From contig NC_089316.1 of the NCBI RefSeq assembly GCF_036669915.1, forward strand, positions 3,782,771 through 3,846,770: a stretch of 64,000 nucleotides of DNA, given 5' to 3'. Positions 1 to 64,000 of the stretch are shown here, in pieces. The notes below the pieces were generated by a model, which was not told the origin of the DNA, made no database searches, and worked only from the letters and a program-made list of their open reading frames with translations. This DNA comes from Pocillopora verrucosa (taxonomy: Eukaryota; Cnidaria; Anthozoa; Scleractinia; Pocilloporidae). Position numbers and translations under genes: made by a program. Within the stretch, counting starts at the first letter, position 1. Each line of letters starts with the position of its first letter.

Positions 1-528
1 GGGAGCAAAATTTTCATTTGAATAAATTCATACTCTTATCAACGTCATCTAAATCCTAGTTATGTTTGTAAGAACCAACCTTCAGACCCGTAAATGGCTG
101 AGTCGTTCCGGGGTCTTTCAGAACCTCCTTGTCGAAAAAATTGAACCGGCGCCACTGCAAGACGAAAACTTTCATTTTTGAGCCCTGGTTTGTGATTATG
201 AAAACATCAAAATGGCCAAAACAAACCTGTAATAATGCCATCGCGCTGAAGTATTGTCAACAAAATATTTCAATTCCTGGTTCCTCGTACCTTAGTCCAC
301 CATCTTGTTTAGAATCTACCCAAAAAGGCCTATGGGAAATACCATATTTGGAATACTTGATTGACAAGTTGCGTAAATTTGGTGAAGTCACGCAAAGCAC
401 GCGCAGACGAACCACAGAAGGAGCGGCCATTTTCTTTTGTTCTCTTTCCTCATAATCTAAACGACGTGGAACGAAGTGACCATCATTTGGAGATTTTAGT
501 ATCGGAGACTATTGTACTCTTTTAGGGA
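1..528. promoter_or_regulatory. 5' flank and probable promoter/5'UTR of the YTHDF gene
   Basis: No convincing gene is visible here; the small open frames have no recognisable motif or splice context. A YY1-like core (gcggccatttt, about 423-433) sits roughly 100 bases before the YTHDF start codon, a common place for this motif at animal housekeeping promoters. The region from about 430 to 528 is probably 5' untranslated sequence, but no transcript is available to fix the start site. Confidence 0.45.
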
Positions 529-3500
529 ATGTCAGCTACTATCGACCAGGTATGTTTTCAGTTTAAATCATTTCGTTTTTCGCCGATTTCTTGGCGACCA
601 ACGGCAACAACGACTAATTTGATTCTAATTTCCTCTGCATTCCTGAATGCGTGTTCCCTCGTGTGTGCGCAGCGACCCAAGGATCACAGCGGAAAAGGTA
701 CGTCACTGTCTTTTTACTGCGTGCTTTAAGCGGCAAAGAGCCGTTTGCGTGATAGTTAATCGATTAACGCTGTTTCGAATATTTTACAGGGTACGTGAAC
801 AAAAATGGCGAATTACAGAATGTGGCGGGTGAAGATATCGATCGTTACCTCCATCCGGGAGCGAAACAGGTGAGATTTGTCAGATGTTTACTTTGCAGGC
901 GTATTTTCTTCGCACCACTCCGCTTTAACCACGATTTGATTTCTTCAAGGGCCTACACTAACTGTTGCCATGTCTTTTTTTCTATCCCTTCGATAACGTC
1001 ATGGCATTCCCGATGGATCGGCTTACGACGATAATCATAAATTCTTGTTTAGGGCACCGAGAAACAGTTGAACTCTCAACAAGTCAACACGAGCTTGCCG
1101 AGCCAATTAACGGACACTTATCTGCCACCATTTTATCCTACGACAACAACGGGTTCCAATACAGGATTACCTCCGATGCCATTCCCTTATCTGAATGCTG
1201 CTGGAATCAGCGACGGCACTTGGTCCACTGGAGTGCCTTCGCTCAATCCTAACACGCTGTTTCCTTCATCGGGTTTCGGAGCAGTTGGGAACGGAGAACA
1301 ACTATTACAAGACCAGATGTTCAATCACAATGCAGGAGTCGCCGTTTCTACAAACGCTTATCTAAGCAGTTTAACCCATAACTCTCAGGGCCCCCCAGCA
1401 CTCTATTTTCCTGGAACATCTACTGATATTTCATGGGGGGAACAGTCTCAGGGGGCAGCAATGTTGCCAAATTTTTACCAACCACCACCACCTCCGACAT
1501 CTGAACACGGAGCTTTGAATCCTATTGGAGTTGATTTGGACTCTTTGAAAGGAAAGGAGTTTGGTTCTACTGGAAATGTGGAAAATGCCCTTTCTAGTTT
1601 GGCTCTAGGAGTAGATGACAAAGGAAATGAAGGGTTGAACGATCAAACCAAGTTATCTCAGGCAACTAGTTCATCAACTGTTACTCCTTCTGAGACTAAA
1701 CCAAAGTCTTGGGCTGCTATTGCAAGCCAACCAGCTAAGCCAAAGGCAAAGTTACCTCCACCAAAACCAAAACTGCCTCCTCCAATAACCTCACAACAAA
1801 CTGTTGGGCCTTCTAAAGTTGAATCTGGAGCATGGGGAAATGCAGTAAAATCTGGTCCCAACAAGCCTGCGATTGGCCGCGGCACAAGGCCGCGACCCAA
1901 TACAGGAGGAATGTCCGGAAATCCAGGACCTGTGAATCCACCAGTTAATTCATCTGAATCTGTTCCAATTCTTGATAAATTGAGATCCAAGAATTGTTAC
2001 AATCCAAAGGAATTTGGCCTACTTCAGAAAAATGCCCGGTTTTTCATTATCAAAAGTTACAGCGAGGACGATATTCATCGTTCAATCAAATACTCCGTGT
2101 GGACAAGCACAGAGCATGGAAACAGGCGTTTGAACGATGCTTTTAAAGAGCAGCAGGGCAGTAAATCTCCAATTTATCTGCTTTTCAGTGTGAATGGAAG
2201 TGGCCATTTCTGTGGAATTGCAATGATGACATCGGAGGTCGATATGGAGATTGAAACTGGAATTTGGACTCAGGACAAGTGGAAAGGCAAGTTTGATGTG
2301 AAATGGTTCTATGTGAAGGATGTGCCAAACAATGCATTACGTCATATTCGCTTGGAGAACAATGACAACAAGCCTGTTACCAATTCCCGGGATACCCAGG
2401 AAGTCCCACTGGAGAAAGGAAAACAGGTACTGAAGATCATTCATTCTTACAAGCACCAGACGTCAATCTTTGATGACTTTGGCCATTACGAGAAACGACA
2501 GGATGAGGAATTTAAAAAGGTAAGATTGAGCTGATTTGAAACACAGTGACATTAAGGCATTACTTTTGAAGTAATTATACTTCCTCATGTGTAAAGCCAA
2601 GCTTTGGAAGTGCAAGCCAAAGGTCTTCCTGAGAGGTGCATCTTCTTTTTACTTTTAGGCATTAGTTAGGTCAAAAAACATCCTTGTTTAAAATTTTAAA
2701 TCCACCATTCTTGCCCCTTGTAATGATTGGAAAGTAGCAATTGGAAAATAAAGATTGGAAATCTGCAGCATTCTACCTTCATGAACAAGGAATTCACACT
2801 TAATTTTTGGCTGTAAGACTTTTGATTTTAAAAATTAAAAAAAAAAAAGGCAAGAGAAAGTAGAACCATTTCTGGCTATTTATGGTGACATGATTGTGCT
2901 AATACATTAGTGCACATGTACTTTTAGCTGTTTACATTTATTTTCTAGACTGTCACTGGCATATTATTTAAGAAATTATCAAGAATGGAATAATTGTTTC
3001 GTCTCCTGGTTTCTGTTTCTCTGCTGTTCAGGGCGTGAAATTAACTTTTTTTCTGATAGCCACTTGGCTCCTAAATTCTTCAAAGTGGTAGCCAATTCTC
3101 AAAAAGTTGGTTGCCATTTTCAAAGACAAACAAAATCTTTCTTTACGCTGTCAGCGTTCTAGATAGACCCTCCAAAATTAAGTAAGGGAAAAGATCTTTA
3201 ACGTGCTACAAAGTGGACACTAGGATGGATGATATACAACGTCAGGCTCATCTAAATCTAAAGATGGCGTCTAGTTATCGATTGAGAAGCACGTGCTACG
3301 TTTTAGAAACAAACTTAATGAGGAAGTTTGCCGCGGGTTTATCTTTGCAAATCTTTTTAATTCACTATATCTATAGCTTGAATATGAAATCACAAATTAT
3401 ATTGATACGCTTTTAACCCTTTAACTCCTAGATCAAATTTGTAATTCTCCTTACTGTCAACCATACAGTTTTTATATCATTATTTCAGAGAATTTAGTAT

Positions 3501-3862
3501 TGGATCAACCAATTGTCCTCAAAAGGATATTTTTCTTTATTCTCATCACTTATCTGGTTGATATTGTAAAGATATTGTAAGGAGAAATTCTGTTTAAGGG
3601 TTAAAGAGGGAAGAGATTTACGTAGTGCTTTACTGTATTTATAGATAGCAAGTTCTATACCTCAGCAAAGGGGTTGGAAAAGGTTCCTCTTCCAAGAGAT
3701 AATCAGTAGCACTTAGATCCCATAATTGGGGAATTCTCAAATTGCTTATTAAAATAAGCATTATGAGAGAAAAGATATGAAGTTAACATCTACTGAATAA
3801 AAAAATTCTTTCTATTTGTTTTTCAGGGAGGAAAGAAAGTTGTTGGAGTCAAAGCACCATAA
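529..3862 (+). CDS. YTHDF: YTHDF-family m6A reader
   Basis: Cytoplasmic reader of N6-methyladenosine in mRNA; the family controls mRNA decay and translation. Coding exons: 529-549, 673-697, 790-869, 1053-2519 and 3827-3862, all GT-AG and in phase, giving 542 residues (vertebrate YTHDF1-3 are about 560-585). The N-terminus MSATIDQ resembles the MSAT start of vertebrate paralogues. Residues about 43-365 are low-complexity, rich in Pro, Asn, Ser and Gly, as in the phase-separating half of the family. The YTH domain spans about 368-510 and keeps the three cage tryptophans ([15 protein letters not shown]) plus SGHFCG, HIRLENN and NSRDTQEVP. The C-terminus is Lys-rich and is encoded by a tiny last exon. 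A polyadenylation signal follows 44 bases after the stop. It is the only YTHDF copy here; vertebrates have three, so I give the family symbol without a number. Confidence 0.96.
3413..3604. mobile_element. MITE-like element, family B, in the last YTHDF intron
   Basis: About 190 bases bounded by ttaaccctttaactcc on the left and gtttaagggttaa on the right, that is, imperfect terminal inverted repeats. The interior holds the recurring pieces gtaattctccttactgtc, attggatcaaccaat and gatattgtaaggagaaattc. Similar copies occur at about 20740-20936 and 60137-60345. No coding capacity, so it would be non-autonomous. Confidence 0.7.
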
Positions 3863-5984
3863 AGAAGGGCATTCATAAGTCTGCCTTCCCTAGCCAGAGA
3901 GTCTGAATAAACTATTATTCCAATAATTCTTTTCTTGTTGGGCAAAGGAACCCTCTAATGATTTGCTTTTGGAGAATTTCAATTATTCCAATGGTGATTT
4001 GAAATTCTGTATAGTCTCAACTTCAAAATAACAAATCACCAGTATAAACTTTAAAAAAAATATACACTGACTCGTGCTGGGAGGAAGCTTATGTCTTTAG
4101 GTAGGTCTGAGCTCAAAAGCTCCCCAAGTACATGTAGTAGGATCATTGTTTTTTATTCCTTGAGTACTGTAGGTTGGAGCCAAGGTGGTGCTGTTGGCTT
4201 AAGACTGTTATGCATAGCTGCTAGTAAGCTGGGGGTCCTTTCACAATAAACCACAATTGTGTGATATTGGTTTTGATTCTTTGATTGAATGGTACAATCT
4301 GATGTCACTAAAATTCTCACCTCCTTCTGAATGATTACATTTGTTTCACTTAAAAATTTTAAGCATTTAATTCCCAGGGATGACCCAAAGAATTTCTCTC
4401 AACAATAATTATTCATTTTCTAGCAGAGTGCTGATGGAGGGTATAAATATTGATGAGGAAAATGTTTGATGAAATACCAAACTCTCAGTTCTGAAAGTGT
4501 AAGAAATGTATCCCAAACAGTGTTGAGAATTGATATTTAGAACATCATGAAAGGGTGACAATGCACAAGTCATAACATGATACTCTTGTAAGAAACGTAG
4601 AATATCCAAGTCCTGGGTCTAGAGTTTTTGCAAAAGTGTGGTGAGAAGCGAAAGGTTTTTTCATTGGAGGAGGTGCATAGCACTTGGACAATAGCTACAA
4701 TTTTTATAAATTACCTTGGGTAAAATACCTTTAATGGTGTTTTCTTTGCACATTATCTCGTTTCAGTTTGCTTCCTTATTTAATGCATGACGGGCTAAAA
4801 GATGTTAGAGCAATTTTATAACCTGTTGTATTTTCAAGAATTCTCAGTGAATTTAGGCGGTATTAAGAGGTGCTAATTAGTGGTGACGGCCTAAAAAGGA
4901 GAAAAATGCAATTTTGGGTGAAATCATTAACAACTGTGATATTGACCGGAAAGGATCGTAGGTGTTGAGTAATAATTAGTGAAATTTTGCCAGTTGACGA
5001 TATGCCCTCACCTGAATCCTTGTTTCATGCTGCCTACCAAACATTCTCCTACTTAACTTCCCCTCACCCTATCCTAAGTTAGTGTCCGAAGAACAGACAT
5101 GGAATATGGGCATATCGGCGAGTTTCCTAGAGAAACTGAATGAATTCATTCTTCTTCTCATGCGTCCTGAATTGTTAAATATGTGTTTCTGTTCTTTGTT
5201 TCACTCCTTCCTTATATTTGAAGCTTTGGAGTTTTTTCTTGGAATAACATTCATAATAAGAGTTAGTGAGTAGGAAGAAACCTAATTTCAAAACACGACG
5301 TGGAAATCTTACTTTCTCTGTTTCTCATTCCTTTATGAAAACTAAGGATTATCAGACTTAATCCTTTGGGGCCCCAGGCTACACAAAATTGGCGGAGAAA
5401 GATGAATTATGTATTAATAAATACCGCAGCAGTGACGAAAACTAGTCAAGGCTTGCTCATGAGAGTGGTTTTTAAATATTAATATGGAAAGTAATCGGAG
5501 ATTGCAATGATAGCTTTGTTCTACTACTCTGTTATTGACGCTAAATTCTCAAGCTCAATCAATCGGATGCAAACTCGACATCAATCGCGGCCTGGTCACT
5601 AGTTTTTTTTTTCGCCGCGTTTTCTGCAAGTCACGTGTCTTTAACTAGAACTTCTATTGGCTCCTTGTGATGCTAGTCCCTAATCTGTACTTTTGTTTTG
5701 GTTTCTCTACACTAATACACTCAAAACAAGCAAAAGGCGAAATGTATAAAATTACCTTGAAATTGTTTTATCATTTATAGCGAAGAGAAGTGATACAAAA
5801 TGTTTTCGTCATGCAAATTGCTTACTTTACTTGTTCTGGGGAAGATTTTCAGTTTCAACGTTTCCGAAAATATCTTGTTATAGCGGAGGTTAAATTAGGT
5901 AAGGCAGTTTCTTTTAAGAGTGCATGCAACGCGTTTTTCGATAGTTTACTTCTCTTTTTTCAAGAATATAGATCTATTTTACAA
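3863..5984. other. Intergenic stretch between convergent YTHDF and GPCR genes
   Basis: It contains the YTHDF polyadenylation signal (AATAAA, 3906-3911) and a second possible one near 4244. The short open frames show no family motif. I see no further gene. A short CCAAT/ATTGG-bearing fragment near 5590-5680 may be a worn copy of the dispersed repeat called family D here. Confidence 0.5.
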
Positions 5985-7259
5985 CTACAGAAAGGTTAGG
6001 GTATTCTCTTTTGTAAAGCCCACTCTTCCCAAGTGTAAACTGTGAATTTGACTTGGCAGAACCTCTGACTCACAATTTCTTAACTGATAGTCTATCGGAA
6101 TCTCACTGAAGTGAAGTTCGCTATCAGTATCCATCTCTGGAATGGGACTGAGGCAAGGTCTCTGTGACATTACACCAGCCTCGATTGAAATAAATTGATC
6201 AGAGCCCTGTTGGCAACCTGAGAAACTTAGGAGTGGTCCTCTTCTTGTTTTCAAGAAGAAAGCGTTCGATTGTCGACGAAGTGGAAGACTTGCGCTTTCA
6301 ACTTGGCAACTGATTTCGTTAGGGCTAACATGAGGCGCGACCCCAACCCGCCTAAACAAATTCTTTACTCTGGTTCGAAACTCTCGCTTCCGGATGGAGT
6401 ATATTATAGGATTGCATACTGAGCTGACGAAGAAGATACAAGTTGTAGATAGAGTAACTTCTGCTGGAATCTTGACATTTTTTACGAACTGACGGCAAAG
6501 TCCTACAATCCAACCGGGTAAAAAGCACAACAGAAACGCCGCAATGATAATGCTGACATCGACGGCTGCTTTCCGTTCGTTCATGCGCCTCAGCGTTTCT
6601 TTGCGATGGATCTCCGCTCCAACGGTGCGTTCGTTGAGGATCGGCGCGGCAGCGTTTCTTTTAAGAATGTTTGCCGTCTTTAAGACTCGCCAGTTTAGGA
6701 AAACTATTACCAGAAAAGGCACAAGAAACATGCCAATCACATACAACGCAATGTTTCTTGCTATGGAATCATCATGAACTGACCATCCTTGCTCGCAGAA
6801 GAACACTTCGGGGTTGTATACGTAATTGCCAAAACCAAGGAACGGACCGATGGAAACTAGAATCGGAACTATCCAGATGAGGGCGATAAACACTGATTTG
6901 CATTTTGTCATCGTGCCATCGTGGGTCAAAGGAGATCTCACTATAGCTTTGTATCTTTCGTAAGAAACAGCTATCAGATGCAGAACGGTGTTGAAGTAGA
7001 AATATCGCACAAAAAACGGATTAAGGTAACACATCGTTTGTCCGTAGCGCCATTTTTCTTCTGCTATGCTGGCGATGCGGAACGAGTTTGTAAGAATCAA
7101 ACAGAGAATATCGGACGCTGCAAGACTGGCGAGTAAAATATATCGCATTACATTGAATCTCCTCTCAAACGTGATCGTCATGAACACCAACACGTTTCCG
7201 GGGAGTCCGACGATATTGAAAATAGCGTGGAGAACTGCGATTATTTGATGAAAAGACAT
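5985..7259 (-). CDS. Rhodopsin-like (class A) orphan GPCR, single exon
   Basis: Seven-helix plasma-membrane receptor of 424 residues. I start at the methionine at 7259 (MSFHQII) because the longer open frame has no ATG upstream before a stop. Visible landmarks: GLPGN in helix 1, LASLAASD in helix 2, a Cys at the top of helix 3 pairing with FFCEQGW in loop 2, ERY (from SYERYKAIV) in place of DRY, FLLCFLPGW in helix 6 with CFLP for the usual CWxP, and NPIIY in helix 7. The cytoplasmic tail is about 100 residues longer than in the paralogue at 11979-13037, with Ser-rich stretches. The two proteins match closely through the whole seven-helix core. The ligand is not predictable from sequence; intronless, locally duplicated receptors of this kind are typical of anthozoan expansions. 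Confidence 0.92.
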   Translation of the reverse strand: MSFHQIIAVLHAIFNIVGLPGNVLVFMTITFERRFNVMRYILLASLAASDILCLILTNSFRIASIAEEKWRYGQTMCYLNPFFVRYFYFNTVLHLIAVSYERYKAIVRSPLTHDGTMTKCKSVFIALIWIVPILVSIGPFLGFGNYVYNPEVFFCEQGWSVHDDSIARNIALYVIGMFLVPFLVIVFLNWRVLKTANILKRNAAAPILNERTVGAEIHRKETLRRMNERKAAVDVSIIIAAFLLCFLPGWIVGLCRQFVKNVKIPAEVTLSTTCIFFVSSVCNPIIYSIRKREFRTRVKNLFRRVGVAPHVSPNEISCQVESASLPLRRQSNAFFLKTRRGPLLSFSGCQQGSDQFISIEAGVMSQRPCLSPIPEMDTDSELHFSEIPIDYQLRNCESEVLPSQIHSLHLGRVGFTKENTLTFL

Positions 7260-8610
7260 GCCTGATCTTAGAATCAAACGCTTGAAGTATACTTTGCAAG
7301 AGTCAATGACGTTTTGGGGCACGAGCGCTATGATGCGTAACTTATGTAACTCCAAAAAATACGTCAGTAAACTACATCCTGGTAGCAGGATCTACGCGGA
7401 ACGTTTCGAAAACAAGTGAGGTGAAAAATTATATTATCTTTGCCTTAATGCTTGTCATATCTGTGCAGAATCATCAAATAACTTTACAAAAGAAAATAAT
7501 AAATTGTTTTTGAACAATTTAAATTTTCAGAAGCAGTGGATTGTTCATCTGAAGTGTTGATCATCTTCCGCTGCAACGCGAGATTGATCAAGATTTTAAG
7601 AATAAAAACAACTTGTACTTTAAACTGAGAGTCGCCAAATTGCGTTTCTATACTTCATTCCCATTTTCTTGCGTCATGCAGCATAAAATAAACGGTAAAA
7701 TAAACGTAAAAGTGTTGTCTAACTGGAAAATGAACCCCAATGCTTAGTGACAAGATTTTGTTTGCATAAATTTTGTTTTTATTGTTTTGGTTTTCCTATT
7801 GTATTATAGATCACTAGACTAAATGGACTTCTCGGTTTGATGAAGTTTAAGAAGACCCACAAAAAACTCCTTCGTTGGTTTCTGGTCAAGACTTGGAATC
7901 GACTTAAGAATCAAAGACCTAAGAATCGACTTAAGAATCAAAGACTTTAAATCGAACTTTTGGTTTAAGATGCAAGCATCAGTTTAATTCCGGACTCGGA
8001 GGAAACGTAGATAAAAACCCTGAATTAGTTAGTGCCATGAAAACCTGTGCCAAACAAATCAATTTGCCATTGAGTGTCGAAAGTAAAATGAAACTGTGGA
8101 GTATTTTGCTTTACTTAGCTCGTGATTGGTTCATAAAATTCGCGCCACGCCAGCAGCCAATCGGAATCAAAGCTAAACATAATCACGATTGGTCAATTGT
8201 CTTTCTCCCACGCTTATGAAAGTTTCCTTGTTTTTTATTGAATTCTCTGTGGCTTCTTGTGAGGAACCCCCGTGGTTTGATGTGCGTTTGTAATTATTTC
8301 AGATTTCGTTTAGAAATGCCTCTCTCGTAAACGAGATTTTATCCTTGAAAAAGTAATTGACGATACGAAAACTGCAAAAAAAGTAACACAAAGACCACTG
8401 AAATAGTTTTTAAAACTTGCGGTCAGGGGAGTGTTGACAAATTTTGCTTCACGCCTTCAAACAAAACTTGTTGTAACACAGGAAGCCTCAAGTGCAAGAT
8501 GCTCATTTTCATCATTTTAAATCAAAGCTACTCCGTACAACAACAAAGCTACGTATTAATTGTAGAGAACGCACGGAAATTCATTTTCAACCTCCATTAG
8601 GTCAAGGTTA

Positions 8611-8932
8611 TGTATATCGTATTTCCTCGAACAAGCGCCCGGGCGCCTGTTTAAAATTTCGGCCAAAAGTGGTTGCGGGGGCGCTTACTGGAGGGAGGGC
8701 ACTTAATCGAGGGAGACGCTCATTATTTTCCAGTACTAATTCCTTTTTACTTGAAGCTTAAAAATTTATAAATAGAATTAAGCAAGTTTTCTTTGTATCC
8801 CTATTATTTAAGAAAGTGAAGGAGGGGGTGGGGAGAGGCGCTCATTCGAGGGGGGCGTTTGTTTGACATTATGGCTTATGGAGGGGTGGGCGCTTATTAT
8901 AACGTGGGCGCTTATTCGAGGAAATGCAGTAT
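8611..8932. mobile_element. GC-rich terminal-inverted-repeat element
   Basis: Left end atttcctcgaacaagcgccc and right end gggcgcttattcgaggaaat are near-perfect inverted copies. Inside are several direct copies of a gcgctta-tcgaggg unit, so the element is both inverted and internally repetitive. It has no open frame of note, which suggests a non-autonomous DNA transposon or satellite-like insertion. Confidence 0.65.
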
Positions 8933-8950
8933 ATATATATATATATATAT
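8929..8950. repeat. (TA)n microsatellite
   Basis: A pure alternating TA run directly next to the right end of the GC-rich inverted-repeat element. It may be an expanded TA target duplication or chance. Confidence 0.85.
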
Positions 8951-10750
8951 TAAAAGAAGGTGGGTGTAGAATAAAAGCATTTTGAAGGTTAAGGATAACA
9001 TGAAATTCTTTCTGGAGTTTGACTTCACGGAATGGCAATTGGAGGGGGGGGAGGGGAGGGGACATCCTTTTGAGTTTCGAGGTGACTGAAGTTTTCTCAT
9101 TGTGACTGACCCAGAGTAATTTTCTGTTCAAGGGTGCAGAAAATTTTAACGCGCCAACGTCAAATTTTATCATTTTTGAGTCACAATACACCTCTTTTCT
9201 CAGAGAACGTTTTTCGAATTCTAGTCAATCGTAGAATCCTGTTATTCGGTAAGCAGAAGTTAGATGCAAGTCACTCTTAGGGGTGAAAGGATTACCGTAA
9301 CGTGACGCCAAACAGAACACGGTTTTTCGGGGTCTTGAATTAATATACCGGAGAACAGTTCACCGTTTATGACTGGGTACCTGTCCAGACACAAAATCTG
9401 GAAATCAGGCGTGGATGCTAAGGATGCGTGAATGCGCGGTCCACAAGTTTTTGCCGAAGGTCTTGTTAGGTGTTCTCCATGGCGCTTTGATATTGAAATT
9501 GAGAGGATGCTGTCATATTCTCACCTTTGAAGGACCACCGACGACCCAGTTTCTTCTCTTATCCAGGCTGTCCACAGTTGTTATTTGTTTGTGCAGAAAG
9601 AATACGAAAGAATAATCATTTTGCGTACACGTTCGTGATTTCGCTCACGCCATAGAATCGGCACTCGAACGAGAATGATAAAATCAGAAGGATGAATTAG
9701 GTGAAAGAAATCTGAAAGTCCTAAAGTAAGAAATTAGAAATTCATCCTTTCTTGGACAGCGGGGTAACTGTGAAAACCCGACTCAGGCCTTTCTCGTTTT
9801 TTCACTCCTCCACTTCTATCGCGCCGCTGTTTTACCAACTGAACGCCTGGAACAGGGTATGGACCGGAAAATGAAGGATGCATCTTAAGAATCTGAGAGA
9901 ATTACATATTAAATTAAAGGAAAGTTCATTTATAATTTTGCAAAACTTGATGGTATGTATGTGTCAACACAGAAAACTTGACAAGAAGTTGTGGGCGCTG
10001 AGTGATCTCGGTTCTGACTCGGCTGTACTATTGTAACGCTGGATACAACGAATAATGATAAAAAAGCAACACTTGTCAAAATACCTTGTCGTTCACACTC
10101 AGGAGCACGTAAAACTTGTCTTGGAAAACTTGCCATCGTGTAACAGGCTTTACCGGCATGATGACTAATTTTCAAACTTTTTTCGTGTTCCCCCGACGTA
10201 CAAAGTATGTTATTACGCCGATAAACCGATAGAAAGTGCAATTTATTTCTTTTGTAAAATTCAAACAAACGGTAGGTTGTTGGCCAATTAGGACATCGCT
10301 CTTCGTATCTCGATAATTTCACTTTCTCTTTCAACGTGATTTGATTTAATGACCAAAAAAAAATCAGTGACAGGGATTCCAGAGATATCTCCCCCAATTC
10401 ATCGATTTTTGAAAACTTAGTGACTTCAGTTTTTTGACAAATGTTTAATATTTAAGTGACAAGGTATGATTTCAGACCAAATTGCACAAAACGGAGTTTA
10501 ATTACCATTTTATTACATCTATTTTGAAATCCAGTTGCCAAATACAAGTTTTTGTAATCTGTACAAATACTTAGAGCTGGTTTGTAAAAAAACAGTTTTT
10601 CCTGCAATTTGATTGATTTTTTTTTGAAGAAGTCTTAAAATTTAATTGGTTTTTGTGTTTTAGTGAAGTGGTCTTATTGGCTGAGAAAAAGATGCGATTT
10701 TAAGCATAAATTTAATATGATAATTTGGTCTAATAAACTGAGTAGATAAT

Positions 10751-10910
10751 GTAATAAGCCACCGTAAAAAGTTTCTAAAGCTCACTTTTTGAGCGTTAGC
10801 TCTTGGTCAGAGCCCTTCGATATTTGCCCTGACGAATGGCTAACGCTCTGAATGTCAGCTTTCCAAATTATCTACTATTTATTTTTAACTATTTACGGTG
10901 GCCAATTTAC
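10751..10910. mobile_element. Fold-back element with nested hairpins
   Basis: The outer arms are gccaccgtaaa near 10758 and tttacggtggc near 10892; the inner arms are gagcgttagc at 10791 and gctaacgctc near 10839, with gtcag/ctgac between them. The whole stretch can fold into one long imperfect hairpin. No open frame of interest. Best read as a miniature inverted-repeat element. Confidence 0.7.
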
Positions 10911-10955
10911 TTTTATCAACTCAGTTGTTAAAACCAAATTATCTTTTTACACTTC

Positions 10956-10989
<34 letters not shown>

Positions 10990-11978
10990 GTTCCCCCTTT
11001 ATTCATTTGTCGTTTTTCAGTTCAGAAAATAACATCTGCATGTTGCTGTTGTTGATAATAAGGAAGAGAGGAAACACATGTCGGTAAAAACTCTTTCCCA
11101 AGATAATCCTGATTTCTTTGTTGATAAACACCTAACATGGATAACTTTAATTAAATGGAGCTTGATCGACGAAGAAAAGAAAAATAAAAGCTTTGATATA
11201 TTGAACTAAGGACTGTGGACTCATTGGCCACGTCGACTATAAATTATCTTTAACACGTTTTTATATGAAGGGAAGTTTTCGAGGCCCTGGCAGCTTCTAC
11301 CCACGTATTGACGTGAGGAATAAATTAAATTTTGTTCCAAATGCATGTAGACCAAATCTTCTTTCCTATGTGGATAACACGTGCAGAAAAGATTTGTGAA
11401 ACGCAAAACGTGATTCACAAAAAGGCTCGCGAATCGTTTTTGGGGTCGCTGCCTATAATTTCTCTTATACTTTCCAAATACAAAATAATGATAAGAATAA
11501 GAATACTAGTAATGATAATAAAGAAAAAGAAAAGAAAATTCTCAAAACTATGTGAATCTCTAGAACTCGTTTAGAGTCTTTAAGACATTTAGCAGGATAC
11601 TTTGCTTTTCAAATTATATTACAAGTAAATCCATTGCCTAAAGATTTGTCCTCAAATCTTCGCTTGTCATCTCCTCTTTCAGTCATTATACTTTTCTCAT
11701 AAATTGGACAAAAAAAATTAGGTTTAGGTGTTTTTTCTCTTCACTTTTTCGCCGGACGATTCACTGATATGATAAGGAGAAATTCTACGTGCTACTAACA
11801 TGTGGGAGTTTAAGAAAGTGTAACTCAGTTTCCGTTTCATTTGTCTCTCTAAAACATGTCAAGTACTTCATTTGCCCTTATTGTGTAGTGTCTGTTGTTA
11901 TTCCAGGTCCTCCAAGATGTTATTGGAAGAAGCTTCTGAGGATGGTTCATTTGAAGAAATAACTCGTCAGAGTCAAAC

Positions 11979-13037
11979 ATGGTTTTTCACCAAATCGTTG
12001 CAACATTTCACGCTCTTTTCGACGTCATCGGAATTCCAGGCAATTTTTTGGTAATCGTGACGACCGTCCTGGAAAGGAGATTTCATGTGATGCGGTATAT
12101 TTTGCTTGCAAGTCTTGCAGTTTCAGATATTCTCTGTTTGACTCTAGCAAACTCTTTCCGCATCGGAAGCATAGCGCAACAGAGATGGTTGTATGGAGGT
12201 ACAATGTGTTACCTTAATCCTTCATTTGTGCGTTATTTCTACTTCAACTCTGTTCTGCATCTAATGGCTGTTTCTTATGAGCGATACAACGCTATTGTGA
12301 AATCCCCTTTGACTTACGATGGTACGATGACAAAATGCAAAACGATGTTGGTGGCTCTCATCTGGATAGTCCCAATTCCGTTTTCCATCGGTCCGTTCCT
12401 TGGTTTTGGTAATTACGTTTACAACCCCGAAGTGTTCTTTTGCGAGCAAGGATGGTCAGTTCATAGTGATTCCATGGCAAGAAACATCATTTCGTACGCG
12501 ATTTTCAGCTTTCTTTTACCTTTTCTCGTTATTGTTTTTCTTAACTGGAGAGTCTTTCGAACAGCAAAAGCTCTTCAGATAAACCCAGTGGCCAACAACC
12601 TTGGTTGCTTCGACGATTCTGATTGCAAGCGACAACAACAAAACCAACGAAATAAGATCATATTAAGGAAGAAGAGGGAACAGAAAGCCGCTGCCGATGT
12701 CAATATAATCATCATTGCATTTCTCTTATGCTATCTTCCAGGCTGGATTACAGGAATTTTCCGTCAGTTCGTGAAAGACATCAAAGTTACAGCAGAGGTC
12801 ATTCTAACAACAACGGGCGTTTACTTCTTCAGCTCGGTGTGTAACCCAATTATCTATTCCCTTCGTAAAAGAGAATTTCATAAAGGATTCAACGAAGTGG
12901 TGCGCTGTATGACACTTCAAAAAAATTCAAGTATCTTAGACGAGAACGTAAATCCGTTTTCAAGCTTCAGTGTACGAGCAAGAGCTTTCAGTTCAAGAAA
13001 TATTCCTGTTTCAGACTTCTCTGACGGTCAGGATTGA
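11979..13037 (+). CDS. Rhodopsin-like (class A) orphan GPCR, single exon, paralogue
   Basis: Plasma-membrane receptor of 352 residues starting MVFHQIV. Landmarks: GIPGN (helix 1), LASLAVSD (helix 2), TMCYLN Cys (helix 3), SYERYNAIV in the DRY position, FFCEQGW Cys in loop 2, FLLCYLPGW (helix 6), and NPIIY (helix 7). Loop 3 is longer and richer in Gln, Asn and Lys than in the receptor at 5985-7259, and the tail is short. The core aligns with that receptor almost without gaps, including the rare strings NYVYNPEVFFCEQGW and DGTMTKCK, so the pair is a recent inverted duplication. The ligand is unknown; an amine, peptide or lipid cannot be decided by eye. Confidence 0.93.
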   Translation: MVFHQIVATFHALFDVIGIPGNFLVIVTTVLERRFHVMRYILLASLAVSDILCLTLANSFRIGSIAQQRWLYGGTMCYLNPSFVRYFYFNSVLHLMAVSYERYNAIVKSPLTYDGTMTKCKTMLVALIWIVPIPFSIGPFLGFGNYVYNPEVFFCEQGWSVHSDSMARNIISYAIFSFLLPFLVIVFLNWRVFRTAKALQINPVANNLGCFDDSDCKRQQQNQRNKIILRKKREQKAAADVNIIIIAFLLCYLPGWITGIFRQFVKDIKVTAEVILTTTGVYFFSSVCNPIIYSLRKREFHKGFNEVVRCMTLQKNSSILDENVNPFSSFSVRARAFSSRNIPVSDFSDGQD

Positions 13038-14844
13038 GGATCCTGCGGTACTTGGGAAGCAGAGCGAACTCTCCACGTTTCTGTCTTTAATATAAGAAGT
13101 CAGAAAGATAGTTTATAAACGGACTTTTCTTGCTTAAAACTCAAACTTAATTTACGGAGACCTGAGAGCTCGAAAAAGATGTGAGGATGCAGAAATTATG
13201 GTTTAATTTCGCTTCATTGGTTTAGGTGTCCATCCCAATTGGCGGTAAAACTTTAAGCCCTTTAAATAGTCTATCCTTGGAAATTAAAGTCTTTCAACAG
13301 CCGTTTTATTTTGTTTTTTTCGTTTTTCTTATTCTTGTCTTTTATTGCTTAGTTGAGCGAAGGGAGGAACAAACACGCAGAAAACGATTCCGGAACGTGC
13401 TAGCGACAGCGGGGCGGACGAGGGGAAAAAAAGAAAAAAAGAAAGAAAAGCGCTCCTTTCTCGACAGGATTGCATCCATGAGCGGAAATTTTTCCTCGTC
13501 ACTTTCGTAATTCTAAATTTTTGAAGGATTTCTTTAATGGATGAGTCTATATTTCCCAAGAAAGCTGCCATGGAAACTGGAAAGTGTTAGTCCCGAGTAA
13601 AGGAATTATTAAGCCAGTTTATCAAGAATTCACAGCCCTTTTGGTAAGGATTTACCTGTATATGATTTTATTTGGCTTTTGATTCTTTCAAACAACAGAA
13701 AGTTATAATTAATATCACAATAAATTAAAAATGGTTTTCTTAATAATTTTTTTCATAGTTCCATGCAGTTCTTTTTTAAAACCATTTTCACACCTAAACA
13801 CTCTGTTCATCCCTTACTAATTTCTCTTTACATTGTCAAGACATTGTTAAACGTACAGGTATTGAGGAAAAAGAAATATCCACCAAAATGTAAGAGAGGT
13901 AAAAAAGTTAAAATCTTGAAAAAAAAAATGGGGAAAATGCAAAATTATCACTTCATATAATTCTTTAATGATTTCCTGATTAAGGATAGTCTTATGAAGT
14001 TTCCTTGTAACAACCAGCGGATGTCGGCTTAAACAGAATCGGAAGACAAACCTACGCGAAAGCGGAAGTAGATTCTAGCGGAAGTCAAACCCATGAGGCT
14101 GGTTTTCAAAAACTAGTCGAGCAGGCGTGTTTATCATAACGTCACTTGCTCTGAAGGATTCTAACGAAAAGCACCACCGCACAGCTCATATGCTGGCTTG
14201 TGCTTACGTTTTTCTCGTTGTGAAGACCAGATCGTTGAGTCAGTAAACGGAGCTTCAAAGTCTTTGTCAGCTCATTCACTGACAAAACTCCAGAACAGAT
14301 CAAAGCTGATACACTAATATGAAAATGTTTACAGTTTAAACAGGCCCATTTCAGTCAGTAATCTTAGATATCAAAGACCTTCCTGGAGGGCGAATTTGCG
14401 CCCAGGTATCCAAAACGGCAAACGAATTTAAATTCCTTTCCTATCGAACTGAATACTCTAATGCGCAATTCTCTCTCAAGCAAATTCGCCTTAGACGCCA
14501 AAAAGGCAAACGGACTGAAATTTTCCTCCTCATTTTCTCTCAAGTAACATGAGTTTTGTACTTGCACATAGGCCACTAACTGCAAAAGGCCTTTTGCGAT
14601 GGGCATATGATGCCTTTTAAGGCCTTTGGTGTCCATGGCACTGTAAAGGTTGCTGCAACTCGCCGTGTAACGTTGCAAATAAGCAAAGATACCACAGCGC
14701 TCTGGAATTACAGAATGAACTTATCAGAATATAAAACCAAGACGAATTTATAACAGCTCCTAACCAAGGGAATCTCTGTCAGACCAAATAATGAGGTTAG
14801 TTTTGCATTCGAGAAGAACTGAAAAGTTAAAAAAGGAAACACGT
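13038..14844. other. Intergenic stretch between the GPCR and the coiled-coil gene
   Basis: AT-rich and without a supportable gene. Small open frames, including one on the minus strand at 14364-14678, lack motifs and have no matching splice partners. A purine run (gaaaaaaagaaa type) lies near 13425-13450. The 3' ends of the convergent receptor gene and coiled-coil gene should lie here. Confidence 0.5.
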
Positions 14845-17800
14845 CTAGTAATCCACCAAGCTACCACTTTTTGATGGACTCATCGAGCGGGAGAATTCTC
14901 TCATGGTTGTGGCCAGCTTCTCAAACTCTTCCCATTTGATGGATTCCAAGCTTCGTTGCATTCGAACTTTGGATTCCATATGCGAGCAGCGCGACTCGGA
15001 GTCTTCAAGTCGCAGTTTGAGGCGCTCCACTTCTTCGTCACGTTCGTCAAGCTAGCATGTGAGAAAAAAAACATTATTGACATGAGTAAATGAAAACAGT
15101 AGACTACGAGACACAAGAATGAATGCTTTATTGCAAAAGAAGAGATTACGGGTATGTTTGGGCAGATCCGCGGTTGAACTGTTGAAAGGTGACATGCCCA
15201 CAAGTGAGTGGTGGCAAATCCGCGAGCGAAAGGTGACATAGCCGCGAGAGGAAGATATAATACGCGCGAGTGAAAGGTGACGAACCCACGAGTGAAAGTT
15301 GATAAACTCAAGAGTGAAAAGTGACATACCCACGAGTAAAAGGGGACACACCTGCGGGTGAAAAGTGGTATACCCGCAAAAGAAAGGTGACATACCCGCC
15401 AGTGAAAGGTGGCGTACCCGCGGGTGAACGGTGACATACTCGCGAGTGAAACGTGGTCTACAAGCGAGTGAAGGGTGACATACCCGCGAGTGAAAGGTGA
15501 CATACTCGTGGGTAAAGATATGGAAAAAGTGGCTGAGTTTAGGTCCCCAAGAAAAATTTCAGCAGCTTTCGCACTAGTATGGCAACCAGGCGGGTAAGAA
15601 TCGATGCTTCAACGCGGATACATGATTCATGCATTAACTTGTTTTGTCGTTATATAGTACCTTTGCGTTTAAGTTCGCTACTTCGTCAGCGAGGAGTAGT
15701 TTATCTCTCTTTAGAGCCACGTTCTCTGAGTTAGTTGAGTCTTGGTGTCCCTCCACTTCGTTTAATTCGTTACGGAGTTGAGTTCGCTTCAAGTTCGCTG
15801 CAAGGAAGAATATCATGAGAGTTAAACCTGTATGCTTTATTAAATAAATTCCTTTTGTCATCTGTTCATTTCTTCTTTTCATTTACATTTTTCATTTAAA
15901 TCGACTTTAACAAAAACCGCGGGTTTAAAATTCATGATTTTTTAAAGCAGTGTTAGAGAGTTTGAATTAAAATATTTACCTTCTAGGGAAGCTTGCTCTT
16001 CTCTTGACAACTTTATAAAACAAAAAGATAGATGAAGAAACGAAAACTCAAATCAATATAAGTCAAAATCGATACAACGAAATTGGTTTACGCCACGAAA
16101 ACATTTTAAGAGTATTAGCGTAAACTGGACACAGAGTCACCTAAAACCTTTGATAGAGCAACTTCGTTGCGCGTCGCAAGTAATCCATTGGTTATGATCT
16201 TTCTTTATTGGCTTTCTGTGATTGCTTTAAAAAACTTCCGCAACCCTCTCAAACAATCACGAGAAAGTTTTCACTCGCATTTCCCGCGCTTCATGAAGTC
16301 TGCATGACACGACTTCTCATTGGCTCGTTGCAGTGTTTTCCCTCTTTTGATTGGTCATGTTGATTCCTTCCGTTTTGATTCCGCGAAAAGCAATCTAAAC
16401 GCGCCATAATTCAAAATACCTTGGCAAGGGTCTCCCTGTGATTTTGCTGTTCAATTTTTAACAGCTCCTTGATTCGTTCAAGCTCATGCTGTAGGTGTTT
16501 CTCGCTTTCTTTCAGAGTCACAAGCTCTTGGATGTTTGCGTGTCGACGAAAATCTTTCTCGTCCTTATGAGCACGATCCTAAAGAGGAAAAAAAAACATT
16601 AAGATTACTATAATTGTTTTCCTTTTTAAACCAAAATTCTGCTGATCACGATCGTTAATGAATTTATCTGTATTGCTCATAACCGGTGAAAAGCGCGGAA
16701 AAGCTACACAATCGCGCGTGATCGGGTGAAAACAACAAAAGGCAAGTAATAACCATTAGTATAAATATACTTATTCGTTTACTTATTCTACAATCTGATT
16801 GGCTACGCCTCTCGCTATCTGTTCCATGATAGATAGTGAGTAAGCGGATAGAATGTGGTGTGACTATTTGTATTGGCGAGAAAGTTCTTTTGATACTCCT
16901 AACCTCATAATAATGTACACGAAAAAATCACACGCTTCTCAGTAGCTGAAAACGAGAGCATTCTCATGCAACACGATTGCAAAGTTGTAACATGAGTTCA
17001 AATTACAAATAGTGCGCGTATGCTTTCAAAACTTCGACTGTCTTGATTCTCTTTGATGTTTTTTCATGAACGTTAACTAACAAGTAATGACATGATTTCT
17101 CTTGTAATTTGGTGTAATAAGCACTTGTAAATTTTTCAGAGTACAAATTGCACCTGCCCTAAGGGCTCGTGCAGTTTTGTTGTTTTTGAAAAATTTACTC
17201 GTGCTTATGAACTCCAAACTACACTCGTAATCAAGTTATCCCCTATACAGACAACGCTTTTAACACAATCACTCAAAAAAAAATTTGAAAATCTGGGACT
17301 TACCATGTCTATTTGTTTTCTAAGTTCTACGACCTGAGCAGATATAGCAGCATTTTCTTTGATTAATGCCGTGCAATCATCCTGGATCTTAAAAAAAACC
17401 GTATTGTCAAAGAACTATTCCATAGCGATACAATTATGGATAAACAAAATAACTATTATCATGGTATGGAAACTGGGTAATAATGAATAACACCTTAAAA
17501 TTTTACTTTACTTGGGTGAACAAATACTACAGAGGCCACTGAACAAGCTAAAGGTGAGCGAAGATGGTTGCAACAGGCAAAACTTTTCAGGCTCGCAAAT
17601 CGAGCCCGGCTCTTGCAAAAGGTAATTTTTAAAAAATCTTTACCTTGTTTCTCAAGCTTCTGTCCTGTTCAGCATTTATTTCTTTTTCTTTTAATTGTAG
17701 TCTTAATTGGCGTATCTCTTCCTGCAAAATAACAGAGTAAACTCAATTTGCACAATCCTTGACAGTGCAATTCATGTAGTAACAGTAGTCTGTCCTCACC

Positions 17801-20800
17801 CTGAGTGCCCTTCCTAACTCCTCCTTTGTTTTTGCTTGAGAGTCAAAAAACTTGTCGTCCATCTCTTGCAGCTGCGTCTTAAGCTTTAAACATTCTGCTC
17901 TCTTCTCTTCTAGTTCAATTCTTACATTGTTCAAATCTTCAGTCTTGTGGTCAAGCTAAAATCAAATTATAAAACTTCAGCTGAAAAGAAAACCCAAAGA
18001 TTTGGCCTTCTATGCCATTTCCTTTTTTATTATTTTACATTAACAGCATAGAGTGGATCCAGAAAAAGTCATAACAAGGAATTAAAGTAAATGATATCTT
18101 TTAAGGAAAATCCAAGAAAAAGGAAGGACTATGGAATAATATGCATTCTACAGATCTTCTTAAGAAGCCTGCCTTGTCACCCAACTGGTGGTCCATGAGT
18201 GCAAGAGGTGAGTGCCATGCATGACAAGGGATGATTCCCATGTTTTAGGTAGTTTGATTGCTGATCAGCTGTTTTGATTATTTGGCTTTTGGTTTGCATG
18301 TAAATGGCTGCTTTTTGCTTTGATGTCTCATTGCTACCTTACAATTTTCTCCTTTCCAGTGACTGGTCATTATGATGGTAACTCAACAAAACTAGTTCAA
18401 AATGTACTAAGAGAATTTTGAATAGGACTCTTAACCCTTTGACCCCAAAAAAGTGATCATCTAATTTCTCCTTACAATATCACTCTGAATCACACATTAA
18501 GGTCAAGAGAATATAGGAAATGATCACTAACTAAAGAAGCTCTTGATTGTTACACAAATTCTCCCTGTCAGCACCTTAGGAAATGTAGAAAAAACAGCAT
18601 GGAGAATATGCAAACTGATGTTAGGGTGTAAAGGATTAACAAACACAGAACCATTGAGATGGTAAACCTTCTACTCACCTCTATTCTGTAGTTTTGCACT
18701 TTTCTCTCTGCTTCCTGTAAAGCAGTCAGCCCTTTATCAGCTTCACTCTTGTACTGATGTACCTGCACATCTCGTCTTGCACTTTCACGTTCACGTAGGT
18801 CAGACATCTTTTTCAGCGAGACTATCTCATTCACTAACTGACGCTTCTCTGCTGCGTGAGACTCTGGGGATAAGTTGACACAAGTTGGAGATAAAATAAG
18901 CATTTAGTTAAACATTGCCTTCAGCTGACTGCTAGTAAAAAAAGCCAGCCTGAGTTTGTGGTTTGATTAGTAGGAAGGGGGTATGTATTTCCAAAATATA
19001 GACAGAGTTAAAAAATTCATATGCCCAGCAATGTCCAAAAAGATAAAAGAGCATTGTGCTGCTGCTTTGGGTGTGTATATGGGTTTGTGTGCGTGTGGGC
19101 ATGGGGGGAGGAAGTTATTTTTTTATCATCTACTGTGAGCAATAGTCTTCTCATTGGAATTGAATTAACCTTTTAACTCCCAATAGTAATTAACATGCAA
19201 CTTCTCCCTAAAATACCTGTACATTTTTCAGCAAATATGTTATGAGAATGTTCAAACTTATCAGGTCGAATTTGTTGTATTGATCTTACACCAAATTCTT
19301 ATAACTAATTTACAAGGAAATGTGTAAGAGCTGGAGGGGAGAATGAACAACCAGATATTGGGAGTTAAAGTGTTCAGAAGATGGAGCAGAAGAGAAATGG
19401 GAGGAGTAACAATCTTGTATTTCATACTACCAGTAGATCTCACCTTCAGCATCCCTGAGGCGTTTGATGGCAGATTCTTTCTCTGCCTCCAACATGTGCA
19501 TTTGAGATTCTTTCCTGGCAACATCTGAGGATCGTTCATCCACTTGAGTCTGAAGATCTCGTAGCTTTCGCATCATACGATCTGCTTCCTCAGTGACGCG
19601 AGGTGGAATGGCTGTAATACAAATACATAATATACCAAGGTTGAAACCCTTTTGACTCTGGACCCGTCCAGCCTGTAAGTTCTCCTTACAGTAACAAATG
19701 AAGATGTCATTCAAACAAAGTGAGGAGAATAGAGATTATCAAGATCAGTATGGCTCCTGCAATTTTGTTGTCTTTGAAAAATTTACTTGTGCTGATTTAC
19801 ACCAACTTGCACCTGAAATCATGTCATTACCTATACAAAGGGTTAAAGAACCATCTAAATTGACATAATTTGGGTTCATGAGAAGAAAAATTATCCTTGA
19901 CCTGTAAGTCAATTGTGTACTTTTGTCTGACTCTCCTGATCATAGGTCAAAACAAAACATGTGATGAAAGAAAATATCTCATACAAATGTTCTTCATTCC
20001 TAGTAATTACCTGATGCTTTCCTTGCTTGTTCTCGTCTTAAGAAGTATTTACAAGTTAAGGAAAGGAAACAGATGCAATCGAACAATTGAAGGAATGAAT
20101 GATATGAAGCCTTATTTGTAAGTGGCTTTTAAAACTGCTTTGTTCTCCTTTCAAATTAACATGTAGAGCCTATGCACAATAGAGAGTAAAAGAGACATTG
20201 CAATTCAATTCACTTGAATAAAATGGATTTTTGTTCTGCTTTTCCTTTCAGTTATGCAATAATTTCCTTACAAAACTGAGAAAAACTGGTGACTGATCAC
20301 CAGAAAATAATTAGTTATGCATAGGTATAGACTTTCATTTAATTTTAAATATTCTCTCTGGAAAAGTCTCTTACAGAATAAAAAGCCAATTTTTTTCTAT
20401 ATTGTCTGGCATAGAAAATCTAGACTTAAAAAAAAATCCTCTAAAGAAACCTTTCTGCTGCATTCAAGCAGTGAAAATTACCACACTGAAGGTTTAAATC
20501 ACTGTCGTATAGAGGATACAGATAGTTAGCTTCCAATTCAAGGAAGTAAATCTGTTGTTGAAGATTCCTAATGTACTCATTTTCAATGTTTCCAATTTCT
20601 GTTGTGGAAGAGGAAGATCTTGCATGTTTTCTATAAGAGAACAAAAACATAATTCATATTCAGAGGTTAAATATTGTGCTTCTCTCATATGAGACTTAGA
20701 TCTAGGTGCTATAACAGAGCAGAAAATTCCAAGAGTAAGTTAACCCTTTCACTCCCAAAGATCTCATGAGTAATTTCTCTCTGGTGTTTCTTATCATGTT

Positions 20801-21961
20801 ATTTCCAAGAATTTGGTGTTGGATCAATCAATAATTCCTAGTTGATAATTTTTTTGATTCTTATCAATTGTCTTCTTGATATTACTTTGATATTGTAAGG
20901 AGAAATTCTGTCTTGGTCAGTCATGTGAGTTAAAGGCTTTCTCTAAGGGACACAATACATGAAAGAGGCCAATGAATCCTAGCAAAAAGTTATTTTCTCA
21001 AAGCATAGAAGATTAATCAAATATGACAGAAATATGGTCCATAAGTTAATAAAAGAAAAAAGAAAAGTCATTATGAAATTTTTCACTTTCTACTTTATAT
21101 ATTTTTATAAACACTAGATGTTTGCTAGTTAAAATTACTGATTACTGATTACACCAATCGAATCGAAGGTGTTAATTTACTTTGCATGGTAGATCCAGTA
21201 TTTAACTAATTAATCCAAACACAATAATATAGAGTAACTTTAAAGATAGTTGTCTGCAGCTTTTACGCATAAACATGACTTTTAATTCATACAAAACAGA
21301 TCCTTTAGTAAAATGTGCTTTAAATTTCTCTAATCGAATGGTGGTTTGTTGAAAAAATTTAAAGTTAATCTCGTGCCAAGTTTGGCAGCCTGAATTTCCC
21401 ATATATCTGACATGAATATCAGTAATGAGGTTATTTAAATACTTTTTAAATTTTTTTTGGCAGCAAGTCAAGTCAACATAATGATATTTCTAAAAACAAA
21501 AAGTCGTTTTGGCGTGAATCCTAGACACACACATGAAAATAGCTCAAGATCTAAGAAGATGTGCAAACATCTACTGATAGTTGTAGCAACTGAAGAATGC
21601 ACAGAATATTGGTAAAGGTGCATGCGCTATCCCCTTACGGTATTCCTCCACAGTGGGCCTACGTAATTAAAATTAAAACCCAATTTGATCACAGCAATAA
21701 ATTACAACAGTGGCAATTAAAAAAACTACCCACCTCGATTTGGAATCAAACGAAGCAGCTAAATGTAGGTTTTTCCCACTCGATTTACCAAAGCTTCCAG
21801 AACGACGTAGATTGTCTGGCGTGCTGTTCCTAAGTGGAGACGCTATTCAAAAGAAAACACCCAACACTCTGATGAGAAAAGCCTTCTATTTTACTTGCAT
21901 GTAAAATATCTATGAAAAACTTACCAGATCGCGCCCCTTTAGATCTCGACAACGTCGCCAT
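14845..21961 (-). CDS. Coiled-coil protein of 467 residues, 13 coding exons
   Basis: Product not recognised by name. Exons in transcript order: 21925-21961, 21734-21758, 20520-20630, 20011-20036, 19444-19611, 18679-18863, 17800-17955, 17644-17721, 17304-17387, 16420-16578, 15980-16010, 15661-15797, 14845-15051. All junctions are GT-AG and keep one frame. The protein has a basic Ser-rich head of about 35 residues, then the motif ENEYIRNLQQQIYFLELEA, then nearly unbroken heptad-type, Glu/Lys/Leu/Gln-rich coiled coil to the end, and a Ser-rich tail (SRSMSPSKSGS). There is no signal peptide, membrane segment or catalytic motif. The make-up suits a ciliary, centrosomal or cytoskeletal rod protein; that is inference only. 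Four exons are only 25-37 bases long. Introns carry several mobile elements and a 22-bp minisatellite. Confidence 0.88.
15189..15518. repeat. 22-bp minisatellite, 15 units, in the last intron of the coiled-coil gene
   Basis: The unit starts gtgacatacccgcgagtg and repeats every 22 bases from 15189 to 15518, exactly 15 units with no length change that I can find. Units differ by substitutions (for example gtggcaaatccgcgagcg and gatataatacgcgcgagt). It creates a long but meaningless open frame on the minus strand. Constant length with substitutions suggests an old array. Confidence 0.93.
16170..16400. repeat. Dispersed repeat family D (ATTGG/CCAAT-bearing)
   Basis: Recurring blocks are cccgcgcttnat, cttctcattggctc, cttttgattgg and tccgttttgatt. 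Related copies lie at about 24985-25245 (same direction), 40285-40600 (opposite direction), and weaker pieces at 8110-8215, 43060-43200 and 60370-60480. Several ATTGG boxes in each copy are potential NF-Y sites. Type of element unknown. Confidence 0.6.
17070..17262. mobile_element. Fold-back element in a coiled-coil gene intron
   Basis: The left arm (catgatttctcttgtaattt through aagcacttgtaaatttttc) and right arm (gaaaaatttactcgtgctta through aactacactcgtaatcaagt) are imperfect inverted copies of about 80 bases flanking a gccctaagggc core. A one-armed relative lies at about 19755-19835 (gaaaaatttacttgtgctga, then aaatcatgtcatta). Confidence 0.65.
18431..18640. mobile_element. MITE-like element, family A, copy 1
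   Basis: 210 bases bounded by ttaaccctttgacccc and gggtgtaaaggattaa. Diagnostic interior: catctaatttctccttacaa, aatgatcac, gaagctcttgattgtt and acaaattctccctgtcagca. Other copies are at about 28400-28550, 30520-30690, 41311-41510, 44182-44390, 46724-47077 and 51231-51450. All lie in or beside genes. Confidence 0.8.
19165..19370. mobile_element. MITE-like element, diverged relative of family B
   Basis: Bounded by ttaaccttttaactccc and gggagttaaag. The interior is diverged from the other copies but keeps the same length class and the aacttctccctaaaat piece. It lies in an intron of the coiled-coil gene. Confidence 0.5.
20740..20936. mobile_element. MITE-like element, family B, copy 2
   Basis: Bounded by ttaaccctttcactccc and gtgagttaaagg. 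It shares ttggtgttggatcaatca and gatattgtaaggagaaattc with the copies at 3413-3604 and 60137-60345. It lies in an intron of the coiled-coil gene. Confidence 0.7.
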
Positions 21962-23370
21962 GGAAGTAATAGAGCCGCATTCGATACAACAACATGAAAG
22001 ATGGCGTCGCGTAACCACAGAAATTCACCGCTGAGCAATACCGTAGGCGCAGTAACAAGACACTAGCTAAGGATCATGGGAAAAGGCAGGTGAAACAGAG
22101 AAAGTCACAGGCTAAACAATTGAGGAAATTTTTAATTTTGCAAAGCGAGAGGCACGAGGGTCGTTAGATTGAGGAGCGAGGAGACACGCGTGGAAAAGAA
22201 AGGTATATTTCTCCTACGCGTGCTCCACGCGCGAATATGGACGCTTGTTTCTACAACACTTCTAGAAAAAGATCAATTTATATTAAAAAAATTGAAACAG
22301 TTGCAGGGGGTGAGGGGAAGGGAAGGGGAAATGGTCGATGCGCTTGCTTTTAAGACAAGGCTTATCAATCAAAGACTGTTTAATTTTTCAGAGCCATTGA
22401 TTATCATTAGGTTTTCTTATTTTGATTGATCACTATCAGCGTGGAATGGAGAATCCTGTTAAGGTCTATTAACCTTAAATTGTGCTGCTTGTGCCATTTT
22501 TTCGAAGACTTTTTTTTTTTAATTACACTGTTCGACCCTATTTGAATAGAGATAAGGAATAACAACAATTTCCTACAACAACAGGAATTCCTATTGATGA
22601 AATAAAATCCAAAATGGGTTTTCGGCTTCCTAAAACAGCTGAAAAGTCAAGAAAAGCTAGAAAGCCGAATTGCACGTTCTACTGCCATAATTTTGTTTTA
22701 ATCATTCCGTTTATTTATTTTCTTTATTTTTTAATGTTAGAGGAAATAACACCAGGCAGTTGTTAAAAATAATCATAGTTATGAATTCTCCCCACAACGA
22801 CAGAACACCGTGGTGCGATTGGGTAGAAAGTAAGTAAAGATTGATCAGCCATGGTAAGCGTCTAAAATCTATATTTTTAATGTTTGAATTATTGTTGTAA
22901 TTTCATTTTTAATCGAATGCCATTGAAGGCTACACAGAACTACGATTTATTTTTTATATTTGTCAAGCTATAGATCGATTTGTTTGCTTTGATAGTCGTG
23001 TACAACGGAAAGTTATAAATATTTAAATCGAGCGTTTCCGTGAACGAAAAAACAAGGCAATCTGTCTAGCGAAAATTTAAATCATATTCTATGTTTTAGA
23101 ACAAAAATTTGTCACATTTTCTGCGAAAGAAATGCACTGGGAGGTTATGTTACAATAGAAAGAAGGACACTTCGTAAGAAAAAAAGCTTAGCTCTCATAA
23201 AAAGTGCCCCTTTGTTTTGAACAAAAAAAGTTTACCGTTTAAAATTTTATAACCTGCAACTCGGGGTACGCTCGTGTGGTTAGCGCATGCGTGTGCCAAA
23301 GTTGTCATACTTGTCAACATCAAAACGGAATTGTCTGCAAGGAAAAGAATTACATTTCGCTGGGGGAAAG
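21962..23370. other. Divergent intergenic region between the coiled-coil gene and LDAH copy 1
   Basis: 1.4 kb, AT-rich, no supportable gene. It must contain the promoters of both genes. Near 23265-23300, gcgcatgcgtgtgcc is a short near-palindrome with an NRF1-like GCGCATGCG core. An upstream in-frame ATG at 23287 lies in it but is disfavoured as the LDAH start. Confidence 0.5.
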
Positions 23371-26061
23371 ATGAATAACAATCCTGTGAAGCATGAAATT
23401 GCTCTCATCAATGGAGTGGCGACGAGAATATCCAGTGCGATGTCTACAGAAGAAAATATTTGCATCGTTGTGATCCCTGGTAACCCAGGTGGTATTGGTT
23501 TTTACGATATTTTTATCTCAACAATATTTCAAGCGGGAAAAGGAAAATATTCCGTTTACGGTGTTTCGCATGCAGGTAGGAGTCAAACAACAATTTACAA
23601 ACAATGCTACAACGAAAATGATGCTTGAAAGGCCTTGGGCAAATCGAATAAGCGAGAATGTTTTGATCGATCTCAATGGTTTTGTTTATAATAGTTTTTC
23701 TCAAATTATTCTATAACCTTCGAATCATCAACCAAAAATGATAAAGCTGTTCCTCCTTGGCAAAATCTTTTTAGATTTCACTTCAATCCACTTTCTGCGA
23801 CGGCGTAGTCCACTCTGTAACCGTCGATATACACTTATATGTGAGTCAAATACGGCCATCTGCTGTAAACTCAAATCTGAGGGAAAAATCCATTTAAAAA
23901 TAAAAAGCCACAACACGCGAACAGCTCCCGTCGCCACCTCCTAAATGAAACTTTCCTTATTTACTTCACAAAAAACTGAAAAATTGATATGCGTCTTTAA
24001 AAATATGTGATAGAAACGTGAAAACTTTCTGAGAGCGCACGATATATCGTTAAGAAGTTTAATGGATTTGTTTTATATTTTGCGTCAGATGTCACTTGCA
24101 ATTACACGAATTGATTTTAACTGATATAAGTGCCATGAAAACGACAACCTCATCAATGTTGTATTATAGGTAAATAACAGAATTATCTCTACAGTTTTGT
24201 TTCTCGTTGTATATTTTGAGCCTGGATAATATCTTGAATATAAAGGCTGCTATTGTGAGTGAAAGATTCAAATTTAGAACCAGTTTATGATTTATTTCGT
24301 TATTTCTTAATTGGTGGAGGCGCAAAAACGAATGAAAGATTTAAGATTTCTCGTTCGACGACAATTTATGTCCATTTCATCGTTGTATGATGACACTGAA
24401 AATGGTGGGGATGATATTCGACTTTTTTTATCACCGCAAAAAACTGGATGACGGTATCAAAAAAATTAGTTCGGAAGAGTGTAAATTTAAAGATGGAATT
24501 GTCCTTCGAAACAGACGGAATTGCTTGATAATTCATCAAATGATGTCAAAGTATACACAGATTTCATATTAATTACACTGTGAAAGCTTAGGTATATGCA
24601 TATTCCGACAAAACAGGAATTTCTTATATACACATTAAACTGTCATATAAGTATCTTCGTGTCGATATCCGTCGGTAGAACTCATGGGTGATCTAGGAAT
24701 TATTATTGTAAACACAGAACTCAACGACAAGAATTCCTGCTACCAATCAATAATTACCATTACAATTTTCGAAAAAACAAATACATCTAGAAAAATGTCT
24801 CCTATGGAGACAATGTCTAAAGTTAAAATATTCCTCCATTTTGGAAATTCTCCAGTTTTTCCTTGGATAAGTGGTTGTCGCTATGGTTATTTTGATCAAT
24901 TCTGTTATTGGTGAATTTAGCTGGGTGGACTTAATATGATCGGCTGCTTCAACTGCACGATTATAACTCTTTAAAATAATTAATGAAAAATAAAGCAGTC
25001 AGTGCACCAATCACCAAATGAGGAAATTGCAATGTTATGATTGGTCCAGAACACTTGTGCCACTTTCGTAACCAATCAGATGCCAAGCTAATACCGATCA
25101 CGACTTGATTGCTAGCGTTTTCCCGCGCTTTAACACAATTTCTTTGTTTTAACATCGAGTTCTCATTGGCTCTTTGGGGTTCTTTCCATTCTTTTGATTG
25201 GCCGTTGTACGTGATTACTTTAGTTTTGGTTTTACGACACTCGTTCGAAAAGCGTTGAGAGTAAACACGAGTCCATTGTGTATACATTTCTTTTCAGGCC
25301 ATGCGCCAGTGGATGAACCGACCGGACCATGCAGATGGAAAAGCAAACAATGGGATCAGCCTGATTTGCCATCGTCTTTCTCACTCACAGACCAAATCGA
25401 GCACAAACTGGCCTTCTTGGCTTACTACATCCCTGCACACTGCAGAGTCATTCTGATTGGCCATTCGATCGGGGCGTACATTGCTCTGGAAATGCTGAAG
25501 CGATATCACAACAAGGATAAAATCCTGAAATGCGTCCTTCTATTTCCAACAATTGAGCAAGTGGATTCTGCACCTAGTGGGAAAATGTGGAAATTTATCT
25601 GCCACTATCTACATTGGCCTTTCCTTATGGGAACAGTTTTGGTGTCTTTTTTACCCTCCTTTCTTCAAAGGTGGTCCATTAACTGGTGGATGTACTTGAA
25701 CAAGGTTGAAAACAAAGAGTCTATCATGGAAGCGGCGCAATCCATGCTGAATTATCGTACAGTTGATAACGTTTTGGAGATTGGCCGCCAGCTCGTTACG
25801 ATACGTGAATTAGACAATGATTGCATACGCGCCAATCTGGACAAACTAGTTTTTTTCTACGGGCTCGGCGATCCCTGGGTTCCACAGAATTATTATGAGG
25901 CTATGAAAGAAAGGTTCCCGGATGGTGACATCAAACTGTCACGGGATAAAGACATCAGGCATGCTTTCGTGTTGGATACGTCGGAAAAAGTGGCCAAAAT
26001 GGTGTGGGAATGGATTGAAGAATATCTAAGAGATCTGGAAGAAGCTGAGAGTATTTGTTGA
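23371..26061 (+). CDS. LDAH: Lipid droplet-associated hydrolase, copy 1
   Basis: Alpha/beta-hydrolase of the LDAH (C2orf43) family; human LDAH sits on lipid droplets and affects neutral-lipid turnover. Coding exons 23371-23575 and 25298-26061 join in phase 1 to give 322 residues (human 325). Visible: VVIPGNPGGIGFY near residue 35, SHAGHAP at the exon junction, ILIGHSIG with nucleophile Ser125, YGLGDPWVP with Asp260, and RHAFVL with His290, a complete Ser-Asp-His triad at family positions. A hydrophobic stretch around residues 170-190 matches the membrane-embedding part of the family. I prefer the start at 23371 because the following VKHEIALINGVAT aligns with the family N-terminus; an in-frame ATG 84 bases upstream would add 28 unrelated residues. 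It lacks the last intron present in the paralogue at 49447-51775. Confidence 0.94.
24985..25245. repeat. Dispersed repeat family D in the LDAH copy 1 intron
   Basis: Contains tatgattggtc, aaccaatcag, ttttcccgcgctttaac, gttctcattggctc and cttttgattggcc in the same order as the copy at 16170-16400. It ends about 50 bases before the acceptor of the second coding exon. Confidence 0.6.
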
Positions 26062-26910
26062 ATATGTTACTTACACCATTGATCCTGCGCAAAATAAGTT
26101 TTCAAACGCGTGAACAGCCAACGAAAAAAGGGTTCTCGAGCGAAACATTTGAGAACCCGCGTCGATGCGAAGTGACGCCGCATTTACTTGGTCAAAAACA
26201 ATCCGAGAGACTTCGGGTACTTCGGAGGATTGCAATGATCAAGTTTAAAAAGCAACGCTGCATGCAAATAATTGTAGGTACGAGTTAGTTACTTGTACCC
26301 TGGCTTAAAAGAAAAAAATCAATTGCTGTAAGAAATAGCGCACGAAACATTGTGCACACTTCAATAATCTCTCTTTGTACCTAATGTTACCATTATAAAA
26401 GTTCTTAAGTCTTAGGCGGAGGATGAAGGGAAAATCTCGTTGAAATCAAGGATCATAACAGTATCTGGACTGTTTGATAAGCACTCTATACGTAAATATT
26501 TTATTTATCTCCATGCTGGTAATCTAACTTTATTTTAAAAGCTTTTGTTCGATTTTGATAAATGCATGTCTATTATATAAAACTAGCTTGAAAAGGCAGA
26601 CGTATTATTGTCTTTTGATAGTATTTGTGTGCCAAGTATAATCAAATGTACATAAAATAAACTTTAATATTCCAGTTTAAGGGGAACATACAATAGGGGT
26701 GAGTCCTTCAGCAAAAAAATCATTCTCTTCCTAAAGTGCACATTTTACTTTTCTAAACCCACAGAGACAATAAATACGTGTATCTTGGTTAGTATTGCAA
26801 ACATTGATATGATAAAAAATTCCTATCGGATAAAATTGATTCGGTAAATATCGTGAACCTTTCCAGTAGCGATAATCGACAGTCTCCATGTGTCATTTCG
26901 CGACCTTTTG
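26062..26910. other. Shared 3' region of convergent LDAH copy 1 and the C8orf34-like gene
   Basis: No gene. A plus-strand AATAAA at 26656-26661 could end the LDAH transcript, and a minus-strand AATAAA (tttatt at 26500-26505) could end the C8orf34-like transcript. If both are used the two 3' ends overlap by about 150 bases. Confidence 0.45.
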
Positions 26911-29900
26911 TTAAGTTGAGTCTGACTCATCCCCGCTGTTAAACCGAGCAAATCTCCGTTCTGGGGTTCGTCTTCCTGCAATTAAATGTTTCAAAAAGAC
27001 ATCATATCTCTTGTTATGACTCTTTGTTGGAAAAGGTTCTTTTGGCGATGCAATTGGAGGTACCGCAAGGAAAAAGAAAAAAGGTCACGCGACTTTTCAT
27101 TCGTGAGCTGTGCTCTAAATCACTCAATATTGGTGTCATGTTGTTCACAGTGCAGTGGTTTTGGAGGTCACGCAACGTAACATTATCGTTGTCTGAAGTC
27201 AAGCAATGCTTTCTTACTTTGTCTTGCGTCCCAGTCCGTTTCACTTCCGCTTTCCAGTGGGGTGCGGTTCCATGGACGACTTCCTTGTAATTGAGGGGAC
27301 CCAACTCGGCCAAAATTGACTTCGGTCTAAATTTGAAGAGAAAAACAGGGAATGAAATTGTGAGTAATCATGTTAAAAAGACTGCTCAAATCATGGGAAA
27401 AAAAAGAGAAAAAAAAACGCTTGAAAAATGCTGCATTACGTCATTATCAGAGGAATATCCGTCAAAGTTCCAAGACTTTTGTTGTCTTCCCGAATACACC
27501 AGGTCACTACGACTTGAAGAAGCCGAAGGGGGCCGGGAACTGTCCGGTCGTTCATTGGTAAAAGAACCACCCCTGAAAAAGAACACATCAGTGAAAATAC
27601 ACGCTGGACACTCCGAAAAGAATTACACGACTATTCTTCTTTATCATAAACTTAAGATTTCACCTACAGGCCAAGATAAGGTTAAAGCTGAGGTGTTGAG
27701 AAGGAGAAAGTAAAACCGGCCAGAGTTTTATCAGTCTACTCACCGAAACATGTGTTTTCCCTTTACTGGAGATCTACCTGGACTTTGCCACATGTGCTGC
27801 TGACCTTTCCGTGGGCTCGAGTCACCTTCACAAAGCAAGACAGACGAAGAAAGGAATGTTAAGTTATGCCTATCGTACAACTGTTGTAAAATGTACTAAG
27901 TCATTTGCTAAGTTTGAAGTGGTTTCCTTTGGAGCCCAAATTACTCTCAACAGGAGAAAAACCCACAAAATCCTGGATAAGTAAAAAAGGATGAAAGGGA
28001 GGAACAAAAAAAAAAAGATGGCTTTTCTAAATAAATGACTATGCAATTTCTTTTAAAAATTGCAAAGGATAATCTTCATTTTTCCCAAATTATGTAAAGA
28101 AAGAGTCGTCTTACTTTCTGAGTCAAATCCTGAAGGCCACACAGGAGGTCTTCTTTGTCCAGTCTAAAAAGACACAAGTAATAGGTTTAAGGCTTCAATT
28201 TGAAAGTAATCAATGATAACAATAATGATAGTGATGAAAATGACAACAACAACAATGATGATATACCCAATAAAAAAACTTACCGTACTTCCAACTTGAG
28301 AAACACTTTCAAAGTTGTCATCAACTGAGATGAAAACCAGAGGGAAAAAAAATATGAAAGGTCAACCATATTTTAGTCACCTGTTTAACATCCTTTAACT
28401 GGTTTACCTCTAAGAGTGACCAGCATCTAATTTCACCTTACAATATCACCCTTGAATCACACATTAAGGTTGCAAGAATAATAGGAATGATCACCAACTA
28501 CAGAAGCTCTTGGCTGTTAACCAATGATATTCTAACATCAAGATCAATAACAATAATCCTTCAAAAAACAACACATCTCACATGAAAAGAGAATTTAGAG
28601 CCAAAGCTGTTTACCTTCACTTCCTGAATAAATACTTCCAACTGAAATGTAAAAATACACATATTGCTCAAAAATAATTTCTTAGGACAAAAAGGATACA
28701 TATATGCACAATCTACAAACACACCTTCTGACTTTTTATCACTTGCTTGACCAGTAATAACCCTGTATCAAAAATAGATATCCTATTTTCAGCAAATTCT
28801 CTAGAGGCTATTGATACACGTAGCTTAGGTAAATTATTGTGTGATTATCATAACTAACTTGGCCTTTGTAATTCAGTTGCACACCTGTGCCTTGCTGTTC
28901 AAAATGTGGAAATTCTATCCAACAGATAAATCACTGACCAGCAGATAAGTGTCAAAAAAATGTGCTGCATTATTCACTGGATGGAGATTTATCCTGTGGA
29001 TAGTGTTGTCCAACCTTTGGACAACCAGAACCAGAGTGAAGATCACATGAGTTGAACCATACTTGTTGATTCTAAGTTCAGCTCTTCAACTACAAGGATA
29101 GAACAATATGGCCAAAAGGGCTAGGGCCAAGTTAGTGCAAACTTGTCAGCTAATTTCTTGCCATATTTATAAACAAAGTTTGCCTAGAGTTTGCAACCAC
29201 TGGAAACAATGAGCATTATAGCTACCATCAGCTGATTTAATTTCACAGGATTCACAACATGCAACCAAAGGCATTGCCCTTGCCAACATACAAAAAGGGT
29301 CTACAAAAACAGGAACTAATCTTGCCAGTGTGCAAGAGGTCTACAAACAGGAACTAATCTCACCAACATGCAAAAGAGCATGTTAAAGAACTGTTTGGAC
29401 TAATAAGCACCAAACCAAAAACTGCAAGGTGCAAAGCATGGCCACAAGCATGGCCAATTCCACACCCAGTTTGCACTGCATACCAGCATAACTGTAAAAA
29501 ATAGTCTAAACAAATTTTCATTAACGATGAACTTACTTGGCGCATCTGGCACATATGCTAACACGTATAGACTCTGATGTTCCATTTCCTTGTCTAATGG
29601 ACTGCCAGTAAAAAAAAATGTCAAGATGCTTCAAGAAACAAACCAAATTGTCAGGCTCTTTATTTCAGCCTAGTAACCTGAATGACTGCTGCTTCTGGTT
29701 AAAAAGCTCTCTTAGCCCATAACAAAATTTGTTTTTCAATTAGATAAATATATTTTACAGGGATTTAGGCCACTACATCTTAAATTTTACCTTGGATAGT
29801 CTTGATCCCTTACTGCCCATGTTTGACACCCCTTCAGACTCCAGATCATCCACATTTTCTTCAGACAAAAAATATTCAACAATGAACATCTTCAATGCAT

Positions 29901-32900
29901 AATAATTTCCCAATTTGATCATGTCATCATTATTTTAAACTACCTAATAATTCTGTGCCATCATCATGGTGGTCTTCACCATCATTTATGCCATTAACAT
30001 CTCCACCCTGGTGACTCTTGTTCACGAGAAGAGCTTGAAGCTGCCGGCGATGTTCTTCAGCTGCATGTCTTGCTTTTGTTTTCCGTGACCTAGAAGACCT
30101 GTAAAAATATCATAAAATGTGCTCAGTAGTCAAAATACACTTGTACTGTGCAGTTGCATGGCACTGTTCATCATAAAAAGCCATTACAAGCACAAGTAAT
30201 TTATTGAAAATTTTCATTCTCACCCATATGACGCCACAGATGATGAATCATTTTCTTCTTCTCTGGTTTTTATATCCTTCCCCATATTGAGCTCATCTTC
30301 CAGATTATCATCAACATAATTTGCTGGACCTGATGAAGCAGTCCGGCGGTTGTAAATTACTCTCCTTTCTGCTGGCACTGCCTGTGAATTCAAAGGAAAT
30401 GAAAAGGTTTCAAACACCCTGCATACAAAAACCAGGTAATTTGTTCTCTATTAAATTACACTCAATCAACAATACTTTGAAAAGGAAACATCTCAGTCCT
30501 CCTCTATTGCTTAATGCCAAGTGACTTATTTCCACACAAAGTGTCACCGCTGACTCAAACATTGAGATCAAGGTAAGGATTGCCAACCTTAGATGCTCTT
30601 GATTGTCAAACAGATTCTCCCTGTCAATGTCATGAGAAATGAATTGAGGGCATATGGAGAACATGCTTATTGAAGTTAGGAAGTTGAGGGGCAGACTAAA
30701 TGAAAGTAATGTGAGAATTACTTACACTTCTCATTAAAAGTACCTTACACTCAATCAAGGCCTTGTAGAAAATGTTGAATAACAAAATTAACACTAAATT
30801 ATACAATCTTGACTAACCCTGGACATCTCAAGGCCAGGGCATTTAATAAAAGAGAATTCAAAGTACAAGTATAGGACCTGGCAAGTCATCTTTTGAGTAA
30901 CAGACACAAAGTGGTGCAATTGTCTAATCAGGACTGTAGACTACTTAAATCAACACTAAAACTAATGTAGTCAGTAAAATTGAATAATTTTACATCTAGC
31001 ACATACCATTTCCCCATTTCTTCCCCATGATGAAGCTATAAAGAAAGAGATTTACATTCAAATAAATGAAAATGCCTTGTGACAATTGCCGTTGTCAAAT
31101 AAAATGCATATCTGTAACATTTTACCAAGAACCTTTGTTTTAATTGTTGTAGTCAGTACAAGATTTGAGAAAACAAGCAGGCCTACACACTTTCACTGCA
31201 ACTGAGTTTAAAAAGTATCTAACTTTGCATTAAGCTGCATGTCACCTACTTCCTTTATATGCCCTGACATCTTGATCAACAGTCCTGGGTTGCCTGTGCT
31301 GTATGTTAAACCACTCATCAAAGTCCTGCGATGGTACAGCAGTCCTGTGATTCCATGGTGGTCTCTCACCATCACTTTGGGTTTGTCCTAAATTTAAAAA
31401 TAAATAAATAAGACGACAGATAGAGAGAATGAAAAATTAAATTCATCTTTCTTTGCAACAAAAATAATACAAGAATTCAAGATTGATCTCACTCATATTG
31501 ATCTCATAAAGTTCCGCTTAGTTCGAATAACTAGTGTAAGCAGCTATTTATGAGTCTTTTACTTGTGACTGGAGAGCAAGCAATAGTTGAATTAAACAGT
31601 GATCTGTATAATTCAACTATTTTGACAACTTTTAGAATAAAAAAAAGATTATCTGTGGGACAGGTTTAAGTTACAAATGGCAGCAACAATTCCCTGCCTG
31701 TGAAAAAGAAACTTTCAGTTAAAAATCTTTCTTCCTGAAACAAAATCTTTTAGCATCAAGAGGTCTCATGAACTCAGGTCAGTTTGAAATTGTGTAATGC
31801 TTGTATTGAAGCAGTGTACATAACATAATGCTGTCTGTTAGCTACTGTTTCCTTGTTTCAGTGTACATACCTGTTCGAGCAGGTGGTCGCATGTTGTCTC
31901 TGTCCCCTGCTCCTACACTCTTCATTGGCTTACTACCACTCCGCCAAGGCCGTGGATAATCTCTGCCCATTGTTTTAGATGCACTGCTTGGACGTGGTTG
32001 TGTTCCATCTGTGCGGGAGTCTGGACCAGCCCAAGACTTGGCCAACAGGTTTTGATCTATGAGTAAATGAAGGTGCCTTTTTTGACCTATCAAATAACCT
32101 CATACTGTTTGAACACATTTCATAAATTTCAAGGGAAAATTTAAAAATTAACAGAAAGAGGAAGAGCTGTATATTATGTGCAGGGTTACCGACCTGTAGT
32201 ATAGTATTATTAATTGGCTTACCATCATCAAGTGAATGCCGTGCAGCTGGTGATCCTGAGACACCCATAGATCTTGCAAAAGATACCTTTGATCCTGAAG
32301 GGGGTAGTGATGATCCATGCCCCTGTTTACAAAGATACATTTCATTACTTACATGTACAAGTATCTGGGCTAACAAACAATCTGTGTTCCTATGACTTAG
32401 AAATATTAGCTTTTGTCCAGTGTTCCCAGGTCTCTGGAGAAGATTTGGAGAGATCTGGAGATTTTTATCATTAAAATGAACAATATTATTATTGAATGAG
32501 GTTTGACAAAATATTCTGACTTTTTGTGAAAAGTAGATAAATTACTCAATAAAACCAAAGGCTGGGAATGAGAAAAGAATTTTTTGCCACACCTCAGAGT
32601 TCAATAACTGTTTATTATTTGAATACCCAAGATATTTTCATAATCCCATTAACGAATCACAGTCTGACAGGTTTGGGAATCAATCTGCCCAACTTCCATG
32701 GACATATTCCAGTGTTAGTGATGAGCAAAATTCTTCTTACAGCAAGACACACCTGGATGGTATTGCAGACGAGAATAAAAAAATATCTGTAAGCAGTTAA
32801 TTGCAAGTCCCATGGTGGGATCTAGACCAAGACTAACAAGACATCAGTGCAAATCGTCCCCACCTAAAGAATCATGACTAAGGGGTACATGTGGTAAATT

Positions 32901-33791
32901 TTTGGAACAAACTGAGATGACTATCACCTTAGACCCTTCAGAATACAACTTTTTCAAAACTTTAATCAGATAACCAACTGGATCATCAGGTGTATCCTTG
33001 ATCACTTTTGCCATAAGATCCTAAAATAAAAGTTGTAAAAAAATTTTCAAACAACATTACAATATATATGTTGAAAACTTTGACCCTATGGCATCTGTTT
33101 CATGTCACACAATTTAAAGTAAAAAAAAAAATTGGTGACTAAGAAAAAAGTTGAGCTTGGGATTGAGGGAAACCCCTTAACAAATTCTAAATATAAATCT
33201 GCCTCGTTCTTTTCACCCACATCAAGCAGATCCCCCTCTCTTTTGAATTTAAAAATGGACCTCAACGCCCTGCTCCGCCAAAATTATTTGAGAACAATAT
33301 ATGCTGAGCTGATGTAACGTAAATTTGCGAAATTATGTACGTTTTGATGCGAAGCTAGCCAAGAAGACGGAAAAGAAATCAAGAATAATAAATAACGATT
33401 TCTTTTGGAAAAACCTGAAAAAAAACATATCAAGACACCATTCCTATTTCTCACCTCTGTATTCTACAGTTAGCATAAGCTAAATAATGCACGATGTGCT
33501 TTTTTATTATGATAAGGAATAATGTTGAGACTGAATGTTTCCCTAGACATGCTCGATTTTAAGTACAAGCGGTAACTAGAAGAAATCACAAACTGGGAGT
33601 CTAATTAGTTTATTTTCTTCAAACCCTTAGAAGGTGTGTAAGCACTTGTGGTCAGTTTTTCATTTATTCAATTCGAAGTTTTGATCAAAAGTTGGGGTCG
33701 GAATAAAGCGCGTAAAAATGTACATCGTTACCTCAAATAAAGCTCCTATGCGGTGTCTTTCTAAGTACTCCTGTACTTGCTGCGCAGCCAT
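26911..33791 (-). CDS. C8orf34-like protein with RIIa-type dimerisation domain, 18 exons
   Basis: 531 residues (human C8orf34 about 540). Exons in transcript order: 33732-33791, 32928-33020, 32223-32322, 31871-32056, 31250-31387, 31007-31035, 30224-30381, 29944-30098, 29791-29858, 29537-29601, 28725-28762, 28615-28641, 28284-28324, 28115-28163, 27744-27825, 27440-27572, 27218-27326, 26911-26975. Every junction keeps frame. Residues 1-47 (VQEYLERHRIGALFEDLMAK, then DTPDDPVGYLIKVLKKL) form a PKA RIIa-like docking and dimerisation domain. Further matches to C8orf34 are RRQLQALLVNKS near an acidic DDGTELL stretch, and IRVSICARCAK. The rest is basic, Ser/Pro-rich and probably disordered, ending RRFARFNSGDESDST. 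Function is poorly known even in mammals; anchoring to an AKAP or cilium-type helix is inference from the domain. The exon 5 donor (GTAGGT at 31249) was chosen by phase over a nearby GTGACA. Confidence 0.88.
28389..28550. mobile_element. MITE-like element, family A, copy 2 (partial)
   Basis: Contains catctaatttcaccttacaa, aatcacacattaaggtt, atgatcaccaacta and gaagctcttggctgtt. The right end is truncated or diverged. Intron of the C8orf34-like gene. Confidence 0.65.
30520..30690. mobile_element. MITE-like element, family A, copy 3 (diverged)
   Basis: Retains gattgccaac, agatgctcttgattgtc, aaacagattctccctgtcaa and atggagaacatgctta. The left end is worn. Intron of the C8orf34-like gene. Confidence 0.6.
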
Positions 33792-34037
33792 ATTTAAGTT
33801 CACTTTCTCAAACACATTAACCACAAATATTTGTCGTAATAACTATGTGTTATCAATGTTGTTTACCGCCATTTCGATTTCCCAGGAAACGCTTCCCAGG
33901 GGTCTTTGCGCATACTCTTCGATGGCCCCTAAAGGTTGTGGGTGTCTTTTGGACTATTCATGTCCATTACATGATGGACTAGTTTCTTCGAAGAATCTGC
34001 AAGAGTGGGGTGACTCCCCGAGCGATAGGAACTTGGG
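33792..34037. promoter_or_regulatory. Bidirectional promoter region, C8orf34-like gene and DLAT
   Basis: Only 246 bases separate the two start codons, which face away from each other, so both 5'UTRs and both core promoters must fit here or overlap upstream exons. A YY1-like ccgccattt lies at about 33867-33875. No TATA box is obvious. Confidence 0.75.
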
Positions 34038-37000
34038 ATGTTTTGTGCAAGGCGAGCTGTTCGAATATTTGGTCGCAGAGGGCGTTCTGTGGCTTTGCGA
34101 TCAACTCTTTGTGAGTTACATTCACAGGTACAGCGAAGAACAGTGTTAGTTTGGTCCACGAGGTGAGAAATGTCTTGATCTATTGTATAGCAATTTCGAC
34201 CCACTACGGACAGAATGTAAAATGGTACTTTGTTTTTGATTACATGATCTCTATTGCTTCAATGTGATGGAATTTAGCTACCGAGATTTTATTGCCCTAG
34301 CATTTGGGCAATGAAAAAAGAAGGAGAAGAAAAGAATGTCTGATCTAACCTATATCACAATTTAAGAGTAAGATTTCAAGCCGCCGATATTCTTCGGAGA
34401 TCACCGGATCGGTCATTACATCTGTTTCAGACAGTTCATATTACAATTTTATTTTCAGAGATGTGCCACGCTTCAGACACGTGCTCTCCACTAGTCTACC
34501 AAAATGTGGCTTTCGCTGGTTCAGCTCAGAGGGTAAGCTTTCGCAAAGATTAATTACCTGATAAAATTCACGCACTTCATCAAATTTGCATTTTATTACT
34601 GGTGCAATAAACAAACGGAAGGGAATGTGTTCTAGTCCCAATTTCGTTTTGATCATACACTCAACAACTTCCTTCCCCTCTCTCAAAGAACTGAAACAGC
34701 CTCAAGGAGAGGGGATTCAGTTAAACTCTTACTTTGGCCGGCAGTTGAAAGTTCTTGAGTCTGTTAGAGTCTGATTGTTCCTTAAGTGTTTACGTTACCC
34801 ATGCCTACCTATTATGTAACATCTGTTGGTCTTGTATCAGATCATAAGTGGAGGGCTGTTATTGGAAACTGGTTCTTGTGATAACTTTGTTTGATATGTG
34901 AACTCCCCTTGATCCTAATTTTAGTGATGATAAGAAGTAGAGAAAAAACACATCTTGGAATGTTTTCTAAAAACTTTCCTAATCTTGATTGTAAAAGAAG
35001 ATTCCCAAAATGAACCCCCCTTGATCCCAATTTGATGAGATGGAGATGTTGAGAAAAACATCTTTTTTTGGCTTAACCTTCCAACTCTTGATTCTGAAAG
35101 ATGATTCCTAAGGTAAACCTTCCATATCCCCAAAAATCCTCAGCTTCATATACAAAAAATAATTATGATAAAAATCTCAGTGACCCTCATAAACAGTCCA
35201 GGTTTATGACTATGCGTAACAGACATTTGTATTTCTGCACTTCTGTCCCACATCCTATGCTTATGATTCCAGTTTTACACCCTTCTCCCTCTTTCTTCTG
35301 TAGGTCTACCCCCTCACACAAAAGTAAAACTACCAGCTTTGTCACCAACAATGGAAATGGGAACCATTGTGAGCTGGGACAAGCAGGAAGGTGATGAACT
35401 TAGTGAAGGAGATCTGCTAGCACAGATTGAAACAGACAAGGCCACAATGGAATTTGAAACCCCCGAGGAAGGCTTCCTTGCCAAGATTTTAATTCCTGCT
35501 GGTTCCAAAGATGTTCCTATTGGTAAACTTTTGTGTATTATTGTTGAAAAGAAAGAAGATGTTGCAGCATTTGAGTCTTTTGTGCCTGAAGAGACAGCTG
35601 CACCATCTGCAGTAAGTGAATGTAGCCTTTGCATGATACCCCTCTATATTTCTCCCTTCATTTTCCCTCCCATTTCCACTTTGCTTCCTTCCTTCCCCTC
35701 CTTCCAGTCCCCTGCCATAGAGTCTTTTCCTTTGACATTCAAAACTGCCTTCAACTGACTGTAGACTACAAAGTGTTGTGCTAGAGGTACATGTGAAATA
35801 GGAAAATAAAAGAATCAATCTTACATCAAGAAGAAACAAGGATGGCTAAAAGTATTAAAAGTGATTGAAAGGATGAAATCAAAAAATTGAAATCAAATTT
35901 TTCCAGTCGTAGAAACCCTATACAGCTCTGTAAGGGTCTCACAAGCACTGCAGATTTCCCTTCCTTTTAAGTAAAACACTGAATGAGTTTAGAGAAAGAT
36001 GTTTTTCGTCTTGTCACGAGTGTGGGACAAAGAAAAAATTCTGAGTCCTTATGAGGAAACAAACCTCTGACCTTCGGATTCCACACTCCGATATTCTACC
36101 ACTGAGCCACAGAGACTCTATGGCAAGCAAGGTCTATTATGAAGTTCATAAGTATTAAGAAGTTCATATGAACCCTATTCCTAGCAGTTTAGACATTTAA
36201 GTTTCCACCATGGCCAGGAGATTGTGTTGTGTTCTTAACTTGAAGTAAGTTAATTAACCCTCACAGTAGATCTCTCTAACCTGGGCAAAAAAGGAGTCAA
36301 ACAAAACTGTCAGGAAAACCTGACAAAATGCTAAGGGATAACCTTAACCAGCATTTCATCTATAAATAAACTCCAAGGAAGTTTATTTCATTTGGATTTA
36401 TGTTTACCTACTTTTTTTTTCTTGTAGGAGAAGCCTGCAGAACCAGCAGCTGCTGCTGCTCCTCCCCCACCCCCAGCACCATCTCCCCCACCCCCTCCTC
36501 AGCCTGTGACTCTTGCCCCTCCCTCTCCCCCAGTGGCTGCACCAGGTGGTAGAGTATTTGCCAGTCCTCTGGCAAGAAAGATGGCTCAGGAGAAAGGCAT
36601 AGAATTAAGTGTAAGTAATACTGTGAGATCAGTGGACATATTTTATGTTGAATAGACATTTATGAGTGATGAATGACTGAGTATTTAATGTCACAAAACT
36701 GAAGTCAAATTTTTCATGACAACCAATCTGAAAAAAGTGAAAATTAAGAGGAGCTAATTAGAACTTACTATGAATACCTGTTAAACATTTGTGTGGCTAA
36801 AATGGAAGAAAGGGCATATAGTATCTTCCATTTTGATCCATTAAATATTTTTGCTGAAGTGCAGTTGGTCTAAAGGCATCACATGGCTGAATATTCCCCA
36901 GCTAAAACTGCATCATATTATTGGGGGTTGAGAAGGTGGCACAGATTTGCAGACTAAATTACAAATTTTGTTTAAGTGTACTTTTTGCTGATGATTCTTG

Positions 37001-40000
37001 TCCAATGTTCAGTCTCTTCAGGGGAGTGGTCCTGGTGGACGGGTGATAGCACAAGATGTGACCGGTGCAACTCCTGTTGTTTCAGCAACTGCACCTGCAC
37101 CAGTTCATGTACCAGGTAAGTGTAAGATGGAATTACAGTGATACCCAAGATGGCTGTTGTCTACTGGCTAAAGATAAAAACAGCCTGTACCAAAGTTGAC
37201 TGGGTCAATTTTGTGTTTTAGTCAGTCAAGGAAGGTGGTAGATTTTGACCTCTTGCAAATGCCAGTCCAATGAAGAAAAAGTTATCTATTTTGTCATTAG
37301 TGGGACACAAAGAAAAGTATCTGAGTTCTCCCCCCCCCCCCCCACAAGAATTCACACCTCACACCTTCAAACAATTGTGGAATCAGAAGCTCTGTAATAT
37401 TGAAGAAATGTAAAATGGTTTCCGTGTTTACATAGCCTAATGTAAACACACAGGAGGTTGGGAGAACACGAGATAAGCGTAGGAAACCACGATGCAAAGC
37501 GGAGTGGTTTCCAGCTTATCTCATGTTCTCCCAACCTCCCAAGTGTTTACATCAGGCTACGTAAACACGGAAACCATTTTACATTTCTTTTATAAAATAA
37601 CTAATGAAAGAGGAACGAAAACCATGTTTACATACACTCGTGTAAATGGTTTTATGGCCAATCAGAGTGCACATACTATTTGAATTATTTTATAAAAACC
37701 CTTAGGGTTTAAGAGGGGATCAGATTTTTTGCTTTGTCCTACTTCTATCTGTTTTTGGTTCAATCAAACTAACTCACTGAATTTAAAAGGAAAATATAAG
37801 ATTTCCTGCTTGGAATTATTTTATTTTCCTTTTCCTCAAGGTTGGTACCAAAATGGTTAGATTATATTCCAATTGATTCTAGAAACAGATTAGTATGAAA
37901 CAGACTTGTTTGTACTCCTACTGACAGAAGTTAACATAGAAGACTTTGATTCTTTTGTGTCTTACACTTAGTGTTATTAGCTTGCTTCCAAACATATGAG
38001 GCCTGGGCTATAATTTTAACCCTACAAGCATTGTAATCACTGGGTGAATGGCATATTTATTCATTGTTTGGTTTTGTGTTCTCTGTGTATTTTAGGTGCA
38101 GAGTTTACTGATATTCCTCTATCAAATGTTAGAAAGGTACGTGTAATGGAATCAAAGATTCTCCTTTGAAGGTCAAACTGCAATACCAGGTTCTTAATTT
38201 TAGTTTAATACATGTTTCCACAGGTTATTGCTAGAAGACTTCTTGAATCAAAGCAGACAATTCCACATTATTACCTGTCAGTGGATATCAGATTGGACGA
38301 TTTGCTCGAGTGAGTGTAATGACTTAATAGATAATTAGTCAATGGAAAAGATGCAAAGATTGATTTTATCCTCATTCAAATCTCTGCCGTTATTCTGGGT
38401 GAAATGGCAAATGAGTGCATCATCCTTTCATTTCCTAGACCTAATTAACAATTCTCCACATTTTCTGGCATACGTCTCTTATAGTGTTAGCTCTGCAAAT
38501 GTGGTGTTAAGTGAAACAATATAGCTTTGATGATATGTTTCTTCCTTCTCATCTCTCACTGCTGGAAATTGTACTGATGTTGAAAGGAGAAATTCCAGTT
38601 TCGTCACTGGTATGAGCAAGAGGAATAAGCTGCAAGTTGCTTTTTTAAGCAGCAGAGACGTGAGAATCATGCTGCAGCTTCTACGTAGAATTCTTTACGT
38701 GTATTTCACAGGCCTGATTTATTTTAAGTCAGATTTGGAGAATGTTCTGTTGTTACTTTATACTACTCTTCTGTGGCTACATTTCTTCCTGAAAACCCTG
38801 TTTATGAAGTGATTTTTATTTTGTCTTTCAGAGTAAGAAAGCAACTGAATGCAGATTCTAATGAAGAATACAAACTCTCAGTCAACGACTTCGTCCTAAA
38901 GGCCTGTGCTTTGGCCTCTAAAAAGGTTCCAGAAGCAAACTCGTCGTGGATGACGGATTTCATCAGACAGTAAGTTTAGCAGTGTTATAAATTTACAGCT
39001 AATTATTTCTCTCCCTTTATCAAGAGGGTGGGGTGGGAAGGAGGGGCGGGAAGGGAGAGAGGGAGAAGGGGGGATGTTCGGTTTGGATTTAAAATGATAA
39101 CCTTTATGTAAAATCTAATTTCAGACACCATAATGTTGACGTTAGTGTTGCTGTGAGTACAGAATTTGGATTGATCACACCCATAGTTTTCAATGCGGAT
39201 AAAAAGGTGGGTAGAAAGCTTTTTAAAGTAGTCATTTGTCTGACCTTTGTCACGCATTGTTATGTTTTTCACTGTGCAAAAAACCCGTTATAGTCTCCTT
39301 TGCAGCTGTTGTTTGACGAGGTCAAGCAATGCTAACTGTTCCTAAAAGTAAGTTGCGTGATGCGGAAACTGAACTCAGAGAGGGTCTAAATATCTCAAGT
39401 GGAAGGAACGGCAAGGCATCATCGCAGTAAACGACTAGAGAGAAAAATGGCGAAACAATTACTGTTGGAAAGGAAGTGTGTTGAGAAAGGAAAAGAAAAA
39501 CAAGGCCAAAATCAGAGAAAGGAGAAAGTGAATGGGAAAGCTTGGGGAAATAAAGAAAAGTACATTTAATACAGAAATAGAGGGGATATTCAGTAACCCA
39601 TTCCTGACCTTCTTAAAAGGCAGACGTTGTAGAATGGGCTTATTTACGGACTGTTTAAGTAGAATAGCTGTGGGAAAGGCAGTAACGTAACGGCTATAGC
39701 TTAATTGTGTATTGTTTCGGAGAAAGGTACCTTTCTCTTGCAGAGTCTCCCTCCACTCAGGAGTATAAATGGGTATCTGCGAAGTAGCTTTTGAACGAAG
39801 GCATATTTCAGTCGTCGATTCTCTGTGTAGGCCAGTGGTATTCCATCTAGAAAGTGTAGCTTCGTGCTGAAATTGAGATTAGCAGAGGTCTGGCTGCTTT
39901 CCGTGTTAACATTGTATACTGACATACTTTTTGTTTAAAAGCAAAGTGGTTTGCTTTTCTAACATCCTTGAATAATTCTGATGAGTAATAAAGCCGTGAA

Positions 40001-41739
40001 GACTGTAATAGTCCTCTTTCCAGAGACTTAATAGTCCGTGATGAATTTTCTTCAGGGCTTACAAGAGATAAACGCTGATGTAACTACTTTAGCCCACAAA
40101 GCCAGAGATAACAAACTTCAACCTCATGAGTTCCAGGGAGGCACAATTACAGTGTCTAATCTTGGGATGTACGGTGTTAAGAACTTTTCCGCCATTATCA
40201 ACCCCCCTCAGGTAAGTGATTTTATTTCGTATTGGTGCTGCTATCTCAATTCGAATTGTCTGCAAGCACGAAGCTCCTTTCGATTGAGTGTTGTGAAACC
40301 AAATCCAAATTAATTAAAACGGCCAATCAAAAGAAAGGGAAAATACCTTTAAGAGCCAATGAGAATACGAAAGATAAACAATTCAACTGTCTAAAGCGCG
40401 GGAAAACGCGGTTGACCAAGTCATGATTGGTTTGGGTTTTGCATCTGATCGGTTTAGAGAGTGGCGCGAATTTTCTGGAACAATCGCCGAGCGAGGTAAA
40501 GAAAGACCCATGCAATCCCAGATTATCGCGGATTACTTTGGACACAATTGCTGTATTTGACGAGTTTGAACAAAACATCGTGATTTGGCAGGTAGTCCAA
40601 TCTGACAATGTGCAATAATTTACGATAAAAAAAGTTCAGTAGTTGTCGTATTCTTCGATTTTTAAATTTGTTTTTCTTGATTATTTTTGGGAAATTAGGC
40701 TCTTACAGTTTGAAGACGTGATCAGCCATTTTTCATGGACGAGCGCTGACACATCTACGCATGAGCAGAATATCCTAAACTTGTAGTGATGGGGTTGAAG
40801 GTGATATTAACTTTATCCCTCACACTGATTCTTAACATTTACTTTCTGTATTTTCTCAGGCCTGCATTTTAGCTGTTGGAAAGGCAGAAAAACAGGTCGT
40901 TGTGGACGAAAATAGCGAAAAGGGGTAAATTATGTTGTGGCAGTTGTTGTTGTTTTTGTTGTTGTTATGTTATCGATGCGTAATTCGTTACCTAATTCTG
41001 AGAAAGCGGTTGCTCGCAGTAGCAAATTTTTCTCGAAATTCTGCCCCCCGTCTTCTTTTCCTTACTTATCTCAGTCTTCCTTCCGAGAATTATTCGCCGT
41101 CTGGTTGGAAGATCTAAAACTTTGATCAGTTTACTGAAGTATTCAGGCAAACAGCGAGCATTTTATATGATAGAATTATACCGTGAAAGCGAACAACAAA
41201 TATTCACCAGAGATTTAATTTTGTTGTCATCGTGTAACGCATCTCGCAAACGATCACAACATTTTGTTCATGATGAAGAAAATCGGACATTTTCATTTGA
41301 TTTTACAGCATTAACCCTTTACGTTATGCATATTCTCCATACTGTTCTCTATACATTTCCAAAGGTGCCATAAGGAGAATTTGTTTAACAATCAAGAGTT
41401 TCTTTAACTGGTGATCATTTCCGTTTTTCTCGTGACCTCAATATTTGATTCAAGGATGATGTCGTCAGAAGAAATTAGATGGTAGTAACTCTTAGGGATT
41501 AAAGGGTTAACCGCTGAAAGACAAATAGCGAAAGCTCAAGTCCTGGCCCTTGAATTCTACGCTAAGTCACTTAAATTCTTTTTCTTTTTACTTTCACTTT
41601 TAAAAACAGCTACACAACTGGAACAATGATGTCTGTCACTTTGAGCTGCGATCACCGAGTTGTTGACGGCGCTGTTGGAGCGCAATGGCTGTCAGCTTTT
41701 AAAAGCTATTTAGAGAAACCTCTTACAATGTTGTTGTGA
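34038..41739 (+). CDS. DLAT: Dihydrolipoamide acetyltransferase, E2 of the pyruvate dehydrogenase complex
   Basis: Mitochondrial E2 core: transfers the acetyl group from E1 via lipoyl-lysine to CoA. Exons: 34038-34162, 34459-34532, 35304-35611, 36428-36610, 37013-37115, 38096-38136, 38224-38309, 38832-38969, 39125-39206, 40056-40211, 40860-40924, 41610-41739; 496 residues, all in phase. Residues 1 to about 65 are Arg/Ser-rich with no acidic run at the start ([16 protein letters not shown]), a matrix-targeting peptide. One lipoyl domain follows ([14 protein letters not shown] with lipoyl Lys112), then an Ala/Pro linker, the E1/E3-binding domain ([15 protein letters not shown], then GSGPGGRV), and the catalytic domain from about 272 with DHRVVDG (His469, Asp473). 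Vertebrate DLAT has two lipoyl domains. It is E2 rather than PDHX because the catalytic HxxxDG is intact. A polyadenylation signal is at 42407-42412. Confidence 0.96.
36006..36122 (-). mobile_element. tRNA-derived SINE, copy 1
   Basis: On the minus strand the sequence has an A-box-like tggctcagtggtaga, an anticodon-arm-like tcgga/tccga stem, and a B-box-like ggtttgtttcc, followed by ctcagaattttttctttgtc and a tail cacactcgtgacaagacg. It lacks proper acceptor pairing and the normal anticodon loop length, so it is a tRNA-like SINE head and not a working tRNA gene. It lies in a DLAT intron. Confidence 0.75.
37268..37402 (-). mobile_element. tRNA-derived SINE, copy 2, truncated
   Basis: Matches the SINE at 36006-36122 over tgtcattagtgggacacaaa, gaaaagtatctgagt and gtggaatcagaagctctgta in the same orientation, but is interrupted by a poly-C run (37330-37343) and stops where the large palindrome begins. 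Confidence 0.6.
37403..37590. mobile_element. Large near-perfect palindrome (fold-back element)
   Basis: Two arms of about 87 bases (37403-37490 and 37504-37590) are inverted copies with few mismatches around a 13-base centre: aaatgtaaaatggtttccgt left, acggaaaccattttacattt right, and aggttgggagaacac against the matching gttctcccaacct. It would form a long hairpin in DNA or in the DLAT pre-mRNA. No coding content. Confidence 0.88.
40285..40600. repeat. Dispersed repeat family D, reverse orientation, in a DLAT intron
   Basis: Contains cggccaatcaaaag, gagccaatgagaa, aaagcgcgggaaaacgcg and catgattggt, the reverse-complement order of the copy at 24985-25245. Confidence 0.6.
41311..41510. mobile_element. 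MITE-like element, family A, copy 4 (complete)
   Basis: 200 bases with near-perfect ends ttaaccctttacg and gggattaaagggttaa. It is reversed relative to copy 1: atattctccatactgttctc, then ggagaatttgtttaacaatc. Last DLAT intron. Confidence 0.82.
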
Positions 41740-43867
41740 CGGAAAAGCCAATTTAAATCATGGAACAGCACTCACGGGGAAGCCAGGCCTGGCGAATTTA
41801 CTTCTGAAACACAGTAAAAATACCTTATTCCAAGAGATTCTGAATTATAATTCTTATGACCGATTGACATTGAAGGAGTCGAGACGGTTTTGAAACGGTT
41901 TGCAGTGACTATAAGTTGGTTACTTGGTATTATATGGATATAATTTGAGTGGTCAGTGTGTGCTGGCGGAAAACTTAACTTAGATTTTCAATATTCGTTC
42001 TTTCTGAGAAGGGGTTTGCATGGCGAAACCAAACAACGGCTGCGAATGATGCATGCGATTGACACTATTTCTCAACAATTCGTTTCTTGATAACTTCGAT
42101 TGGGTTTCTTCCCTTGTGGGTAATGCATGCTATTTATTTCTTAGCATATTGTTAAGGAAGTAATTCTTAAATAATTGGCAAAGATAAAATTTAGTGATCT
42201 TCTCTCTCATGTAATTTCTGATAGCTGTGAAGAGGGGAACTCTACCTCTTAACTTTACGACCGCAAGTTGATTTTTATTGCAGTCGAACGAATTGGAAAA
42301 TTGGGTCACACCCAGGTGTTTGGTTAGTTTGTTTGTTTGTTCTTTTTATTTCGCACGATCTATATTTCAAAAAAATAAGAAAAATTATTATCCTTCTAAT
42401 TGTGTCAATAAACTGTTCATTTAACATTTTTCAACATTTTTATCTTCTCGTTATCGTTTATACATTTGGCTCTGCTTGCAGAGGTGGGGGGAATCTTTAA
42501 CGTGTTAGTAAATAAGGTGTATGTTCTCTCTTTTACCCAGAGTGCTTCTCTTCTGATAACTAACTAGCGCATGCTCGACCTACAAATAGTTTCACGCTAT
42601 GTTCACGTGCGACGACGTCACCAAACAACACAACGCCTCCTGCCCAAGTAAACTAATGACGCGCAAAGGAGAAAAGGGTCAAATCAACTCCTTGCTATGA
42701 TCCTTCGCGCCACGCGCTCGTTACCAGTTGTTTGCGCTTCAAACCCCTTTCACAGAGTATACGTACATGCCTGAGTAATTGCCAGACAATTTGGCACTTC
42801 AGATGTACATGCAACGAGAAAAGAGAGGATAGCCAAAGGGGTGAAACCTGTGTGTTCTGCTTATAGAAATGGCACACCTTTATCTTCTTCCATGAAACAT
42901 GAACGAGCGCGAGGGCTGGTTGTAATAGCAAACAGGTTGCTTGTCAAAAGTATTACGATCGAGGGTCATAACACCGAACCCATGAAATCATATCGGCAAA
43001 TTAGAGCTAATAAAGTAAATATCAGAAGGATCAAATAAGTACTTCAGTCTCTCAAGTACTGAAAACGAGAGACCAAGCCTGATCCCTTTCATTCTGATGT
43101 TGAATCTGATTGGTTGAGAGGATAGCACGCGTGTCCTGAAATCATCGCAGAGTGAAGTAAGAAAACCCGATTGCAAATTATATTCAAGAGAGGAGTTTGA
43201 GAACAAAGCATTTTTCGGAAAGAAATCCGAACAAGTAAACACAATATTTGTTAGATGTGAAAACAATTATTATTATGTACAAAATCTTTTCTAAATTAAA
43301 TACATTGGGCCACTGAATTTTTAACTTTACAGTTACAGCAGAAAAACAAGAAGAGGGAAATAATATAAGCGAACTATAGTTTATTCCCCGTGATGAAAGT
43401 AAAAATTACAGACGAAAGGTGAGTTGTTTCCAGTACATTCCCTTGCAAACTTTTTGCTCTTCACCATAAACAACAGAAATCAAAATAGTTGAAAGTTAAT
43501 ATCAATCTTTTTCCTAGTTTAGTGATCCTTATTTTACCTTTTTAACAGCTCATTAGGTTTTCGCGGATATCCTACTGTATTTAAATATCACGTAACAAAT
43601 TTCATTCGCCTGAAGCATAGTTTTGAACCTAACAAAATAGCATCGCTGTTCCTTGGTCTCGACAATTTTTTAAGCGTGAGAGTGAAAGAGAAAACCACAC
43701 CAACAATTCTCAAGTAAGACTTACTTCTGTAAACAAGGCTTTTTAAATTCGACCTGAGAGACAAGTCAAACGGGATGAGCTTGACAAAAAAAAAATCAAT
43801 TTAAAGTTGTGTTGGTTGAAATTCAGTCCACTGCCTGCAAGTCTGAACTTCAAAAAGTCAGTCCAAA
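41740..43867. other. Convergent intergenic region between DLAT and UQCC1
   Basis: No gene is supported. It holds the DLAT polyadenylation signal (42407-42412), a minus-strand AATAAA for UQCC1 (tttatt, 43380-43385) and an ATTGG-bearing family D fragment around 43060-43200. Confidence 0.5.
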
Positions 43868-46800
43868 TCAATCATTATCCTCCTTGTCTCCTTCTTCAAA
43901 CTGCTCATTTAAAGGAAGCCATGTGATTCTTCCGTCCTGTAGGACATGTTCGGTGGGAAGGCTGTCCAAATGTTGAATGTTTTTTCTGACGTACTCCACC
44001 AGCCGGCCGAGCTGCTCAGCATCTGTGCGATTCTTGTTCTGAAACAAGTTTCTGATGATCAAACACAGGGACAGATAGTTATTTTTCATTGGTAAACCGT
44101 TAGTTATTCAAGTGAGGAATTTATAGACTAAGAAATTTGTTGCTGACTTTCCAACAACCCTGCAGGAAATAATGTACAGATTTAACCCTCAACACTCTAA
44201 CATCAACATGCATTTTCTCCATATTGTTCTCTATACATTTCTTAAGATGCTGACAGGGAGAATTTGTTTAATAATCAAAAACTTCTTGATTTGGTGATCA
44301 TTTCTTTTATTCTCATGACCTTGATGTGTGATTCAGGGGTGATATTGTAAGGAGAAATTCAATGCTAGTCCACTCTTAGGGGTCAGGGATAAGAGAATGG
44401 TGTCCTTGCAGGCTCTCACTTTTTGTACCATGCCTTTTGCTAGCTTATCTCAGATAGCTTCACCATATTTACCACAGCAGCAAGGATATTTAAGTAATAT
44501 AGTTTACCAACTATATTACTTAAAAATTTCACTTCTTGATTCATAAGCCATATTCCCTCTTGTTTGAGGAACTGACTTTTCTTGTAAAAAACAATTCAAT
44601 TTGGGGTTGCCTTTTTTTGAGAGAGAGATTAACATGGCAAGGGGATAATGAATCCTTGATCAACCTCAAAGCTTAAGCTAGGTAGAGCAACACCTTCCAT
44701 TAGTTACTATTTCCTTTGAAACCAAAGGGAACTTATATGAAACTGAGAAAGTGAAGCTGACCTCCATAAAACTGTGGCCAGGACTCTGTCATCACACAGC
44801 AAACCCTGAAAAGAAATTAATTGTGCATTAAAATTATCAGAGCTGGAAATATTAACTAGAATACCTTACTTATATCATCTGTTACACACCACTTTTATTT
44901 TGGGACCCCACCCCTCTTACTCAGGTTCCATCAACACTACTCGAATGAAATTGAAAAACCAGCTGCAAAACAATCTGTCATGCTAAAAAATTCCAGTAAG
45001 ATCCTAAAGCAGGACCCTCCTCCCCCTTGAATCTGAAAATTTATTTTTTAAATTTCCCTTTTACTCATCTTGGAGAGGACCTCAAAAGCTGCGGCACATC
45101 AAAGTCAGTCAGTAAGGGTGCAACACTTGTTATCATACCTCATCATATCCAATTGATAGACCATTGAACTGCTGCTGTAATACTAGCAGGGTATCTCGCT
45201 TCTGAACCGAGTCAATGGTCTGTGAAAGGTAATAACAGCAATCTCATTACCAATCTTTTCTAACCAGAGTTCAGTATCTTAACTGAGTAACATAAATTGT
45301 CCTTCATACATGGCACATAAGTGTACTTTTTACCAAAGTGAGTGTGGAGGGGCCAAACCATTTTTCAGGGCACTAGGCCATTGAAATATCATACTTGAAG
45401 AACACAGTAGTACAACAATCCATAAATCATTTTCAACAACTTATTTGTGAAGATTAATAGTCATACCTTGAACCAACTCCTACTGATTCCTAGTATATAA
45501 AAATAATCATCTGCACAGTAATGTAGACTTACCCCTAAGTTATCAATTCTTTCCTCCACATCAAGCCACATCATCCTAACAAGTGTCTTGTACATGTATC
45601 TCCCATCTTTACCCTCAGCTTTGAGCCGTACCAAACACATCCTTAAAATAAAAGAAAACACCAAATCTTTTCAGAAGCAGACAAAGGAAAGCCAAACAGA
45701 CTATCTTGTGTATCCTACCTGCTTTAAGTTGGAGGAAAAAAGTTTGACCTCATTTTCATGTAGTAAAAAATGCAAACCTTATTCTGGAACATTTATCTAT
45801 TTTACCACAATGCAAGATATAGAATAGAAAAAAATCAAGAACTTTCAGACTTAATATCTAGTTTCCATGCTATTCCAAATCTGGTAAACTACTTTGTAGA
45901 GTTCCAAAGCAGCTTTGGTATGGGTCATTTCAGAAAAAAGAAGTACCAGTGATAAATTTTTCCTCAATCCTGCTCACAACAGAGTGAGTGATACATTGCA
46001 CTTTCTTGATCTCTAAATCTATCCACTCTACTTTACCAGTATTCATTGAGACAGTTGCACGAAAAATGTTTAGCTAGTGCTCCATTGCAACAACACTTAT
46101 TTCAAGGATCTATCTTGTAGCTAATATAATCTTTACTCACGCCAACCTCACCCCTCTCCTTAATAAAAATTTCTTTCTCCCCCCTGCCTTTTTCTGCCAT
46201 TAAAATCAAAGATAGTGGCTATAATTTTTGTTAAGAAAATACTGAGCACTTGCTTCCCAAAATTACACCTGCTTAGCTGGCAATAAATGACTCTATACAA
46301 ACTGACAGAAACTCACCAAATGTGAAGGTGAAGCACAAGAAACCATGACTGCAATGTGTCAGGTAATTCGAGAGCTGTCAGAGAGAACAAGACTCAAAAT
46401 GTGAGCAATTTTATTCACTGAGAACCATACTGTGCACTTCTTTCAACCATTACATCTCTGCTATCTTACACAACATTCTATTTAGCCCAACATAGGCTAC
46501 AAATTAAAAATGAAATCTATGGAGAAGAAGTTACAAATCTAAACTAGAGAAATAATATACAAAAGGCATATATTTTAAAATAAATTTGGACAAACTGAAC
46601 TTGTGTAAACCTGAAATACACTATTATTGATATCCATACCCAGACCTAATTTTGATAAGAAACTCCTGGTTTTATCATTCAGTAGTAGAACTAACAGGAT
46701 AAATCATTTTAAATTGGTCATTAACCTTTTAAACCCTAAGAGGGACCAGCACTTAATTTCTCCTTATGATAATATTGCTGAGTCATTTATTGCGATCCTG

Positions 46801-48125
46801 AGAAAAGAGGAAGTGATTGCCAACCTAAGATGCTTGGATTAATATCAGTATCTGGGCAACTGCCCACCTACCCCTCCCCTAACTCAACAAAGAGTCAATT
46901 AATAACAAGTTAGGGTTAATGGTGGGTTAGGGGAGGAGTCGGTGGGCAGTTGCCCAGATACTGATATTGATTCAGAAGCTTTGATTGTTAAACAAATTCT
47001 CCTTTTCAGCACCAAAAGAAGGGTACAGAAAAGAGTATAGAGAATATGGATGCTGATGTTGAGGTCTAAAGGGTTAAGTTAGTAGAACTATTTTGTTCTA
47101 TCAAGGCTCACCTTCAAAGAACTCCTCAAAATTCATTCCTTCCACGCAACACTCATACATGTTCCTTGCACCACCCACTAAAACCTGTAATCGCAAAGAC
47201 ATAAATTAAAATCACATTGAAGAGAGGGTTTTTAACAGTGCACATTCAATGTAGTGCACCTACTGAATGCTGTGTTGCAAATGCATTGCCCTCAGTTTAT
47301 ACACGTACTGGACAAGGAATTGAAAATATCAGATTTAAACCCTGGCCTGAGTCATTGTGTCGAGTTCTTAGGTAACCCATTTTATTATCTCAGTGACTGA
47401 TCTCCACACAGATGTGTAGGAAAGGTAATCTTCCTCAAAAATATTTCTAAAAAATACATGTGATAAGTTACAACCAGTAGTGAAAATGTTTATACACTTC
47501 TTCCAAAGCAGCTTTTTTTACCTGCATCAATTATTAATCAAAAATAAGAAAACTATCATTAAAACTCTCCCCCTCCTCCCTTCCTTATTGAAATTTATTG
47601 ATCTAGGAAATGAAATTAAATATTTTTATTCAATAAACTGCAACTCACTGTTTTGTTCACTAAGGGTGCAGCCACTACTTTCAAAACCTTGATGATTTTG
47701 TCAATCCATGTTCCACCACTTTCTTTATTTTCTATTGCACCAACAGTGCCTTCAGATCCCTTAAATCGACAGTGAAAGATAATCATAATCATAATGCGGT
47801 GAGAACATGTGATATGGGAAGAAAATTTAGATTGACCATTGTTTCTACTCCATTACTAAATTGTCAGCCTGAGAAGTTACGATAGCCAACACAGCATCAC
47901 AGAGGGACGTATAGATTGGAAATTTTTGTGGTGAGTTAAATTCAAATTAAAATAAATATTTGCTCAAACAACAGAAGTTAAGAGCAATTTGAACAAGAGT
48001 AAACTTCTGCCATAGGTATTTCTGCCAACTGTTTAACAAAACATTAAAATCATTTTTACCGGAGCTGTTGACTGGAATCTTCTTTTGTAAGCACTAGCAT
48101 TGTTCAGTATGAATCTGTTCTTCAT
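43868..48125 (-). CDS. UQCC1: Ubiquinol-cytochrome c reductase complex assembly factor 1 (CBP3 homologue)
   Basis: Mitochondrial chaperone that, with UQCC2 (CBP6), binds newly made cytochrome b for complex III assembly. Exons in transcript order: 48060-48191 (coding from 48125), 47649-47759, 47112-47184, 46317-46374, 45533-45641, 45139-45219, 44762-44805, 43868-44051; all in phase, 241 residues from the chosen start (human 299). Family landmarks: MYECCVEGMNFEEFF, LPDTLQSWFLVLHLHIW, CLVRLKAEGKDGRYMYK, MMWLDVEERI, IGYDEGLLCDDRVLATVLWR and LVEYVRKNIQHLDSL. The Met at 48125 (MKNRFILNN) opens a basic stretch with no acidic residue ending in RRFQST, a good matrix-targeting peptide. The exon stays open upstream to its acceptor, so a longer N-terminus from an undetected exon is possible. 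A leader exon around 49330-49360 is likely. Confidence 0.93.
44182..44390. mobile_element. MITE-like element, family A, copy 5
   Basis: Starts ttaaccctcaacactctaac and ends at gggatc-like cttaggggtcagggat; reversed orientation with attttctccatattgttctc, gggagaatttgtttaataat and ttgtaaggagaaattc. UQCC1 intron. Confidence 0.75.
46724..47077. mobile_element. MITE-like element, family A, copy 6, split by another element
   Basis: The left part (ttaaccttttaaaccctaag, then cagcacttaatttctcctta) and right part (gctttgattgttaaacaaat, then ggtctaaagggttaa) are a family A element interrupted at 46841-46968. UQCC1 intron. Confidence 0.78.
46841..46968. mobile_element. 128-bp inverted-repeat element nested in a family A element
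   Basis: The ends aatatcagtatctgggcaac and gttgcccagatactgatatt are perfect inverted copies and extend inward through tgcccacc and cccctccccctaac-type arms to about 45 bases with few mismatches. It is flanked by gatt on both sides. It is shorter than most transposons and non-coding. Confidence 0.85.
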
Positions 48126-48191
48126 GCCCTTGACTTCATGTTCATTTTGCACCACCTGAACCTTTCCACACGCCAAGCAGCTCAGTGGAAC

Positions 48192-49329
48192 CTACATAAA
48201 TAATAATAGTATTTAGGGAATGTATAATTTGTTGTATTGATAAAGCTTTTTTATGATGTAGTAATTGCTGTTCAGCAGTAGGTGGCATTTCCCTCCAAAT
48301 AATTTTCTTTACTTAAGTTCTGCACCCCTTGACTGCCCAATTTAAGTGTGCTGGCTCCAGTTGAGTCAAACTGGTCACTTTCTAGGTAAGACATCTACAC
48401 AGCCCTATACTTCAATATGCATACAGTTCTTAGATAAAAAAAAACAAAAGCAAAAACAACAGATTGTCTCTGGGACTACTGCTTGGTTTAATCATAAGGG
48501 TCTGTATGGAAATCTTATCACTATTTGTGTTCCAACATGCACAAATATTGGTACAACCTGACTATTAACTTTTATATTGGTAGGAGGGTTCAGTTTGGGT
48601 AGAAGAGAGGAAAAATGAAACTACTCACACTTCATTATTACTAATCATGGAAGGATGAAAAACAATAAATAGGAGAAGAGACAGAAACTAGATAAATTGA
48701 AAAAAAACCTCTCGATGCGTGTAGTTGCTCTAGAGCCAACATCCAGACGAGATTGTCAAAACTACCGGTATCTCGATGAGCTTTAAGTTTTGACATTGTT
48801 TTAACATTTCAGGCATTTACCCATCCCTAAAGCCCTTTTCGACCATATCTGCTGTCTCCCGCTAATTCAAACTTCCCCAATTCTCTTCTTCATTTGGGAT
48901 ATTTTTGTTGCTTCATCCTGTTGTGACAATACTGTGCTGGACTATATATATGCGGACGTACATGAATGTACTGTGTTATGCAACGAAGAGTTAAACCATG
49001 TCTATCATTTTAGAAGTCTCATCACACGAAGTACTACAGTTACCTGGACAATCTTTGGATTTAAAACATTCTTCGACAGCAATAACCGTCTGAATGTCCC
49101 AGCAGATGCGAAAATCAATTTGTTACCAACTGAAAGCATTCTGAATTTAACATACAAAAGCCTGATTATTTGTAGATCATAGATTTCACAGAGTACATCT
49201 CCTGCAGTTAAGACGAAAAAATGCGTTAAATGATTTTAGTTACCTTCTCAGAAGATTAAAGTTACTATATGACTTGGCAATGCCATAAAAACAAAGATAA
49301 AAAAGGTTATAAAGGCCTTGAAAACTAAC
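48192..49329. other. Probable first intron of UQCC1
   Basis: AT-rich with no recognisable coding exon on either strand. It would be the intron linking the leader exon near 49330 to the exon that ends at 48191. Confidence 0.4.
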
Positions 49330-49359
49330 CTAGCTTGATAAAAACATCAAAGCCGCCAT
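49330..49359 (-). other. Probable UQCC1 leader-exon upstream ORF
   Basis: An ATG embedded in a perfect YY1-type aatatggcggc (minus strand) opens nine codons (MAALMFLSS) and then TAG, which lies directly before a donor-like GTTAGT. The position and motif suggest the true transcript start exon of UQCC1, but the in-frame stop means this ATG cannot encode the main protein. Confidence 0.45.
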
Positions 49360-49446
49360 ATTATGCAACACATGTGACAGCGCTTCGTCAGCGGTAGACG
49401 TACCTACCCAAACCCAGGCCTTCTCTGTAGGGCAGGGTCGGTCAAA
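49360..49446. promoter_or_regulatory. Compact bidirectional promoter, UQCC1 and LDAH copy 2
   Basis: Two divergent YY1-like sites, gccgccatatt (49352-49362) and aaaatggcggc (49444-49454), sit 80 bases apart and each overlaps an ATG of the gene leaving in its direction. No TATA box is obvious. The layout is typical of a shared CpG-type housekeeping promoter. Confidence 0.65.
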
Positions 49447-51775
49447 ATGGCGGCCGCCAACGATTGCCCGGAACCGGGTAAACTCTATAAGGAGGTCATC
49501 ACTCTTGATGGTGTGCGGACGGTTTTATCGAAAATCTTACCACAGAGGAAAATTCACAAGCACGTGATTGTGGTAATTCCTGGAAATCCTGGATTGATAG
49601 AATTCTATGATGATTTTGTTACGTCATTGTTTGACGCGCTTCAAGGGCAGTTGCCGGTGTTTGGAATTTCTCATACCGGTTGGTAGACACCTCAGCCTTG
49701 AATATATTTTATCAGTGAAATTATGTTTTCCATTTTTTTTTTACAAGCAAATGCAAATTATTTCACGTGATCCAAAACTGGGGCAAGGTCAAGTACCAAG
49801 ACACTTTCTGTTGTTAATGGGACTTTCCAAGAAAGAATCGCGTGCTTCTGAAATTTGATTATTGAGAATTTCATGTCTGAGAAATGAAGGGTGGTGTATT
49901 CTTCCAATTTTTATGTTAAAGGCTTTTTGGGCCAAACCTGCATTTCATCAGGAACTATGGACCTACAGTGGCTGTGATTATGAGACGATGTGTTTGTCAA
50001 TATTAGATTATGAGCTCGAGATTTCTATCGCGTGACAAAGGCAAAGTTCGATGAACTGTCACGCACAGTTATCACGCACAGATATTGATACCGATCATTC
50101 CAGTTGTTTTCAATGACATTGTTCTTTCTTTCAAAACTCAATGAGTAAACAGTGTCAATGTTGAATAATATAAGAGTACAATGGTTCAAGCTGACTCTCT
50201 ACTCAGTAGCCATTCAAAATTAGAGTGCCTGCCTCAGTGGGAGAGAACGTGTCAAGTCTGAACACAAGTCTCATGACTTGCATCTGCAAAACTCATTCTG
50301 GTTTTATTTGCAAAAAGTGATATGGAGTACTGTTCCATCCCCTGGTTAGAACGCCTGTCAAAGGCAAGAGAACATCCACCCCTCCATCCTCCCCCTAGTG
50401 TTCTTATAGCAACTGATCAGTTTTCCAGTACCCATTTACACTCTTGGGTGGGGAGGGGTGAGGTAAGAGTAAAGTGTCTTGCCCAGGAACATGTGAAAAT
50501 GACCCAGCCAGGTCTCAAGCTTAGACTTATTGACCACAAGAGTCCTGTGTGCATTCAATCATAGGGCTCCTTCATCATTGACAGAGAAAATATGAGTAAG
50601 TGAATAAACAAACAAACAAAAACTAAATAAACAAGTCATATCCCAATTTTATCACAAGGCTTTCTCTTTTTTCAGGTCATTCTCCCATAGATTGCTATCC
50701 AGCGTGTCCAGGGAAAAACTGCTCTGCTGAACAAAGCTATGCTGCTGAGTCATACAGATTTCCATTGAGCCTCGAGGAACAAATCCTACAGAAAAATTTA
50801 TTCTTGGAGAAGCATATTGCACCACATTCTAAAATAATACTGATTGGACACTCAATGGGAGCTTATGTTATACTAAATCTACTAAAAGATTGTGAAAGAT
50901 TATCAGATATCTCCAAAGCTATTCTGTTGTTCCCAACAGTGGAACGAATGGCAATATCTCCAAATGGCAGATTTGTGACACCCTCAGTGATGTATTTGAG
51001 GTGGATAGGAATATTGGCAGCTGCTGCATTCTCATTTTTACCTCAAGTTGTGAAGAAATGGTGTGTTCAATGGTGGTTTAGTGACAGAAAGGGACTAATG
51101 CCTAGTGTTGTTGATACTGTGATCAAATTCCTTACCTATCAACCAATGGATTGTTCCTCTAGAATGGCACAGGAAGAAATGACAGATGTAGTTCACCGTG
51201 ATGATGAGGTGGGTAGTATATAAAATGAAGTGAACCCTTTAATGCTAAAGAATGACAAGCATCTATTTCTGCTTGTAATATCACCCCTGAAAAAAAACTT
51301 GATTAAGATCACAAGAATAAACTAAGGGAATGATCAGTAACTGAAGTGGCTCTTGATTGTTAAACAAATTCTCCTCATAAACACCTTTGGAAATGTATGG
51401 AAAACAGTATGGAGAATCTGCATACTGATCTTAGGGTGAGAAGAGTTAACAGGACATTATAAAAATGCTGTTCATACAACTTTTCTTTGAATGATCACCC
51501 ACCCAATAGCCGTACACCAACTATTATTCAGTTATGATGACAATTTTGTGTGTTTTGATACTTAGGTAATTGAAACAAATTTGGAGAAACTGATCTTCTA
51601 CTATGGAACAACTGATAAGTGGGTCCCAGTCTCCTACTATGAGGACATGAAAGCGAGGTTTCCCAGAGGGGAAATATATTTATGTAAAAGGAAGTTTGAT
51701 CATGCATTTGTACTTGAATCATCAAAGGAAGTCGCTGAAATGGTTGCTTCTTGGATACAAAAGGTGGCTGCTTGA
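49447..51775 (+). CDS. LDAH: Lipid droplet-associated hydrolase, copy 2
   Basis: LDAH-family alpha/beta-hydrolase of 324 residues from exons 49447-49678, 50676-51208 and 51566-51775. Landmarks: VVIPGNPGLIEFY, SHTGHSP across the first junction, LIGHSMG with Ser137, YYGTTDKWVP with Asp272, and FDHAFVL with His301, so the catalytic triad is complete and close to human numbering. It is closer to human LDAH than copy 1 in the LLFPTVERMAISPNGR region. Compared with copy 1 it has an extra intron after RDDE, and a longer linker with four Cys (DCYPACPGKNC) after the first strand. The start ATG overlaps a YY1-type motif. A polyadenylation signal is at 51988-51993. A retroposon-like stretch lies in intron 1 at about 50330-50600. 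Confidence 0.95.
50330..50600. repeat. Retroposon-like remnant in the LDAH copy 2 intron
   Basis: The string aaagtgtcttgcccaggaac, then gccaggtctcaagc, resembles a block common in invertebrate SINE-type retroposons. Ends are not clear. Confidence 0.35.
51231..51450. mobile_element. MITE-like element, family A, copy 7
   Basis: gaaccctttaatgctaaaga, then gctcttgattgttaaacaaa, ttctcctcataaacaccttt, and a gggtgagaagagttaac end. It fills most of the last LDAH copy 2 intron. Confidence 0.75.
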
Positions 51776-54700
51776 ACATTGAACCAATATGCTGTCTAAC
51801 TCCATAACCCCTACGATTAGATTAGAAATTCTCCTTTCCGTTTGTCATAAATTTTCTTGTAAATTGGAGAGAAGAATCAGACATTGAAGCTTTTCTGTTC
51901 TCATCATGTGTTTGCAGGATAGTGTATTGTAATTGAAGGGATAATGTTTTTCTTATTTTTTACCCATTTATTAATACAAATCACAGTAATAAATATATTT
52001 ACCAATACAGCTTACAAGTTTAACATTAAATACAGATCAAGGAATATTTGCAAAACTGGCTTTTTTTTATGCTACCACCATTAACACCTAACATGCACAT
52101 GTAGTTAGCTATTTAGCTTACACACACTGGCCAACTAGTTGTTATCATTGATGTGCATGTGTTCTGGTAATTTAGTGTTAGGATAGTTTGAACGTAGAAT
52201 ATACCTGAGATGGTTGGCTGATATGGTTATTTCTTGGATTCAAGAGTTGATTAAAAAAAAACAATATTATTTGATTTGGTTATAACCATAAACGAGTGTA
52301 CTTGATAAAGGTGAGAGTCTTAAAACAGGTTTCAAGTTGGAAAATCAGCTTACTTTGAAGTATTGAGTAGGTGAGAGATGATTGTTGGAAATGATGCACC
52401 TATTTGGCTAGGCTTTAGGAACTTTTCAAACTGAATTTTAGGAGTTATTTTCTTAGTAAGATTATTATGAAATGTAGAATAATAACGGCAAGGATCAAAA
52501 ACGCAATTTTTCGGTAAAATGATTATTGCTGTTGTACAAAAAACCCTGGCCAATGGGAAACAGGGTAAAATCCATTATACTGTGAAGCATTTGCTTGACA
52601 AGTGTTTACAAAATTGTCCCAAACTGTTTGAGCTCTTGTAGACTAAATTGTAAGTAATGACAGTCGTAAGCAGTTAATCTTACAGTCAGGTAATAAGACA
52701 TAGGGTCGTGTATTTGTTAAGGTTAACGAAAAAATATATTATGAAATAAAAGTGAAAGGTTGGAGAGCTGTTTGAAACATTCATCCCCATATTCTTCTTG
52801 CCTCTAACTTGCAATTCTCAATAAAAACAAGGATCAATTTGAATTCAAGGAATACAAGATGTCCGTTTACTTTGACATCAAATGAGAAAGTTCATCGCAA
52901 TTTTCGAAGTTTTCACACTCCCTCAGATTTAGGTTGCTAAAATATGAAACTTCAAAATAGATGCATGGGGAACTTATGCTAAAAATATATCAGAATTTAC
53001 TGAGAACGAGATATGTGTACCGTTCGTTATCACTGGGACCTGAGCTCGACCCACGATGACATCTTCACTGAGTTGTTTCAACACAGCAAAAGAAATATAA
53101 GGATTTGTAAGGGGAAAAACGTTTTCTCGTAGAAACGAAAACATGTCGGTTATTCAGCTTTGAAAAAAAAACTGACTTCGCTTCAAATGTGAGTTTCGTT
53201 GTCTGCCTTGTGATTTGAGTGCTTTTCAGTTCCCTATAGCTTTTTCTCACAAGATATTGTATACATCTAAAATTTAGAAAAAGGCAGAGGAACTAAGAGC
53301 AACGAAGTCGCTATGAGTTGATTTAAAAACTATACTTGAGAGAAAGAAACACTAGACTGAAGCAGGGCTAGCTGTTTTTTTTTTCTTTTTTAGGAGTTAA
53401 ATTTCAGACCCTTTATGTGTCCGAATGCAGCTGTTTTCGCCTCGCAAATCCTTCTAATTCTACTGTTGCGCAACATCAACCGTCTCGCAGCTGACGGATC
53501 GCAGAGGTACTTACGCAATGAGCTTGAATGGGTTACCTGTGACGCACTAAGATTAATAACAAACCTTCCGAGCCGCGCTGTTCAAGGAGTACCGCAGCAA
53601 ACCATTTTAATAAGTGTAATGACAAGAGAAAAAAGTAAATTAAGATCTAAAAGCACCGTTGTCTGGTAAACTTACCCTAATTTTGTCGTTTTGTGCTAGC
53701 TGTGTGTTTGGAAGTAATTAAACACAAATTGTCATTCTTATTTTGATTAAGGATTCGGTAGGAGAAAAACGTTTGTTTTTTCTTTGCGGAAAATATTTCC
53801 GTATTTGATTTCCATTTTAAAAGTATTTTCGGCATGCTTTTGTTTAGTAGGTCAAAATCGCTTTTTTTGCTAATCATTTCTTTATCTTTGACGCATGTTT
53901 GTGCAGTATAATGAGGTAGCACTATGTCTGTAATTAAACCTTCGTTATGAATTTTCGAGAAGATCGTGAAAGGGTCATGCACAATACATGCTACGCTTTC
54001 AAATATGACATATTGAAAGAAGAACAATTCGAAATTTAATTGAGGTGCGAAGGAACTGTGGCAATTTTGGTTCCGTCATTTCAAACTTGCGTCACTTTTT
54101 AACAGGTTATTCCTTTGGATAAGTTTGGTTGTGACAGCTTTGTTTTCTTAAAGCAGGTGAGATTTTGCGCTCGAACTATCGAAACACGACTTTGCGACCT
54201 CTTTTACTTTTTCCTTTTTTTCAGAGTTTGAATTGAGAAACGAAATTAGCCCAAAAGTGTATTTCCGGGTGAAAGATTTCGCTTTTGTTTCAAGTTGAAT
54301 TTTTAACGAATTTGAAATTACCATATTTTTTCCAATACAGCAGTATCTTATTTCGCTCTCTGATAAACAAAATATGTCTGAGTGTTTTAACAAATAGGAA
54401 ATTTTCCGATCATCTGTAAACTTTATTTAAATTTCTGTCCCTCGTTACTGAAAGTTTTTTTTATTCCCCATTTACAATTCCCTCAGAATTTATGTCAAAG
54501 GGATTTTAAAAGAGTCCAGTCAATAGTATTTTCAAATAAACCAATATCACCCTGCGTTCTGTTTAACAAAACTAAATTTGTGTGTCTTCACCGGTGGTTT
54601 GTTTAAGCTTTTTAAAGGTTTAAGTGACTGAACGACATAATTTTGAACATTGCATCCTAAGTTTATATATTTCTTTGACTGGAATTTCAGGTTTAGATAT

Positions 54701-55259
54701 TTCAAAACTCGCAGAAAAAAATGCCCAAAAAGGGTTCCCTGCCGCGAAGTTTTGTTTTGAAATTCCGCAAAAATAATAATAAAAAAACTCCAACTAATTT
54801 GTGTTTCAGTCACCAGCATTTTCTTTAAGAGGGACTACAATTAAAACTCTCTTAAGATGACAGGTGCAATCACCGCTGATGTAACACTAATTTCTCCTAT
54901 CTAACATTGTTTGAAATGGGTTTTGATCAGTGGGGAGAGTTAATCTTTCGAGCTTGCGTTGAAGGCGTGCGTCACGTGCCAGTGAAATGGGAGCGGGAAT
55001 CTCTGTAAGTATTCCCTTAATATCAAGCATTGTTCTCTTGCAGAGAAAAGCGTCGTTTGACTTGGCTTTCAGTACAAACACAGCTGTCGTGGAACCATAA
55101 TGAGGTGAATATGTGTCTCCGGGAGCTGTCATGTTAAATCCACTTCTATTCTGAATCGATTTAATTTTCGGCAGAAAAACATTTTATTCTAGAGCGAGCG
55201 AGATTTTCTTCAATTTCCTGAAACAAACCCCAAGAAGTAACCCATTTTATGGCAGCAAC
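51776..55259. other. Intergenic region between LDAH copy 2 and the peptide-receptor GPCR
   Basis: No gene that I can support. It contains the LDAH polyadenylation signal (51988-51993) and a worn family B-like stretch around 51795-51940. Two open frames, 53415-53669 (+) and 54887-55132 (-), are discussed among the rejected items. Confidence 0.5.
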
Positions 55260-56297
55260 ATGTCAATCAACGAAACTACTGTGTACCCAATTCCTGACTT
55301 CAAAAAGTATTCCGTCGAAATTGTGGATATTATTTTTGCCGTGCTTTATGGTTTCGTCATGTTTATTGGACTCATTGGAAATTGTTTAGTTATGGCTGTG
55401 GTGTACCGGACCAGATCCATGCATACAACCACAAATTTTCTCCTCGTAAACATGGCTGTCAGCGATGTTATCACTCTGTTGTGGTGTCCAAGGACTTATA
55501 GCTTCGCCTTTTACCCGATTCATCCCACAGGGATCCTTGGTGACTACATCTGCAAGATTTTCACAGGCAACGCAATTATAAGTGTCGCGATCGCCAGTTC
55601 AGTTCTTACGCTTACGATTCTTGCTACGGAAAGATACCATGCGCTAATGAAACCAATGCAGTCAGAATTACGCCTCACCAGGGAACGTGTTAAATACGTT
55701 CTCACTTTTGTTTGGGTCGCTGCGATCTTAACAAGCCTTCCAGACTTTTCTCAGAACAAGTACAGTGAGAGATATGGACGGTGTGTTTGCCCTTTTAGCT
55801 TACAGATCGCCTACTCGCTGAGGGTTCATGTTGTTTGCACTGTTATATTCTTGGGATGTGTACCCTTTCTTATTCTTGCGTACTGTTATTTTCAAATAAT
55901 TCGCGGACTGTTTTTCAAGAACACCATTTGTTCGAGCGCGCCTTCTGGAAGCAGTGATCACCAGACGAAGAAAAGACTGGCTAAGTTACTAATTGGCGTC
56001 ACGGCAGCCTTTTATATCTGTTATTTGCCTTATGGTGTTTTCATCATGTACATCGCTTTACAAGATCGAGAAAAACTAGTTGCCAATGAAGAAACCCTTG
56101 CTATGTTATTGCGAGTGTTCGAATTCCTCGTCACTTCTAGTTCATGTCTAAACCCAGTACTCTACGCCTTTCGTAGTTCAAATTACTGGGAGGGTTTTAA
56201 GAAGATTTTTACAAAGCGCAATGCAATTCAGGCAAAGAGAATATTGTCCACCGTATATAAGCAAACTCCGGAGCCTGTTTTGTCCGCAGTGCTATAG
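55260..56297 (+). CDS. Class A GPCR of neuropeptide-receptor type, single exon
   Basis: Plasma-membrane receptor of 345 residues. The short extracellular N-terminus has an N-glycosylation sequon (NETT, residues 4-7). Landmarks: GLIGN (helix 1), NMAVSDVITLLWCP (helix 2), CKIF Cys at the top of helix 3, TERYHALMKP in the DRY position, a Cys pair in loop 2 (GRCVCPF), LLIGVTAAFYICYLPYGVF in helix 6, and SSCLNPVLYAFRS in helix 7. The WCP motif and NPVLYAF resemble peptide receptors (NPFF, QRFP, galanin or tachykinin-like). It is unrelated at close range to the pair at 5985-13037. The peptide ligand cannot be inferred. The start is the only ATG in frame at the N-terminal end; an ATG 11 bases upstream is out of frame. 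Confidence 0.93.
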   Translation: MSINETTVYPIPDFKKYSVEIVDIIFAVLYGFVMFIGLIGNCLVMAVVYRTRSMHTTTNFLLVNMAVSDVITLLWCPRTYSFAFYPIHPTGILGDYICKIFTGNAIISVAIASSVLTLTILATERYHALMKPMQSELRLTRERVKYVLTFVWVAAILTSLPDFSQNKYSERYGRCVCPFSLQIAYSLRVHVVCTVIFLGCVPFLILAYCYFQIIRGLFFKNTICSSAPSGSSDHQTKKRLAKLLIGVTAAFYICYLPYGVFIMYIALQDREKLVANEETLAMLLRVFEFLVTSSSCLNPVLYAFRSSNYWEGFKKIFTKRNAIQAKRILSTVYKQTPEPVLSAVL

Positions 56298-59200
56298 AAA
56301 TGTGACACTTGTACGACAACTTTACTTTACGTTTGGTTATCGAGAAAGGCCGGTTTCTTTGATTTATCTTTCAAACACCTTTCAGTTTTTTCGGATGAAC
56401 TTTGATGCCAAGCTTAATTTGGCTCACATGAAAATTGAGCGGGGATATTGGCGCCAATTCGATTAGATCAACGAAGGAAGGAAGGAAACCTTTTAAGAAT
56501 TTTATGAGGTTTAAGCGCACCTTGTAAATATTGAATTAGGTTAATATTTGTCCTTACACTGGAAAATATTATGAGGATAATTTTAACAAGCCATACAGAG
56601 GGTCAAGTTTTTTCTTATTCATTGTACCATTAAGTATTTATTAAGGTTAATGAAGCTCTTAAATCTTAGAAATTGCTGAAAGATGCTTTTTTAAAACTAA
56701 ACATTGCATTAAAAATGGGAAACGTACTGTTTGTGCAAATCGTTTACCTTCTCTAATCTTGCTGGTGAGAGCTTGTTTGCTCAAAGGGAGAACCTGAAGT
56801 GATTCTGTTTTACGGGAAGAACTTTATATCGTTTGAAGTATGGGCAGTTTTTATCTTTTTTTTATTTGACTTTTACTTTATTTTTCGAGAGGAGAATCAA
56901 TGGAATCATTTGAAGCGGTTTGAAGACCTATAAAGTTAAATTTGTCGTTATTTTCGACAGAAGAGTCAAGTCCTTTAGATCTTCTTCTGAGGAGAACTTC
57001 AAAGTCGTCTCCTCCCAGTTCATGTTCATCAAATGAGGCTAATCACAATGGGTTTCTCGGAGTTCTTCAGCAAAGTCTGCCACTAGACTCAGTTATTCAG
57101 TTAAAATTCATCTTCCGGCTCGGGAATACTCGACTCAATTTCTCGTTTTTCAAACTGTTTATGTAAACAGTACCTATACCGTCCTGTCATAGTGTTTTTT
57201 TTTTTCGCTGGCCTTGATAACTGCCGTGAACCATTTCTTTAGTTGACCTTCAAAATTAATGTAGCTAGTTCCTATCTGATTGTATTGGAAAATTCATGTT
57301 ACAGTCTGATAGAGAAATGTCAAAGGAGTAATTATCAATTCTATTGCGAAATTAAAATATTTCATAAGTTCACTTTTCTCCTGATATTTGTGTACAAAGG
57401 TTTATTACAATTTCCCTTCGACATTTCACGTTATTTGTTCTGTTTTCGTTTCATTAGTTTGCGGTGAAAGACAAAAATCACTTTGCTTTCAACAATTTTG
57501 GATTTTCTAATTACGCTCCTTATTGTCTGAATTTTTCTTGTCTGAGTTCATGAATCGAGCTGTTAAAATATAAAAGCTACATTTTCCAGGCTTTTTTAAC
57601 GCTACTATTTCGACAATTAAAGATAAAAGAAAGCTTTTTAAAGCTTGAATATAAAAATATTTAGATTTCTAACAAAAAGAAGGAATTGCAGCTTGAAGAT
57701 AATGGAGATAGATGTCAGTGCTAGCGCACAAAACCAGTGTTTGGATATCAAGTGCAGCTCAGAAGCTATTTTACGGCAAAATATTTCAACAGTGCTTTTT
57801 TACATTTACTCTTGAGTGATAGAGTTGATGGAGGACCGAAGTAAGGTTTGAAAAAGATCGAAATATCTAAGGGTAACATGATTACCCAACCTTTTATGCA
57901 ATTATGTATAAAATCGGTCGTCTAAAACAAGTTTAGTATTAAAACATTTTCTCATTTCCAATACAACGTTAATTAGTGTGAACAAGATAACATAAAGAGA
58001 ACCCCTTATGTTCTCTCAGTTTGAATTGCTATTCTCACCGATCAATACCTCGCGGTTTTTAAATGAACCTCGTTCCCCTGGTGAATTTTTTCAATCATAG
58101 GGAAATATCTCAACCAAACTTTTTTACGCATCTTACCACTAAAACTTTAAACCATCTGCTTTCCAACACCTTGCCAAATTGGTCATTCAAATTAAGAATA
58201 TTTTTGAAACAAATTCAGGATGAAATTTCATCGTAACTCCGGCGACTTTTTAAAGATAAATTTAAGTTTGTTTTTTTAGTATATTTTTTTCGATAACCAT
58301 CTAACTCAGTGAAAATTCAGCAGTAAAATATGTTTCATCTCTCGACTCGACTTCTAAAATTGACACAGTTCATTTTGAAATGCCACTTGAAATTTGGGCG
58401 AAATTTTGAAAAACGTGCGTAGATGTAAATTTTTACTAGGTGTATTAACTAAGATTCAGTTTCTGTCATAAGAAATGAAAACTGCTCCTTAAATTTGTTT
58501 TGCTGACGTGAACATTTTAGTACGAGTTTTTGGAGCATGTTATTTCTTTATGTCATTTATTTTTTTCAGCTTGATGTAATTTAATTTAAGGTGGTAAATT
58601 TGACGAGGGTCTCTGCAAAATTGCGAAATTTGCGCCGATTAAATCTACAGGAGATGACATGGATATTAACGAACAGCAAAGCCAAAAGAATTCGAGAGAA
58701 ATAACGGAAATCGTAAACTATAATGTAATCTTGCAATTGTAAACTTTAAGGAAAGGGTTTGGACGAACCTTTACAAAAGCAATCTGTAGTCAAAAACGTT
58801 TTTTTTTTCAATTAAATAAGGTCATTTTATATAAAGGTGGCGAACTTTCTTAAAAGAGGTTGTTACGTATTTGATATACGGTTGCATATGGAAATGTTTA
58901 GAATTTTCAGATACAAACTTTTGGGGATCACGTGGTTTTAAGGGGGAATGGATAGGGGGGCCAGTCGTTGCTTACAAAGTGTAACAGGGAACTGTAGAAA
59001 ATTGACAGCCAATGAAGGAAAATTATAAGAATACTACAGGGCCTTAAAAGGGGGGAGGGGGGGGGGGAAAGTTAGGCACATTTTTTTGCGACACTACCAA
59101 AATCTTCTGACCGCCCTCCCCCTGCCAGATGGTCACTAATGACCAGTCCCCGAGGAGATAAATATAATCATATTATTATGAAAATATTATTTTTGCTCCC

Positions 59201-59319
59201 AGCAGGTGACGAAAATTGTCAAACCTGTTAAAAAGAGATTGCTGCTGTCTTGATGTGACACTAATATCTCTTAACTCATTAAAAAAATTGTATATTTGTT
59301 ATTAACACGTCATGTTTAT

Positions 59320-59398
59320 TTCAGTTATTGTAAAGCGCTTTTGGATAGCGGTAGAAATAGCGCTTTATAAATAAGGAATCGTTATTTATTATTTAGCT
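59320..59398. mobile_element. Retroposon 3' tail
   Basis: ttattgtaaagcgcttttgg, then tagcggtagaaatagcgctt, then tataaataaggaatcgttat and a ttattattt end. The agcgct(t/a)tataaataa plus TTATT tail is a widespread terminal module of metazoan non-LTR retroposons. The body of the element is not recognisable. Confidence 0.55.
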
Positions 59399-60136
59399 GA
59401 AATAGAGAATCGCGAGTCGCATTTTGAGAGTTAGATATTTAATTTTAATTATTACTAGGCTACAATATTTAAAAAGAATGCAAAAACGAAAGCTGTAAGA
59501 TCAAAAAAAGCAAATTCATAATCGTAGCAGAGTTTCCCCTGTTTTTTTCCTTTCTATTTCTTTTTGTATCGATATTCCGTCAGTTCCACATAGTCCTTGT
59601 CCTTTCATACTGAGATTCCGTCCAGTGGTGCATTCAATATTGATTCTCTGCAAGAGAGACTGCAGCGTGTTAAAATACTTTTTAAAGCAATTATTTGACA
59701 CGTTTTTTATTTAAGCTCGGATTTTTTGGGATTTACTTTTATTAGCACGACAACATGGCAAAATGTAGCAAAAGCGATATCTCTGCGACGCTTCCTTCGA
59801 TTCTTCTTGGGTCTGAATTCTTGAGAAATATTCAATTCAACTCCCTTCTCCAAGATAGCTATCAAATAAGAAGTCCTGCTTTCTGCACAGTCTTTGCCTT
59901 GAAGACTCTTTCAAGTTTGGAATGGGGGTGGGGGTGGGGGCGGGGGTTTATTTCCTATTTGTCGCGTTTGATTCGTACAGCTTTTCTGACGAAGACTGTT
60001 TGTTTTTAAACAAGCTTGTCGTTACTTAGAGTTCTTGGCACAGTTCTGATAAAGGGTGGATGATGCTATCCAACGGATTAATCGCTATCCAGCGGATAAG
60101 TGATAACAGAACGCGCCGCACCCAACGCACCAGATA

Positions 60137-60345
60137 AACCATTTAACTTCAATGATCTCATTAGAAATTCTCCTTACTGTCTGCCATATAGTTCTTGTGA
60201 TGTTAGTTTGGAGAATTTGATATTGGTTCAACCAATAATCCCCTAATTGATAGTTTTCTTTATTCTCATCCCTTTTTGCTTGATATTGTATTGATATTGT
60301 AAGGAGAAATTCTGTCTTGGTCACTCATGGGAGTTAAGGGGTTAA
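60137..60345. mobile_element. MITE-like element, family B, copy 3
   Basis: Left end aaccatttaacttcaatgat and right end gggagttaaggggttaa; the interior shares ttggttcaaccaat, tttctttattctcatc and gatattgtaaggagaaattc with the copies at 3413-3604 and 20740-20936. Confidence 0.75.
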
Positions 60346-60516
60346 ATATTTATCTAGTAGATAGCGTTTTCCAACCATCGAAAAACCGGGAACTGATTGG
60401 CTCTAAGAGGTATTTTCCTTTCTTCTGATAAGCGGTTGTTCTTACTTTGGTTTTAGTTTTTATAACACTTTAAATTGATTATTGGTCAAGAAGGACATTT
60501 GATACTCACCTACTCC

Positions 60517-61817
60517 TCATCTGAAGAACGGTTCCCCGATACCTGTATCCCCGTATTTCTTGTATTTTCCGTACTTCCGATAATATCCGGGAGATCCACC
60601 ATTGTCCGAGTCAGAGTTGGAGTCGGAGCCGGAGTCAGAGTCGGAGTCAGAACCACCCTTACCCTTCCGGTAATAGCGTCGCTTAGGTCCACAGTAACAG
60701 CGCTTTTTGTATGGTTTGTACGGTTTATAAACATGGTGGTGTGGATCCCTGGTGTTAAGAACAAATTATTTATAACCCATGTTTTGACAACCCTGTGGTA
60801 ACCCTGGGGTTACCCCTGGCACTGCCCCTGGGGAACTCTTATTCGAAATAACAAGAACGTCCGCCGGAAATTTCTCGTTAATTAAGTCGTCGATTGAAAC
60901 CGTCTAGGGTGTGGTGTAGCGTTGAACCCCTGTGAGATTCCACTTATTGTTTTAATTAACATTTTTATTCCCTTGCGTGTAAAGAATACGTTAGCAGCTG
61001 GGAACAATAGTGCATTGTCCTGAATTCCCGGCGGGTGAAGTGGGACTTTAAGCAAGACATCGAACATTCCTTCCCTTTCTAGGGGGAACCCTCAGGATTT
61101 CAGGCAGTTTCTTGTCTTTAAATCCACAGTGATTCTCCTAAATCCTTAGCTATTCTTCACCATTTTTAGGTTATATTCTTTTATTCCTTCTCTGTTTCCC
61201 TACGTCCGAATTTTTAAATCGATAACCTTTTCTTAATAGTACACACTTCGTTCTAGCCCTGGAGAATACCTAACATATGTTTGGGCAAACTGTGCAAGAT
61301 TAATTGATAGAGGAAATCCCAAGCCATAATATCAGGGATTTTTTAACATCCCTTTTAGAGTAAAAAGCAATATATTTATATACATCATGAGACTCATTTT
61401 GTGGCGATCCCTTAATTACCTTGCGCAGGTGTTATCAAGCATTGATCCAAGGTGTAGAGCTTTTTGAGTTGGTGGTTGATCGGGTTCTTTTCAAGTTTCA
61501 CAAATATTCGCGTTAAAAATGAACTTTCAAATGAATTCTAACTCACCTTGAGGGATTCTAAGGACAATTTTGGTAGGAATCCAATCGTGAGAAGGAAAAA
61601 TGTAAAACTGTTGAATTGTTGGAGCCTGTTTAACAACCATTTAACCGCACTAAGTCCTGAAAAAAATTGATGCCAAATTCTTACCTGTGTAATTCCATGC
61701 CAAGTTTTTCTAGAAGTGAGGTTCGTCTCATCACATTAGGCTTATCTTCAGCTGAACCTTGAATGAAGTTGACTAAAACTGCTAAACCACGACGGCAAGA
61801 AAAAATCCACGATCCAT
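60517..61817 (-). pseudogene. Small secreted-type Tyr/Lys- and Ser-Asp-rich gene with out-of-frame leader
   Basis: Family not recognised. Two exons: 61685-61817 and 60517-60748, joined AG|G with matching phase. Exon 2 encodes 76 residues after the junction: a His-rich start, Tyr/Lys/Pro repeats (YKPYKPYKKRCYCG), a basic RRYYRKGKGG stretch, about 18 residues alternating Ser and Asp (SDSDSDSGSDSNSDSDN), then a second Tyr/Lys stretch ending at TGA. In exon 1 the ATG at 61817 opens MDRGFFLAVVV and hits a stop, while the frame that joins exon 2 reads a hydrophobic segment (LAVLVNFIQGSA) then a charged propeptide-like stretch. A single missing base near 61783-61785 would explain both. Alternatively an unseen upstream exon splices into the pyrimidine-rich acceptor just there. 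The composition suggests an extracellular or mineral/matrix-binding peptide; that is inference. I type it as pseudogene only because the frame is broken as read. Confidence 0.55.
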
Positions 61818-64000
61818 TTTAACTAAAAAAAATATTCCAAAAATCTCAACCTATGAGCGATCGCACAATCCGGTGTATGATCAATCACTTGATCCTGTAA
61901 TCTAGCTTTTATTTTATAACGGCATGACTTAAAAGGTTCCTGGTCTCAAGAACAATATACATACACAAACAAGTATGTCATCGGTTCTGTTTCAAACCGA
62001 GATTTCTTATGCCCTATGAATTAAATCTCGTTTTAATTTACACGGGCAATACAGCGAGTTAACTAATGCCAATATAACTGTGATTTCTTCCCAAAGTGGA
62101 GACTATATATATCCTAATTGAGGTTTTTTATTTTAAAATCCGTGACAACAGCTCTTAGCGATGAAAGAACGTCGAGCTGAGGTTAAGAAAAATTTGAGAA
62201 CAGAGCTTTATTTTTCATTTAAAAAAAAGGAAACGTTTCCATTCCTCGAAATATAGTTTTGGACTTACAAAGTCTTGAAGAGCTAAATTGAATGCCGGGA
62301 AGCAATTTTGCTAAAAAGAAACTCTAAATGTACCATAAAATCAATAAAGTAATCGTCTTTCAAGAAATGGAAAAATTATGTTTGGAAATCGAAACTGCAG
62401 CGAGCAAGAGCACTTTAGATGAATGAAGTAAAAAGAATGAAAGAAACCATTTAAAAATCCTTTATCGCGTAATATAATAGTTTAATATAATAAATTCCTC
62501 ACAAGTTCTGTTTATTCCTGAGATAGATCGATTTTTGTTTCAAGTTGTAACGGAAATGCCATAATTACTGATAACTTCCATTCAATTATACATTCACTTC
62601 TTCTCTGTAGACTACAAACTCCACCGATTCTACAGCAAGGAGAACGGAGCCATTTACTAGGCTGTTGTGAGGAAAATCTAAATTCAAGATCAGCAGTCTG
62701 GGCATAAAACTCAGCTTGTCACAATTGGAATATGGTGTTATTTATGCGCTTTGTAAGGAGGATGTAACTATAAAAAGAAGTGTGAGACACAATCAAATGA
62801 GGGAGCGATCCTGTAAGCAGTGCTTCCTCTGTTGCTTCCTAACTCATGATGAACAAGGACTTCGCAATTTTTCAGGGGTCTGAGAATAAAGCCATAGAGT
62901 ATGTGCCACTCAATAAGTTGCTAGGTTAGTATTCCTTTCATTTGATCTGCATGTGTCACACGCTTGTTAAAAGATGGACTCCAACCTTTATTGTCTTTCA
63001 ATAAGCCATTGTTGCTCGACCATTTGGTCAAAAAAAATACTTAAGAGGAAACCTTCATGAGATATTGCCTGTTGTATTGAACGGAAGGTTGTGCGAAATT
63101 CAATTTAGGGAAAGAAAAAATGAAAGCTGGGAGGAATGACAATAGTAATTGAGAGATTTCTTCATAGACCGAAATAAACAATACAAAGAAGAACCTTACT
63201 TCAATTTTTACGGATTTTAACCAACCTCGGGCAACTAATATTATTGAACATTTTGTAATCGGGGTTCAGTCGAGGGGATGAGACAACAGTTTAGTATCAA
63301 TGGAAATCAAAAAACAGAGACACTTTATTATTAGGGAACGTACTTTGGGAAAGTATTCTTTTCAAGGATGCTTCATGCCAACAAAATTGTCTGTTCATTT
63401 ACGTTGTTATGCCACCGGCTCAGCGGCTTTCAAAATCAAACGGGCACTCGAAAATTTGCGTTGTTACAGAACGTTTTTCATTTTATTCCAGTCGAATTCA
63501 ATCATGTCATCCGTGCCACTTCGCTTTATTGTTTACCCCCCCTCCTGCACTATTTAATACTTTTCCGCTTAATAAACCAATTCTTTTATGGCAGTTCCTT
63601 AAACGTTTAAGGCAGGACTGGATTTCCCCTCGCAATAATAAAACTGCAATAAAATAACCTGAACTTGCTTCGTTAAACAACCACCGACATAGGTAACGCA
63701 TCAAAAGTTTTTTCGCACGTGGATATCATGATAAAATAATCACCCAGCTAGGAAATCGGAACCATACATTGAAACACTGACAAACAAAAAGTGTTGTAAT
63801 CAAGGTATGCGAAGTAGCTTTCATTTGCATGTTTACGGGACTTGGGTTGTACTCGTAGAGACACCCAACAAATAAGCAGAAGAAAAAAAACCGTGTGTGA
63901 CTAAAACCAACACCTGAATAAAATAATTACAGCTACAAAGAAGAAACCATTTTGTTTACAACATAGGGCTGTTTCACGGGCCCCTTTGATTACCTACACC
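61818..64000. other. Right edge of the window, no gene recognised
   Basis: AT-rich. Three overlapping short frames at 63300-63657 carry no motif. A promoter or leading exon of the Ser-Asp-rich gene may lie here. A short frame at 62848 (MMNKDFAIF) ends in TAG beside a GTTAGT donor-like site and is not convincing alone. Confidence 0.45.

Follow-up and report, generated by a model that had tools for sequence, protein, structure and literature searches.

The minus strand between positions 61817 and 60517 of a 64,000-nucleotide stretch of the Pocillopora verrucosa genome (hereafter the window) holds a short reading frame of unusual composition behind what looks like a broken leader, and it raises the question of whether a gene resides here and, if so, of what kind. 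The explanation that we favor, tentatively and at slightly less than an even chance, is a two-exon gene, small and probably restricted to its lineage, that encodes a secreted, largely disordered block protein and has its leader frame interrupted in this copy. Judged from its sequence, this locus is likely to be a small gene, or the remnant of one, of a generally familiar kind. An earlier sequence-only reading had called it an unrecognised small secreted-type gene; in view of the anatomy, the composition and the split leader this description stood as the best one, and the interpretation attached to it gained partial support.

The putative exon 1 (61685-61817, minus strand) comprises an out-of-frame ATG at 61817, the pieces of a leader and then the frame that matches exon 2, which runs on to EDKPNVMRRTSLLEKLGMELHR. 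The region is covered by a minus-strand open frame, 61818-61685, ending at the donor CACAG/GTAAGA (61684), and this matching frame was the only open one of the six as well as the one with the best codon score (0.075). A putative GT..AG intron of phase 2 (60749-61684, minus strand), proposed from the ranks of its donor and acceptor and from the in-phase join, leads to acceptor 60748, which opens exon 2. The exon 2 frame is open over 60765-60520 on the minus strand and closes with a stop at 60519-60517, so that the putative coding part plus stop (60517-60748, minus strand) supplies 76 residues after the split codon, with a pI of 9.5. Across the junction codon AG/G the joined frame stays open from 61818 to 60520, which confirmed the earlier claim that two exons join in phase, here through the consensus donor 61684 and acceptor 60748.

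Among the GT sites on both strands of the window donor 61684 ranked 13 of 6839, and acceptor 60748 ranked 285 of 7614 AG sites, on approximate splice-site matrices. With introns limited to 60-1500 bases, minimum open runs of 43 and 76 codons and an in-phase junction, the 61684-60748 join was the sole qualifier among the 53 strict site pairs of the window, and in 50 simulated windows one of 1352 pairs qualified at the same strictness, the strict thresholds having been placed post hoc, just under the observed scores. With looser splice sites 28 of 1436 window pairs qualified, two of them from donor 61684 (a count in the window, without simulation), and thus the rarity of the join depends on the site strength chosen. 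Seven bases past the stop of exon 2 lies another strong donor GT (60508-60509, minus strand; GAGTAG/GTGAGT), ranking 14 of 6839; judged by its position, a donor at 60509 is compatible with a possible intron in the 3' UTR. The nearest polyadenylation-like signal past the stop is an AATAAA at 60259-60264 on the same strand.

The sequence-only reading had pointed to an unusual make-up of exon 2, with Tyr/Lys repeats, a CYC pair, a Ser/Asp run and then Tyr/Lys again, and this observation held, the composition lying beyond that of the simulations. Over the 60 residues of the frame where they are densest, Y/K/R/S/D/G made up a fraction of 0.87, compared with 0.57 in the next best frame of the window and a maximum, also of 0.57, in 60 third-order Markov windows. 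Because this null model generates no tandem repeats, the blocks were tested apart. The first basic Tyr/Lys/Arg block, VYKPYKPYKKRCYCGPKRRYYRKGKGG (60652-60732, minus strand), contains 11 K+R and no D/E in 27 residues (pI 10.2); it lies outside the repeat described below, and none of 100 simulated windows matched its Y/K/R count of 17 in 27 (maximum 16). It also includes the CYC pair, which provides the only two cysteines of exon 2. The Ser/Asp run that follows, SDSDSDSGSDSNSDSDN (60601-60651, minus strand), has 6 D in 17 residues and a pI of 4.1, and most of it is underlain by a 6/12-base tandem repeat at 60604-60651. The second Tyr/Lys block, GGSPGYYRKYGKYKKYGDTGIGEPFFR (60520-60600, minus strand), carries 6 K+R and 2 D/E in 27 residues (pI 9.7), and its best 12 residues include 10 Y/K/R, a value matched by 5 of 100 simulated windows. 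The charge alternates along exon 2 from basic (pI 10.2) to acidic (4.1) and back to basic (9.7). Five of the nine serines fit the pattern S-x-x-D/E, which we take to be of the casein kinase 2 type.

Of the competing explanations, the one that survives best, unlikely as we hold it to be, is that there is no gene at all: a short hexanucleotide repeat would sit in stop-poor DNA, and the splice-like sites and the hydrophobic frame would be coincidental. This account draws on the tandem repeat at 60604-60651 and on the fact that three frames are open across exon 2 (two minus, one plus), the two on the minus strand having nearly identical mean codon scores (0.127 for the Ser/Asp frame vs 0.128), so codon usage, with a score trained on 2264 codons from seven reading frames of the window, does not separate them. 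It also draws on the relatives of exon 2 not found in two collections: 0 of 579 pattern stretches were confirmed in prokaryote genome contigs and 0 of 82 in viral contigs, results that say nothing on animals. Against it stand the first basic block, which lies outside the repeat and exceeds all 100 of 100 simulated windows, and the rarity in simulations of an in-phase join at such site strength. The repeat itself also bears on which frame is read. Over the initial 16 codons of the run, the Ser/Asp frame departs from its consensus codons 4 times synonymously and twice non-synonymously (binomial P 0.025 against an expected synonymous fraction of 0.22), whereas each other frame over the same stretch showed 1 synonymous and 6 non-synonymous differences; adding the trailing Asn codon changes the Ser/Asp count to 5 to 4. 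This pattern speaks for the Ser/Asp frame, the coding status of which is likely. An argument from repeat phase was dropped: outside the Ser/Asp run, 11 of 11 near-repeat pairs were in codon phase, compared with about 35% in base-shuffled flanks, but 151 of 300 codon shuffles matched the observed number of near repeats, so their phase merely restates the composition of the frame. Mismatches in these near repeats (12-mers, at most 3 mismatches) fell 7, 6 and 11 times on codon positions 1, 2 and 3, with no clear third-position bias.

The leader region with the broken frame (61782-61817, minus strand) sets the ATG frame beside the frame that joins exon 2. The ATG at 61817, in the context GTTAAA/ATGGA, which is favorable by start-site rules, reads MDRGFFLAVVV, that is 11 codons, before a stop at 61784-61782, and is one frame out relative to exon 2. 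The exon-2-joining frame, bounded on its 5' side by a nearby stop (61821-61819), carries LAVLVNFIQGSAEDKP and holds the hydrophobic stretch LAVLVNFIQGSA, which extends past the leader region. A 7-residue segment with a mean hydropathy of at least 3.0 within the first 12 codons was found for 18 of the 2122 ATGs of the window. Read together, the two hydrophobic pieces, lying side by side, look like a single leader in which the frame breaks somewhere from 61817 to 61782. The earlier description of a leader-like segment in the matching frame with the only ATG one base out was right as to the segment and the frame offset and mistaken as to the "only ATG", since in-frame ATGs occur at 61731 and 61698, both past the hydrophobic segment. 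The broken leader could mean that this copy is dead, that it is a variant allele or that the assembly slipped locally. The four long reading frames found elsewhere in the window that match families (a YTH frame and three 7tm_1 frames) are unbroken, which makes general indel noise in the assembly unlikely; a local assembly slip or a real allele is possible.

It might instead be argued that the gene is unbroken and has its start at another place, either in an upstream leader exon or, without a leader, at ATG 61731 or 61698, and these two in-frame ATGs and the weak acceptors at 61778 and 61757 speak for such a start. We regard this as improbable. A hidden first exon, one of the options raised by the sequence-only reading, was sought from 61860 to 64000 at moderate site thresholds (donor score at least 2, acceptor score at least -2, 20-159 coding bases) and yielded 0 candidates, so that this option lost ground; a start at either internal ATG would lose the leader, because both sit after it, and the hydrophobic pieces that follow 61817 would be left without explanation.

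The two-exon gene with an interrupted leader that we favor found no clear counterpart in the collections covered, namely the window itself, Pfam, solved structures and, for exon 2, the prokaryote and viral contigs. The exon 2 query in the searches for relatives, Pfam families and structures was 60765-60520, which includes 17 bases before the acceptor. Within the window there were no clear paralogues, the best off-target match having an E of 0.56 for exon 2 and 0.11 for exon 1. In Pfam nothing reached the curated cut-off for exon 2 (best 16.7 bits vs a cut-off of 27), and the matching frame of exon 1 gave no match up to E 1. The sub-cut-off matches of exon 2 to IMUP (E 0.013) and AF-4 (E 0.021) fell on the Ser/Asp stretch and were set aside, as was the sole match to a solved structure up to E 10 (E 0.0041), which paired the Ser/Asp stretch with Gly/Ser residues in a construct made of two proteins and reflects low complexity. 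Peptide strings of the protein were not found in a literature search, the coverage of which leaves out most subscription journals, and no protein of such make-up is described in the available portions of a study of the Exaiptasia pedal disc (PMC6626399) or of the Stylophora proteome (PMC7115838). A single-sequence structure model was of low confidence (mean pLDDT 61.9, pTM 0.19) and its one predicted element was a small hairpin spanning residues 61-70; such a prediction fits a chain that is mostly disordered.

Alternating charge and the basic doublets present in both exons would also suit a precursor of cationic peptides with an antimicrobial or signalling role, from which the basic blocks are cleaved out and in which the Ser/Asp run acts as a neutralising spacer. 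In the cnidarian cationic precursors that are known, an acidic part precedes a single basic part, and the disulfide-rich ones carry more cysteines; here, in contrast, the acidic run lies between two basic blocks, exon 2 has just two cysteines, and no family matched at cut-off, all of which renders this reading a poor prospect. The weakest contender, one that the sequence-only reading had not raised, is that exon 2 is real and read in another frame, with the upstream exon A (61547-61656, minus strand; 110 bases, acceptor score 4.5, donor score 8.0) in place of exon 1: its donor at 61546 ranks 5 of 6837, better than donor 61684, its acceptor is at 61656, the reading is open from ATG 61640 to a stop at 60512-60510 and gives an unbroken 110 residues with a Thr-rich middle and no obvious leader, and its exon 2 codon score equals that of the Ser/Asp frame, but with repeat differences of 1 synonymous vs 6 non-synonymous it makes the Ser/Asp composition and codon pattern accidental, and for this reason we judged it the least likely of all. 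From its splice sites, exon A is a possible alternative first exon.

Returning to the interrupted two-exon gene, its intact product would consist of a leader, a short spacer, a basic Tyr/Lys/Arg block with the CYC pair, an acidic Ser/Asp run and a second basic Tyr/Lys block. In such a chain the blocks of opposite charge could condense, either among themselves or together with other molecules of the matrix; the Ser/Asp run, which is probably phosphorylated, could bind calcium or mineral, and the Tyr/Lys blocks could bind surfaces or polymers and be open to cross-linking. With the frame break between 61817 and 61782, the copy as written would not yield a secreted product. The anatomy, the composition, the splice-like sites and the frame break can be read from the sequence itself; transcription, secretion, modification, lineage restriction and function of the gene are what we infer here. 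The most likely role is that of a charge-patterned secreted matrix or adhesive protein, a proposal made because of the composition and by analogy with tubeworm cement, with KRMP-3 and with coral skeletal proteins.

Stony coral skeletons hold secreted Asp-rich proteins (SAARP/CARP), with the SAPs apparently found only in Acropora, according to the accessible part of PMC4890752. The candidate would likewise be secretory and has an acidic stretch, like the SAARP/CARP and SAP proteins as described there, but its acidic run is short and alternates Ser with Asp, and the net character of the exon-2 chain is basic. Acidic skeletal proteins are acidic and high in Asp, with no numeric cut-off given in that part of the source, while the candidate has 8 Asp among its 76 exon-2 residues and a pI of 9.5 and falls outside their definition; where they have a signal peptide, the leader pieces of the candidate are split over two frames. 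In the pearl oyster matrix protein KRMP-3 a basic part alters the growth of CaCO3 and a Gly/Tyr part binds chitin (PMC4498902, as far as its available text goes). The candidate may resemble this combination of a basic, Lys-rich part with a Gly/Tyr part, having a basic Tyr/Lys block and a second block that contains Gly and Tyr, but with the Ser/Asp run between them; KRMP belongs to another phylum and was compared by description.

The cement of sabellariid tubeworms provides a second analogy, in which basic, DOPA-bearing proteins and phosphoserine-rich ones coacervate with magnesium and calcium (PMC12621633, in the part available). The basic Tyr (DOPA) and phosphoserine chemistries of Pc-1, Pc-2 and Pc-3, together with their calcium complexing, are similar to what the candidate would offer; in the cement, as that part presents it, the two chemistries reside on separate proteins, whereas the candidate would have both in one short chain, in which the residues that could be so modified (Tyr and Ser) are present. 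The same text states that FAM20C acts on S-x-E/pS and on polyserine of secreted proteins (PMC12621633). Basic skeletal proteins are also known from octocorals: in the accessible sections of PMC7853314, 9 of 24 octocoral-only proteins have a pI above 9, and red coral skeletons hold strongly alkaline ones. These scleritin-type proteins, basic and lineage-specific components of the skeletal matrix, are likened to the candidate by description. We claim no family membership with SAARP/CARP/SAP, KRMP, cement or octocoral proteins. A bolder version of the analogy, to which we give a small chance, is that the locus encodes a lineage-specific animal protein of the cement or mineral interface that unites both chemistries of tubeworm glue, as Tyr/Lys blocks and a phosphorylatable Ser/Asp run, within a single short chain, and that the leader break marks a protein which this species is losing or which still segregates in it.

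Small, repetitive and fast-evolving secreted proteins are easily overlooked by annotation, and uncharacterised proteins account for about 25-28% of reported coral skeletal proteomes, according to the available portion of PMC7115838. If the gene is transcribed, a block polyampholyte would be added to the candidates for attachment and mineral control, and the leader break would allow a comparison of presence and absence among individuals.

Several other features of the window deserve mention. A short dispersed repeat is present at 60400-60469, just downstream of the candidate gene, and at 40287-40356 and 25169-25233 (74-77% identity over 65-71 bases). A tandem repeat of period 22 with 14.7 copies occupies 15183-15505, within long open frames of the minus strand. 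A tRNA-like sequence at 36044-36116 (minus strand) scored 30.3 bits vs an Rfam gathering score of 29 (E 0.027), and on this similarity it is possibly a tRNA-derived element. The unbroken YTH reading frame spans 493 codons, and its protein matched YTHDF1 entries at E 1.6e-92; among the matches listed, the two entries not named YTHDF (4u8t and 4rcm, which we take to be yeast structures) were at 7e-36 or weaker, a contrast that supports an animal genome as the source. The plus-strand stretches 25198-26061 and 50627-51223 both matched the lipid-droplet hydrolase family PF10230 and form a paralogue pair. The three unbroken rhodopsin-type receptor frames of the 7tm_1 family, 5985-7391 (minus), 11955-13037 (plus) and 55155-56297 (plus), have 468, 360 and 380 codons, respectively, and each covers the whole profile; those at 5985-7391 and 11955-13037 are similar by eye.
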